DNA of 64,000 nt from Polytrichum commune (taxonomy: Eukaryota; Streptophyta; Polytrichopsida; Polytrichales; Polytrichaceae). How positions within the stretch are numbered: position 1 is the first letter of the stretch; each line of letters opens with the position of its first letter. The position numbers were made by a program, and so were the translations under genes. This document shows positions 1 to 64,000 of the stretch, piece after piece. The notes beneath the pieces are model-generated. The model was given only the letters and a program-made list of their open reading frames with translations. It did not search any database and had not been told where the DNA came from. The stretch is taken from contig OX485804.1 in the NCBI GenBank assembly GCA_950295325.1, forward strand, positions 44,380,429 to 44,444,428, read 5' to 3'.

Positions 1-102
1 CTCATTGTCACTCCTGTGCCGTTCTATTGAGGCGCTTTGACCTACGTCGTCTATTAGTATTTAGGGTTTTCTTAGGAGAATCCGTTTTATTTGAGGATCA
101 CC

Positions 103-2959
103 ATGGATGAAGAATTCACACCAATAATCGCTGCTGGCATAGAATTTTCGTCTTCTTCAATTAACTCTTCAAGAGCTTCTGCGGCCCTTTCGTCCTTTAA
201 GGCCGCTGCTCTTCAAAACCGTCCTCCCTCCGTTTCACCAAGAAAACCCCAGTCAACGGCTCCCACAAAGCGACTGGAAAACAATTTATCTTTCCAAGGT
301 GACAGAAAAATTTCTGAAAGACTCTTGTCACCAGGACGTCCACCCATTAGACGTGCTGGTTCCTTGCCTCCCCCTCATCCACACATTTATGCAAATGGCT
401 CCGCATTGCCAAATGGTAATACTTTTTCTCCATGGACAGCGTGTCAAGATGGAGAAGACGTAGGTTCTGGTGGAGCTGATGTCTCAGGTGATTCTGCCTC
501 CGCTCCAAAGCTTGTGCCAGATTACAAATCACTCGCAGGATCTCCCTTTAGGAAGGTGTCCGTGGATGTCAAAAGGCTAAGAAGGCTTGCGGTATGTATT
601 CCTCACTTCTTTTGTGTTCCCTGTATCTATCCTTTTGAAACCCATCAGACCACTTAGCCTAATTGGTTCTACGTGTTTCCTTATTACTTATTACATTTGC
701 GAAAGCTCCTTGCCTTCTGCACACTTCTGTAGTAGACTAATATCTTGACTTGAAGTATGATTGAAAATGTGTTCACTGTATAGAGCTCAACGCATACTTG
801 CCTTTGAGGATTTCTGGTAACAGAATCTGAGTGAGGATGAGGACATCTCTTGGAGTCAACTCTTTACACCAATCTCTTGACTGAGGATAGCAATCTCTCG
901 TGGCAAACTTTTGAAGGCACCTAAAATGGTGCTCTCGAAAGTTTGATAAGGAGTTCGTTTTTATATAACCATCTTCTGGCCAAAGTCGAACCCCTCCTTT
1001 CCTTTCACTCAAATTGGGGATTATGCACTCCTTAATCATTATAAAATGTCAAAAGTGGGCCAAAACACCCTACCATGAGTTTCTGAGAAACTTTGAGGAT
1101 AACACATAGAAATATGGGTGCAAATCTATTTTACCAAGACTTTTTCAAGCTGACTTCAATAAATATCTGATGTGTTCTCAGAGACAGGGTTCCTGGAGGT
1201 CGTTAGTGGAGAGGGTGAAGGCTGCTCAAAAGCGAGGTGCACTCGTCACTCCAGACGAGGAGATGACTTATGGCACATACCACCTATTCGCACTGATGAA
1301 GCTTCAGAATTACCGTGCTGCTGCTGATGAACTTGCAGCTTTTGGCGATCTCGATTCACCTCAATATAGATATGAAAATCACTCTTCGTTGTATCCTGGC
1401 AAATCAGGTTAGTAATCAACAAGCAAACAACTGAATCATCAATTACATGAAGGGTTTTAGCACTCTCCATCTATGGCCAGATTGTAGCATAGCTTGAGAT
1501 CTTGTTGATTTGCAAGCTGTCTGTTTGCCAATACTTTAAGAGACTTTACTTGTGAGCTTTAAAGGTGTTTCTAGTACGCCCTGAATACCCAGGTTGAGGC
1601 ATATAGCAGTAGCTCTGAAGACTGGGTTCATAAACAGAAACCTCAGACTTTGGGAATGACTTGTGGGCAGGGTCCATGGTGCCATTTGCTTTGCGGTGTA
1701 TGCATGCGGAACTTCCTCATCGAACTGGCAAGAGTGCTGTAACTTTAGACCGTCTCTACCTCCTCTTGGCACACTGCAACTCTCAGGTCAGTGTCTCTTC
1801 CTCTGTCTTGCTATGCTGCAGGAGTTTTTGTCTTGGGTTTGTGTCATTGACCTCCCCACGACCATACTAATGCCTATGACTATTTTTTTGGTCCAATGTG
1901 TTTATACTTGTCACGTTTCATTTCTGATTGTAAAGACGTGAAATCTTCAGTAAATAGCTTATGAATGGGGTGGTTGTTTCTGGCCAGATAGACGCTTTGC
2001 AAGCTGCTCTTTGTTTGGAGGCAATGCCATCCATGTCTTTAGAGGATTCGACAAGAAAGAACTTGTCTAACTCCAATTCAAGTAAGGGTATGCATTGCAA
2101 TGAAGTCAATGCCAACAAAGAAGAGTTGGAAGAGGTAGGGAGCAGTGACTGCAAGCAAGTAGAAGTTGAGGACTTTGAAGAATTTGTCGCTAGTGCGGAA
2201 AGTGTACCGAGGATGCTGCTTTTGAAATGGCAGCAGCGCAAAGAAGTGGTGTGCTTCTCGTTGGTGGGTCATCACGTGAATCAGCAGCAATTCATAGCAG
2301 CCCTTCAGTTGTTAAATAGGTTTCTGACCATGTCTCCTTCAGATCCTTACTTGTTAACAAAAGTGGCTCTTGTACAGCTTCAGATGGGTGATGTTCGTGG
2401 AGCACAGAAAACCTTCTCTGATGTTGAGGCATTAGCATTGCCAACCTCTGACCTGAGCATATTGAACCTGGTTGCTCGCAATCGAGGACTCTTGTATGTC
2501 GCGTCGGGGGACCTGTCAAAGGCCATTAAGGAATTCGATGATGTTCTGGCTAGAAACCCTGAGGACATTGTGTCTGCTAACAACAAGGTGGGTAGATATG
2601 ACACATTTCCTGTCCATGTTGTCAGCCTTTCCGGATATTTCTGTTACTGTTTTTGCATGGTTTTTATCTCAGCCGCTTTTTGAATCCACCATGTCAGTGA
2701 TGTAACAATTGAAGGTGTTGCAATGGCACAACAGGCATTATGCTTACTGTATTCCCAGCAGCTGTTTGATGCAACACAAATCTTAGAGAATTCCATGTAT
2801 AAAGGCCCGCAATCCATGCTGAATGAGGCCGTCGTCCTCAATGTTTGCAGCATGTACGAGTTGCTGTCTGTCAACAGTGGAGCTGCTAAAAAGAACTTGC
2901 GGACTTGGCTCACATCTCATGGTCCCGACGACTTTAAAACTGCTCCTCTCCGCTTGTAG
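103..2959 (+). CDS. TRAPPC12: TRAPP complex subunit 12 homologue (TPR protein)
   Basis: This five-exon gene is joined as 103-591, 1182-1407, 1671-1786, 1988-2587 and 2735-2959. All junctions are GT/AG, the phases agree, and the total is 1656 nt (551 residues plus TAG). The start is the ATG at 103 in a CCATGG context; the frame is open slightly further upstream but has no other ATG. The N-terminal ~160 residues are Ser/Pro-rich and low-complexity. The middle and C-terminal parts are helical TPR-like repeats, for example the stretch around 2280-2590 and the terminal block with a CSMYELLSVNSG segment. This matches plant homologues of TRAPPC12/TTC15, a tethering factor of the TRAPP complex in ER-Golgi traffic. 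The family assignment is from remembered similarity, especially in the last two exons; the function is inferred from the family. The gene looks intact. Confidence 0.85.
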
Positions 2960-5299
2960 AATGGAAGTATACAAATTGGAATCAACTCAACTTTCATGGG
3001 GTAACTCAAAATTACCCTTCCATATTATAAACACATTTGTCCTCTCAAAAGTGTCCCCTGGCAAAGTTATACGTCTTGTACAGTTGTAGTTTGATGTACT
3101 CTAACTGAGATGTTTTGACGCACCATCTGAAAGAGATGGGGTTCCCAATGTGACATGGGGAATTTGTTCAATGGGGCACTGAAATTGGAGACAGAAACAA
3201 TCTCCTATGTGAACCACGGAGGGGAAGTGCCATTTGCAAGTGAACTTGAATGGGACATGTGGATAGTTGCCCATAGCAAGAGGTGAAATTATTCCCAAGT
3301 AGGTTAGTCATCACAACACAAAGATGCTTGAGAAATTGAAGTTGTTGGTTGTGCGCACACATGTAAGAGAGCATCAATCTTCTTGAAGTTGACTTCTCCT
3401 TTCCACTTATGAAAATCACAATTTTGTACTTGAGCCATGTGGCGTAGGAATATGTACTTCATATTTGTTTTGAGGGGAGGCTCTAACATGGGTAGGGCCA
3501 TGGATTTGCCAATTTTGCACTTTAATGCACAATGCCAAATTGTCACAAGCAAGTTTGGCATGCCACTTGTGGTTTTGCTTTCTCACAATTGGATGGAGAT
3601 TGGACTACATGATCAAAATGTGTTAACCATTCTAGGCTCAATAGTCAATATATATATATATATATATTCTGGGGGGGTGATCTATATGATTATTTAATGA
3701 TCTCAAGGGTATTCATTTTAATAATGGTTTAGGTGTTCATATGATTTCCAAAATTTATGAGAAACATAGCTATAGGCACGATGTGGATTTGTCAACTATC
3801 TCACACTAATTGTGTGTTTCGTGTCCTACGAGAAGTGGGTCTAGAGCTAAAAATGTCCATTCAAGGCATGCTCACCTTAAAGTAGGTGTGCCTAAAATTA
3901 ACATAACAATAATTTGGACACATATATATGAGTGTTATGTGCTTAAATGTGAATCTACAAACACACAACAAAAAGACTCGTATGTAAAGAGCTTGGACTA
4001 TGTGCTCAAAATTTGCTAACCATTCTGGGCTCAAAATTGTAGTTTCCTAGTAGCTTGGGCATGTGTTTGCCTAATAATTAATTAAAGTGCCCAAAACAAT
4101 CGGGCAACTTGGAAAATAATATATAGCAAAATCAACTAGTTTCGAACACAATTAAAAGAAGTTAGGCATTCATCCAAGTGTTCCTCACTTCTAGATGGCT
4201 ATTTCTCACTTCATCTAAGCATCCGATTTACCTTAAACCCTTAACTTCAGCTTTGAAGTTCCCATTAGTTGCCCTAAACTATTGTGTGTCATGGTGGTGG
4301 CCATCGGGTTCATTGGCATTACGAACGGACACTTTATTCACGCCGGCCCCTTGTAGACCGGAGTTTCTCTCTCTCTCTGTGTCATGATTTGTTATGTGTG
4401 AGAGATATGTTGCATTTGTGAAAGATTGTGGGTTAGAGTGCTAGAATGGTTAATAAATTCATTATAGCACATATGAGTTGAGCTTTTGTGATTTGGGCAT
4501 TATTATTCTTATTTAATTTTTTAAGGCAAACCAAGTCAGTCATTTCCTAGAAATTTAGGCACCCCTCTATTTATATATTTATATATATATATATATATTT
4601 TGCCCTAAGTGTTAGGAAACTATGGCAATTAACATAATTGGAGGCAACTTAGTATAACCCTTTAACAAGTATGAGGATCTTCACTTCGATAACGAGTTAG
4701 ATATTTGTACGAGTTTCATAAATCATGCGGCAAATGACTATGGGCATGATTTGGATTTGCAAATCATCTCACAATAATTGCATGTTCCATATTCTATGTG
4801 AAGCAGGCTAGTCCAAAAAAACAACAATATAAAACCCATCTACCTTAGTGACGGGAGGGAGGAAAATGATTGATCCAAATAAGGAGGATAAACAAGCAGT
4901 TGACTGCAAGAGTGCTATGCCTTATTATTATCTTGCACACGTGGCTAATTCTGATCGGCTGTGCGACCAAGGTCAAACTTTGGCTCGCTTTAGAGACTGC
5001 TTTAGATCCACATTTCAATTCCACGTAAAGAGTGAGTTAATAACACCATAAAATCACTACACATATGTTGCTGATTCTGTTTGGTTGCCAAACTTTGGCC
5101 CATTTCAGAGACCACCCCTAGGCCTCTTCCCTCATAACATAGCCTATAAATAAGTGGTAGGAACATGCCACCGAATTTTTGTGGTCTGCCCGTGAAAGTT
5201 TTTCTCTAGTGCCCGTCCCGGAGCACATGAGCCTCCGGACTAGAAGGCGGGGGGAGTGAGGAGTCTCCGGGGTCATTAGGGTTTCAACCCGCCATCGCC
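2960..5299. other. Intergenic, repeat-rich, no gene seen
   Basis: I see no conserved coding sequence here. It holds (TA)n tracts near 3650 and 4575, a short CT run near 4365, and at about 3290-3440 an inverted copy of an interspersed repeat that recurs in the MED28 intron (about 6090-6920). The promoter and 5' UTR of the next gene must lie near the right end, where GC content rises, but no core element is distinctive. Confidence 0.6.
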
Positions 5300-7911
5300 A
5301 TGGCCATGGCGACCCCGGGGGCCTTGGATTTGCAGAGCCTCGTGGCCTCCCTGGATGCAGCTCTCCTTCCCTGCCTTCCAGCTCGCGAGCTTCAAGCTGC
5401 TGACCGCTCCACTCACCCCTCGCACCAAGGTACAATCAAACTGCTCCCAACATCCTTTTACATTCTTGGGAATTTGTCTCTCTGTCTCTGTCTCTGTCTG
5501 TCTGCGATGCATTTATGTATTTATGTGTATGTGTGCATGTATGTATGTGTCCGTAAGTCTCAGCTTCTTACGTGTGTTCAGAGTGCATCAAGTAATCACT
5601 TCTTTTGGTGTCGTTACCGCACCATCATGTGGTATTCTGATTCCTGACATATGGTTTTGTTTGACAAACTTCTCCAAACATGATTTATGTTATTGGAAAT
5701 TTTTTGTTTGGGAAGTAGGGTATGTCTATGTATGTGTCTGGCAGTCATCTACTACATGTGTGTTCAGAGTGCATGTCATCACTTCTTTTGCTGCCCCGTT
5801 ACCGGACCATCATGTGGTGTTCTGGTTCCTGACATGTTTGTTTGACAAACTGCTCCGAACATCAGTTTTATTAATGGAATTTGTCTGTTTTGTAAGTCAT
5901 CTACTTATGTGTGTTTAGGGTGCATGTCATGCCTTCTTTTTGGGCCGCGCTACTGTTTCATCATATGGTGTTCTGAGTCCTGTCCCATGTTTGTTTGTTG
6001 ATTCGTTAGCAATAGTACTGTCTTCATGCCAAAAGGGTGTACCAGAAGGAACTAAAACATGGAATCCATGTCCTGACAAAAGTGAAGTATTTCCTGGAGA
6101 CATGGCTCAAGTGCAAACTTGTGATGATTGCACTAGTGTGAAGTAGATTAAGTCCTCTTGAAGAAGGTTGATGTTCTCTTATATGCGTGTGGACACTCCT
6201 TCCTACCAGCAACTATCCACATGGAATTTGTGTGGATGCGAAGTATGTATGTGTATGTAAGTCAGCTACTTTTGTGTGTTCAGAGTGCATATCGCTTCTT
6301 CGTGGACTTCTGATTCCTGATTTATGTCCCCTGCCCTATTGAAACTTGATTCATTAGCACTAGTACCCCTCTCCCATGCCAAAAAGATGCAGCAGAAGGA
6401 ACTAAAACAAGGAATCCATGTCCTGACAATAGTGAAGCATTCCACACTCGTGATTATTGCACTAGTGCAAAGGAGGTTGATGCGCTCTTATATTTGTGCA
6501 CTCAACGCCCTTTCTCAAGCATCTAAGTGTTGTGACTAAACCTACTTTGAGGTCATTTTCCGTACTTGCTATGGGCATCTATCCATATGTCGGTTCAAGT
6601 CCACCGGCAAGTGGCACAACCTCCTCATGGTGATTCACATGGTTAAATGAATAAAAAAATATAGGAGATTAAGTCCATCACAAAGATTGATGCTCTCTTA
6701 GATATGTGCACACAACAGACTTTGATTTCTAAAGCATTTAAGTGATGCATTGACTAACCTACTTAGTGGCCACCTTTCATTTCTCAAGTATGTAAGTGTT
6801 GCAGTAACTAACCTCTTTAGGAGTCATATCCTATTGTCATTACCTACAACTATCCACATGTTGGTTAAGTTAACCATAACAAGTGGCGCTTCCTCCCTAC
6901 TGGTAATTACATGGTTAAATGAACCAATAGGCGATTGTCTACCACTTCTAGTGGCCCCATTTTGTGCAACCCCATCTTACATTAGGATACTCTATGACAT
7001 TCTCAACTGGTTCAAAAAACAAGTGAGTGGAGCTTGTGAAGGTGTGAGCAACTGTTGTGCCAATGTTGGTTGACGATTTTGGAAGGATAGGGAATTGGTT
7101 CCTGGCTTCACTGAGTGATTGGGGTTAATGGAACATTTTGTTCAGTTGACGTGGAAAGGCATGCGGGTGAGTTCATGGATGCTGCTAAAACCTTGCAGTT
7201 GTATTTTATTCGAGCACAGCACCAGCATCAACCAAGCAGAGAAGATGCTCTTAGAAAGGTACGTGTTCTGGGAGAATTCGCTTATGTGTATGTATTAGAA
7301 CTGGTTGGTGGTGGTGACAGTATTAGGAGGCAACTGCTTTGCATTTGCCTCATGTCCTTGTCATTCATTGTTGACCATGTCTTATGTTGTCCTGGTTGGC
7401 TATCTTTCATGTTTAGTTCTTTATGGTTTTTAATTGAATTTGGTACCATTGGTTTACCTCAAATTCTTTGAACATCATTGCTTTCTCTGTGATTCGTTTT
7501 CTATTTCATTCTAATTTTGTTTGCTTCGAATTGAGTATGTAAGCCTTAAAACTCTGAGCTAACTACCTCTCTTTGATTTTTATCTTATGGATACTGGTTA
7601 TGTCTGTCTATAAGTGTTGTTTGAACATCAATACTTATAAAAAGATTTACCGTTCTCATCTTAACACATGTTTTTTTGATGTCCGTTCGTAACCACAAGC
7701 CATTTACCACTCAAATATAGGTGTCTGATTAAGAAGAGCGACCATGTAAAACTCACATACCTTAAATGATGTGCAGGAAATCATTGAATTGGAGGCTGAG
7801 TCCCATGCAATAGATGCCCTCCTGGACAAGCAACGGAAAACCTTGCTGAATTGGCAAAGTCTACTCCAAGCCCAAAAGGATGTGCACATTGCAGAGCTGG
7901 AGCAAGTATAG
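5300..7911 (+). CDS. MED28: Probable Mediator subunit 28
   Basis: Three exons, 5300-5429, 7146-7258 and 7777-7911, join with consistent phases (1, then 0) into 378 nt, 125 residues plus TAG. The first intron is unusually long (1.7 kb) and full of repeats. The protein begins MAMATPGALDLQ, continues with a conserved ARELQAADRS segment, then DVERHAGEFMDAAKTLQLYF, and ends in a charged helix likely to form a coiled coil. This order and size resemble plant MED28, a small head-module subunit of the Mediator complex that links transcription factors with RNA polymerase II. I assign it from remembered plant MED28 sequences and from the resemblance of the C-terminal helix to animal MED28. A second ATG two codons downstream (5306) could also serve as the start. 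A different small coiled-coil protein is the main alternative. Confidence 0.62.
5560..6310 (+). repeat. Degenerate tandem repeat in MED28 intron 1
   Basis: About four diverged copies of a roughly 150-200 bp unit follow one another. Each begins near a TGTGTGTTCAGAGTGCAT motif (around 5570, 5757, 5907 and 6272) and most run into a block ending near CTGATTCCTGACAT. The unit lies wholly inside the long first intron. Simple TCTG and TATG tracts precede it (5467-5550). Confidence 0.6.
6090..6920 (+). repeat. Interspersed repeat cluster (three partial copies)
   Basis: Three related segments (about 6090-6260, 6430-6620 and 6660-6920) share a GATGCTCTCTTA motif, a block near TGTGCACACAAC, and ACTAACCTACTT downstream. 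A fourth copy lies in inverted orientation at about 3290-3440. They look like decayed copies of one non-coding mobile repeat. No termini or target duplications could be fixed by eye. Confidence 0.5.
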
Positions 7912-9714
7912 CCGGCCCCTTGTTTCATCTGCAGGCAAAAAAAAAACGGATTGTATGAGAAGGAAGATCCAGTGGTCAATTTCTCTGTTTTTTGTGCAAT
8001 CTCATCTTGCCCTTGTAGATGTATCACGTTCGAGCTGATTTTGCTTCCAAAAGATTTAAGCCTCCCAGGCTTATTAAAATGCCAAAGGGAAGTTTTGGCT
8101 AAATACGCCGGTACGCCAAAGTTTTGCCGGTGGTGCCCCTACTTTGCAAATAGTGTTTTGCAGGAGCTCTTCCAGGTGAAACTGTAAGCAATGCCATGGC
8201 GCGGTTTGGCAGTCATCCCCGTAACCTGAGCTATTGTACAGTTCACCAAGGTGCTTTCCAGATTCTCAACTTCTGTGCTGGTTGTATAAATTTGGTCATC
8301 CATTAGTCCCTTTTTTTTTTGGAAGGTTGAAACAGACTATCTATATACATTGGCAGCCATAGATAAAGACATAATACAGTGTTTATTGGGAATGGTTATC
8401 TACCTGTCAGCCACATTTTGGAATGTTTTTGGGATAAATATGCTTTGAAACCCTGTGGTAATAAGAATGTCACTGTAGGTTGGTTGGGTAGTAGTTTTGT
8501 CAGCAACTTGACTCGTTGGTTTTGATTTATGTGTTGCAAACATCTGATTTGCAGGAAGAATAGACGGTAAAGTGATTGTTGACTCAATCAAGAGATAAAA
8601 AAAATTGTACTTTCTCGCATTGTGCTCTTGCTTTTGGGAACATGCATGTCCTGCAATTCTAGCGTGCTGTTGCTCTTGTATTGGAAAGTGGTCACACCCG
8701 CTAATTGCCAATATGATTGCATTTTTCAACATATGTACCTTAAGTGAAAAAATGTCTACATTATGACATTGAGTAGCACATTGGGATACAATATATGATA
8801 GTCCTGTGTTTTAGTTTGCAAGAGGAAGATATTTTTGACAGTAATAATGATAAATGTCATATGTCTACACTTTAGTAAACTTGTAGACGTGTGTAACATA
8901 GGCATGCACCTCATAACACTATTGAACATACCCATGCCAAAATATAGTGCATTTGAATGTCAAGTGCCATGAATTGACGCTTATGGTAAAGGTGTTAATC
9001 ATCAATGTAACCTAGCATGTGTCTCAAAATAGGGTACGTAACAATACTATGCATGTGACACTAAACACTCTAACCAGTGTAGTGACTGGTAAATGTTGTG
9101 GGCTAAATTTTATGTAAGAAAATCAACACTGAAAACTTTGGACGGCTATGATGTAGTTCATAATATTTCTATTGGATGGAAAGTAAGGTAGATGCGGATA
9201 AAGTGGACATCTCTAACTTTGTGTAATCATCTAGCTTATTGATTTGAGTATTAGAAGCTTGAGCAAGTTAGCAATTATGAATTATGATCAAAGAATTTGA
9301 AATTGTTGGAATCAAAGGTAAGGAAGGTGTTGATCAATGCTCTAAAATGAAAGAATTTTTGCTTCCAAATGAGGTGTTATAAGGGGACATTACTTCACCA
9401 TTCAATGTTGTGTAAGTGGATGACATCATTAGCGGCTTCTACATGGATCATTTGCCTATGAATACCAATTTTAATGCCAATATTGGTTGTGTCAAGTCTC
9501 TAAAGTGGTCATGGGTTATGTTAAATTAGCTTTTCATTATAAAATACTCATAATACAAGTTTGTTGGTACCTCACAACCACATGCCTCCTAGTTTGTCCA
9601 CCTTGCCCACATAAATCAAAAGTATCATAGCTCAATAGAAAGTAATCCTACTTGTGAAATATGGTGGGTGTGGTTTGATTTTTGTAAACGTAACTTACCA
9701 AAACAAGTTCCAAT
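7912..9714. other. Intergenic, no gene seen
   Basis: This AT-rich stretch has no recognisable coding exon. A dispersed repeat at about 8860-8960 matches 34590-34715 in the same orientation (shared words include AACTTGTAGAC and GTGCACCTCAT or GCATGCACCTCAT). The MED28 3' UTR should lie at the left end. Confidence 0.5.
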
Positions 9715-10232
9715 TCAAACCTGTCCTACTTGGACGGTTTTGGATCTCAATTTCAAAAACACATGGCATTCTCCAACAAGAGATTTTGATCAATTGTCAA
9801 CAATCATTTCACCTAATCTTTCCTTGTTGCAAGCTATTTTGAAAAGAGAGAATTTCTATGCATTTATGGTATGTGGAGAGGTTGATGCAAAAAACTCCTT
9901 AAGTACAAGGTTTCACACTTTTAATGCATAATGGTGTATCCTGTGGGACATCTAACAAATACGGTCTACGCTCAAGCAAATGCCAGTCTCCACTTGGCAC
10001 ATGTGGAAGTGGACCTTGCGGATCAACATGCAGGTCCAATGAAGAGGTGTGAGGTCATCTCTCCTCATCCATGTCTATTAGTCAATGATTATGGGTCAAA
10101 ATTCCCTCAACAAAAACACCACTTTTGCTAAGTAATATACGATGTTCATATCACATTATGCTCAGCTCCTCCACCATCTGACAAGGGAGTTGTTTTCTGG
10201 AGTTTCGATTTTCAGTACAACCAAAGAGAAGC

Positions 10233-13200
10233 TCAAGAACTAAACTGTTGAGCCAAATCTCTGCCAGCTTGGATTTGCCTTGCAGTAGCATATGTTGATT
10301 CATGCGCTTCCTCAAAATGAGGGTTAGTGGAATTTGCCACCGCAACCATCCAGGTCTTGATTTTCTCCCTGGACCCCAGCAAATGTTTCTGTAACTCAGG
10401 ATCTAAAAACTGCAAATTACACACATCCACAGTGCATTAAAATAAACGCTTACTAAAAATTAAAAAAAACACTTGAACAGATTGTCTCACGATATCGATG
10501 CCAAGACATTAGGATCACTGTGCTCACTAGAATGGAGGTGCCCATAACCGATACTAATTTAGAGAATTATAAGACGATGCAAACTTTTCTCGTGTAGGAA
10601 GATATAAATCAAGAGGACTCCAAATTATTGCTATGTGTCAAATCCACATTGGCCAAGATGGAAATTAGCTCTTGGCCATCAAAGTGTTGAATCAGACAGC
10701 ACTCTGGTATGTGGAGTTGGTATCTTACCAGGAGCTGCTTTAGCTGGCACACCAAAACTATATCAGCCAAAGACACCTCCTCTCCATTTTCCAGAAACTT
10801 TCCAGGGCCACGTAATAATACAGTCTCCACCAAATCCAAGGAATCCTTCAGATTTTTTTCATACTTTGCTTCCAGCTTTTCATCTGACTCTAACTGCAAC
10901 ATTTTTGCAACCTCCGGAATCTTGGCAAACACTCGGAGTTCCAGAAGGTTACCTGAAATTCATTTCCAGCAGCCACCATTCCTTAGTTTTATGGTGTTCG
11001 TAATAGAGTAGAATAGAATACACTTCCAGATCAAACATCTACACTCGATTGAAATAGATGAAACCAAAATAGAATGATCAATCTGAGGATTCAGTTTGAA
11101 CTTTGACGTTGTTAGGGATCGGATGAGGTTTGTGCAATACATACCCCAATTCGAAGTAATGTTCAATGGAATCCAATCCAAAACACTGTCGATAACTGCC
11201 CGCCTCTTTGGATCTTGTGGGTACCTGAATTGTTGAGTCATCTCGTCAACAACAGTCTTACGGTACGCGGCCCAGTTGTGTGCACTTCCAACTCCAAAAA
11301 ATAATTTCTAGCTCTTGGATTGGCTTGGTAAATTGTGTCATCTAGTTAGCGGTTGTAGAATTAAAATCGCACAGATTGTCATGCCAAGTTTCATAGTCGG
11401 AGTAGAAATGCAAAAGGTATAACAGTCCAAAGTGAAGACTGTGTTTCTATTTAAATGATCAAATAGGCGCTCGCAACTTTTGGTAACTAATGAACCAACA
11501 ACGGTGTCTATATTGTGTAATCTCGTAGTCCAATTTCATTGTCATTTTAATAAATTTTCTTACCTATAAGCCATATAACACTCAAATATAGGCATCCATG
11601 AAGAAGAGTCACCAAATAAGGCCCATTATAGGACATTGAAATCAAGTGCTTCCTGAATTTAGTGTTTCGAAGGTGTTTCTTTGCTCACCAATGGTCCGGT
11701 ACATTCCGTGTTGTCGCCAAGTACCGCATAATAGTAACACTGCACCAAATATACCCATCATCAGTCAACTTTCATATTAATTAAACCTCAAGATACTGTT
11801 TCAGAACATTTGTTTGAAGTCCTTGGCAGACTCGGGCCCCTTTCCATGTAAGAAATTAAGAGCTTGAAGAAAGGATCCTTCTCACTGACGTAAAAGGAGG
11901 CTCTAACTCACACTTGGTCACCCCAGTCCAATTTACATTTGAGCTATCAATTTGAGAGCTTGAACTCTCAACCGCGCTTACAACGCTTACATGGCGCGTT
12001 CATGGATCCCACACGGAATAACTATGACGAGCTGCAGTCATTTTCAAATGCTCTCCGCCAAATTTCTAAGGTACCTCATGGAGGTCACCTAAGATTGTCA
12101 AGCTCTCATTCGAGCTCTCCTTTTTGTCCGCCACACCAGTACGCTAATTTCAAACATTCTTCAGCTTGTTATGGAACTCTGCTTTGTTTAGTGCCATTTT
12201 CATTCCTCCCTTGATAGCTATCTCACTTTGGACATGGCCACTTTATCCTTGCTCAATCATTAACAGCTTTCAAGAGGATTGGTGAACCTCTTCACAGTTG
12301 AATTAAAGCTTTCCAACTCCAAATATCGAACTCCCAGAAATTGTAAGTTCAGGCTCTCAACTCCATTAAAAAGTTTGAAGGATTCATCACGCACCTCTCA
12401 CGAAGCTTGAATCCGTCGTCATCAATGCAGGGGATTCTTTGCATAGGGTTGATTTCTGTCATCACCAACATCTTTGTGTTATACTATCAACAATTAAAAG
12501 TACCTAAACTGGAACTGAAACCAAAACCATATGTGGCTATGTCGGATTCTGAACCTGAAGTAACCAAATGTGAAGCCACGTTGTACATATGCAAGTTTCA
12601 ATTCTACTCACTAACTTGCAAACTTCGCCTTATATTGCTATCAAGATTGAAAAGTACCAAAACAGCCACATGTGGCGGCTATGTTGGATTCTGAACCCAA
12701 AAGACCGAATTTGAAGTGCTAAACTCCTCAAACGTATCTATGCAAGCTGTGGTTCCACTCACTCACTTGCAAACTCAGGCATTCTCTTCTCCCGTTTCAC
12801 GCAGTCAATGTGGATATACTCATGCTCAATGCCATTTACCCTGCACTCCCAATCAAATAGCCCTCATACTCCAACTCATAAATGTCCAGCAAAAAAATTA
12901 ATTTCTCCCCCTTCGAGAGGGTTTCTGCCAATGTTGGATCTGGTACAAAGGTGAATGCATGGTATCAATAATCAACATCAATATCAGTATCAAATAAGCT
13001 ACCTGTGCGTATTAAAATAGTATTACCAGTCAAATATTGATATTTGGTGGTATATCACAGTGAGAGAATCTTTGTATACCCAATTAATTATTTGGGTGAC
13101 TACCATTCTAAACCATATTTTTACTAGGGCGATTTTGTTTAGGTATGAATAGTATAGCATATAGATCCTAATAGTATTGAAAATAAAAATACCGTCAAAT

Positions 13201-14382
13201 ACCCATACCCTACCGGATTATGATTTATTTACTTTTAAAGTGAAATCCTCATTATAGGTACTGAATGGTATAAAAAAAACGACGATACCGGACCAAGACT
13301 AGTTTCAACACCCAATTCAAGCTCAAAGCTCAAATGTATAGAAATTTAGTATAACGAGGATTCCATCAGATGGTGGAGAAGCTAAATTTCAACATAATTT
13401 CTAGATGATTTCAACAGCTAAACCATAATTTCGAGATCGTAGAGGAGCTAAATTATCTGAAAGTTGCTTCCAGTTTCTATTTGTGGATTGATTTTCAAGA
13501 TCACATAACAGGTGGCCTTGCAGTTGGCTTCGGAGTTCTCAGATTCAGAGCTGAATATGGTGCACGTAGAGCATCTCCGACGAATCGCACAATTCTTTCC
13601 TTATTCCGGGCCCGACAAAAGTAAACATCATAATGTTATAATGCAAACCCAAACTTGAACTAGTAGAATTTTCAAGTTTTCTGACAGTCAACTACCACGA
13701 CTTTAAGGTTGGGCTTGACCTTGAAAATCGATACAAAATATGGAGGAACCAAAGCCCCACTATTGTTAAGATCCAAATTCGTTTCTTTAGGGCCACCAAT
13801 CTTGCAAGGTCAACTCCTAATCCTAAATGATCAAACCCTAAATGGAACCTATATCCGAGTCTCATAGCATTCTTAAGCATCACGTGTGAGGACGTCCTCT
13901 TTCTATTCTAGCTTCAACGATAGATTCTCACACCCAAATCAAGTTCCTCGATTTCATACATGAATAGTCAAGTGGCATTAACCTCTCATCGATCGATACC
14001 CACATTGTATAAATCTCGGACAAAGCCTTCAACTCCCATCTACCAAGATCGATTCTACTAGACAAAGATTTTGCCAAGAAGAATAATCTCGCAAAGTGTA
14101 AACTCTCCAAGATGCTTATAACTCTGGGATGAACCACCCACTGCACCACTTTTAACCAAGAATCCTCTGTTCCAAACGCAAACCCACCTCCCACATTCCA
14201 AATTGCGAATTACAGATCGGCTCAATTTCTTTACCATAAAATTTAAATGACATCACACTTTTGTTGTCAGGCGCACACCTGCAAAACAAGATGACAGCTC
14301 TCGCAAATGGCGAATTGAAGTCGGCGTACAGCTTCAACTTTCCTCCTCCTCCTCCTCCTCCTCCTGCTGCTGCTGCTTCCAT
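10233..14382 (-). CDS. Theta-class glutathione S-transferase, copy A
   Basis: Seven exons on the minus strand (14382-14279, 12840-12767, 12455-12395, 11739-11689, 11224-11145, 10952-10729, 10409-10233) splice at GT/AG with matching phases into 771 nt, 256 residues plus stop. The start ATG at 14382 is followed by a short Ala/Gly-rich tract (GCT/GGA codon slippage), then KLKLYADFNSPFARAV, a thioredoxin-fold start whose Ser is the likely catalytic residue of theta GSTs. Exon 3 carries the cis-Pro region (INPMQRIPCIDDDG) and its end, with exon 4, the Glu-Ser glutathione-binding pair and IMRYLA. The C-terminal exons carry the all-helical domain (VSLADIVLVCQLKQL; NPHFEEAHES). Theta GSTs conjugate or reduce small electrophiles and hydroperoxides with glutathione, mainly in the cytosol. 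The gene is intact and duplicated at 26942-30398. Confidence 0.88.
13047..13757. other. ~700-bp indel between the two GSTT copies
   Basis: Immediately after the shared TGGTGGTATATCAC sequence, copy A carries about 700 bp that is absent from copy B at 29770. Homology resumes at the ATTGTTAAG(G/A)TC block. It lies within GSTT intron 1. No terminal repeats or target duplication are obvious, so insertion in A and deletion in B are both possible. Confidence 0.6.
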
Positions 14383-15253
14383 CTCTTCCAAACTCTCCTG
14401 TTCAATGAGGCAAACCTCAATTACAAGCTGATGAGTCAATTCCTGCAATCTTTGATGAATCTCGAGGACTTCTCAGATTGATTGTTCGCCGATTCTAAGA
14501 AGAAGAAGAAATATGCAACTTCGCGTGAAATTTCGTTTCAATTAGAATGTTAAATGCAATTCCCACCTGCATAGTTGGTGATGAAGATTTCAGCACTTCT
14601 ATTCTAGGCAAAGATGATTAAAGTCAGCTGACATGGTGGGCGATAATGTAACATTACACGGAAAGTTGAACATATTCATGACAATGCGGTCATGGCCATT
14701 TTACACTCGAAATTCCGTAGTATCACACCTGTGGCAACTAAAGTGCACATGATATCACGGAGTTTTGTAGTGTTAACATGGATGCGTGGTGGTATAGAAT
14801 TAGTGTAGCATGTGACATTATGGAATAACACAAGGGAGATGTGAGGACAATTTGAATTTGTTCTCCTGTCACCTACGCTAGGGTGGTCCACTCCACTTGT
14901 CCTTCCCGGGTGATGTGGCAGACGCATGCACCAACATTCAACAAGTGCCATAAGAAGAAGAAGAAGAAGGTGGCACTTCACATGTTGACACATGGTGCAC
15001 TGCGAGAGGGTGTGGGTTGACTTCTTTGGTGGTTTGCATTAATGACAAATTTCGTGATATAAGGGAGAGAAATGTGACAATAAGGATCGAGATTTGAACT
15101 ACAATCATCCGTTCCCTAGGGCTTTGGGAAATTAGAGAGTGTGTGACATTGTGGAGGTTCATATTACAAAGTTTAGGGTGTAATCTTGAAGGAAAAATCG
15201 AAATTTTATTTTGGGTTTAGGGGCAGGACCAATTTTGTGATTGGGCACCATGG

Positions 15254-15267
15254 GGGGGGGGGGGGTG
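15254..15267 (+). repeat. Poly-G run
   Basis: About fourteen consecutive G residues follow CCAT. It is a simple homopolymer in intergenic DNA and a likely spot for assembly or sequencing length error. Confidence 0.7.
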
Positions 15268-15835
15268 TTATGGAGGTGGACAAAGAGGCCTAATAAGAGG
15301 CCAACTGGATGGATCATGTGGACTATGGTGACTTAGGGAGCATTAGAGGGAAATTAAGGTTAGGTATGTGTGGCAAAAAGAGATTCCGGTTGTGGCATAG
15401 GGAAAGTGATGAAACCAATGGAAATACATTGTGTTAGATGGGGGGAAGTTGAAGGCCTTTGAGTAGAGCAAGCAAAGCATTATTTAATCATATGTTTGCC
15501 TCGACTGCTTCTGGTGGAGGTTGGAGGCTCCTTGCTTATATGGTGTATGTGTGTTGTCACGCCTCAGGGGACAACTCTATTTATTTACATGTCAAAGAGT
15601 GCATTGTAGAGAAATATATAGCTTATGCTTGTAAATAAAGATAGTTCCTATATATAGTTCTGACATGTATTTTTGTGGTTCTTTGTTTTTTGCATATGTT
15701 TGCCAAGCAACTACTATACTAATTGACATGCCAATATAATCATTACACATGTGTAATGACTATGCTTTGAGATTTGTTGAAATTTCAAAGTAAATGTGTA
15801 AGTGGAATTGTCTTCAACAATCGCTTCTCTTGTTA

Positions 15836-16262
15836 GGGCATCCCCAGGAGAGATAGTAAGGAACCCGCCAAAAATAATATATTATATGGTGTTTAGGGTG
15901 TTTGGGGAGCCCTCCATCTTGGGCGGGGCCGCTCATCTTGAGTCAGAGCCCACCAAAGCCTAGGCATACCCCCGGTATAATTAGGAAGCAATCAATAAGA
16001 CAACGACACCTATTATCTGACATGGGATAAAGTAGGATATCGGAGTATCTGATATTAAAGTAATCTCTTGGCGGGCCGGAGGAGGGCCGCCATATGAACC
16101 ATTTATGGCGTTGGAAGGCCTTTACTATACCCGGGCCGCTTCTAAATTATGCCGGACCGGACATTGGTGGGGATCAATTTATGCCGGTACCGCCACCTAA
16201 GAACCCGGGATGCCCCATTTTTGGCGTTGGCATGCCCTATGGCGAGGCTGCTGGGGACGCCC
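15836..16262. mobile_element. Harbinger/Tourist-like MITE (427 bp)
   Basis: The ends read GGGCATCCCCAGGAG at the left and the reverse complement GGGCGTCCCCAGCAG at the right. They are flanked by TTA on both sides (15833-15835 and 16263-16265). A 3-bp TTA duplication with GGG-starting inverted repeats is typical of PIF/Harbinger-derived MITEs. The interior is GC-rich on the right and has no transposase. Confidence 0.72.
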
Positions 16263-16322
16263 TTAGTGCATCTATGGAGTGGAGACGAGCAACTTTATGA
16301 ACTTTAGTGGAAAGGTTGAGTA

Positions 16323-16698
16323 GGGTCCAGTTTACATGGGGTCCCAAGTCCCACCATGGAGGCAAAGTCCCAACTTTTGAGCCTCAAAAAACCATTAGGA
16401 TATTGAATATTATCATTAAAGTCGGATCTTGACTATTTTATGCAAAAATGTTTGCGAGACTTGTGTTGAGAGTTGGGTCGAGCTTTTTGCTTGACCCAAC
16501 CCTCAACACAAGTCCCCAACCTCACCTTCAAAAGTGTTGCCATGTAGGCATCCATGTCATACTTGGGACTTAGGACTTGGCACCCCATATGAAGTGTTAA
16601 GTCCCACCTTCCAAGCTCTCAATGGTTGAGATTGCACAGATTGACCTCAAATGACCTGGGACTTAGGACTTGGGACTTGGGACCCATGTGAACTAGCC
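16323..16698. mobile_element. Fold-back MITE with central hairpin
   Basis: Imperfect inverted repeats start near GGGTCCAGTTTACATGGGG on the left and GGCTAGTTCACATGGG (reverse complement) on the right. GTA lies on both sides (16320-16322 and 16699-16701). The body is strongly self-complementary and contains repeated GGGACTTAGGACTT words. It has no coding capacity. The superfamily is uncertain; the 3-bp duplication would suit Harbinger. Confidence 0.55.
16459..16513. repeat. Near-perfect hairpin inside MITE
   Basis: Arms of about 23 bp (16459-16481 and 16491-16513) pair with one or two mismatches around a short loop. The left arm begins ACTTGTGTTGAG and the right arm ends CTCAACACAAGT. It forms the symmetry centre of the surrounding fold-back element. 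Confidence 0.7.
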
Positions 16699-16701
16699 GT
16701 A

Positions 16702-17428
16702 AAAGTTATTAATTGCTACGAATCCTCTCCCACGCTTTGGCCTTGAGGTCTCTTTTGGTGCCACATAAACAACTATAACTACAAACAAAATAAAACTAAA
16801 GATAGTAAATTGTAACTATCGTGAGTACTCCCAACTTCACCTTGTAATATACTCGGGGAAGTAAGAGTAGTTGTGTTTGTTATCAATACACATTTTCCTT
16901 CCTTTATTACTCAAAAATAGAACTAAAGAAAGTAAATTGCAACCGTAGACCACCGAAACAATAGTTGTGTGTAAATGCACCTTGAGTGAAAGGGAATAAC
17001 TAATATGGGAAGTGTTGATTGGCCAAGATGTGATGATGTTGGCATCAAGGAAGGTTGACCCGTTTATGGAAAAGGAACATATAACACAGTATTCAGGAAA
17101 ACCGCTCATGGCCAAGTGCGATTTTTTCTTGTCAATTCAATTCAAATATGATGATAATGTAAGTAATGAATTGTATATTGAGATTTATTTATAAGGGATG
17201 CATAGCCTTTAAAGAAATTCAAGTTTGCACATTGTTTTTATGTTATTTTATAAAAAAATCTTTGACAATAAATCCATTCAACCATATTAAAATAAATATA
17301 TACAATATCGATATAAATATATTAAGAAAAAAATTTAAAACACATATAATACTATATTCAAATAGTAAAAATTATCAAAACTACACTTGGTAAACAAGCC
17401 TGCAAAAACTAGTGCTAATCACTTATAT
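16702..17428. other. Intergenic, AT-rich, no gene seen
   Basis: No coding exon is recognisable. The stretch 17210-17380 is very AT-rich. The 3' UTR of the minus-strand gene that ends at 17429 should lie here. Confidence 0.5.
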
Positions 17429-20400
17429 CTATTTCATATATGCGATACGATCGTGTCGCCACGCAGTCATTGTACCCTCAACATCTCGAACATACAATTG
17501 TTCTGGATCATCGTCTTTGTTGGGTACCATAAGAGGAGATTCTCCAACAACAACCTCTTCTACAGCGACTTTGTAAAATCCCTCTGGTTGCATTCTGTTG
17601 TGCAATTGTCCGGATCCTGGAATCGATATGATTCTGGCAATTGCCACTATAACGTCGTCGTGAATATCAAGTAAATTCACACGATCACCAACCTTAAACT
17701 CAACACGATTCGTTGGTGTCTCAGTAATTGCAACACTATGATCAATTGAGCTGGGAGGAATCCCAGTCATGATTACCGTTGTAGGTTCCCCCTGTGAAAA
17801 CGTAGTTATTGTTGATGGTCTCCTCGATGTACTCGAACGTTTTTTCTTGAAAAAATTATTTGATGCCACTGTTTTTCCTTTATCACGCCCAATAACTTTT
17901 TCAGTTGCTTTGGGTGGTCTGGAAGAACGTCGTAATGGTTGTGTGTTTTCAACCGCAAAGCTCTCCAATCTCACTACATTCATAAGTACCGAATCTTTCC
18001 TCTTTCTTTTTGTTCCTGTTTCTTTTGTAACCACAACTTCTGGTTCCAAACAAAGATATTGTATCATCTTCGTTGTCATTGTTATCCAGCTCCAATTCAT
18101 CATCATCGTCATCGTCTTTGTCCTCATCATCAACCTCATAATCGTCATCGTCCATCTCCGTGTTAGTATGCGCTTCATGATCTTTTTCTCCTTGCGTTAT
18201 ATCACTTTCTGATTTATAGCGATCAGTTTCTTGTAATGGGAATTGAAATACGACCCCATCATGTTGTCTGACCCACTCTGACAGCCTCATGCTCCTCTCA
18301 ATGTTATCATCAAATGTTAAAATTTGATTCCCTTTGAAACCCTCTTCAATAATGGCTGGAATAGTTGAACAGAGTCCCACCAATACTATTGCCCAATCTT
18401 TTGGCATATAACAATTTACCAACCTTGATATTTCTTCTGGCGTTCTTCTTCTTGCATCTCCCTTTGTTGCTGCATATTTTGACCCATAATCATGAAAAAC
18501 TTGGGGTAGAGGCATGTTCGTACGAGAAACATTATCGATAGGGTTGGAATTTTCAGGACATACCATTACTATGATCACATCTCCTATTGCTTCCATGGAT
18601 ACAACTTCTTGCCCTCCAAATAGTAAATTGTCATTCTTTGTTGTTGTCTCTGGAGTAAATGCCCATGTTCCATAACGAATGATTCGATGTCTTTCCTCTA
18701 AATCCTCTATCAAAAAACGCACGTTTGCACCTTCTGGACAAAGAAACACCGCATTCCATCGAGGACAACCAATCATCCAATTCTCGAGTAACTGAATTGC
18801 TTCCATATAATCTTTTTTGGACCATGCTTTATCCTCTCCTGCTGTACTTCCCCATCGACAGTCTATCACCCATAACGTTGGTTTTCCCAATTGACCACCT
18901 CCACTTGTAAACAAACCACCTCGATGCATGATATGAATCTCTTGTTGTTCATTTGATCCTTTTACCTGCTTCTTGACCTTTGTCTCCCATAACCAACCCT
19001 TCAAGCTATAGGTGCCGTTCTCGACTAATTTAACTTTTCCCAGAAACTCTTTACCGCCATTGACAATATCGCGATGACGAGCTCTTATAGCTCCTGGTAT
19101 CTCTTCAGCATACTTTTTCAGTGCAGAAACATAAACGTATAGTGGTGAAGCCCAATGGCTAATAAAGTTTTTGGTGCCCAATTGTCCCAATGCTACCAAT
19201 GTGTCATGTTCACCAAACCTTGAAACATCGATCTGCAAAAAATCCTTTATTTTTTTGTAGCTTGTAATGTTGCCTTCCATTTGTAACCACCGCAAAACAT
19301 TCTTCACTGCGTATCGTTGCCGTAATCGTAACGATACAAACTCCAATGTCTTTGACCCTGGAAATGGCTTGTCAACGTCGTTGAAGTACAAACTCTGACC
19401 TTGTCCCCCCTCATCATAGAGCGCCGTTTGTACAACTTGCTTGTAGTCGCTATCCAATAAACCCCGCAACGGCCTCAACCAATTTATTGTCATAGAGGCA
19501 ATCTTTGGTTCTTTGACATCAAGATTCTTTTTTTTTGCTCGTACATAATATTTCCATACTTTTGCTCTTGCGGGATCCAAATGTAATATACGGTTATCCA
19601 CCTCCTTCCCAATTCGTATAACGCAATCAAAAGCTTCATCATCATCCCTGCACGCGTGTGAGATCCAATCGTACAACTTTGTTGATACCTTGGTATTTGT
19701 AAGATTTTTTTCACCTTCCAACTTTTGGTTCAACACTGTCGCCATGCACATCAACATATCTCCACGACGCTTGATATCTTCGTCTTCTCGAGCTTTGGGT
19801 CTTCCATAATTAATCCATAGGGCACGAAGTTTCACCAAAGTTTGCCAAACACTTGCATGAGTGTCCTTTCGGTTCGGAATATTGAAGTCGTTCTGTCGCT
19901 TTGACATCTCAAGGTACATCTTAGGATTGTCATACACCACTATCACAGCTTTCCTGGTGCTAAAAATATTATCCAAATCCTCCTTTGTGATATGGCCTTT
20001 CTGAAATGCCTCTTGTGCCAAAACGTTGCACGCATACAATATGTGTTGGCCGTCACATGGTTCCCACTTGATTGTTTGGAACATGTCCTTCCATTGATCT
20101 TCTTCAGATTCTCCAACGCCCCAACCACTACGAATCTCTTCGAATTGTTGTCGTGTTCCTTCGACATTGAAGTCCACTTGTTCTTGAAGGTTTGCGTCGA
20201 AGTACGAAATGGGCCTTAAGGTTAAGGCTGACACGTTTTGTTTTTTCAACAAACGCTCATATATATCTTTGGCATGCTCCGTATCCAATATTCGCATATT
20301 GGTAAGTGTTAATGAAGGTGGTAACACATTCTTCATGTTCACCTCAAATTCTTGATCTCGCCCGTAAATAAAACCTGCCTCTAGTTCACTAACAGGAGTT

Positions 20401-21385
20401 GGTCCATCAATTTTGTACTTTGTGTTTTCGTTTTCCTTCCTTTCTTCTTGTACATCATCCTCCATGTCCAATTGAAAATCATCATCATGTACGTCATGCC
20501 CTTCGATTACACCCGGGTATACCTCAGACTCAAGATCATTGTCCGGACGGCCTCTTCCACGTTCTGCCAACAAACCTAATTTTGACATATAAAAACGTTA
20601 TAATTAGTTTATTATTAAAACTATTTTATTAACATTTAAATTTTATTATATAGAGAAGTAAATTCAACAATATTATCTATCTTCTCTAATATATAATTGT
20701 AACAAATCTCCATAAATCATAAATAACAAACTAATGATTAACAACTCAACATACTTGGTGTATAAGAAGTGGTTTTTCTTGGTCGGGCAGGTCCAAATGA
20801 GGGATGATGCGGCACTAACGCGAAACACTTTGCAAATGGTGTTGTTAGCGGATCTTCTAGCGGTGGTGTTGGAGCTGTCATGTCCCTTACAGCTTGTGAA
20901 GTTGAAGCAAAACCCTTGTTCTTCTCCTCGAGTTTCCGTTTATTATTGATATGCCTCAATGCAGCAGCATAACTTGCCTTGTCAGTTGCCATCATGGTTG
21001 TTGCAGCTGCCACAACTGCTTTGCGGCTATCAGCTACTTTTGAAGGTAACTTGGACCACCATTTCGCAACTGTTTTCATCCCGCTAATCATAGGTGTCAT
21101 TTGAAGCACCGAATCCTCTATCAGTGACAACAAATTCTTTTTCTTCAGCTTAAATTTGAATGTTTCTCCATCCCTTTTGGTTTGGATGAAAAAATAATCC
21201 AACTTTCCCGCCATAATTATGACCTTCTCAATGTTTCCAGAACTTTGTCCAATGCCCGTGATCATACCTCCGTTGCCCAAAAAATCCTCTGTTATCCAGA
21301 GCTCCACCTCGGTCGGGCTTTTATATTTCTTCCAAAAGCCGTAGTCATAAAACGCCGTTGTGACAGATATTACCCCCGCGTCCAT
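17429..21385 (-). pseudogene. ParB-like plus degenerate DNA-methyltransferase fusion protein, frameshifted
   Basis: Two minus-strand exons, 21385-20755 and 20575-17429, join phase 1 to phase 1 at good GT/AG sites. Further 5' exons are possible because an acceptor-like CAG precedes the first ATG. The long frame runs to 17949, but coding character continues in another frame from about 18060 to 17429, so a one-base shift interrupts the acidic Asp-rich linker. Features in order: a unique N-terminal ~210 residues; a ParB/sulfiredoxin-like block near residues 290-435 with DGQHILYA and a later VIVVYDNP segment; a helical middle; a methyltransferase-like block with VIDCRWG (about 780, in the place of motif IV DPPW) and PKDWAIVLVGLCS (about 937, in the place of the AdoMet motif I); an acidic tract; a basic linker; and a ~90-residue C-terminal domain (DRVNLLDIHDD). 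The key catalytic and AdoMet residues look lost. The domain reading rests on parallel order with the gene at 41446-47884. It could still make a shorter protein ending at 17949. Confidence 0.55.
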
Positions 21386-22343
21386 GATTGTACCCTGAGT
21401 GTACACAAATAACATAGGTCAATACCTAAATTATGAATAATTATATATTATATTAATCTAAGTAATGCAAAAATAAAACAAATGTTTATATTTCTTAAAA
21501 CAAAATTAGATTTCTTGGACTTGATAATATATTACATACTTGTTATGCACATAATAAAAAATAATTCACTATCCTAAAGGTTTCCATAAAACAAATTGAA
21601 CATTGGAGCAAAACAACATCAAGAACATTGAGTTTTTGTACCTGTTTGTAAGATATTGTAAGTCAAGTGCAATTTTGGAATTGCTATAGGTTCACCAATC
21701 GTATTTGTATATATGGACCTGCCATGTATAATATAAGTTATTAATTTCAACCAAGCATAGATATGTCTATACATCTACATTTATCAAATGTCATTGTTTT
21801 GTTAAAAAATTCAATAGAATATTTATATATATCATATTCCAATAAAATTTTAAATCTAGGAAATTGAAAAGAATAAGAAACCATAACAGAGCAAAATTCC
21901 ACCATATGCATGCGAAATTATATATTATATGTGATTAATATAACTAAGCAAAAAACTTGTTAATATTTCATTTTTTACTAGTTTCACGTTCATACTTCTA
22001 CATTGAAAATCTAAAGGGCAAAAATTATATATATAAAGGGTAAAAAATTCAGATCACTAAAAGTGAACAATATCTAAGGGCTCTCACCTGCAATATTGTG
22101 TGATGATTCCAAAAGACTTGGCAATCCCTCCACGAAGGGTTTTATAGTCTCATACTGTGAGAAAAAAACTAAAAAATCATAAACACAACTTTTCTAAAAC
22201 TTAAGTTTACTTTAGTCCCACTATTCTAAAACTATCTTTTACTTAAGACCTATTGACATCTGCAATGTCATTCTCAGTCTCCAATCTCATTTCTACTACA
22301 CCATTCACTTTCCGATTGTCACTCTTGAGTTCATGTTGTTCCG
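21386..22343. other. Upstream of the ParB-like gene, AT-rich
   Basis: The region is AT-rich with T-rich intron-like tracts and probably holds the promoter and any 5' exons of the minus-strand gene ending at 17429. I could not define a further exon with confidence. Confidence 0.4.
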
Positions 22344-22547
22344 ATGGCAGCCTGCACATGCACTAATCGTCATCTCTGTCTGAAGCTTGTGACCTGCAAT
22401 ATTTATAATTCAAAGAAGTTTGTAAGAAATTACAGGTGTGACAACCATAATAGTAACAACGTACAAATTCTCCTGCCCTTCCAACACACAAAAGAGGTTA
22501 CAGTAATATCAGTAACTAATGCCTCCTCCCCACTTGACATTAGCTAA
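22344..22547 (+). other. Possible GRF-type zinc-finger remnant
   Basis: A 67-residue open frame begins MAACTCTNRH and has spaced Cys residues (CLKLVTC, then NYRC) with an N-x-KKF segment, reminiscent of the GRF zinc finger (CxCG...TxxNpGRxFYxC) common in plant transposon proteins. The CxCG is not intact, and the 3' end runs into a MITE at 22520. It may be chance or a decayed exon. Confidence 0.22.
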
Positions 22548-23029
22548 GCCTAAAAGTGGGTTCTTAAAAATGAGCGTTCACACCATCGACATTATCTAGT
22601 ATCGAGCCTAGTTGGCAAATGATGTGGTATGGTTTAAAAGTGGAGGTTTTAAGCTAAAACTACCGACCATCCCATCGTACCTAGACATGAGGCAAGAATG
22701 TAGGACCTCCAAAAGTGTTGCCTCCCGCTCTTGTGATTGGTTGCTTTTAGTCTTAGCTATGAGGGCACGAGGAGCTCCATTAACAAAAACCGATGGTAAG
22801 TATTAAGGCATTTGGGGATGGGACAAAAACTATCCAACATTCATCAGATGGTAGATAAAACAATGAACACGTGTGAAAGCTCCTTACCTAAAACCTACTT
22901 GGAAATCTCCGGAGCAAGTTCTTGTAGGTGCATTGGGATAGCCGGACGTGGCCGCTATAACCGAGGGAGCTTTACCCGGGTTTTAGGGAAGTCTTTGGTT
23001 ATTTGCTAATGTCAAGTGGGGAGGGGGCA
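22520..23029. mobile_element. Harbinger-like MITE (510 bp)
   Basis: Inverted repeats of about 25 bp start TGCCTCCTCCCCACTTGACA on the left and TGCCCCCTCCCCACTTGACA (reverse complement) on the right. TAA flanks both ends (22517-22519 and 23030-23032). The 3-bp TWA duplication and T/G-C-rich ends suggest PIF/Harbinger origin. There is no transposase inside; the open frames are short. Confidence 0.75.
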
Positions 23030-23032
23030 TAA

Positions 23033-24769
23033 GCGTTCAAAAGTAACTCTTACTGCACAACCACTATTTATTATATCAAACTATCAAAAGTAGTCCAAAT
23101 TTGTCCCCATCAGAGACTTCATCCTACGACCAGACAACATCTTGGTGAGTGCAGACCTCCCACTGCTATTCATACTGTTACGGCATCGTATCGATAAATC
23201 ACAGTATTCACTGAACAAACATTAGAATTATCCTTTTAACTCAATGGGGATTTTTCGCAGGGAGCTGGTCCCCTATGTTTTACCCCTTACGGCAATCTTG
23301 CGGGCGTGGTTACAATTCCTGCTGGTGGGGTAGAAGGAGTGGTGGGGTTTGTTCCTCAAAGAATTTGAATCAAACTTTTGTTGGGTTTGCATTGTGTTGC
23401 AGCAGATTGAGCGAGGTTTTATGTAATTTACTTCGGGGGAAAGGGAGGGAGTTGGAAAGAAATTTGAAATTGGTGGGGGAGTTCTGGCCTTCAGGGTACT
23501 ACTTCCGATCCTGAGAGAGTTGGGAAATTCTTATTTAATTTTTCTCGTCAGTGCAATTTTTTGTGAGTGGCGAAAATGCGCCGAAGTGCGAGAAGTGGTG
23601 GTTTTGAGGATGGTCAGTTCAATGGCATTGCAAGCTCACATGTATGGCGGCAGCCTATGGTGATCGTCGCGTTTGTGAATGTTCCCCTTAAAGATGCACA
23701 AGAGGGAAGGTTTGAGAATTCGCATTGCAGTCTGCACATATAATTGGTGTAAATTTGTTCATAAAGTGAGTATACATACTGTTTCTGAGAGTTTTTTACT
23801 TTGTGTTGGTGAGTTGTGAGACCATAGCAATATAGAGATATTTAGATATAGCTTAGAGATGTGTCCGCCGTGCTTCCATCTGATTTCGAATCCACTCTTT
23901 CTTGATTACGACCTTGACTTCCCTGATCACACTTTCCAAGAAGCTTCAAAAACCTGCCATACGCCTCTCATTTATCATGATTGTTGATGGATGCTATGGA
24001 TGTGTTCATAAAGGCTCAAAGCCTCTGACTCATTCCTCCCACCCACCTCGGATATGAAGCTCATAAAATGGAGGATCCTTTGACCATGCCATCAGCATGG
24101 TCAAACTTAAGCATGTGTCCCTTCAGTAGAGAAAAAAACTTACAGGTGAAATGAAAAGGTGATGGATCCTATTGAGTAAATGTGAAAAGTGAGGGGAAAG
24201 TGCACATTATAGAAAGCCCTACCTCCATTTTGTACATGGAGGGGGTGCCTACGGGTCATATTCGATATTATCGTGGATGATTTTTGGCATAATTTTGTGG
24301 CTATGTTCAAAATATATAGTATTTCAACTTGCTACACTAGGTAGCAAAAACTCACTGCGACAAATACCTAGTCCTTAATGATACTCAACGTATAAGCTTT
24401 ACCTCTCTCTGCTCCTAGTTAAACGTATTCCCACCACAAGCCCCGTCAACTTCATATACATGTGGTCCAACATCGTTGATCAAGAATTTTCCTCAATCAT
24501 GAACGTGCATCCTACTACTCCAACAATGGCAATTCCCATTGTGTGAACAATGGGTGTTTTTGTGAAGGTGACTTAACCAAATATCATCAAGGTGGCAACT
24601 AAATCAACATGTATTACTCACCCATTGAAGTAGAGCAACTCTACCACCAATTAGGAGCCAAAAATAGGTGTCCAATTAATTAACAAAGCTAACAGTATTA
24701 GGCTCATCTACCTTAGTGTGCATTTCAGAGACCTCCAACAAAGTAAGATCCAATTCATATATCACATTC
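23033..24769. other. Intergenic, no gene seen
   Basis: No exon with recognisable protein similarity was found on either strand. At 24425-24560 there is a block similar to 30850-31000 (shared words CACATGTGGTCCAA and CCATTGTGTGAACAA), so related sequence lies on both sides of duplication copy B. Confidence 0.45.
24425..24560 (+). repeat. Repeat pair flanking duplication copy B (left)
   Basis: This block resembles 30850-31000 in the same orientation. Shared words include ACATGTGGTCCAA, ATCGTTG and CCATTGTGTGAACAA. The two sit just outside the left and right edges of duplication copy B. Confidence 0.55.
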
Positions 24770-25077
24770 TACTTGGACGGTTTTGGATCTAAAACCCAAA
24801 CACATATTTTATTTTCCAACAAAGATTTTGATCAAAATGAAAACAATCATTTCGCATAATCTTTCCTTGTTACATGTTATTTTCTATGGAAAAAAATACC
24901 ATGAATTTATGGTACGTGGAGAGGTTGATGCAAAAAACTCCTCAAGTACAAGGTTTCACACTTTTAATGCATAATGGTGTATCATGTGTGACATCTAACA
25001 AAAACAGTCCGCGCTCAAGCAAATGCCAGTCTCCACTTGGCACATGCGGGAGTGGAGCTTGGGGATCGACATGCAGG

Positions 25078-25079
25078 TA
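25078..25079. other. TA target-site duplication (left)
   Basis: TA borders the pogo-like element on the left; the matching TA is at 26732-26733. The empty paralogous site in copy A reads CAGGTCCAATGAAG, close to the expected CAGGTACAATGAAG. Confidence 0.85.
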
Positions 25080-26731
25080 CAGTCTAACCTTGATAATGTC
25101 ACCCTTGTTAATAGAACACCTTGATATTGTCACCTAAAAGTTTGAAACCGATTTTCATAGTGTAAAACTCCCTCGTTATTATCCCTATCACCCTTGGTAA
25201 TGTCACTATTTTGTTCCAAAATCCGTAGTGTAAATGTGATAATATCAAGTATGGATGGATTGTATGTGATGGTTGGATGGACAAATTGAAGAAATATGAT
25301 CCAGAGGACATCTTCAATTTTGATGAGACAGGTTTGTATTATAGAGCCTCTCCTTGCAAGACTTTGAATATTGGGAAGGCGAAAGGAAATAAGAAAAAGA
25401 AGGACCGTGTGACATTGGGGCTTTGCACTAACATCTCATGGAAGGAGCGATTGAAGCTTGTTTTCATTCACAAATCAGCGCGTCCCAGATGCTTTCCTCA
25501 AAATTTTGATCCAAATAGTACAGTACACTATTATTCTAACAATTCAGCCTGGATGAATGGTGGTGTTTTTACACATTGGGTGAAGAGTGAGAACCGAAAA
25601 ATGGCATTGAAAGACAGAAAGATTTGCATTATTATGGAAAATGCAGAATGCCATGATATTCATGGTGAGGTCAAGAAAGTTATAGATGGGTTTAATGCCT
25701 TTGTACTCTCCCATATCACTATCTTGTTCCTTCCACCAAATGTGACTTCAGTTGTTCAGCCTTTGAATCAAGGAGTGATTGCAGCATTCAAAATGTACTA
25801 TAAGCGCAAGCTTGTTAACTGGACTTTGCAACAAATTGATAACAATTCAAATGAAGATTTGGAGAAACTGAATGTTGATCTATTTCAAGCTATGCTATGG
25901 TGTGTGGCGGCATGGCATGAATTAGATGATCAAACCATTAGAAATTGTTGGAGAAAGTCCGCCATATTGCCTACAGAGTGGAATGCATATATCAACAATT
26001 TTGATGAACGTATGAAGTCCAAAATGGAGGAAGCAGCTTTGGAATTGGGCAATCTCATCGCCGCATTGAATTTGGGTTTGGATGTCGAAGGCAAGCCTGT
26101 AGAAAAGCTTTGTCCTTTGGAGTACATAAACATGGAAGGTGAAGATGATTTTGAGGTGGAATATTCTACTGAGGAGCTTGTGCAATTAGTGCAAGATGGC
26201 GAACATGTTCTTGATTCCATGGAAGTAGACCCATTGATTGTTGATAGCAGTGATGATGAGCCTAGAGTAGTGAAGCTAAGCGGTGCACAAAAATATGCTA
26301 AAGATGTTTTGAATTTTATGGCTAGCCAAGGTTCTCAGATTTTCAACACTCAGGAGTTGTTAGGGATGGAAAAAACCCATGACAAACTCATTAAAATTGG
26401 TGTTGCACATTTAACATCAACAAAACAATGTGACATTAGAAGCTTCTTTGTCTCTAGTGAGAGGTCTTTACCTGATCTCAATGACACATTATGATGTGCT
26501 CTTGTTGTTATTCACAATTTTGAATTAGATTTTACATTCAAAAACATTAAAGTCTCGTATTTGTTATTTTATTTTTTACATTGTAATTTCATTTTGATTT
26601 TCTACCCTTTTTTTTGATAATATCACATTATGCAGAAATCTTCAAAATGTGACATTATCAAATATGTCACACCTTGTTTATGTCACTCTTTTTGGTGAAA
26701 CGGATGGTGTGACATTATCAAGGTTAGACTG
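25080..26731 (+). mobile_element. pogo/Tigger-like transposon, 1652 bp
   Basis: The element has perfect 23-bp terminal inverted repeats: the left end begins CAGTCTAACCTTGATAATG and the right end is its exact complement. TA flanks both sides (25078-25079 and 26732-26733), the duplication expected of Tc1/mariner/pogo elements. The duplicated segment at about 10029-10040 gives the unoccupied site, with the same flanks and no element. Copies of the TGATAAT(G/A)TCA(C/A)-like word recur subterminally. The single gene inside is truncated at its 5' end and mutated at catalytic positions. Confidence 0.93.
25277..26494 (+). pseudogene. Tigger/jerky-like DDE transposase, N-terminally truncated, catalytic residues changed
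   Basis: The open frame of 405 codons starts directly at the DDE domain (MDKLKKYDPEDIFNFDETGL). The family's N-terminal CENP-B/HTH DNA-binding domains (usually ~150 residues) are missing, and only ~200 bp separate the inverted repeat from this point. The first catalytic Asp (NFDETGL) is present. The second, normally in an LLDNAPxH-type motif, is Glu (IIMENAECH). The third, normally in QPxDQG, is Asn (QPLNQGV). The C-terminal third is acidic. Such a protein should neither bind the ends normally nor catalyse strand transfer. The frame has no internal stop, so loss of function may be recent, or the domain may be retained for another role. It lies + strand inside the element at 25080-26731. Confidence 0.85.
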
Positions 26732-26941
26732 TACAATGAAGAGCTGTGAGGTCATCTCTCCTCATCCATGTCTATTAGTCAATGATTATGGGTCAAAATT
26801 CCCTCAACAAAAACACCACTTTTGTGAAGTAATATCTGATATTCATATCACATTATGCTCAACTCCTCCAACATCTGACAAGGGAGTCGTTTTATGGAGT
26901 TTTCATTTTCAGTACGACCAAAGAGAAGCTCGAGAACTAAA

Positions 26942-29900
26942 CTACTGAGCCATTATACTTCCAGCTTGGATTTGCCTTGCAGTAGCATATGCTGATTCAT
27001 GCGCTTCCTCGAAATGAGGGTTAGTGGAATTCGCCACCTCAACCATCCAGGCCTTGAGTTTCTCCCTCGACCCCAGCAAATCTTTCTGTGTCTCAGGATC
27101 GAAAAACTGCCCATTACACACATCCACATTGCATTAATATATATATAAAACACAAAAATAAATCACTTGAATAGACTGTTTCACAATATCCATGCCAAGA
27201 CACGAGGATCACCTTGCTCATTAGAGTAGAAGCGCTCATAACCGATCACTTATTTGGAGAAGTATAAGGCGGTGAAAGTTTTTCCCATGTAGGAAGATAG
27301 AAATCAAGAGGACTAAAAATTATTGCCATTTGTCATATCCAACTTGGCCAAGACCATGCCCTATCCAACATGGACATTAGCTCTTGGCCATCAAAGTGTT
27401 GAATCAGACAGCACTCTATGGTATATGGAATTGGTATCTTACCTTAAGCTGCTTTATCTGGCAGACCAAAACTATATCAGCCAAAGACACCTCCTCTCCA
27501 TTTTCCAGGAATTTTCCGGGTCCACGTAATAATACAGTCTCCACCAAATCCAAGGAATCCTTCAGATTTTTCTCGTACTTTGCTTCCAGCTTTTCATCCG
27601 ACTCCAACTGATGCAGTTGTGCAACCTCCGGAATCTTGGCCAACACTCGGAGTTGCAGAAGGTTACCTGAAATTCATTTCCAGCAGCCACCATTCCTTAG
27701 TTTTATGGTGTTCATAATAGAGTAGAATAGAATACACTTCCAGATCACACATCTACACTCGATTGAAATAGATGAAATCAAAATAGAATGATCAATCTAA
27801 GGATTCAGTTTGAACTTTGACGTTGTTAGGAATCCTGTGACGTTTGTGCATTACATACCCGCATTCGAAGTAATGTTCAATGGCATCCAATCCAAAACAC
27901 TGTCGATAACTGCCCGCCTCTTTGGATCTTGTGGGTACCTGAATTGTTGAGTCATCTCGTCAACAACAGTCTTACGGTACGCGGCCCAGTTGTGTGCACT
28001 TCCAACTCCAAAAAATAATTTCTAGCTCTTGGATTGGCTTGGCAAATTGTGTCCTCTAGTTAGCGATTGTAGAATTAAAATCACACAGACTGTCGTGCCA
28101 AGTTTCATAGTCGGAGTAGAAATGCAAAAGGTATAACAGTCCAAAGTGAAGACTGTGTTTCTATTTGAATGATCAAATAGGCGCTCGCAACTTATGGTAA
28201 CTAATGAACCAACAACGGTGTCTATATTGTCTAATCTCATAGTCTAATTTCATTGTAATTTTAATAAATTTCTTAACTATGAGTCATATAACACTCAAAT
28301 TGAGGCATCCATGAAGAAGAGTCACCAAATAAGGCCCATTATAGGACATTGAAATCAAGTGCTTCCTGAATTTAGCGTTTCGAAGGAGTGTTTTTGCTCA
28401 CCAATGGTCCGGTACATTCCGTGTTGTCGCCAAGTACCGCATAATAGTAACACTGCACCAAATATACCCATCATCAGTCAACTTTCATATTAATTAAACC
28501 TCAAGATACTGTTTCGGAAAATTTGTTTGAGGTCCTTGGCAGACTCGGGCCCCTTTCCATGTAAGAAATTAAGAGCTTGAAGAATGGAACCTTCTCACTG
28601 ACGTTAAAGGAGCCTCTAACTCACACTTGGTCACCCCAGTCCAATTTACATTTGAGCTATCAATTTGAGAGCTTGAACTCTCAACCGCGCTTACAACGCT
28701 TACATGGCGCGTTCATGGATCCCACACGGAACAACTACGACGAGCTGCAGTTATTTTCAAAAGCTGTCCGCCAAATTTCTAAGGTACCTAAGGGAGGTCA
28801 CCTACAAATATCAAGCTCTCATTCCAGCTCTCGTTTGAGTCCGCCACACCAGTAGGCTAATTTCAAACATTCTTCAGCTTGTTATGGAACTCTGCTTTGT
28901 TTAGTGCCATTTTCATTCCTCCCTTGATAGCTATCTCACTTTGGACATGGCCACTTTATACTTGCTCAAATCATTAACAGCTTTCAAGAGGATTGGTGAA
29001 CCTCTCCACAGTTGAATTAAAGCTTTCCAACTCCAAATATCGAACTCCCAAAAATTGTAAGTTCAGGCTCTCAACTCCATCAAAAAGTTTTAAGGATTCA
29101 TCACACACCTCTCACGAAGCTTGAATCCGTCGTCATCAATGCAGGGGATTCTTTGCATGGGGTTGATTTCTGTCATCACCAACATCTTTGTGTTATACTA
29201 TCAACAATTAAAAGTACCTAAACTGGAACTGAAACCAAAACCATATGCGGCTATGTCGGATTCTGAACCTGAAGTAACCAAATGTGAAGCCACGTTGTAC
29301 ATATGCAAGTTTCAATTCTACTCACTAACTTGCAAACTTCGCCTTATATTGCTATCAAGATTGAAAAGTACCGAAATAGCCACATGTGGCGGCTATGTCG
29401 GATTCTGAACCCAAAAGACCGAATTTGAAGAGCTAAACTCCTCAAACGTATCTATGCAAGCTGTGGTTCCACTCACTCACTTGCAAACTCGGGCGTTCTC
29501 GTCTCCCGTTTCACGGCGTCAATGTGGATATACTCATGCTCAATGCCATTTACCCTGCACTCCCAATCAATCAGCCCTCATAGTCCAACTCATAAAAGTC
29601 CACCAAAAAAATTAATTTCTCCCCCTTCGAGAGGGTTTCCGCCATTGTTGATCTGGTACATAGGTGAATGCATGGTATCAATAATCGACACCAATAACGG
29701 TATCAAAGAAGCTACCTGTGCGTATTAAAATAGTATCACCAGTCAAATATTGATATTTGGTGGTATATCACCATTGTTAAGGTCGACATTCTTTTGTATC
29801 TGGGCCACCAATCGTGCAAGCTCAACCCATCTTGTAATCCTTAATGACCAAACCCGAAATGGAAGCCGTATCCGAGTCTCATAGCATTCTTAAGCATCAC

Positions 29901-30398
29901 GTGTAAGGACGTTCTCTTTCTATTCTAGGTTCAACAATAAATTCTCAACAATCAAATCAAGTTCCTCGATTTCACACATGAATAGTCAAGTGGCATTAAC
30001 ATCTCATCGATCGATACCCACATTGTATAAATCTCGGACAAAGCCTTCAACTCCCATCTACTAAGATCGGTTCAACTAGATAAAGATTTTGCCAACAGAT
30101 AATCTCGGAAAGTGTAAACTCTCCAAGGTGTTTGTTAATCTGGAGTGAACCATGCACTACACCACTTAACCAAGAATCCTCTGCTTCAAACGAAACCCAC
30201 CTCCCACATTCGAAATTGCGAATTACAGATCGGTTCAATTTCTCTACCATCAAGTTTAGATGACATCACACTTTTGTTGTCAGGCGCACACCTGCAAAAT
30301 AAGGTGAGAGCTCTCGAAAATGGCGACTTGAGGTCGGCGTACAGCTTCAACTTTCCTCCTCCTCCTCCTCCTGCTGCTGCTGCTGCTGCTGCTTCCAT
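26942..30398 (-). CDS. Theta-class glutathione S-transferase, copy B
   Basis: Seven exons (30398-30292, 29554-29481, 29169-29109, 28452-28402, 27938-27859, 27666-27443, 27106-26942) give 762 nt, 253 residues plus TAG, with the same phases as copy A. Differences from A: a slightly longer Ala/Gly tract after the start Met, several substitutions (for example LKSPFSRAL for FNSPFARAV and DAVKRETRTPEF for DCVKREKRMPEF), and a C terminus four codons shorter. The predicted catalytic Ser, the cis-Pro region and the Glu-Ser glutathione-site pair are kept, so the enzyme should be functional. It has the same role as copy A: glutathione transfer or peroxidase activity in the cytosol. The pogo-like insertion lies ~200 bp beyond its stop codon and may alter the 3' UTR or polyadenylation. 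Confidence 0.88.
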
Positions 30399-30849
30399 CT
30401 CTTCCAAACTCTCCTGTTCAATCAGGCAAACCTCAATTTCAAGCTAATAATTCAATTCCTCCAATCTTTGATGAATCTCTACGACTGCTCAGATTGATTG
30501 TGCGCCGATTCTTGTGATGATCAATAGAAGGGATTATAAAGTGGAATGGAAATGGGTTGAGTGAGGCCAAAGCAAGAAGAAGAAGCGTGCAACTTCGCTT
30601 GTAATTTCGTTTCACTGGAATTTTTGTTGCAATTCCCACGTGCATAGTTGGAGGTGAAGATTTCAGCACTTTTATTCTAGTAGGCCAACATGACGGATGT
30701 CAGCTGATTGTTGAAGCTCTGAAACATCGCTGACGTGGTGGGCGATGACTTAATTACCATTACGTGGCAAGTTGAACATATTCATGACAATGCAGTCATG
30801 GCCATTTTATTCTTGAAGGAGAATCAAAATAAGTTGAGTTCTTCGCATT

Positions 30850-31000
30850 TGATAGTCACAACGCCTCGGACAACGATGAGCTTCACATGTGGTCCAAGAT
30901 CGTTGTTCGGGCATTTTCCTTAATCGTGAATGTGTATCCTGCTACGTCAAAACGGAAATATCCATTGTGTGAACAACAACAATACCCAATGTGGCTGTCA
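30850..31000 (+). repeat. Repeat pair flanking duplication copy B (right)
   Basis: This is the counterpart of the block at 24425-24560 and has the same orientation. A dispersed repeat at both edges could have served in unequal exchange. Confidence 0.55.
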
Positions 31001-33200
31001 AATTTGAGCATTTGTGCATGAGAACGTTGCAACGTGGGGTGACGTTGTTGAAGAGGATGACAACCGAATGGAAGTGAATGAAGTCCAACCATGTTTTTTC
31101 CACACTCGACCATCACCTGATGATGTCCCCCCTTCCTATAAACCACCCATTCTCCTTCTACATAGCGAGGGCACTTTCCAACATTAATTGTGGCATGCCC
31201 AAGTCCATTGCAAGGTAAACCGTTGCATTCACCACGAGGTTGAATAATGGACTTTGACTTGGAAGTTACCTTGGGACAACACATTGCATGGTAGGCTGCA
31301 GCAATACCCCACATGGACGGCTAGTTGACGGCCCCTGGGTTGACCATCCCCTAATATTGCTCTGACAAACTTTCATCATGTCACTAGAGATAGAGCAACC
31401 AAAAAGATGCCAAAGGGAGTTGCAAGCATGGAGGACAACATGGGCCACCACGGTTGCCCGTCAAGCTACGGGTGATATTTTGGATGCAACTGGATCTAGA
31501 CCAATGGTATCAATTGGGATACCACTTGTTGATACTCAATCCAATTGAATTGAGGGGCGTGGAAAACAATGGTCAAGAATCCGACTCTTGAACTAATTAA
31601 CAATAATGCAAGCACGGCTTGACATAGTTAGCTAAAAAATGACATATGTAGCTCAAATACACGCTTTTGGCCCAATCTAGGCCTCTCGGACGTTTGAGAC
31701 TTAACCTCACTCAGGTATGTGGATGTTAAATGGTTATTTTTTTCAATTGGACACATGTTTATCATTGGTGTGTGGACGGTTAGGTGATGATCAACAAATA
31801 AACACCATAAAGGCACACTCAAAAGAAATTGGACAACGTCTTCAAATTGAATTATTTACTCCACACTCAAAAATGAATGCAATTGCAAAGCCCTAGGTAT
31901 TCAATTAGGGAATCAACATACATGCACTTAGTTCCACTAACCGTAACTTAAGCAAGGGAAGTCCGATTTTCATGAACCTAAATTTTGCCCATGTTTCATT
32001 GTAGATTTGCTCTTGCAACACAAATCTTAACCCTACAAAATAGACAACATGAAAACACAAACCGAGTGACAACACCCACACACCTTACATCGACTTGTGG
32101 CCCATGATACTAAGTCCATAGTCAAATCGGTGAAATAGTTTTCGAGACCCTAATAGAATTATTTGTATACTCTCCCAAAGCGGGTCAAAACCATGGGTTT
32201 GATCCTTCTTTGAAAAAAAGTTTTTATTAAGAGCCAGTTACCTCATTGTACAATGTTGCCTACTTTGGGACCTCCTCTTTCCACCTCTCAAACATTGAGA
32301 GAATTTCAGGATCTAAAATAAAGGCATGTGCACGGGACTCGCTATCCTAAACCATGAAACAACCTATGCAATGGTAGCTTGACCCACCCATTCAAGCCAA
32401 AAAAACCCAATTTATGATAACCCAACACCACTCTTTGGGTACTATAATTTAAGCATTAAGAAAACTTGGATAACTTAGTGTTAATTCTCATAAACTCAAG
32501 GTTCATAACTAAACCCATGGTTTCATCCCTTTTACTTCACAAAAAACTCTAATGCATTCCCATTTTTTACACCTCGAACTCAAGTGAATCGCCCACCCGT
32601 CCCTCATGCTTTGATTGCGGGGAGGGATCAAATAATGGTGGCCAAGGTTGTTGGGGAGTCCCTATCACCTTCCCCATCTACATACCGAGTGGATAAGCTC
32701 AACAACATGTCAAAAGTCATCACATGAATTTACCCTCACTTACGACATGAAAGATCATGACAACTTTACAAGTGGCACACATAAGAACGGTAAATGTTGC
32801 ATTTAGTGTCACCAATTCTATTTGTCTTGCTCAACACCAATTGTAAACCGCCCCGTGGAGTGTCACCAACACTAAATTTAAACCTAACATTTTTGTGTTA
32901 TTTCCTTGTAAAAAGAAAGAAAGAAAGAGTGGGCACTATAGGTATATAAAGTTGTGAGTATTAGTGTAATTGATTAAGTGATTTTTTCATCCAAATTTCA
33001 ATCATTCGCGACAGTATTTCTTTACGCAAATGTTTAGGATGCAAAATGTACCAAATTGTTTTTCGAAGTTTGGATGACAATCGTTGTAAACTAAATCATT
33101 AGAAGTATCATTAGGAAAAGTTGCCACGGTAACATGGAATACCATGTGCTACTAAATATAATACTAAGTGAAGTTATGATACCAAGATTAGGACCAGTAT
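31001..33200. other. Intergenic, no gene seen
   Basis: No coding exon is recognisable on either strand. Short frames have no family signature. A (GAAA)n tract lies near 32915. Parts may be decayed retroelement sequence, but no LTR pair, primer-binding site or pol motif could be established. Confidence 0.45.
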
Positions 33201-33324
33201 TCAGGAATGCTACGATGTGAGCGGTGAGCGGTGAGCAGATCTCGTGAGCAGAAAATCAAAATTTAAAACTCCATTTAACGAAAGTTAGGACCCTTATGAC
33301 CGTGGATTTTGCACATATTTCAAG
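33201..33324 (+). repeat. MULE-terminus-like sequence, copy 1
   Basis: A ~124-bp block containing GTGAGCGGTGAGCGGTGAGC and a downstream TTATGACCGTGGATTTTG word is repeated almost exactly at 33690-33814 in the same orientation. The GAGC-rich words are those of the inverted repeats of the element at 36075-48081, in left-end orientation. It is therefore a candidate left end of the outer, older element. Confidence 0.6.
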
Positions 33325-33689
33325 TTTAATTTTGAAATTATGAGGCCCATATTTATGAAGTGCCCAATTTTTAGAACCAAAAAGTTTCTTAATTGTACCA
33401 ATGAGGCCCTATGACCGTGGGAAAATTCAGTATGGTTGAGAAGATGGTGGACTAAATTCTCTTTGGAGTATGACGACCACCAAGTGTAGTGTGATTTGAG
33501 AACAACAAAAAGATGCATTCAATGAGATGATTGGAATATTGAAAACCACACCACACTTTATAAATCCAAATACCAATCAATCAAACCAAAAATCAATCAA
33601 CAATGAGGTTGTCACTACTAGATTCCCTACTTCCAAAGATACTCCCCTCATGGCCGCCATCATCTGAAGTGGAATCTAAGCTATGGCAC

Positions 33690-33814
33690 TCAGGAATGCT
33701 ACGATGTGAGCGGTGAGCGGTGAGCAGATCTCGTGAGCAGAAAATCAAAATTTAAAACTCCACTTTAAAGAAAGTTATGACCCTTATGACCGTGGATTTT
33801 GCACATATTTCAAG
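33690..33814 (+). repeat. MULE-terminus-like sequence, copy 2
   Basis: This is a direct repeat of 33201-33324, differing by a few bases. The ~365 bp between the two holds another CCTATGACCGTGG word near 33410. Tandem duplication of a terminus, or two abutting solo ends, would explain it. Confidence 0.6.
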
Positions 33815-33901
33815 AATATTTCCCAATTTTATTGACAAAAAGAACCTATATCCGTGGTGGAGGAACCTATACTGTATTTGCTTCCACCTTCTGTTGCAAG
33901 G

Positions 33902-34235
33902 TTTGTAGGTTGGGAATGGGTCTCGGATGGTTACATGTTGTCATTTGAGGTGGACTAAGTCCCACTTGGAGAAGGCCTCGGATCCGAGGCCTCATGGCTG
34001 TGGTATCATTTCAAATTGGATATAAGGTTTAATTTGTAGGTTGGGAATGGGTCTCGGATGGTTACAGGTTGTCATTTGAGGTGGACTAAGTCCCACTTGG
34101 AGAAGGCCTAGGATCCGAGGCCTCATGGCTTGAGCCCCTAAATTCTGATTGTGTTTTAAAGTTGGTGGTTTTTTGGTGGGTCTTGGCATTACAAGTGGAG
34201 GGGCTACTTTGCAGAAGGCCTCGGATCCGAGGTAT
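33902..34235 (+). repeat. 131-bp tandem repeat with 20-bp palindromes
   Basis: Two units start at 33902 and 34033 (TTTGTAGGTTGGGAATGGG). Each contains a palindrome centred on GGATCC. The first (33973-33992) is a perfect 20-bp palindrome, AGGCCTCGGATCCGAGGCCT, and the second has one changed base. A third near-perfect copy lies at 34216-34234 without the rest of the unit. Confidence 0.8.
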
Positions 34236-34731
34236 GTTGGCCTTGGGGTTTGCTGTTTGATTTGAGGTCAAGTTTATGGTTTCAGGTTGAATGAAGGCAT
34301 GCCATGTTTGGGTTTCATGTTTAGCTACATTCAACCTGACTCCATAAATGTGACCTTAAATCAATGGTCTCAATTTGGGTCTCGACATGCCCAATGGCTT
34401 AGATTTCATGTTCGGTCTCGGCATGGCCACTTTGGACAAGGCCTAGGGGTTTTATGTTTGACTTGAATTCAAGTTTATGATTACCGGTTCAAAGTGGGCA
34501 TGCCATGTTTGGGTTTCATGCTTAGCTACATTCAAACTGACACCATACATTTGACATCAAATCATTGGTTTCTGGTTTAGTGTCGTTGGTGCACACTTTA
34601 GCGAACTTGTAGACCATTGTGTAATATAGGTGTGCACCTCATATCATTGTTGAACATACTCATGCAGAGATATTAGTAAAGACACTTGAATGCCAAGTTT
34701 CAAACAATGGTAGTCAATACAATGAAAAAAC
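34236..34731. other. Non-coding, dispersed repeats
   Basis: Two related blocks around 34250-34330 and 34450-34530 share GGCATGCCATGTTTGGGTTTCATG-like text (a near repeat ~200 bp apart). The segment 34590-34715 matches 8860-8960. No gene was seen. Confidence 0.5.
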
Positions 34732-35420
34732 TCAGCTCCCATCCGAGGAGTCTTCACGATCAGACTCTAGAGCTTCATTATCACAGAATTCAATACATCT
34801 ACCTGGATAAGATTTAGGAATAACAGTACGATAAAATCCACTAGCTAGTTCAATTGCAGTGTCATTTGCGTAGGAAGGAAGATCCCAAGTTTTTGGAGGA
34901 CTTGGATAAAACGTAGGGTCACAAAAGAAAGGGCGGTGACTAGGATAGCTCATTGGTCCATATCTGCAGTTTCCAAAAGCACCATGGTTAGGGCTCCATA
35001 TTAGATACAACAACGCTCAAAAGTAAAACAAATGTATGATAAAATGTTCAACAAACTCACTTACTGAATCGAGACCTCTTCACGATTATGGGGACCACAA
35101 GTACATCGCCCTCGGGGTCCTCACTAATTGCCGTTGCTCCAGAAGTGACCTCTGGAGCAACACTCGAACGAATGAAGGGTTTAAGTACGGCATGGAAAAT
35201 GGCCTCATCAGCCTCCAATGCCACAATGTGACGCTTGACGTTGCGGCACGCATGGATGGGAGATCCTACAATAAAAAGAATGACAATAAAATTAGTGTGA
35301 TTTCTCTGGAACTAACAACAAACAGTTAAAGATGTCATATGGAAGATTGAATTAACATACCCGTAGCAGCAGTGCAGTCTAAAACAACATCCCCAGGGGA
35401 GGTATATCTTGCTATGCGTG
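34732..35420 (-). pseudogene. C-terminal relic of a ParB-methyltransferase gene
   Basis: On the minus strand, about 35420-35361 encodes RYTSPGDVVLDCTAATG, an AdoMet-binding motif I. It ends at a GTATGT donor. The exon 35265-35065 continues with ACRNVKRHIVALEADEAIF, the segment that ends in the acidic ribose-binding residue. The frame 34963-34732 encodes a tail with DLPSYAND, matching the LPSYAEN tail of the gene at 41446-47884. Motif I here is nearer to the canonical D-x-x-x-G-x-G type than in the younger gene. Everything upstream (ParB-like part, motif IV) is missing. At ~35400 it is joined, out of frame, to a transposase fragment. Confidence 0.7.
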
Positions 35421-36074
35421 GCTTGAGGCGTACGCTCAACGTGCTCCTCGAGAAGTGCATTGATACGCTTTCGGCTGTCTCTGCAGTCTCCAACCTTCAC
35501 TGGATGTTGATGAGTTCCGATATGAATGCAGGCTCTTTGGGAGGACTCCTTCCCGTGGATGTAGAATATTTTCGCCTCGCATAGTGCAATGCATTTGGGA
35601 GGCTCTTTGCAGATCCTGCACACAAGAGTACATCCGGATGGCACAATGCCAGAGAGAGGGAAAGGCTCTTTAGTGAAACCATCAAATTCCGTGTCATTGA
35701 CCTTAGAGGTACGATGGGCGCATTGAAGGTAATCACAATTTGGGTTTTGGCATTGGAGATGGCCAACACAGGTAGAGGAACGAAATGAAAGGCCAACGTC
35801 GTTTGTAATGTTGGTGGTTTGAGTCTTCGTCCAAACATGGCCATCATATTGCTTGTCCATGCCGTCCATAGACTTGGCCCTGGTTTGAGATGATGAGACT
35901 TCTGCTGCAGGGAGGACAAATAACTGGGTACCATCGAAACAAGGGGGAAGGTGATTAACCTCTTGGATTTTGAGTTTATCGTAATCTATTTTCTTGAGGA
36001 CGCTCTTACTACCGGGCATAGAACCAAGACGACGAAGACATTGAACTATAGGTTGAGGAGGTTTAGACATAGAC
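35400..36074 (-). pseudogene. Older MULE transposase, zinc-finger fragment (3' of the insertion)
   Basis: The minus-strand frame aligns with the start of the catalytic part of the intact transposase: SMDGMDK, a Cys-rich RSSTCVGHLQCQNPNCDY-type stretch and a terminal H-x-H (GTHQHP), a WRKY-GCM1-like zinc finger. Homology stops abruptly near HSKI, where methyltransferase sequence begins. The 5' part of the same gene lies 12 kb away at 48091-48614, and the two read in one frame across the 9-bp target duplication. The DDE and SWIM domains are absent. Confidence 0.75.
36066..36074. other. 9-bp target-site duplication (left)
   Basis: GACATAGAC directly precedes the left end of the 12-kb element and recurs at 48082-48090 directly after its right end. 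Nine bases is the standard duplication length of Mutator-like elements. Confidence 0.88.
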
Positions 36075-36153
36075 GGAGGGAAGCTATCTTATGAGCGATG
36101 AGCAGTGAGCGGTGAGCGGTGAGCAGTAACACATGAGCAATGAGCAGTAACAT
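36075..36153 (+). repeat. Left terminal inverted repeat of the 12-kb MULE
   Basis: The first ~22 bases match the right end with one indel and two changes. Then follow degenerate 9-11 bp repeats of TGAGC(G/A)(G/A)TGAGC, two of them spaced by AGTAACA(C/T)A. Confidence 0.85.
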
Positions 36154-36289
36154 ATGAGCAATGATTCCAAACTTAGTAAAGACACACGGGTTTAGGGTAC
36201 ACAACCAAAATTTTGACAAATTAATTGCATATTTTCAATTGTAAATTGCCAATATTTTAAATGAAGCACAAGTGAAAGGGCCCTATTTC

Positions 36290-36530
36290 CATGGATCATT
36301 TAAAACACTTTCAATTCATTGTTGATTTTTATTATAATAATCCAAACCAATACATGTCATTTATTGACATCCTTATACATGTAGTTACAACCAACACTTG
36401 CACAACTACTCACATTCCACAACACCAGCAAGTTCAAGTAGGTGCATAACCTCATTATACGTACATGTAGGTGCCATAATTGTGAGCCACTCAAACTGCT
36501 CACGGGTTGAATTAAGGCCCATAATCTACA
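36290..36530 (-). repeat. Partial duplicate of transposase 3' end
   Basis: This block is similar to 36845-37040, which covers the last codons of the transposase and its 3' flank (shared words CCAGCAAGTTCAAGTAG, ACATGTCAT and TACATGTAGGTGC/TATGTAGGTGC). It is diverged and no longer open, so it is a tandem duplicate of the gene end inside the element. Confidence 0.7.
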
Positions 36531-36579
36531 AATGAAAGGAAATTAGATATTAGAAATAGTCAATATGTAGGTAACTACT

Positions 36580-36790
36580 AGGTTTTGAGACATCCGCCTG
36601 TGGATGCGAGTTGTGTAAGAGACTGGTATTAGGTCTGTATCAACCCGGGTTCGAATCCGGTTGGTTACATTGACTGGTGCTATCCCAAATTGAGCTAGTG
36701 ATAAAGTAGGAATAATCTATAGGCGGATACCAAGAAGACGTTACTACGCAGATGTACGTAGAATCTTCTCAATTATTTTTTATTTTTAGA
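36580..36790 (+). mobile_element. Possible tRNA-derived SINE
   Basis: A canonical pol III B box, GGTTCGAATCC, lies at 36648-36658, with an A-box-like GTGGATGCGAGTTG ~45 bp upstream. About 130 bp downstream is a T-rich tail (36770-36786). No cloverleaf acceptor stem can be formed, so it is not a tRNA gene. It sits between the duplicated transposase ends. Confidence 0.45.
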
Positions 36791-36960
36791 AACTTGTTAT
36801 TATTTATCCATGTCAATCAATCAAACCGCTCACGGTTGGGTCGTACTGAATCATTTGAAATACTTCCAGCCCATTGCTGATTTTTATTATAAAAATCCAA
36901 ACCAAAACATGTCATATTTTGACATTCAAATATATGGTACTTAATAGACCATTTGCAATA

Positions 36961-39900
36961 CTACTCACACTCTACGATACCAGCAAGTTCAAGTAGTCGC
37001 ATGACCTCGTTATAGGTATATGTAGGTGCATGAATGAACTTATCACTCTCGTAATCCACCTTGCACAAAAATCTAAACACATAATAAAGATGTTTACAAT
37101 ACACCCATTTTCCTTTCTTTCCCAATGCATGAGAGGACATTTTCGTGAAATCCGGGCATGTGCAATGCGGGATGTCGCCAATTGTGACATGGTAGGTGAT
37201 ATCCTGCTTGGAGACAATGTTGATTATCACTCCAAAGCCCGGATATGGAATGGCAGTGACCCCAACCACATAGTAACCCTCCATGAGTCCGGCGCTCTCC
37301 CATTTGTTTTTGTGATCCGCTAGCGGTGCTGTTGGATTACGACGCACTGTCTTCCCAAACCTGAATGTAGGGTGGGCGTCCGGGTTTGGTGGCATAGAAA
37401 AATGCGAGCGAGGGATGGGAAGAGTTGCAATTGTTGAAAGCCTACGACGAGGGGACAATGCCTCCCTCTGCTGTAGTTGAAATCCAGCATCTTCAAGTGC
37501 CAAAACCTCCTCTCGCGATAGATTGGTACCTATCTTCACCGGCCACGTGTTGGATACTATAGGCCAGTCCAACACATATTTCTTCTTACTGCCACTCACA
37601 CAACGTTTGATGTCGTTAGGGCAAAACCAAAATTCATACTCCACATTGTTGGGAGAGCGAAATTCCTTCCTGAGCCCTTTGTTTGTTGGAGCAGGTGTGC
37701 CATGTTTCCCAGTCCCGACTTTGGCATTGCACATAGTCCCTGTGATGGCCTGCAGTGCCCAACATCGTTTGGCTGAGTTGGGTGGTAATCTTGCAATGTG
37801 CCAGTTGGAAGCAAGACAATCAGTCTCTAACACGGATGTAGTATGAGCCACACCATGAATTGCAGAACTTAACGATTTCCCTATGCGTTGACGAGTTGCT
37901 CGGGTGTTCGGACGGGGAATGGAATAGTTCACTTTGTCGGGTCGATGAGAGTCACAATCAGCACCCGGTGGTAGGTTGAGTTTGCGTTTGGTGGAACCAA
38001 AGAGCTCTGACCCTTCCAATGCACAATCTCTAGTGTTGACGTCTTCTGCCCCTGGATAAGACTTCATGGCATCGGCCAACATTTTTGGATCTCCACACCT
38101 TGCAGCCGCTTTGAATTTCAAGGATGCCGAATCAGGACCTTTACCATCAGACCCCCCTTTCAACCATGTCCGGTAATTTGCAATTTGCATGAAAGCACGG
38201 ATCATGTCATCCACTGTAGCTTCATATAAACAAATCATCTTGTTGCCGGACTGTTGGAGCCATTTGTTGTGTACAGTCTCTGCAAGGTTGCATGTTGGCA
38301 TTTCCGCACGCTCTTCTATTGTCATATCCTATGAACAACACACAAATACAAGGATAAGACAAACATAAGATAGATTATATATTTAGGTTTGGGTCGTTCA
38401 ACCCAAAATGGCTGCCACGTTTGGGTCGAACGACCCAAACTGCCTACAAGGTTTGGGTCGAACGACCCAAACTGCCTACAAGGTTTGGGTCGAACGACCT
38501 AAACTGTTTGCGTAGTTTGGGTCGTTCGACCCAAAATGGCTGCCACGTTTGGGTCGAACGACCCAAACTGCCTGCCACATTTGGGTCGTTCGACCCAAAC
38601 TGCATACAAGGTTTGGGTCGAACGACCCAAACTATTTGTTGTTTGTTGTGTACAGTCTCTGCAAGGTTGCATATTGGCATTCCCGTACGCTCTTCTATTG
38701 TCATATCCTATGAACAATACAGAAAGACAAAGATAAGAAAAACATAAGATATATTACATTGAATAATGAAGTTTGATATGCACTTACAAGTAGCATATGG
38801 CCACCCCATTGTCTGTAACGAAAGTGCCAAAATCCCAACCATTCTGAAAGGCCAAGGATGCCTTCCTCGGAGGCAGCTCCAGATGACAACCACCAAGAAC
38901 GAATCACATGGTACTTGGTCTCAGCGTCGTCCATTGTTTTCGCGTCTTTGTAATCCTTGCATATTTGTTTGTGTTGAAATTGCAAGGATGGTTTGATATA
39001 CTTTTGGGTCACCTTATCCAAGCTTGCGGACCAATGGAAAAGACATGTACGCTCACGTGCAACCATGGGTAGACTTGGATCACCATCCCCGTAAATCGCC
39101 CTCACCGCATTCCAATTAGCTTGAGCACTATCAGCCATAAACCCTTTGAAGTTTACGTATGGTACACCATTTTCTGCCATGACAGCATTCAAATTTTCCC
39201 AAAAGAGAATTTGTGTTGCACCATCTTCAGATTGCATGTCACAACACGCAATAGTCAACACTTTACAATATCGACTGTCGTACACATGGCAAGCCATGGT
39301 CGTCCAGTCCTTCAAACGTTTGACATGGTCAAACATAATCCATGAATTCTCCATATCCCCACCGACTTGCATCCTCTTCACAAGCTCCACACCACTACCT
39401 GGAAGGTCTACAGACATCTTGAAAACAAACACTTTGTCCTTTGACTGCCCTGGGAACCGACTACCATGGACGAATTTGAAAGCAGAGTGGTCTTTGAGCG
39501 CCATAATACTATCCATAGTTCCCATTCCACTACGCAAAAAACGCTTTGATCCAGATACAAAGTTACGACAATTTGGAGACGCAAGAGTGCTGAATTTGTC
39601 CATGACGACCTCTAGGGATGAACCAACCAAGTGATGGCCTTCGACATTTGCGGGAGATTTGAGAAGGTAATCGGCCAAGAATTGTTTGCTCGCCGCCATA
39701 ACTATGGCTGAATTTTTTGCTGTGGGTATTTTCAATACTTCATTTGCAACGCATTGGTATGCCATGTCCAATGATTCACGGCATGTGCCATTGGCCACAG
39801 GGTGATCATGTACACCAAGATGAATGCAAGCCCTGGACATTCCAACGGATGTGGAGTGGATGTATATGATTCGAGCATTACACAAAGCAATGCACACAGG

Positions 39901-40923
39901 TGTGGACCGACATACCTTACACTCGACAGTGGACTTAGTAGGGGGAACAACACCCACAGCAAATGGGATAGGAGTTGAACCGGCCCATTCCGTGTTGTTC
40001 CGGAGGCCCCCATTGCGATTCATGTAATCACAGTAGTCATTATGACATTGGAGATGACCAGCACAAGTAGAGCGCCGGAAGGACAGTCGAAAGTCATTTT
40101 GGATATTCGTGGTTTTGGTGGTGCACCAAGGATGATCGTCACACATTTTGTCCATGCCGTCCATTGAGCGACCATACGTACTTGGAGCTTTGAATGCCAC
40201 AGGATGCAAGAGAAACAAAACATCACCATTAAAAGAAGATGGTAAGTACTTGACTTCACGAACATCTATACTGTCAAAATCAATGGATGCAAGATCGGAC
40301 TTTGATCTTTTTCTTGACTTTGTCAGCTTCAAGGCATCAACCATAGTCAACCCTGTAGATGAAGGTGAATGGTGTAGTGGAGGACGTTGAGAAGGTCAGA
40401 TTTGGGGAACCACCTTCTTGTACATAAGACTGCAAGGGGATTTGGCTACATGTATAGGAAGTTGGGAAGGAGTAGAATGAACACTTCTAAATGGAAATGG
40501 CGATGTGTTTGAAAGATCAATAGATGCACAAATGTCATCTTTTGAATCTGATAGCACAAACACACTATCATCAAGGGGTTCCACCTTAACAGGTGCGATA
40601 GAGGGAATTTGAACTGTGGATGTACCGGATTCGTTTGTCAAAATGACAGTTGAAGCTTGCATCTGAGACTCAGAAAGTCCTATCACCCTAAATGAACCAG
40701 GTCCTAAGATCCACATAAAACCAACATCAGTTTTATTTTTTGGAACCAAAATCGTTTCATACACCTCTCCATCTGCAGAGTACATCTCATGCTCTAAATA
40801 CATGGTTCCTATCTGGAGGTTGAATCTCAAACTAAGTAAATCCTCTGAAACACTCACATGACCATCATCTTGGAGTGGCAAGATGAAGGGAACAAAAGAT
40901 CCATGAGCTCTAATGGTAGCCAT
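36961..40923 (-). CDS. Large MULE transposase: N-terminal novel domain, WRKY-GCM1-like zinc finger, DDE, SWIM
   Basis: Two exons (40923-38788 and 38328-36961) give 1168 codons, phase 0 at the junction. One in-frame TGA at 40396-40398 (codon 176) splits it after a ~175-residue N-terminal region; the frame then stays open. N-terminal part: a compact beta-rich-looking domain shared with the older copy, then a SUMO-interaction-like FVLSDS. Residues about 250-375: Cys/His cluster RRSTCAGHLQCHNDYC, CKVC and HDHP, a WRKY-GCM1-type zinc finger. Residues about 560-635: MULE DDE landmarks (CCDMQSEDG; FMADSAQANWNAV; CLFHW). Residues about 1100-1130: SWIM zinc finger (HCTCPDF...CKHLYYVF). Such enzymes cut and reinsert the element at its inverted repeats. 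The TGA may mean two proteins, readthrough or decay (CGA to TGA). It is divergent from the methyltransferase gene. Confidence 0.8.
38388..38632. repeat. Palindrome array in transposase intron (32-bp unit, ~8 copies)
   Basis: Each 32-bp unit holds a palindrome TTTGGGTCGAACGACCCAAA (or with TT at the centre) plus a ~12-bp spacer such as CTGCCTACAAGG. Eight units follow one another. The array lies in the intron between the two transposase exons and shows the same unit design as 43247-43790. Confidence 0.92.
38637..38760 (-). repeat. Duplicated intron-exon boundary beside the palindrome array
   Basis: This block repeats 38263-38375: the acceptor, and the start of exon 2 (DMTIEER...CNLAETVHNK) with its upstream intron. 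The palindrome array lies between the two copies. Either acceptor (38707 or 38328) could be used; only 38328 leads into the long C-terminal exon. Confidence 0.8.
40396..40398 (-). other. In-frame TGA in the transposase frame
   Basis: On the minus strand ATC TGA CCT interrupts a frame that is otherwise continuous from 40923 to 38788. The frame resumes with PSQRPP and an internal Met at 40344. No GT/AG intron removes it while keeping phase; the candidate 61-bp intron would shift the frame. Confidence 0.8.
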
Positions 40924-41445
40924 AGAAAATCAAAAGAACATATGAACAACACATCACAAAAATATGGGGTGAATGTTGCTTTTGTATAGAGTTGTGTGAG
41001 GAAATGAATGGAAATGAAAACGTGTGATACAATAATGGATGGAGATGAAAGCGTGTGATACATAGCATCTAATAATACAGAAGTGGACATAACACAATAA
41101 TAGTCAGAGAATATTTATGAGCAAGATATACACAAAATGGCGTCAAATACTAAAAGTATTGGTAGAAAACAAAAATATATATGTGTGGACTGACGTAGAT
41201 GTAGAAAGAATTAAAATTGGTTGGAAAAATAAATTATTGCTCATTATGAATAGAACAAAGTAGGTGTCAGAAAATTTTGACGGATATAACAAAAATAAAC
41301 ACATAATGACAAACGCGTCGAAATATCTCGCTCATTGAACGCCAATTACAACATGTGATCGTAATATACGCCGGATTTTGTGAGATAGATACATTGGAAG
41401 AATAAATGATAGTACCTGATAGAAAACATATCATAGACACCAACG
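40924..41445. promoter_or_regulatory. Divergent intergenic region (bidirectional promoter by position)
   Basis: These 522 bp separate the starts of the transposase (minus) and methyltransferase (plus) genes. A repeated GGAAATGAAAACGTGTGATACA-like text occurs twice near 41010-41065 (GAAA(A/G)CGTGTGATACA). No TATA box is convincing. The promoter role is inferred from gene orientation only. Confidence 0.45.
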
Positions 41446-44400
41446 ATGGTGGACGATGTAGAGAGAACACCCGTGAGGCCGAAGAGAAGACGTAGGAAAG
41501 CTTTGTATTTCACTTCCGAGAAAAAGAGGTTCAAACTGAGTGTGGGAAAGAAGAATGCAAATAAGGAAGGGAAAAAAAACTTGTTGATTCCGGTAGAAGA
41601 AACTATGAAGACACTGGATTTTGATGCGATGGAGGATGATGAAGGTGCAAAGAGCAAAGAAGATATAGATGATCGTATATCAGAGTCCGAATTGAAGACG
41701 GGTTCAAAGAAGACGACAAACAAAAAGGTAAGTCAGTTCAACGTTCACATAATTTGATAGTGCATAAGTTGTAAGTTAGGACGGAGAACCTTGTACGTTC
41801 ACTCACATATCATGTAGTAGCAATTTATAGAAGTTATAAATTGGAGAGGAAAAAACCTATACGTTAATGCACATGGTATATAACAGAAATTTAGGAAGGC
41901 TAGAAGTCAGGAGGAGAACACACAGGGTTTATAAGAGCAACTTAGGAGGCGAGAAGTTGGTAGGTAAAATCCTGTACGCTAACGCACAGGGTTTATAAGA
42001 GCAACTTAGGGAGGCCAAAAGTTGGGAGCTAAAACCCTGTACGTTAACGCACAGGGTTTGTAAGAGCAATTTAGGAGGCAAAAAATTGGGAGGAGAAACC
42101 CTGTGCGTTAACGCACAGGGTTTGCAAGAGCAACTTAGGAGGCAAAAAGTTGGGAGGAGAAACCCTCTGCGTTAACGCACAAGATTTGCAAGAGCAACTT
42201 AGGAGGCAAAAAGTTGGGAGGAAAAACCATATGCGTTAACGCACAGGGTTTGTAAGAGCAACTTAGGAGGCAAAAAGTTGGGAGTAGAAACCCTGTGCGT
42301 TAACGCACAAGGTTTGCAAGACCAACTTAGGAGGCAAAAAGTTGGGAGGAGAAACCCTGTGCATTAACGCACAGGGTTTGTAAGAGCAACTTAGGAAGGC
42401 CAAAAGTTGGGAGGTAAAACGACTAGGAGAGCCTAAAAGTAAACAAATATTTATTGTATGAATTTAAATCGATCTTCAGAGCGTAGGAACAAAAAAACCA
42501 TTCAAAACGGGGTTAGAATGCAAGAAATGAGAAATATGTCTACTCAAGTATTCATGCAATACGTTATAGGAGCTAGAAAATGACACAAAATAGCATAATT
42601 TTTTTTTTACCCCGAAACCCAAAATCTACGAGGTCGCCCAAAACAAGGAAATAGATAGAAGAATGAGAAAAGAAAATGATTTCAAACCAAAACAAAATAT
42701 AAGAAGATTTTGTAGCTACGGAGATTTAGATAATATAGCATATTTTTTATTTATTTTTTGGACCCCATTAGCATTTTTTCCAGATTTTACAAGTTTTGGC
42801 AAATCTACCAATTCCAGACAAATTAAAAAAAAAACAGTTTTTAGCAAATTCAAGTCTCGGCCCTGTGCGATTAACGCACAGGCCTTATGCGCTAACGCAC
42901 AGTGGCCTCAAAGTTGCCAGCGCAGACCCTGTGCGTTAACGCACGGGGTCTACTTGCCTAGCTAAAGGCTTCACAAAGTTGGGCAAGTAGACCCTGTGCG
43001 TTAACGCACAGGGTCTGCGCTGGCAACTTTCTAGCGGCTATGCGGGGCACGAAGAGCCACGCTAAATATGGCCGCAGGGACGAGTAGTATAAATTGCCAC
43101 ACCTTCAAAGCATTCAGTCTTTTTTCTCTCATCTATCGGACCGGAGCTCGTCGCTGCAAGCTCTCTCATCTACAGGTGCAATACAAGGTTCGTTTGTACT
43201 TTCGTGATGACTAGGTAATTGCGCATAATTAGGCGTAAATTACGGGCAGTTTGGGTCGGTCGACCCAAACTGTCTGCCTGGTTTGGGTCGCTCGACCCAA
43301 ACTGTCGACCTAGTTTGGGTCGAGCGACCCAAACTGTCGACCTAGTTTGGGTCGGTCGACCCAAACTGTCGGCCTAGTTTGGGTCGAGCGACCCAAACTG
43401 TCGGCCCAGTTTGGGTCGACCGACCGAAACTGTCGGCCCAGTTTGGGTCGACCGACCGAAACTGTCGGCCCAGTTTGGGTCGACCGAAACTGTCGGCCCA
43501 GTTTGGGTCGACCGACCGAAACTGTCGGCCCAGTTTGGGTCGACCGACCCAAACTGTCGGCCCAGTTTGGGTCGACCGACCCAAACTGTCGCCCTAGTTT
43601 GGGTCGACCGACCCAAACTGTCCGTCTAGTTTAGGGTCGGTGGACCCAAACTGTCCGTCTAGTTTGGGTCGCTCGACCCAAACTGTGAGCATGGTTTGGG
43701 TCGTTCGACCCAAACTGGCTGTAGGCGGTTTGGGTCGCTCGATCGAAACCGCGTGGACAGTTTGGGTCGTTCGACCCAAACCTCGCGCCCAACTTTTGTA
43801 GACCTGTAGTTGGACACACAGACCCTGTGCGTTAACGCACAGGGTCTGCCCTTGTAGTTTTGGGGTGAGCGGCCAGCCTTATCGTACAATATTTAAAGGT
43901 GCAAATGGTAGTGTCTAGAATCATTTTTGTTATTCTTCCTTGTGTTCGTGGTATTCTGTTGTTATTGTTGTTGCTATTGCTGTTGTTTTTGTAATGTTAT
44001 TGCTAATGTGTTTCTACTGGTTTTGAAATATTTATGAAACTTATTTCATTTGTTTTAGGACCAATCAATGGATTTGGATAGAACGACTGTTATTTCTACT
44101 GGTGATGATTCTACAATGCATTCAACTCAAGATCGTCCATCTCAACAAGTTCATGTTCATCAGGACATATCGTCAAATCTTCATAATAAGAAAAAGAAAA
44201 AAATAAATGAATCTCTCGATGATTTTGACTCGGATGAAGATAATGATGGTGACAATAAAACCTATCAACAGAAAGTCTGGGAGCTTACGGACAAGTGAAA
44301 GGTTAATTCCACTTCAACAATTTCATCAATCCGTGCTGGACCGAAATCTCGTTTGCGTGTACCTTTATGTCGCATGGTTCCAATGCCTATTGTGCGTCTT

Positions 44401-47400
44401 GCTTTGAGAGGCGACATCACTAAATTGGAGGCTGACTTTTTCAATGGTTATCGTGATGGTGACCGTGTGTTTTATCTATCGGCTACCGACTCTAAGGGAA
44501 ATTTTCAATTTGTAGATGACGAGGTTCGTGCATCTTGGAGCCCAAATTGGGCTCAAGCTAATGCGGTGTTTGAAACTGAGTTAAATGCCGATCCTTCATT
44601 TACATCATACAAGAACAAGATGTTATTCATATGGGATGGTAATCACAGATTTTTTGCTTGGAAAAGTTATATTGACCGCTTGCATACCGAAGATTACGAG
44701 CGTCATGTCGTTGTGGATTCCATCATTTTGGCGTCCGAGCTTCATGACATTCCAAGTTTGTTGACTGCTATGCACGACATCAACAAGTAATGTTTTTACT
44801 TCTTTATTTTCATTTATTTCTGGTTTGTATTTTGTTATTTGAATTATATCATCCTAAATCCATAAATTCAATATTTTTTCAGGTCAACAGAAAACTCTCA
44901 CGTTTCTACCAATTTGGTGCATACTTTGTATCGGATGCAAAGTATTGGCACCATGCCTTTGACTTCTTTTAAAAAACAACTGGATCCTAGAAGTTATAAG
45001 CGATGTGAGGAGAAGTCCGTTGAAACTTGGTATTCTTTGACGCGGCCAATTTTTCTTGATTATATGTACAGTGTAAGTTTTTCTAGCATTTCCTACTATG
45101 TTTTTAATGTTTATTTATCTTTCATTTAGATCACATCTATATGTACTTATTAATTTTGGATTTTGTTTGATTTTTCAGCAAGAACTTGCCGAGGCTAGCG
45201 ATATTGCTCTCAACCTTTACAATGAAACCCATCCTCTTGAACGAACTTCAGAAGGAGTTTCTAAAGCAATGTCCGCAGCTGTCAACAAAAAACGTGCAAT
45301 GTTGTCTTCTAGTTTTACAAAACAACTAGCAATTGCTGACATCAACCTCACCCCTGCTTTTCTTGAAGAAATTAAGCACCATTGGGGTTCATTTTCGGTG
45401 CCTGAAATGTTACAAGAGAAACTTCATCGTGTTGCTGTTAGTAATGTGGATCCAGATGTCAAAGTCGGATGGCTCAAGCTTTGGAATGGCAATAGATTTG
45501 ACAAAGATGCATTGCATTTCCCGAAATCACCCCTCTCTGATTCTGCACTTGATGATTGGTTATCAAAGGCTACATATTGGGCACAGTTAGAGAAAAAAGC
45601 TATTGAAGAGCTTCAAAGTATTCTTTCATCTCCTCTTCAATTGCCTGCAGATGTGCCTACTCTCTCCGAATATATCCAAACCTGGAAGTTTGCGGCTTTC
45701 AATTCAATATTCTATCGTGAATTCAAAAGCGGAAAAGTAAAAAAACACAACGTTTGGGATGAGCAACCGAATATTGATCTTGCTATGAAGCGTGTTCTAT
45801 ACAGGTACAACTTATTCTTTACTATTTCTTGATATTTTTTCATTACATTTTACTTTTCATTCAATATTTGGCTCATAATATTTTTGTGTGTAGGTATTTC
45901 CGATATGTTTTGATTCCGCACAAATGCGTTATAGGAGAACCTCGTTTTTTTCCAAATTGGCGTGACACTGGTGCGGAAGACTCATGCATGTTCACTACTG
46001 AGATTTGTTTGGATTGGTCGCTCCCACACTATGAGGATTGTGGTTGGTATCTTGATTGTCCTAAGGATGCATGTCCGTCAAGTGAGAAGACAATCCGTCA
46101 GATAAATGATGCCAAAAATGTAGATCCTCGTGATACTGCAATTTTGCAAGCACAAATTGTGCAGCTTAAACTTAGAGAGCCAGAACCAAAAGAGACAAAA
46201 CGTCGTAAGAGAAAACATGTTCCTGAAACCAAAATACAAGGTCAATCGGAAATTTCACAACATGAAGAATTGCTTGTTCTTTCCAATGATTTGGATAAGA
46301 ATACACTTGGAGGCGAAAGTTCAAAATCCGGGTGCGATGTATTGGAATTTCATTACTCTAGCACCTATGACGCTATTCATCGTGCGCCAACGAATGTTTT
46401 GAGAAAAGAGTTATTCATACTGAAGAACTTTCTTACGCTCTCTTTTGCTCGATCTACTGCTGTCAAGAACAAGTCTGAAGGGGTTGAAGTAAGCCCTCCT
46501 GAGTGGATCCAATGGCGGGCATTTCTTGAAAATGTAAGTAATCTTCATTTTGTATTTTCTGTAATGTTCTTACTTTCATTTGGATTTTATTTTGTGTCTT
46601 ATATTGTGATATGTTGTGGTATTTCAGTTCAAAGACAATCGCGAATTTCATGTCATGGGAAGTCCGACTCCATTTGCCGTTGACTTGGTTTTTCTGCAAT
46701 TTCCGGACGGTTTTGACTTCAACCTCTCCAATAGACCTGCTGAAATTCCTCTTTGGAATAAATATGACAAGAACTGGATGGTTGCAACAATGTCCTTGTG
46801 CAAGTCCATCTTGTCTGATGATGGCGTCCTCATAGTATTTTCTGCTATCGATATGCAAACCAAGAAGGTTTTGAATTCAACCTTACACAACGGCAACATG
46901 AAAGTTCTTAGGACTTTTATTTGCCTCAATTCGTACATGGTGTTTAAGGATCCGGAGTCTCCAACCTACTCCGTAAGTATAACACATCACAATTGTTTCT
47001 ATTTAATTATTTTGGTGTTATTTGCATTGTATATAGTTTTAACACAATTTACATTTTTTTTGTAGACTCCGGCATTTATGGCTCATGTCTTGGTAAGGGA
47101 TTTTACTACCAAAAAATCCACGAGACAACCAAACTCCACTTTTTTCGGCACTGGATTGAAAAGCAAAAACTTGCTTTTCAATTTTGTGGATGAAAAAAAC
47201 ACGCTTCTTCAAAAATCGGGAAGACCTTGGAGGGGGCCATATCAAAAATCGCCGCGTTTTTTTCAAGATCTTATTGAATTGTTTACACCATCGAATGGAC
47301 GCGTTGTTGATTTGACATGTTCCACTGGAGCTTCTATCCTAGCAACACGCGCATGTGGCAAACATCTTCTTGCATTTGAGGGTGATAATGACATGTTTGA

Positions 47401-47884
47401 GCACATATTGAAACCGCTTTTGGAAAAGGTTTTGAAAGAGGGGTCATCTAAGGAGAATATACAAGATCTCACAAAAGAAGATGATGACCTCTCGGATGAG
47501 GAGATGCTTGAATTTGAGTGTGAGTAAGTTTTGATACAAATTTTTTTTATTCAATTCATTCGTTTCATTCAATTCATTGGTTCATTTTTATTTCTTCACA
47601 TTATTTACATGTTTCATCGATTTGATTTCAGGAATACGATTGGAAAGAGGACATGTCTCCCGTTTTGGGCACATAGACAATTCCTACTAAGTCCAAGTCG
47701 TAGCCCGCGTCTCCCATCATATGCCGAGAATGTTGCAATTGCAATGTTGAATCTCGAAGATTCGGATCCAAATGAAGAATCTTGCTATAGTTCCAAAATC
47801 AATTCGCAATGCAAAGGTGCTCGAATATATATAGATGACGAGGCAAAAGATAGTTTCATGTCTAGTGCTACTACTTATGAATAA
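41446..47884 (+). CDS. ParB-like plus beta-order DNA-methyltransferase fusion protein of the MULE
   Basis: Eight exons (41446-41727, 44059-44786, 44883-45072, 45179-45804, 45894-46533, 46628-46972, 47066-47523, 47632-47884) join at GT/AG with agreeing phases into 1174 codons. One in-frame TGA lies at 44296-44298. Exon 1 is basic (PKRRRRKA) then acidic, likely nuclear-targeting. Near residues 205-340 is a ParB/sulfiredoxin-like domain (IWDGNHRFFAW; later MHDIN). A long helical middle follows. Near 823-1060 is a methyltransferase-like domain with the motif IV position first (VDLVFLQFPDG, where DPPY/DPPW is expected), then LSDDGVLIVFSA, and motif I later (GRVVDLTCSTGAS...LLAFEGDND). This is the beta-class N4/N6 order. 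The AdoMet site looks usable; the catalytic tetrapeptide is replaced, so activity is uncertain. The ParB part suggests DNA binding or nuclease/CTP chemistry. Roles in element methylation or partition are inference. Confidence 0.68.
41886..42420. repeat. Palindrome array in intron 1 (64-bp unit, ~8 copies)
   Basis: Each ~64-bp unit contains the palindrome CCTGTGCGTTAACGCACAGG (extending to ~26 bp in the best copies) and a spacer GTAAGAGCAACTTAGGAGGC plus AAAAAGTTGGGAGGAGAAA. Copies at 42030-42380 are the most regular. The unit is exactly twice 32 bp, the period of the second palindrome array. Confidence 0.92.
42421..42862. other. Intron 1, no repeats or exon seen
   Basis: This is an AT-rich part of methyltransferase intron 1 between two palindrome groups. 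Poly-A and poly-T tracts are present (near 42600 and 42830). No conserved exon is visible. Confidence 0.5.
42910..43030. repeat. Nested inverted repeat: 49-bp arms each holding a palindrome
   Basis: The arms at 42910-42958 and 42982-43030 are inverted copies with about one mismatch and a ~23-bp loop. Each arm contains the CCTGTGCGTTAACGCAC palindrome, so the structure can fold as a large hairpin or as two small cruciforms. Two degenerate single palindromes precede it (42864-42903). Confidence 0.88.
43247..43790. repeat. Palindrome array in intron 1 (32-bp unit, ~17 copies)
   Basis: Tandem 32-bp units contain GTTTGGGTCG-NN-CGACCCAAAC-type palindromes with variable central pairs (GT, CT, GA, AC, TT) and spacers like TGTCGGCCTA. 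Some copies have the mutated half CGACCGAAAC. Compensated central variation keeps most units symmetrical. This is the same family as 38388-38632. Confidence 0.92.
43822..43850. repeat. Single CCTGTGCGTTAACGCACAGG palindrome
   Basis: An isolated perfect copy, extended by GAC/GTC and flanking C/G to ~28 bp, lies just after the 32-bp palindrome array and ~210 bp before exon 2. Confidence 0.88.
44296..44298 (+). other. In-frame TGA in methyltransferase exon 2
   Basis: AAG TGA AAG interrupts a frame open from 44059 to 44786, upstream of the ParB-like domain. Met codons at 44374 and 44383 could restart translation without loss of that domain. CGA to TGA, a CpG transition, would explain it. Confidence 0.8.
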
Positions 47885-48011
47885 ATTTTTGGACTTCATG
47901 TTGTTTATCCTTCTCAACCCTCTTATTACTAAACCCTAAAATCATCATTTTTAAGGCCACAATTCCACGGTTATAGGATATTGGTGGCCCTATTACCAAA
48001 ATTTCCATCTT
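47885..48011. other. 3' flank of methyltransferase gene
   Basis: This short stretch between the stop codon and the right inverted repeat contains a CTATAACCGTGG-like word (in reverse orientation) also seen near the terminus-like blocks at 33.2-33.8 kb. It probably includes the 3' UTR. Confidence 0.4.
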
Positions 48012-48081
48012 CCTCACTGCTCATAAGTTACCGCTCATCGCTCACCGCTCATTGCTCACCGCTCATAAGATAGCACTCCCC
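48012..48081 (-). repeat. Right terminal inverted repeat of the 12-kb MULE
   Basis: Read on the minus strand it starts GGGGAGTGCTATCTTATGAG and continues with TGAGCGG and TGAGCAA words and a GGTAACTTATGAGC segment, mirroring the left end. Confidence 0.85.
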
Positions 48082-48090
48082 GACATAGAC
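48082..48090. other. 9-bp target-site duplication (right)
   Basis: This is the second copy of GACATAGAC. Removing the element and one copy restores an open reading frame across the junction in the older transposase gene. Confidence 0.88.
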
Positions 48091-48614
48091 GGTACCGAAG
48101 GAGTTAAAGGCACAGAGCGAGAAGGAGAAGGCGTTACATAGGAAGCAGAGGGAAACAAAGGAGGGGAATCATGAACAGCAGCCTTCTGCACTGGTACATC
48201 TTCGTTCGAAGAATCAGACAAGTCTATAACGTTGTCCACATCAGGCTCCGTCTTGACACTTATTACCGGCGGGGTGCTTAAGGAAGAAGTGGATGATCGA
48301 AGAGGAGTAAGAATTTCTCGTGACACTCCCATCTAAGAATCGGGAAGGCCATAAACCCTATACTTTCCCACGCCAAGCTCCCATATGACATTGCCATTGT
48401 CAGTTAGTTTGGAGGTCTCATGCAAGGTTTGAACGACCAATCCAGTATCAGGATTGAAGATCTCACGTTCTACCCAAATTGTACTAGCTTTCAACGAGAA
48501 CCTAATGCTAAGATGAAGGTCAGAGACAGGAGCAATACCATGTTCATCAATGGGGAATAGAATAGGGACACCGATGCCATGGGAACGAAGTTCGGCCATT
48601 GCGGTGGAAGCCAT
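48091..48614 (-). pseudogene. Older MULE transposase, N-terminal part (5' of the insertion)
   Basis: The frame from ATG 48614 aligns with the first ~175 residues of the intact transposase: MAELRSHG versus MATIRAHG, LHLSIRFSLK versus LLSLRFNLQ, and GVGKYRVYGLPDS versus GPGSFRVIGLSES. A TAG at 48333-48335 replaces the CAG seen in the younger copy. Downstream lies an acidic VIDLSDSSNED segment, a good SUMO-interaction-like motif. The frame crosses the 9-bp target duplication and continues at 36074 into the zinc-finger fragment. Confidence 0.78.
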
Positions 48615-48947
48615 GAAGGCAGAAAAATACAAACACAAAGGAACAAAGATGCATAGATACATAAAGAAGAAGAATGGTCAAGACTCAAACGTTGTGATGT
48701 CACCATGTCCAAAACGGAAGGCACAGATGACGAGGAAGCTATCTTGATATATAAAGATTAGAGGAAGGATGCCAAATAGGGAAAACAATGCACGACTGGC
48801 AGAAAGAGGGAAACCCTAACCCTCAAGCACTGGCAATATAAAGAACAATACAAGGAAAGGAAAGGGTTAGTATGTGAGTGAAGCAGAGCGATGCCCTAAG
48901 AGAAGAGGATAGGAGAGAGAGAAGTATTGGGAAACCGGGACGCACAC

Positions 48948-49292
48948 ATGAAGGAACTAGGAAATAGTCTAGTCTCCACAGCCAATCCTGGAAGAAAGAG
49001 GAAGAAAAGAAAGGGAGGGACGAGTTTTAGCAATTCAAAACAGAGGCGACGGAGAGAACTTAGGAAGAAGGAGCAAACGTGTACACAGGGAAGTGACCCA
49101 CCAACAGATTTGAGCAAGACGGGCGGAGAGTCTGAGACAGGGACATCTAGCAGGAACGAGGAATTGCAACGGATAGAGGAAGAAAGGGAGCACAGTGGAT
49201 CACGCGAACCATCGATGGCAGAGAGCGAGCATCGAAGCAATTCCGATACGAGCGGATCTGAGGAGGAGACAAAAGAGGACTCAATTAGCACA
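48948..49292 (+). pseudogene. Orphan first exon of the older ParB-methyltransferase gene
   Basis: An open exon starts at ATG 48948 and ends at a GTAAGT donor after 345 nt, phase 0, the same phase as exon 1 of the younger gene. It encodes a basic stretch (GRKRKKRKGG; KQRRRRELRKKE) followed by an acidic Ser/Glu-rich tail, the same basic-then-acidic layout. It lies divergently ~330 bp from the older transposase start, as in the younger element. The remaining exons are not found downstream within the window, which is satellite. I infer homology from position, phase and composition rather than clear sequence identity. Confidence 0.55.
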
Positions 49293-49889
49293 GTAAGTTT
49301 GGGCACTAGGGACATATATACATTTAGGTTATTTAAAAAATGGCATTTGAAATTGAGTTATCTAATGTGAATCTTCATGAAGTACATGTTGAATGGATTT
49401 GGAAAATGACCCATAAACCAACCACTGATGTTGTGTGGAATGTTCCCCAAAAAGACAATTGTAGAAAGTTCTCATTTTGTTTAAATGAGTCCATCATCAG
49501 ATGTTGAAGTTGGTGAGAGGGGAGTATATAACCGGACCCTCTCGGAACTGAGAGGGTCAAAGAATAGGTACGAGATTGTCATAGTGTGGCACCGCAACTA
49601 GGCTTTCGGCTCATCACAAATTTCTGCGAGGCGGCCAACTAGCAACCATGGCACATACTACCTAATTAGAGTTTGAAAACATGTCGAGGGGGTCCACCCC
49701 CGATGCCCCTAAGCATACGGCTAGGTGGGAACCAACTACTAGAATCAACCCTAGCGCCTAACCTAACTAAAATTTGCGAAGAGAGTTTGAGAAGAAAGTT
49801 TGCGAATAGGTCATTCGGAGGGAGGAGCCAGGAGCCTCCACTATCGCCCGGCAGAGGCAAGGAGCCTCCACCATCTCTCATTTCTGGAT
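49293..49889. other. Transition from exon 1 donor into the satellite
   Basis: The DNA after the GTAAGT donor is non-coding. It contains the first palindrome of the satellite type at 49535-49558 (GACCCTCTC...GAGAGGGTC), well before the regular array starts. It would be intron 1 of the older gene. Confidence 0.6.
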
Positions 49890-52800
49890 TCTCAAGTGCC
49901 ATGTTTGAGGTTGACATTTCTAGGCTACTGTCATGTTTGAGAATTTGTAATGACTGGGGCACCCTCTCGGTTCCGAGAGGGTGCAGAAATGTGGGTTTTC
50001 AAGTGCCATGTTTGAGTTTCTGATTTCTAGGGTAGAGTTATATTTCAGAATTTGTAAGGTTGGGGCACCCTCTCGAAACGGAGAGGGTGCAGAAAGGTGG
50101 ACTTCAAGGGCCATGTTTGAGTTTCTGATTACTAGGGTAGAGTTATATTTCAGAATTTGTAATGACAGGGGCACCCTCTCGGTTCCGAGAGGGTGCAGAA
50201 ATGTGGATTTCAAGGGCCATGTTTGAATTTCTGATTTCTAGGAGAAAGTGATATTTCAGAACTTGTAAGGTTGGGGCACCCTCTCGGTTCCGAGAGGGTG
50301 GGGAAATATGGATTTGAAGTGCCATGTTTGAGTTTTTGATTTCTAGGAGAAAGTCATATTTGAGAATTTGTAAGGACTGGGGCTCCCTCTCGGAACGGAG
50401 AGGGTGCAGAAATGTGGATTTCAAGGGCAATGTTTGAGTTTCTGATTTCTAGCTAGGGTAGAGTTCTATTTCAGAATTTGTAGGGTTGGGGCACCCTCTC
50501 GGAACGGAGAGGATGCAGAAATCTGGATTTCAGGTGCCATATTTGAGTTTTTGATTCCTAGGCTAGAGTTATATTTCAGAATTTGTAAGGCTGGGGCACC
50601 CTCTCCGTTCCGAGAGGGTGGGGAAATATGGATTTGAAGTCCCATGTTTGAGTTTCTGATTTCTAGGAGAAAGTGATATTTCAAAATTTGTAAGGTTGGG
50701 GCACCCTCTCGGTTTCGAGATGGTGGGGAAATATGGATTTTCAGGTGCCATGCTTGAGTTTTTGATTTCTAGGCTAGAGTTATATTTGAGAATTTGTAAG
50801 GCTCGGGCACCCTCTCGGAACAGAGAGGGTCCAGAAAGGTGGACTTCAAGGGCCATGTTTGGGTTTTTGATTACTAGGGTAGAGTTATATTTCAGAATTT
50901 GTAATGACTGGGGCACCCTCTCCGTTCCGAGAGGGTGCAGAAATGTGGATTTCAAGGGCCATGTTTGAATTTCTGAATTCAAGGCTAGTGTTATATTTGA
51001 GAATTTGTAACGACTGGGGCACGCTCTCCGTTCCGAGAGGGTGGGGAAATATGGATTTGAAGTCCCATGTTTGAGTTTCTGATTTCTAGGAGAAAGTGAT
51101 ATTTCAAAATTTGTAAGGTTGGGGCACCCTCTCGGTTCCGAGATGGTGGGGAAATATGGATTTTCAGGTGCCATGCTTGAGTTTTTGATTTCTAGGCTAG
51201 AGTTATATTTGAGAATTTGTAAGGCTCGGGCACCCTCTCCCAACGGAGACGGTGCAGAAAGGTGGACTTCAAGTGCCATGTTTGAGTTTCTGATTTCTAG
51301 GCTAGAGTTATATTTCAGAATTTGTAAGGACTGGGGCACCCTCTCGGAACCGGGAGGGTGGGGCAATATGGAATTTCAGGTGCCATGTTTGAGTTTTTGA
51401 TTTCTAGGCTAGAGTTATATTAGAGAATTTGTAAGGACTGGGGCACCCTCTCGGTTCCGAGAGGGTGGGCAAATGTGGATTTCAAGTGCCATGTTTGAGT
51501 TTCTGATTTCTAGGAGAAAGTGATATTTCAGAATTTGTAAGGCTGGGGCACCGGAGAGGGTGGGGAAATATGGATTTTCAAGAGCCATGTTTGAGTTTTT
51601 GATTTCTAATAGACTGTCATATTTGAGAATTTGTAAGGACTGGGGCACCCTCTCCGTTCCGAGAGGGTGGGGAAATATGGATTTTCAGGTGCCATGCTTG
51701 AGTTTTTGATTTCTAGGCTAGAGTTATATTTGAGAATTTGTAAGGCTCGGGCACCCTCTCGCAACGGAGACGGTGCAGAAAGGTGGACTTCAAGTGCCAT
51801 GTTTGGGTGGGCAAATGTGGATTTCAAGTGCCATGTTTGAGTTTCTGATTTCTAAGAGAAAGTGATATTTCAGAAGTTGTAAAGTTGGGGCACCCTCTCG
51901 GTTCCGAGAGGGTGGGGAAATGTGGATTTCAAGTGCCATGTTTGAGTTTCTGATTTCTAGGAGAAAGTCATATTTGAGAATTTGTAAGGACTGAGGCTCC
52001 CTCTTGGAACGGAGAGGATGCAGAAATGTGGATTTCAAAGGCCATGTTGGAGTTTCTGATTTTTAGGATAGAGTTATATTTCAGAATTGGTAACGCTGTG
52101 GCACCCGAGAGGGTGGGGAAATATGGATTTTCAAGTGCCATGTTTGAGTTTTTGATTTCTAGTAGAGTGTCATATTTGAGAATTTGTAAGAACAAGGGCA
52201 CCCTCTCGGTTCCAAGAGGGTTCATAAATGTGGGTTCTCAAGTGTCATGTTTGAGTCTTTGATTTCTAGGCTAGTGTCATATTTGAGAACTTGTAAGGAC
52301 TAGGGCACCCTCTTCGTTCCCAGAGGGTGGGGCAATATGGATTTTCAGGTGCCATGTTTGAGTTTCTGATTTCTAAGAGAAAGTGATATTTGAAAATTTG
52401 TAAGGTTAGGGCACCCTCTTGGTTCCGAGAAGGTGGGGAAATGTGGATTTCAAGTGCCATGTTTGACTTTCTGATTTCTAGGCTAGATTTGTATTTGAGA
52501 ATTTGTAAGGACTGGGGCACCCTCTCGGTTCCGAGAGGGTGGGGAAATGTGGAATTTCAGGTGCCATATTTGAATTTTTGATTTCTAGGCTAGAGTTATA
52601 TTTGAGAATTTGTAACGAATGGGGCACCCTCTCGGTTCAGAGAGGGTGGAGAAATGCGGAATTTCAGGTGCCATGTTTGAGTTTCTGATTTCTAAGAGAA
52701 AGTGATATTTCAGAAATTGTAAAGTTGGGGCACCCTCTCGGTTCCGAGAGGGTGGGGAAATGTGGATTTCAAGTGCCATGTTTGAGTTTTTGATTTCTAG

Positions 52801-53756
52801 GCTAGATTTGTATTTGAGAATTTGTAAGAACTGGGGCACCCTCTCGGTTCCGAGAGGGTGGGGCAATATGGAATTTCAAGTGCCATGTTTGAGTTTTTGA
52901 TTTCTACGCTAGAGTTATATTTGAGAATTTGTAAGAACTGGGGCACCCTCTCGGTTCCAAAAATATGGGGAAATGTGGATTTCAAGTGCCATGTTTGAGT
53001 TTCTGATTTCTAAGAGAAAGTGATATTTCAAAATTTATAAGGTTGGGGCACCCTCTCGGTTCCGAGAGGGTGGGGAAATATGGAATTTCAGGTGCCATGT
53101 TTGAGTTTTTGATTTCTAGGGTAGAGTTATATTTCAGAATTTGTAAGGACAGGGGCACCCTCTCGGTTCCGAGAGGGTGAGGAAATGTGGAATTTCAGGT
53201 GCCATGCTTGAATTTTTGATTTCTACGCTAGAGTTATATTTGAGAATTTGTAAGGACTTGGGCACCCTCTCGGTTCCGCGAATGTGGGGAAATGTGGATT
53301 TCAAGTGCCATGTTTGAGTTTCTGATTTCTAAGAGAAAGTGATATTTCAGAAGTTGTAAAGTTGGGGCACCCTCTCGGTTCCGAGAGGGTGGGGAAATGT
53401 GGATTTCAAGTGCCATGTTTGAGTTTTTGATTTCTAGGCTAGATTTGTATTTGAGAATTTGTAAGGACTGGGGCACCCTCTCGGTTCCGAGAGGGTGGGG
53501 AAATGTGGATTTCAAGTGCCATGTTTGAGTTTCTGATTTCTAGGCTAGATTTGTATTTGAGAATTTGTAAGGACTGGGGCACCCTCTCGGTTCCGAGAGG
53601 GTGGGGAAATGTGGAATTTCAGGTGCCATATTTGAGTTTTTGATTTCTAGGCTACAGTTATATTTGAGAATTTGTAAGGACTGGGGCACCCTTTCCGTTC
53701 CGAGAGGGTGGGGAAATGCGGAATTTGAGGTGCCATGTTTGAGTTTCTGATTTCTA

Positions 53757-56700
53757 CGCTAGAGTTATATTTGAGAATTTGTAAGAACTGGGGCACCCTC
53801 TCGGTTCCGAGAGGGTGGGGAAATGTGGAATTTCAGGTGCCATGCTTGAATTTTTGATTTCTACGCTAGAGTTATATTTGAGAATTTGTAAGCACTTGGG
53901 CACCCTCTCGGTTCCGCGAATGTGGGGAAATGTGGATTTCAAGTGCCATGTTTGAGTTTCTGATTTCTAAGAGAAAGTGATATTTGAGAAGTTGTAAAGT
54001 TGGGGCACCCTCTCGGTTCCGAGAGGGTGGGGAAATGTGGATTTCAAGTGCCATGTTTGAGTTTCTGATTTCTAGGCTAGATTTGTATTTGAGAATTTGT
54101 AAGGACTGGGGCACCCTCTCGGTTCCGAGAGGGTGGGGAAATGTGGAATTTCAGGTGCCATATTTGAGTTTTTGATTTCTAGGCTACAGTTATATTTGAG
54201 AATTTGTAAGGACTGGGGCACCCTTTCCGTTCCGAGAGGGTGGGGAAATGCGGAATTTGAGGTGCCATGTTTGAGTTTCTGATTTCTACGCTAGAGTTAT
54301 ATTTGAGAATTTGTAAGAACTGGGGCACCCTCTCGGTTCCAAAAATATGGGGAAATGTGGATTTCAAGTGCCATGTTTGAGTTTCTGATTTCTAAGAGAA
54401 AGTGATATTTCAAAATTTGTAAGGTTGGGGCACCCTCTCGGTTCCAAGAGGGTGGGGAAATATGGAATTTCAGGTGCCATGTTTGAGTTTCTGATTTCTA
54501 GGGTAGAGTTATATTTCAGAATTTGTAAGGACAGGGGCACCCTCTCGGTTCCGAGAGGGTGGGGAAATGTGGAATTTCAGGTGCCATGCTTGAATTTTTG
54601 ATTTCTACGCTAGAGTTATATTTGAGAATTTGTAAGGACTGGGGCACCCTCTCGGTTCCGCGAATGTGGGGAATTGTGGATTTCAAGTGCCATGTTTGAG
54701 TTTCTGATTTCTAAGAGAAAGTGATATTTCAGAAGTTGTAAAGTTGGGGCACCCTCTCGGTTCCGAGAGGGTGGGGAAATGTGGATTTCAAGTGCCATGT
54801 TTGAGTTTCTGATTTCTAGGCTAGATTTGTATTTGAGAATTTGTAAGGACTGGGGCACCCTCTCGGTTCCGAGAGGGTGGGGAAATGTGGAATTTCAGGT
54901 GCCATATTTGAGTTCTTGATTTCTAGGCTACAGTTATATTTGAGAATTTGTAATGACTGGGGCACCCTTTCCGTTCCGAGAGGGTGGGGAAATGCGGAAT
55001 TTGAGGTGCCATGTTTGAGTTTCTGATTTCTAAGAGCAAGTGATATTTCATAAGTTCTAAAGTTGGGACACCCTCTCGGTTCCGAGAGGGTGGGGAAATG
55101 TGGATTTCAAGTGCCATGTTTGAGTTTTTGATTTCTACGTTAGAGTTATATTTGAGAATTCGTAAGGCTCGGGCACCCTCTCACAACGGAGACGGTGTAG
55201 AAACGTGGACTTCAAGTGCCATGTTTGAGTTTCTGATTTCTAGGCTAGAGTTATATTTCAGAACTTGTAATGACTGGGGCACCCTCTCGGTTCCGAGAGT
55301 GTGCAGAAATGTGGGTTTTCAAGTGCCATGTTTGAGTTTCTGATGTTTAGGGTAGAGTAATATTTCAGAATTTGTAAGGACTGGGGCACCCTCTCGGTTC
55401 CGAGAGGGTGGGGCAATATGGAATTTCAGGTGCCATGTTTGAGTTTTTGATTTCTGGGTTAGAGTTATATTTCAGAATTTGTAAGAACTGGGGCACCCTC
55501 TCGGTTCCGAGAATGTGGGGAAATGTGGATTTCAAGTGCCATGTTTGAGTTTCTGATTTCTAAGAGAAAGTGATATTTCAAAATTTGTAAGATTGGGGCA
55601 CCCTCTCGGTTCCGAGAGGGTGGGGAAATATGGAATTTCAGGTGCCATGTTTGAGTTTTTGATTTCTAGGGTAGAGTCATATTTGAGAATTTGTAAGGAC
55701 TGGGGTACCCTCTCGGTTCCAAGAGGGTGGGGAAATGTGGAATTTCAGGTGCCATGTTAGAATTTTTGATTTCTGGGCTAGAGTTATATTTGAGAATTTG
55801 TAAGGACTGGGGCACCCTTTCGGTTCCGCGAATGTGGGGAAATGTGGATTTCAAGTGCCATGTTTGAGTTTCTGATTTCTAAGAGAAAGTGATATTTCAG
55901 AAGTTGTAAAGTTGGGGCACCCTCTAGGTTCCGAGAGGGTGGGGAAATGTGGATTTCAAGTGGCATGTTTGAGTTTCTGATTTCTAGGCTAGATTTGTAT
56001 TTGAGAATTTGTAAGGACTTGTGCACCCTCTCGGTTCCGAGAGGGTGGGGAAATGTGGAATTTTAGGTGCCATATTTGAGTTTTTGATTTCTAGGCTAGA
56101 GTTATATTTGAGAATTTGTAAGGACTGGGGCACCCTCTCGGCTCCGAGAGGGTGAGGAAATGTGGAATTTCAGGTGCCATGTTTGAATTTTTGATTTCTA
56201 GGCTAGAGTTATATTTGAGAATTTGTAAGGACTGGAGCACCCTCTCGGTTCCGCGAATGTGGGGAAATGTGGATTTCAAGTGCCATGTTTGAGTTTCTGA
56301 TTTCTAAGAGAAAGTGATATTTCAGAAGTTGTAAAGTTGGGTGACCCTCTAGGTTCCGAGAGGGTGGGGAAATGTGGATTTCAAGTGCCATGTTTGAGTT
56401 TCTGATTTCTAGACTAGATTTGTATTTGAGAATTTGTAAGGACTTGTGCACCCTCTCGGTTCCGAGAGGGTGGGGAAATGTGGAATTTCAGGTGCCATAT
56501 TTGAGTTTTTGATTTCTAGGCTAGAGTTATATTTGAGAATTTGTAAGAACTGGGGCACCCTCTCGGTTCCGAGAGGGTGGGGAAATGTGGAATTTCAGGT
56601 GCCATGCTTGAATTTTTGATTTCTACGCTAGAGTTATATTTGAGAATTTGTAAGCACTTGGGCACCCTCTCGGTTCCGCGAATGTGGGGAAATGTGGATT

Positions 56701-59700
56701 TCAAGTGCCATGTTTGAGTTTCTGATTTCTAAGAGAAAGTGATATTTCAGAAGTTGTAAAGTTGGGGCACCCTCTCGGTTCCGAGAGGGTGGGGAAATGT
56801 GGATTTCAAGTGCCATGTTTGAGTTTCTGATTTCTAGGCTAGATTTGTATTTGAGAATTTGTAAGGACTGGGGCACCCTCTCGGTTCCGAGAGGGTGGGG
56901 AAATGTGGAATTTCAGGTGCCATATTTGAGTTTTTGATTTCTAGGCTACAGTTATATTTGAGAATTTGTAAGGACTGGGGCACCCTTTCCGTTCCGAGAG
57001 GGTGGGGAAATGCGGAATTTGAGGTGCCATGTTTGAGTTTCTGATTTCTACGCTAGAGTTATATTTGAGAATTTGTAAGAACTGGGGCACCCTCTCGGTT
57101 CCAAAAATATGGGGAAATGTGGATTTCAAGTGCCATGTTTGAGTTTCTGATTTCTAAGAGAAAGTGATATTTCAAAATTTGTAAGGTTGGGGCACCCTCT
57201 CGGTTCCAAGAGGGTGGGGAAATATGGAATTTCAGGTGCCATGTTTGAGTTTCTGATTTCTAGGGTAGAGTTATATTTCAGAATTTGTAAGGACAGGGGC
57301 ACCCTCTCGGTTCCGAGAGGGTGGGGAAATGTGGAATTTCAGGTGCCATGCTTGAATTTTTGATTTCTACGCTAGAGTTATATTTGAGAATTTGTAAGGA
57401 CTGGGGCACCCTCTCGGTTCCGCGAATGTGGGGAATTGTGGATTTCAAGTGCCATGTTTGAGTTTCTGATTTCTAAGAGAAAGTGATATTTCAGAAGTTG
57501 TAAAGTTGGGGCACCCTCTCGGTTCCGAGAGGGTGGGGAAATGTGGATTTCAAGTGCCATGTTTGAGTTTCTGATTTCTAGGCTAGATTTGTATTTGAGA
57601 ATTTGTAAGGACTGGGGCACCCTCTCGGTTCCGAGAGGGTGGGGAAATGTGGAATTTCAGGTGCCATATTTGAGTTCTTGATTTCTAGGCTACAGTTATA
57701 TTTGAGAATTTGTAATGACTGGGGCACCCTTTCCGTTCCGAGAGGGTGGGGAAATGCGGAATTTGAGGTGCCATGTTTGAGTTTCTGATTTCTAAGAGCA
57801 AGTGATATTTCATAAGTTCTAAAGTTGGGACACCCTCTCGGTTCCGAGAGGGTGGGGAAATGTGGATTTCAAGTGCCATGTTTGAGTTTTTGATTTCTAC
57901 GTTAGAGTTATATTTGAGAATTCGTAAGGCTCGGGCACCCTCTCACAACGGAGACGGTGTAGAAACGTGGACTTCAAGTGCCATGTTTGAGTTTCTGATT
58001 TCTAGGCTAGAGTTATATTTCAGAACTTGTAATGACTGGGGCACCCTCTCGGTTCCGAGAGTGTGCAGAAATGTGGGTTTTCAAGTGCCATGTTTGAGTT
58101 TCTGATGTTTAGGGTAGAGTAATATTTCAGAATTTGTAAGGACTGGGGCACCCTCTCGGTTCCGAGAGGGTGGGGCAATATGGAATTTCAGGTGCCATGT
58201 TTGAGTTTTTGATTTCTGGGTTAGAGTTATATTTCAGAATTTGTAAGAACTGGGGCACCCTCTCGGTTCCGAGAATGTGGGGAAATGTGGATTTCAAGTG
58301 CCATGTTTGAGTTTCTGATTTCTAAGAGAAAGTGATATTTCAAAATTTGTAAGATTGGGGCACCCTCTCGGTTCCGAGAGGGTGGGGAAATATGGAATTT
58401 CAGGTGCCATGTTTGAGTTTTTGATTTCTAGGGTAGAGTCATATTTGAGAATTTGTAAGGACTGGGGTACCCTCTCGGTTCCAAGAGGGTGGGGAAATGT
58501 GGAATTTCAGGTGCCATGTTAGAATTTTTGATTTCTAGGCTAGAGTTATATTTGAGAATTTGTAAGGACTGGGGCACCCTTTCGGTTCCGCGAATGTGGG
58601 GAAATGTGGATTTCAAGTGCCATGTTTGAGTTTCTGATTTCTAAGAGAAAGTGATATTTCAGAAGTTGTAAAGTTGGGGCACCCTCTAGGTTCCGAGAGG
58701 GTGGGGAAATGTGGATTTCAAGTGGCATGTTTGAGTTTCTGATTTCTAGGCTAGATTTGTATTTGAGAATTTGTAAGGACTGGGGCACCCTCTCGGTTCC
58801 GAGAGGGTGGGGAAATGTGGAATTTTAGGTGCCATATTTGAGTTTTTGATTTCTAGGCTAGAGTTATATTTGAGAATTTGTAAGGACTGGGGCACCCTCT
58901 CGGCTCCGAGAGGGTGAGGAAATGTGGAATTTCAGGTGCCATGTTTGAATTTTTGATTTCTAGGCTAGAGTTATATTTGAGAATTTGTAAGGACTGGAGC
59001 ACCCTCTCGGTTCCGCGAATGTGGGGAAATGTGGATTTCAAGTGCCATGTTTGAGTTTCTGATTTCTAAGAGAAAGTGATATTTCAGAAGTTGTAAAGTT
59101 GGGTGACCCTCTAGGTTCCGAGAGGGTGGGGAAATGTGGATTTCAAGTGCCATGTTTGAGTTTCTGATTTCTAGACTAGATTTGTATTTGAGAATTTGTA
59201 AGGACTTGTGCACCCTCTCGGTTCCGAGAGGGTGGGGAAATGTGGAATTTCAGGTGCCATATTTGAGTTTTTGATTTCTAGGCTAGAGTTATATTTGAGA
59301 ATTTGTAAGAACTGGGGCACCCTCTCGGTTCCGAGAGGGTGGGGAAATGTGGAATTTCAGGTGCCATGCTTGAATTTTTGATTTCTACGCTAGAGTTATA
59401 TTTGAGAATTTGTAAGCACTTGGGCACCCTCTCGGTTCCGCGAATGTGGGGAAATGTGGATTTCAAGTGCCATGTTTGAGTTTCTGATTTCTAAGAGAAA
59501 GTGATATTTGAGAAGTTGTAAAGTTGGGGCACCCTCTCGGTTCCGAGAGGGTGGGGAAATGTGGATTTCAAGTGCCATGTTTGAGTTTCTGATTTCTAGG
59601 CTAGATTTGTATTTGAGAATTTGTAAGGACTGGGGCACCCTCTCGGTTCCGAGAGGGTGGGGAAATGTGGAATTTCAGGTGCCATATTTGAGTTTTTGAT

Positions 59701-60105
59701 TTCTAGGCTACAGTTATATTTGAGAATTTGTAAGGACTGGGGCACCCTTTCCGTTCCGAGAGGGTGGGGAAATGCGGAATTTGAGGTGCCATGTTTGAGT
59801 TTCTGATTTCTACGCTAGAGTTATATTTGAGAATTTGTAAGAACTGGGGCACCCTCTCGGTTCCAAAAATATGGGGAAATGTGGATTTCAAGTGCCATGT
59901 TTGAGTTTCTGATTTCTAAGAGAAAGTGATATTTCAAAATTTGTAAGGTTGGGGCACCCTCTCGGTTCCAAGAGGGTGGGGAAATATGGAATTTCAGGTG
60001 CCATGTTTGAGTTTCTGATTTCTAGGGTAGAGTTATATTTAAGAATTTGTAAGGACAGGGGCACCCTCTCGGTTCCGAGAGGGTGGGGAAATGTGGAATT
60101 TCAGG
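53757..60105. repeat. 2762-bp higher-order repeat, two full copies and a partial third
   Basis: Monomer variants recur in the same order at an offset of 2762 bp (26 monomers): 53757-56518, 56519-59280, and a partial copy from 59281 to about 60105. The copies differ at only a few positions (for example near 55773/58535 and 56010/58772), so the amplification is recent. Confidence 0.88.
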
Positions 60106-61296
60106 TGCCATGTTAGAATTTTTGATTTCTAGGCTAGAGTTATATTTGAGAATTTGTAAGGACTGGAGCACCCTCTCGGTTCCGCGAATGTGGGGAAATG
60201 TGGATTTCAAGTGCCATGTTTGAGTTTCTGATTTCTAAGAGAAAGTGATATTTCAGAAGTTGTAAAGTTGGGTGACCCTCTAGGTTCCGAGAGGGTGGGG
60301 AAATGTGGATTTCAAGTGCCATGTTTGAGTTTCTGATTTCTAGACTAGATTTGTATTTGAGAATTTGTAAGGACTTGTGCACCCTCTCGGTTCCGAGAGG
60401 GTGGGGAAATGTGGAATTTTAGGTGCCATATTTGAGTTTTTGATTTCTAGGCTAGAGTTATATTTGAGAATTTGTAAGGACTGGGGCACCCTCTCGGCTC
60501 CGAGAGGGTGAGGAAATGTGGAATTTCAGGTGCCATGTTTGAATTTTTGATTTCTAGGCTAGAGTTATATTTGAGAATTTGTAAGGACTGGAGCACCCTC
60601 TCGGTTCCGCGAATGTGGGGAAATGTGGATTTCAAGTGCCATGTTTGAGTTTCTGATTTCTAAGAGAAAGTGATATTTCAGAAGTTGTAAAGTTGGGTGA
60701 CCCTCTAGGTTCCGAGAGGGTGGGGAAATGTGGATTTCAAGTGCCATGTTTGAGTTTCTGATTTCTAGACTAGATTTGTATTTGAGAATTTGTAAGGACT
60801 TGTGCACCCTCTCGGTTCCGAGAGGGTGGGGAAATGTGGAATTTTAGGTGCCATATTTGAGTTTTTGATTTCTAGGCTAGAGTTATATTTGAGAATTTGT
60901 AAGGACTGGGGCACCCTCTCGGCTCCGAGAGGGTGAGGAAATGTGGAATTTCAGGTGCCATGTTTGAATTTTTGATTTCTAGGCTAGAGTTATATTTGAG
61001 AATTTGTAAGGACTGGAGCACCCTCTCGGTTCCGCGAATGTGGGGAAATGTGGATTTCAAGTGCCATGTTTGAGTTTCTGATTTCTAAGAGAAAGTGATA
61101 TTTCAGAAGTTGTAAAGTTGGGTGACCCTCTAGGTTCCGAGAGGGTGGGGAAATGTGGATTTCAAGTGCCATGTTTGAGTTTCTGATTTCTAGACTAGAT
61201 TTGTATTTGAGAATTTGTAAGGACTTGTGCACCCTCTCGGTTCCGAGAGGGTGGGGAAATGTGGAATTTCAGGTGCCATATTTGAGTTTTTGATTT
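60022..61296. repeat. 425-bp (four-monomer) higher-order repeat, three tandem copies
   Basis: The blocks starting at 60022, 60447 and 60872 are nearly identical at a 425-bp step. The same tetramer occurs singly near 56091 and 58853 inside the 2762-bp repeat. This nested hierarchy shows repeated rounds of unequal exchange. Confidence 0.88.
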
Positions 61297-64000
61297 CTAG
61301 GCTAGAGTTATATTTGACAATTTGTAAGGACTGGGGCACCCTCTCGGTTCCGAGAGGGTGGGGAAATACGGAATTTCAGGTGCCATGCTTGAGTTTTTGA
61401 TTTCTAAGAGAAAGTGATATTTAAAATTTTGTAAGGTTGGGGCACCCTGTCAGTTCCGAAAAGGTGGGGAAATGTGGAATTTCAAGTGCCATGTTTGAGT
61501 TTTTGATTTCTACGCTAGAGTTGTATTTGAGAATTTGTAAGGACTGGGGCACCCTCTCGGTTCCGAGAGGGTGGGGAAATGTGGAATTTCAGGTGCCATA
61601 TTTGAGTTTTTGATTTCTAGGCTAGAGTTATATTTCAGAATTTGTAATGACTGGGGCACCCTCTCGGTTCCGAGAGTGTGCAGAAATGTGGGTTTTCAAG
61701 TGCCATGTTTGAGTTTTTGATTTCTAGGTCAGAGTTATATTTCAGAATTTGTAGGAACTGGGGCACCTTCTCGGTTCCGAGAATGTGGGGAAATGTGGAT
61801 TTCAAGTGCCATGTTTGAGTTTCTGATTTCTATGAGAAAGTGATATTTTAGAATTTGTAAGGTTGGGGCACGCTCTCGGGTCCGAGAGGGTGGGGAAATA
61901 TGGAATTTGAGGTGCCATGTTTGAGTTCTTGATTTCTAGTGTAGAGTCATATTTCAGAATTTGTAAGGACTGGGGCACCCTCTCGGTTCCGAGAGGGTGG
62001 GAAAATGTGGAATTTCAGGTGCCATGTTTGAATATTTGATTTCTAGGCTAGAGTTATATTTGAGAATTTGTAAGCACTAGGGCACCCTCTCGGTTCCGCG
62101 AATGTGGGGAAATGTGGATTTCAATTGCCATGTTTGAGTTTCTGATTTCTAGGCTAGATTTGTATTTGAGAATTTGTAAGGACTTGTGCACCCTCTCGGT
62201 TCTGAGAGGGTGGCGAAATGTGGAATTTCAGGTGCCATATTTGAATTTTTGATTTCTAGGCTAGAGTTATATTTGAGAATTTGTAAGGACTGGGGCACCC
62301 TCTCGGAACCGAGAGGGTGGGGAAATACGGAATTTTAGGTGCCATGTTTGAGGTTTTGATTTCAAAGAGAAAGTGATATTTGAAAACTTGTAAGGTTGGG
62401 GTACCCTGTCGGTTCCGAAAAGGTGGGGAAATGTGGAATTTCAGGTGCCATGTTTGAGTTTTTGATTTCTACGCTAGAGTTATATTTGAGAATTTGTAAG
62501 GACTTGGGCACCCTCTCGGTTCCGCGAATGTGGGGAAATGTGGATTTCAAGTGCCATGTTTGAGTTTCTGATTTGTAAGAGAAAGTGATATTTCAGAAGT
62601 TGTAAAGTTGGGGCACCCTCTCGGTTCCGAGAGGGTGCGGAAATGTGGATTTCAAGTGGCATGTTTGAGTTTCTGATTTCTAGGCTAGATTTGTATTTGA
62701 GAATTTGTAAGGACTGGGGGACCCTCTCGGTTCCGCGAATGTGGGGAAATGTGGATTTCAAGTGCCATGTTTAAGTTTCTGATTTCTAAAAGAGAGTGAT
62801 ATTTCAGAAGTTGTAAAGTTGGGGCACCCTCTCGGTTCCGAGAGGGTGGGGAAATGTGGATTTCAAGTGCCATGTTTGAGTTTCTGATTTCTAGGCTAGA
62901 TTTGTATTTGAGAATTTGTAAGGACTGGGGCACCCTCTCGGTTCCGAGAGGGTGGGAAAATGTGGATTTTCAGGTGCCATGTTTGAATTTTTGATTTCTA
63001 GGCTAGAGTTATATTTGAGAATTTGTAAGCATTGGGGCACCCTCTCGGTTCCGCGAATGTGGGGAAATGTGGATTTCAAGTGCCATGTTTGAGTTTCTGA
63101 TTTCTAGGCTAGATTTGTATTTCAGAAGTTGTAAAGTTGGGGCACCCTCTCGGTTCCGAGAGGGTGGGGAAATGTGGAATTTCAGGTGCCATATTTGAGT
63201 TTTTGATTTCTAGGCTAGAGTTATATTTGAGAATTTGTAAGGACTGGGGCACCCTCTCGGTTCCGAGAGGGTGGGGAAATACGGAATTTCAGGTGCCATG
63301 TTTGAGTTTTTGATTTCTAGGCTAGAGTTATATTTGAGAATTTGTAAGGACTGGGGCACCCTCTCGGTTCCGAGAGGGTGGGGAAATGTGGATTTCAAGT
63401 GCCATGTTTGAGTTTCTGATTTCTAGGCTAGATTTGTATTTGAGAATTTGTAAGAACTGGGGCACCCTCTCGGTTCCGAGAGGGTGGGGAAATGTGGAAT
63501 TTCAGGTGCCATGCTTGAATTTTTGATTTCTACGCTAGAGTTATATTTGAGAATTTGTAAGCACTTGGGCACCCTCTCGGTTCCGCGAATGTGGGGAAAT
63601 GTGGATTTCAAGTGCCATGTTTGAGTTTCTGATTTCTAAGAGAAAGTGATATTTGAGAAGTTGTAAAGTTGGGGCACCCTCTCGGTTCCGAGAGGGTGGG
63701 GAAATGTGGATTTCAAGTGCCATGTTTGAGTTTCTGATTTCTAGGCTAGATTTGTATTTGAGAATTTGTAAGGACTGGGGCACCCTCTCGGCTCCGAGAG
63801 GGTGGGGAAATACGGAATTTCAGGTGCCATGTTTGAGTTTTTGATTTCTAGGCTAGAGTTATATTTGAGAATTTGTAAGGACTGGGGGACCCTCTCGGTT
63901 CCGCGAATGTGGGGAAATGTGGATTTCAAGTGCCATGTTTAAGTTTCTGATTTCTAAAAGAGAGTGATATTTCAGAAGTTGTAAAGTTGGGGCACCCTCT

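Follow-up and report, generated by a model that had tools for sequence, protein, structure and literature searches.

A ParB-like and methyltransferase-like gene in a Mutator-like transposon of Polytrichum commune, with palindrome arrays as its candidate binding sites

The window, that is, the whole 64,000-nucleotide stretch of Polytrichum commune DNA analyzed here, contains a complete element with terminal inverted repeats (TIRs), assigned to family A1 (Table 1). Its inverted arms (36083-36144 and 48013-48074) were 89% complementary. Ten other genomic copies (c01 to c10) were fetched, and nine of them were colinear with the window element nearly from end to end; c04 had a rearranged piece, and c10 was gapped. 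A 10-bp target-site duplication was found for the window element and seven of the ten copies checked, and none was found at c01, c04, or c07. Mutator-like (MULE) elements have TIRs and target-site duplications of 8 to 11 bp. The TIRs and duplications support a Mutator-like element, the remainder of the assignment being made by eye, and they bear out an earlier note on this DNA, which had called the gene studied here transposon-borne and placed it in such an element. In the window and in the fetched copies, a transposase-like gene and this second gene, hereafter the cargo gene, had a fixed divergent arrangement on opposite strands, and the same cargo gene was present in all ten fetched copies. 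The transposase-like gene matched SWIM (PF04434) with 13.0 bits, below the cut-off of 19.6, and no Pfam MULE transposase match was found in the window gene. Its extra stop was absent from c02 to c06. The window copy has one extra in-frame stop in each of the two genes.

Table 1. Features of the A1 element in the window
Feature	Position	Strand	Remark
Complete TIR element, family A1	36076..48081	.	12,006 bp; near end-to-end colinearity with copies
Left target-site duplication GACATAGACG	36066..36075	.	
Right target-site duplication GACATAGACG	48082..48091	.	
Left TIR (GAGGGAAGCTATCTTATGAGCG...)	36076..36144	+	
Right TIR	48013..48081	-	
Transposase-like gene, second exon region with SWIM-like motif	36961..38328	-	PF04434 match
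32-bp array of palindrome TTTGGGTCGnnCGACCCAAA, transposase intron	38387..38633	.	6 exact sites
Transposase-like gene, first exon region	38701..40929	-	extra in-frame stop 40396-40398 in window copy
Exon 1, ParB-like/methyltransferase-like (cargo) gene	41446..41727	+	
64-bp array, CCCTGTGCGTTAACGCACAGGG-type units, intron 1 of cargo gene	41917..42414	.	one exact CTGTGCGnnnnCGCACAG site
32-bp array of palindrome TTTGGGTCGnnCGACCCAAA, intron 1 of cargo gene	43247..43781	.	11 exact sites
Exon 2, cargo gene	44059..44786	+	acidic stretch, in-frame TGA 44296-44298, then ParB-like block with IWDGNHR
Exon 3, cargo gene	44883..45072	+	
Exon 4, cargo gene	45179..45804	+	
Exon 5, cargo gene	45894..46533	+	
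Exon 6, cargo gene	46628..46972	+	methyltransferase-like, altered motif IV (LQFPDG)
Exon 7, cargo gene	47066..47523	+	methyltransferase-like, motif I region (DLTCSTGAS)
Exon 8, cargo gene, including stop codon	47632..47884	+	

The cargo gene had been read as eight exons in one frame. The exons stood, with seven GT-AG introns and a predicted frame of 3522 nt that closes at a stop codon and encodes 1173 aa; the uninterrupted frame did not, because the TGA in exon 2 breaks it in the window copy. When the exon model was carried to the ten other copies, the window length was kept in 70 of 80 exon instances (exon 6 of c04 was placed at a rearranged location). The agreement of the ten copies rules out a chance exon model, and the predicted eight-exon gene is real. 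The 3522-nt frame was uninterrupted in c02, c03, c06, and c07, and stops or frame shifts were found in the other six copies. One splice dinucleotide was altered in each of c02, c03, c07, c08, and c09, and only c06 among the ten had both an open frame and all standard splice sites. A protein search with the 999-aa part downstream of the stop gave no match among 6708 candidates, probably because of the length rule and the exon-wise gene calls; a one-exon profile search gave 96 homologs. A BLAST comparison of gene A with gene B, both from the window, gave nothing significant.

In its canonical form, the catalytic motif IV reads [DNS]PP[YFW]. The earlier note had proposed a methyltransferase-like domain with motif IV before motif I and with an altered catalytic tetrapeptide, and both proposals held. 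When the protein was aligned with a profile built from 120 phage ParB-methyltransferases, motif IV (p = 0.016) came before motif I (p = 0.001), and the window gene matched Pfam N6_N4_Mtase (PF01555) at E = 9.6e-4 with 19.6 bits, below the cut-off of 26.7. The methyltransferase of a sister family, A2, passed this cut-off (34.4 versus 26.7 bits). This distant A2 relative, which lies beside the same transposase, supports the predicted domain and its methyltransferase ancestry. A PDB sequence search with the methyltransferase part gave no match. Motif IV was LQFPDG in three of the four open A1 copies and LQFPNG in one, and the canonical form was absent in A1. The motif being altered (QFPD), catalysis is doubtful, and judging from the sequence, it has probably been lost or altered in the A1 protein. 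In A2, motif IV was DIPY in L005 and DIPD in L004, a 98%-identical copy. An active DNA methyltransferase that marks the element DNA with 4mC or 6mA, possibly at the palindromes described below, would fit the PF01555 matches and the DIPY of L005. Such an enzyme has been proposed for algal transposon proteins in the available part of one account (PMC12477816), and N4CMT of bdelloid rotifers sets the example of an amino-methyltransferase of bacterial type that works in a eukaryote (PMC8885841). However, the altered motif IV of the open A1 copies and the DIPD of L004 make this enzyme very unlikely, and the altered motif likewise argues against methylation as the means by which, in the earlier note, the element might modify its own DNA.

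As for the ParB/sulfiredoxin-like block that had also been claimed, the motif was confirmed and the ParB fold was not. The G-N-H-R block was present in the window protein and recurred in relatives; the pattern WD[GD][NI] was found in 36 of the 96 homologs, 28 of which had WDGNH and 18 WDGNHR. The Pfam scans covered the ParB-like and methyltransferase parts of the protein. PF02195 was absent from the matches of 47 members at E ≤ 1, and single weak matches among these members were to CB_ParB_C (0.16) and DUF1015 (0.044). Neither a ParB profile comparison with the block (p = 0.26) nor a fold search for ParB gave support. The putative ParB assignment has a single basis, the conserved DGNHR-type motif.

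Comparisons between copies show selection on the predicted protein. dN/dS was 0.15 to 0.17 between subfamilies (six comparisons of the window, c02, and c03 with c06 and c07) and 0.11 for the ParB-like part between c03 and c06; it was higher, 0.52 to 0.68, among the closest copies (c02, c03, and the window). In the one A2 copy compared, the gene order was like that of A1, the transposase was 71, 75, and 91% identical to that of A1 at the amino acid level in three parts, and the cargo protein was 23 to 33% identical to the A1 cargo. Captured pieces of genes are known from plant elements, as in Pack-MULEs (mentioned in the part of PMC12477816 available), and the cargo could be a captured passenger without a role. 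However, it is a whole multi-exon gene in many copies with a dN/dS of 0.15 between subfamilies, the same transposase accompanies it in two divergent lineages, and homologous exons are found in other records. The passenger was rejected on the selection evidence and is most improbable.

The introns and intergenic DNA of the element hold palindrome arrays of the GTTTGGGTCGnnCGACCCAAAC and CCCTGTGCGTTAACGCACAGGG types. Besides the arrays in Table 1, intron 1 has two further exact CTGTGCGnnnnCGCACAG sites, at 42994 and 43825. In the GTTTGGGTCGnnCGACCCAAAC-type array, the arms were constant and the spacers drifted. Among 126 units of the 32-bp array, the mismatch was 0.8% in the arms, 49% in the center, and 35% in the spacer. 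The corresponding values were 5.9, 50, and 33% in 18 units not selected for a perfect match, and every arm position had at most 10% in 20 units selected by their spacer. In a 78-bp array of family C (17 units), the mismatch was 0 in the arms, 20.6% in the center, and 10.8% in the rest. The 64-bp array has a single exact unit in the window, and the constancy of the arms is a result for the 32-bp array. The presence of two unlike palindromes within one element calls for explanation. A conserved palindrome in a 107-bp satellite (49885-64000) was also considered and dropped; 59 exact sites were found in 131 units, and in an ungapped alignment its conservation was no better than that of the rest.

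Palindromes were counted 9731, 560, and 54 times in the genome, against 0 in the reversed control. The palindrome with 9731 sites occurs in arrays of several periods, and the number of exact TTTGGGTCG sites per element ranged from 0 to 17 (the window and ten copies). The palindromes of A1 and A2 have the common core TGTGCG....CGCACA, and both arms have changed together. Of the 50 A2 sites listed (54 in total), 39 lay upstream of a copy of A2 type at a distance of no more than 10 kb, where 0.04 would be expected. Among 16 A2-type copies examined, such palindromes were present upstream of 10 and absent from the other 6. TTTGGGTCGnnCGACCCAAA is common to A1 and family C, and the family C protein had no significant BLAST similarity to that of A1; protein and site are therefore not simply tracking each other.

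The transposase or some host protein might recognize the arrays, or they might fold into hairpins in intron RNA; the cargo protein would then have another role. This reading fits the abundance of one palindrome, whose arrays have several periods, and the arms, which are hairpin-competent around a center of 2 to 4 nt. Yet the palindromes of A1 and A2 differ on both arms while the transposases remain 71 to 91% identical, with the cargo at 23 to 33%. For an RNA hairpin, free G-U changes would be expected on both arms, and positions 1 to 7 had 3 changes in 91 distinct units; 14 C-to-T changes at position 15 of the 3' arm keep a G-U pair, and the arm counts are thus not decisive. We regard this reading as unlikely. 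It is distinctly unlikely that the protein and arrays serve transposition itself, through complex assembly or timing, rather than acting on silencing. The cargo and transposase do travel together, divergently, and one array lies inside the transposase intron, but, unlike terminal repeats, the arrays lie well inside the element, at a distance from its ends, and differ between copies in their number of exact TTTGGGTCG sites.

We give about an even chance to the cargo being a sequence-specific DNA binder with an anti-silencing role like that of VANC, both binding and anti-silencing being inferred. On this reading, the Mutator-like transposon has the cargo as its second gene, and the encoded protein would trace back to a fusion of a ParB-like block with a permuted (beta-class) amino-methyltransferase. 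With catalysis probably lost or altered, this protein would act as a sequence-specific DNA-binding protein on the 22-bp palindromes arrayed in the introns and intergenic DNA of the element. Covering of the array regions would prevent silencing of the element, and the transposase would be expressed. Binding to palindromic sites, a guess of the earlier note, is plausible because the arrays lie inside the element. The VANC system of VANDAL elements may be regarded as the nearest working model. According to the available part of PMC5735166, the VANDAL motifs form tandem repeats in the introns of VANC21 and VANB21 and upstream of VANA21 and evolve with the protein. As in Arabidopsis VANDAL/VANC, a transposase and a second gene are accompanied here by family-specific arrays of short motifs in introns and upstream; ParB-like or methyltransferase-like domains are not mentioned for VANC in the parts available (PMC5735166; PMC10398659). 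The VANC21 motif YAGTATTAY is non-palindromic and arrayed in one orientation, whereas the sites here are palindromic and have a putative role in binding and anti-silencing (PMC5735166, in part).

The ParB-methyltransferase architecture is already known in transposons from algae: in the available part of PMC12477816, such proteins lie opposite a transposase in brown, green, and red algal elements. Sola1-1_Ec32 of Ectocarpus, a Sola1 transposon of 21.5 kb, encodes a 1104-aa protein with ParB-like and N4/N6 methyltransferase parts. By architecture only, it resembles our cargo, a protein of similar length (1173 aa) with a methyltransferase-like part and a part that is ParB-like by motif, opposite a transposase (PMC12477816, in part). 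The authors suggest that the algal proteins bind their own transposon, and they see in them potential modifiers of DNA rather than binders without catalysis. Sola1-1_Ec32 differs from the present element, a Mutator-like TIR transposon of 12 kb carried by a plant, whose cargo protein has a changed motif IV and a ParB-like block that profiles did not recognize (PMC12477816, in part). The palindrome arrays are the new element here, none being mentioned for Sola1-1_Ec32 in the available part of that account (PMC12477816). Our search of the open-licence literature gave no paper on a gene of this kind in a Mutator-like element of a plant, nor on palindrome arrays accompanying it. The algal proteins have been described as intriguing and have no known target, for which the present arrays are a candidate. 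Because the array arms are constant and differ between families, the protein, its candidate site, and control sites can all be read from the genome, and the proposal is testable. If anti-silencing is true, this function would have arisen a second time, independently of the Arabidopsis VANC proteins, and would account for thousands of otherwise puzzling palindromes in the P. commune genome. More tentatively, and on balance doubtfully, several divergent transposon families of this one plant may have converted a ParB-methyltransferase of phage type to use as a DNA clamp without catalysis, which would load on parS-like palindrome arrays within the elements. This would be a eukaryotic partition-site-like system for selfish DNA, with one palindrome at nearly ten thousand sites.

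DN4MT1 of Marchantia may be grouped with N4CMT; a preprint on 4mC in Marchantia is among the references of PMC8885841. VirB of Shigella is related to ParB. In the excerpts available, VirB offsets DNA silencing, in a paper that concerns its CTP ligand (PMC10653881); it is bacterial and works against H-NS, and its likeness to the cargo block would be one of function. N4CMT is likewise a bacterial-type permuted amino-methyltransferase in a eukaryote, but it is a host gene acting as an enzyme, whereas the cargo is transposon-borne, multicopy, and probably non-catalytic (PMC8885841, in part). The phage and prophage fusions of a ParB-CTPase with an N6_N4 methyltransferase, as described in the available part of PMC12704722, also have a ParB-like part followed by a permuted amino-methyltransferase and are borne on mobile elements; in contrast, the cargo gene is eukaryotic, with no PF02195 match, an altered motif IV, long extra regions, and eight exons.

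A genome search with the protein of the cargo gene, made in the 408-Mb assembly (seven large contigs, C1 to C7, with the window at C2:44380429-44444428), gave at least 201 matches with 44 of 3175 candidates scored, so the copy number of A1, the family of the window's 12-kb TIR element, is a lower bound. Nine of ten fetched copies (c01 to c10) followed the window element in colinear order over nearly its whole length, including c04 with a rearranged piece; the alignment of c10 has gaps. Duplications of 10 bp, or 11 bp in cases with an ambiguous terminal G, were present in the window copy, c02, c03, c05, c06, c08, c09, and c10, and a flanking target-site duplication was looked for and not found in c01, c04, and c07. 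By eye, the pieces on either side of the window element look like one transposase-type gene into which it was inserted. The first exon region of the element's own transposase-like gene was stop-free up to the intron in c02 to c06 and had stops or shifts in the window copy, c01, and c07 to c10; dN/dS was 0.40 to 0.47 (c06 versus c02 to c05). The sole profile support for the transposase class was a SWIM match below threshold; we call A1 Mutator-like from its ends, duplication length, and gene arrangement.

Features of the window discussed in the text
Feature	Position	Strand	Remarks
Inverted arms of the element	36083-36144 and 48013-48074		flanked on both sides by GACATAGACG
Flanking transposase-type pieces	48336-48677 and 35312-36088	minus	by eye
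Transposase-like gene	40929 to 36961	minus	intron contains palindrome array
Cargo gene	41446-47884	plus	eight exons
32-bp array of TTTGGGTCGnnCGACCCAAA	cargo intron 1		11 exact sites
32-bp array of TTTGGGTCGnnCGACCCAAA	transposase intron		6 exact sites
64-bp array of CCCTGTGCGTTAACGCACAGGG-type units	cargo intron 1		one unit exact for CTGTGCGnnnnCGCACAG in the window
Gene B	17429-21418	minus	long frame, DGQH block, apparent frame shift near acidic stretch
pogo/Tigger-type transposase frame	25229-26494	plus	DDE_1, E 2.8e-34
107-bp satellite array	49885-64000		about 130 units

The eight-exon cargo gene of consistent phases described in the earlier note could be rebuilt from the window, with GT-AG splice sites throughout and a frame ending at 47884, except that exon 2 is broken by an in-frame TGA (44296-44298). 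Each of the eight exons could be located in every one of the ten copies (exon 6 of c04 at a rearranged location), and the window length was kept in 70 of 80 exon instances. The 3522-nt frame was open in c02, c03, c06, and c07 and in none of the remaining copies. Splice dinucleotides were altered at the exon 3 donor (c02 and c09), the exon 7 acceptor (c03), and the exon 8 acceptor (c07 and c08); one copy of the ten, c06, had both an open frame and all-standard splice sites. Cargo dN/dS was 0.15 to 0.17 between subfamilies (window copy, c02, and c03 versus c06 and c07), 0.11 to 0.29 when the c03-c06 comparison was split by region, and 0.52 to 0.68 within the closely related group of the window copy, c02, and c03. 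Along the gene, dS between subfamilies was 0.40 in the ParB-like part and dropped to 0.02 at the C terminus, a gradient that points to recombination between them. Exon 7 was 64 to 79% identical in some copies whose other exons were mostly at about 90% or more. Judged by the dS gradient and the divergent exon 7, some A1 copies are mosaics.

The proposed ParB-like domain held at the level of its motif. A profile search with exon 2 gave 96 proteins at an E value of ≤10, of which 95 had values no higher than 1.8e-4 (sources labelled jgi, ena, lgn, and one "src"); WD[GD][NI] occurred in 36 of the 96, with WDGNH in 28 of these and WDGNHR in 18, so that the G-N-H-R-type motif is kept in relatives. 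However, the exon-2 block matched no Pfam family, no precomputed Pfam domains were found among the 96 relatives, PF02195 was absent from the Pfam matches of 47 family members, comparison with the profile of phage ParB-methyltransferases gave a p value of 0.26, and a fold search with the structure model (pLDDT 59.2, pTM 0.52) matched nothing. The points for the ParB reading are the motif, its position ahead of a methyltransferase with permuted motifs, and the architecture published for algae: PMC12477816 already describes ParB-methyltransferase-type proteins from algal transposons.

Exons 6 and 7 matched Pfam N6_N4_Mtase below the 26.7-bit cut-off (19.6 bits, E 9.6e-4); the claim of a methyltransferase-like domain is carried by the homologue in A2, a sister family beside the same transposase, whose corresponding part scored 34.4 bits. 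The genome had five PF01555 matches, three of them on small contigs. Two stretches reached via these matches, L004 and L005, contain near-identical 577-aa frames. The sequence upstream of L005 contains a transposase as in A1, encoded in the opposite orientation (identities of 71, 75, and 91% in three parts), and the right end of this copy is 84% identical to that of A1. The A2 cargo is homologous to that of A1 (E 7.5e-39, 4.7e-20, and 2.6e-15 in three groups; 23 to 33% identical). Motif IV reads QFPD in A1, bearing out the altered catalytic tetrapeptide, DIPY in L005, and DIPD in L004, and we therefore claim catalysis for neither family. An enzyme role, suggested for the algal proteins in PMC12477816, is disfavoured here by the altered motif IV. 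Between its transposase and cargo, A2 has a kinase-like stretch (about 5040-6110 of joined L056/L005), frame-shifted in the copy read; pieced together for the search, it scored 29.0 bits with PF00069 (cut-off, 31.7) and 25.5 bits with PF07714 (cut-off, 23.1). The small contigs with strong N6_N4_Mtase matches (C10, 47 kb; C12, 61 kb; L001 to L003) are probably contamination; C12 codes for a ParB-methyltransferase fusion of the phage type, which shares 95% identity with a database protein.

Within A1, the arm-versus-spacer test covered the 32-bp array, one of two array types. In 126 units from the window and ten copies, mismatches were 0.8% in the arms, 49% at the two central bases, and 35% in the spacer. 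Because exact matching had selected most of these units, the fairer test is that of 18 units between matches, which gave 5.9, 50, and 33%, respectively. In 20 units picked by spacer, all arm positions had ≤10% mismatch. Copies had 0 to 17 exact 32-bp-array palindromes (0 in c10) and 2 to 7 of the other palindrome; two more exact CTGTGCGnnnnCGCACAG sites lie in the window's intron 1 outside the 64-bp array. In A2, the region between the two genes contains a separate array, of TGTTTGTGCGCTGGCGCACAAACA and variants spaced by about 102 to 105 bp; an outer pair is T-A, C-G, or G-C by unit, with one unit mismatched there and one degraded. The palindromes of A2 and A1 (CTGTGCGTTAACGCACAG against TTGTGCGCTAGCGCACAA) differ symmetrically at two pairs. 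Genome counts were 54 for TTGTGCGNNNNCGCACAA, 560 for CTGTGCGNNNNCGCACAG, and 9731 for TTTGGGTCGNNCGACCCAAA, with 0 for each reversed control. Among 50 listed TTGTGCGNNNNCGCACAA sites (54 in total), 39 were upstream, within 10 kb, of ten A2-type copies; the other 11 were not so placed, four of them having the A1-type centre TTAA, and 6 of 16 A2-type copies examined had none of the listed sites.

Since the commonest palindrome also occurs outside A1, one additional cluster was examined (L057, C1:616000-625999). It contains a further gene of several exons, here called family C, which has a DGQH block and, at its C terminus, a stretch similar by eye to methyltransferase motif I; Pfam recognised neither. 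Arrays with periods of 78, 35/158, 57, and 36 bp flank its exons on both sides and also occur between them; all share the 22-bp palindrome of A1. When seven arrays from A1 and C were compared, only 26% of the consensus beyond the palindrome agreed. A 452-aa exon had at least 93 genome matches at 90 to 100% identity (93 of 1237 candidates scored). Because 30 of these are 99 to 100% identical, family C is, on sequence grounds, recently active.

From A1 to A2, the end and the transposase are conserved and the cargo and palindromes have changed, which suggests the cargo protein as the putative palindrome binder. The main difficulty is that family C has A1's palindrome without visible protein similarity; elements may have exchanged arrays, or a host factor may be common to both families. 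As for the cargo as binder, there is a precedent in VANC, the anti-silencing proteins of Arabidopsis VANDAL elements: according to PMC5735166 and PMC10398659, these bind short motifs that their own elements carry as tandem repeats, both in introns and in upstream regions, and proteins and motifs evolve together. The anatomy of A1 is similar to that of these elements, whose mechanism has been tested, whereas the protein is different. By this resemblance, we give an even chance to an anti-silencing role of the cargo: the protein, encoded by the transposon, would bind a specific sequence in its own element, and such binding would counter silencing of the element. This kind of protein is already known, the likeness to the algal proteins being one of architecture by description; new here are its occurrence in a Mutator-like element of a plant, purifying selection on a protein whose motif IV is altered, and a set of candidate sites for binding.

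Gene B had no significant Pfam matches; its C-terminal stretch also resembles motif I by eye, and it is weakly related to family C (32% over 69 residues, E 2.4e-4 when the two sequences alone were compared). BLAST similarity between A1 and family C proteins was not significant, so it is by our reading that gene B and family C are grouped together with A. We assign six of seven palindrome clusters listed in C1:0.44-2.16 Mb to A1 or C: those at 462k, 475-478k, and 2154-2159k to A1, by adjacent CTGTGCG sites or A1 exon matches; that at 616-626k to C; and those at 1180-1190k and 2115-2125k to C, by partly similar site spacing alone. The cluster at 438k, of two sites, was placed in neither. The satellite units of the window carry a palindrome of their own, CACCCTCTCGGTTCCGAGAGGGTG, exact in 59 places; its centre may vary.
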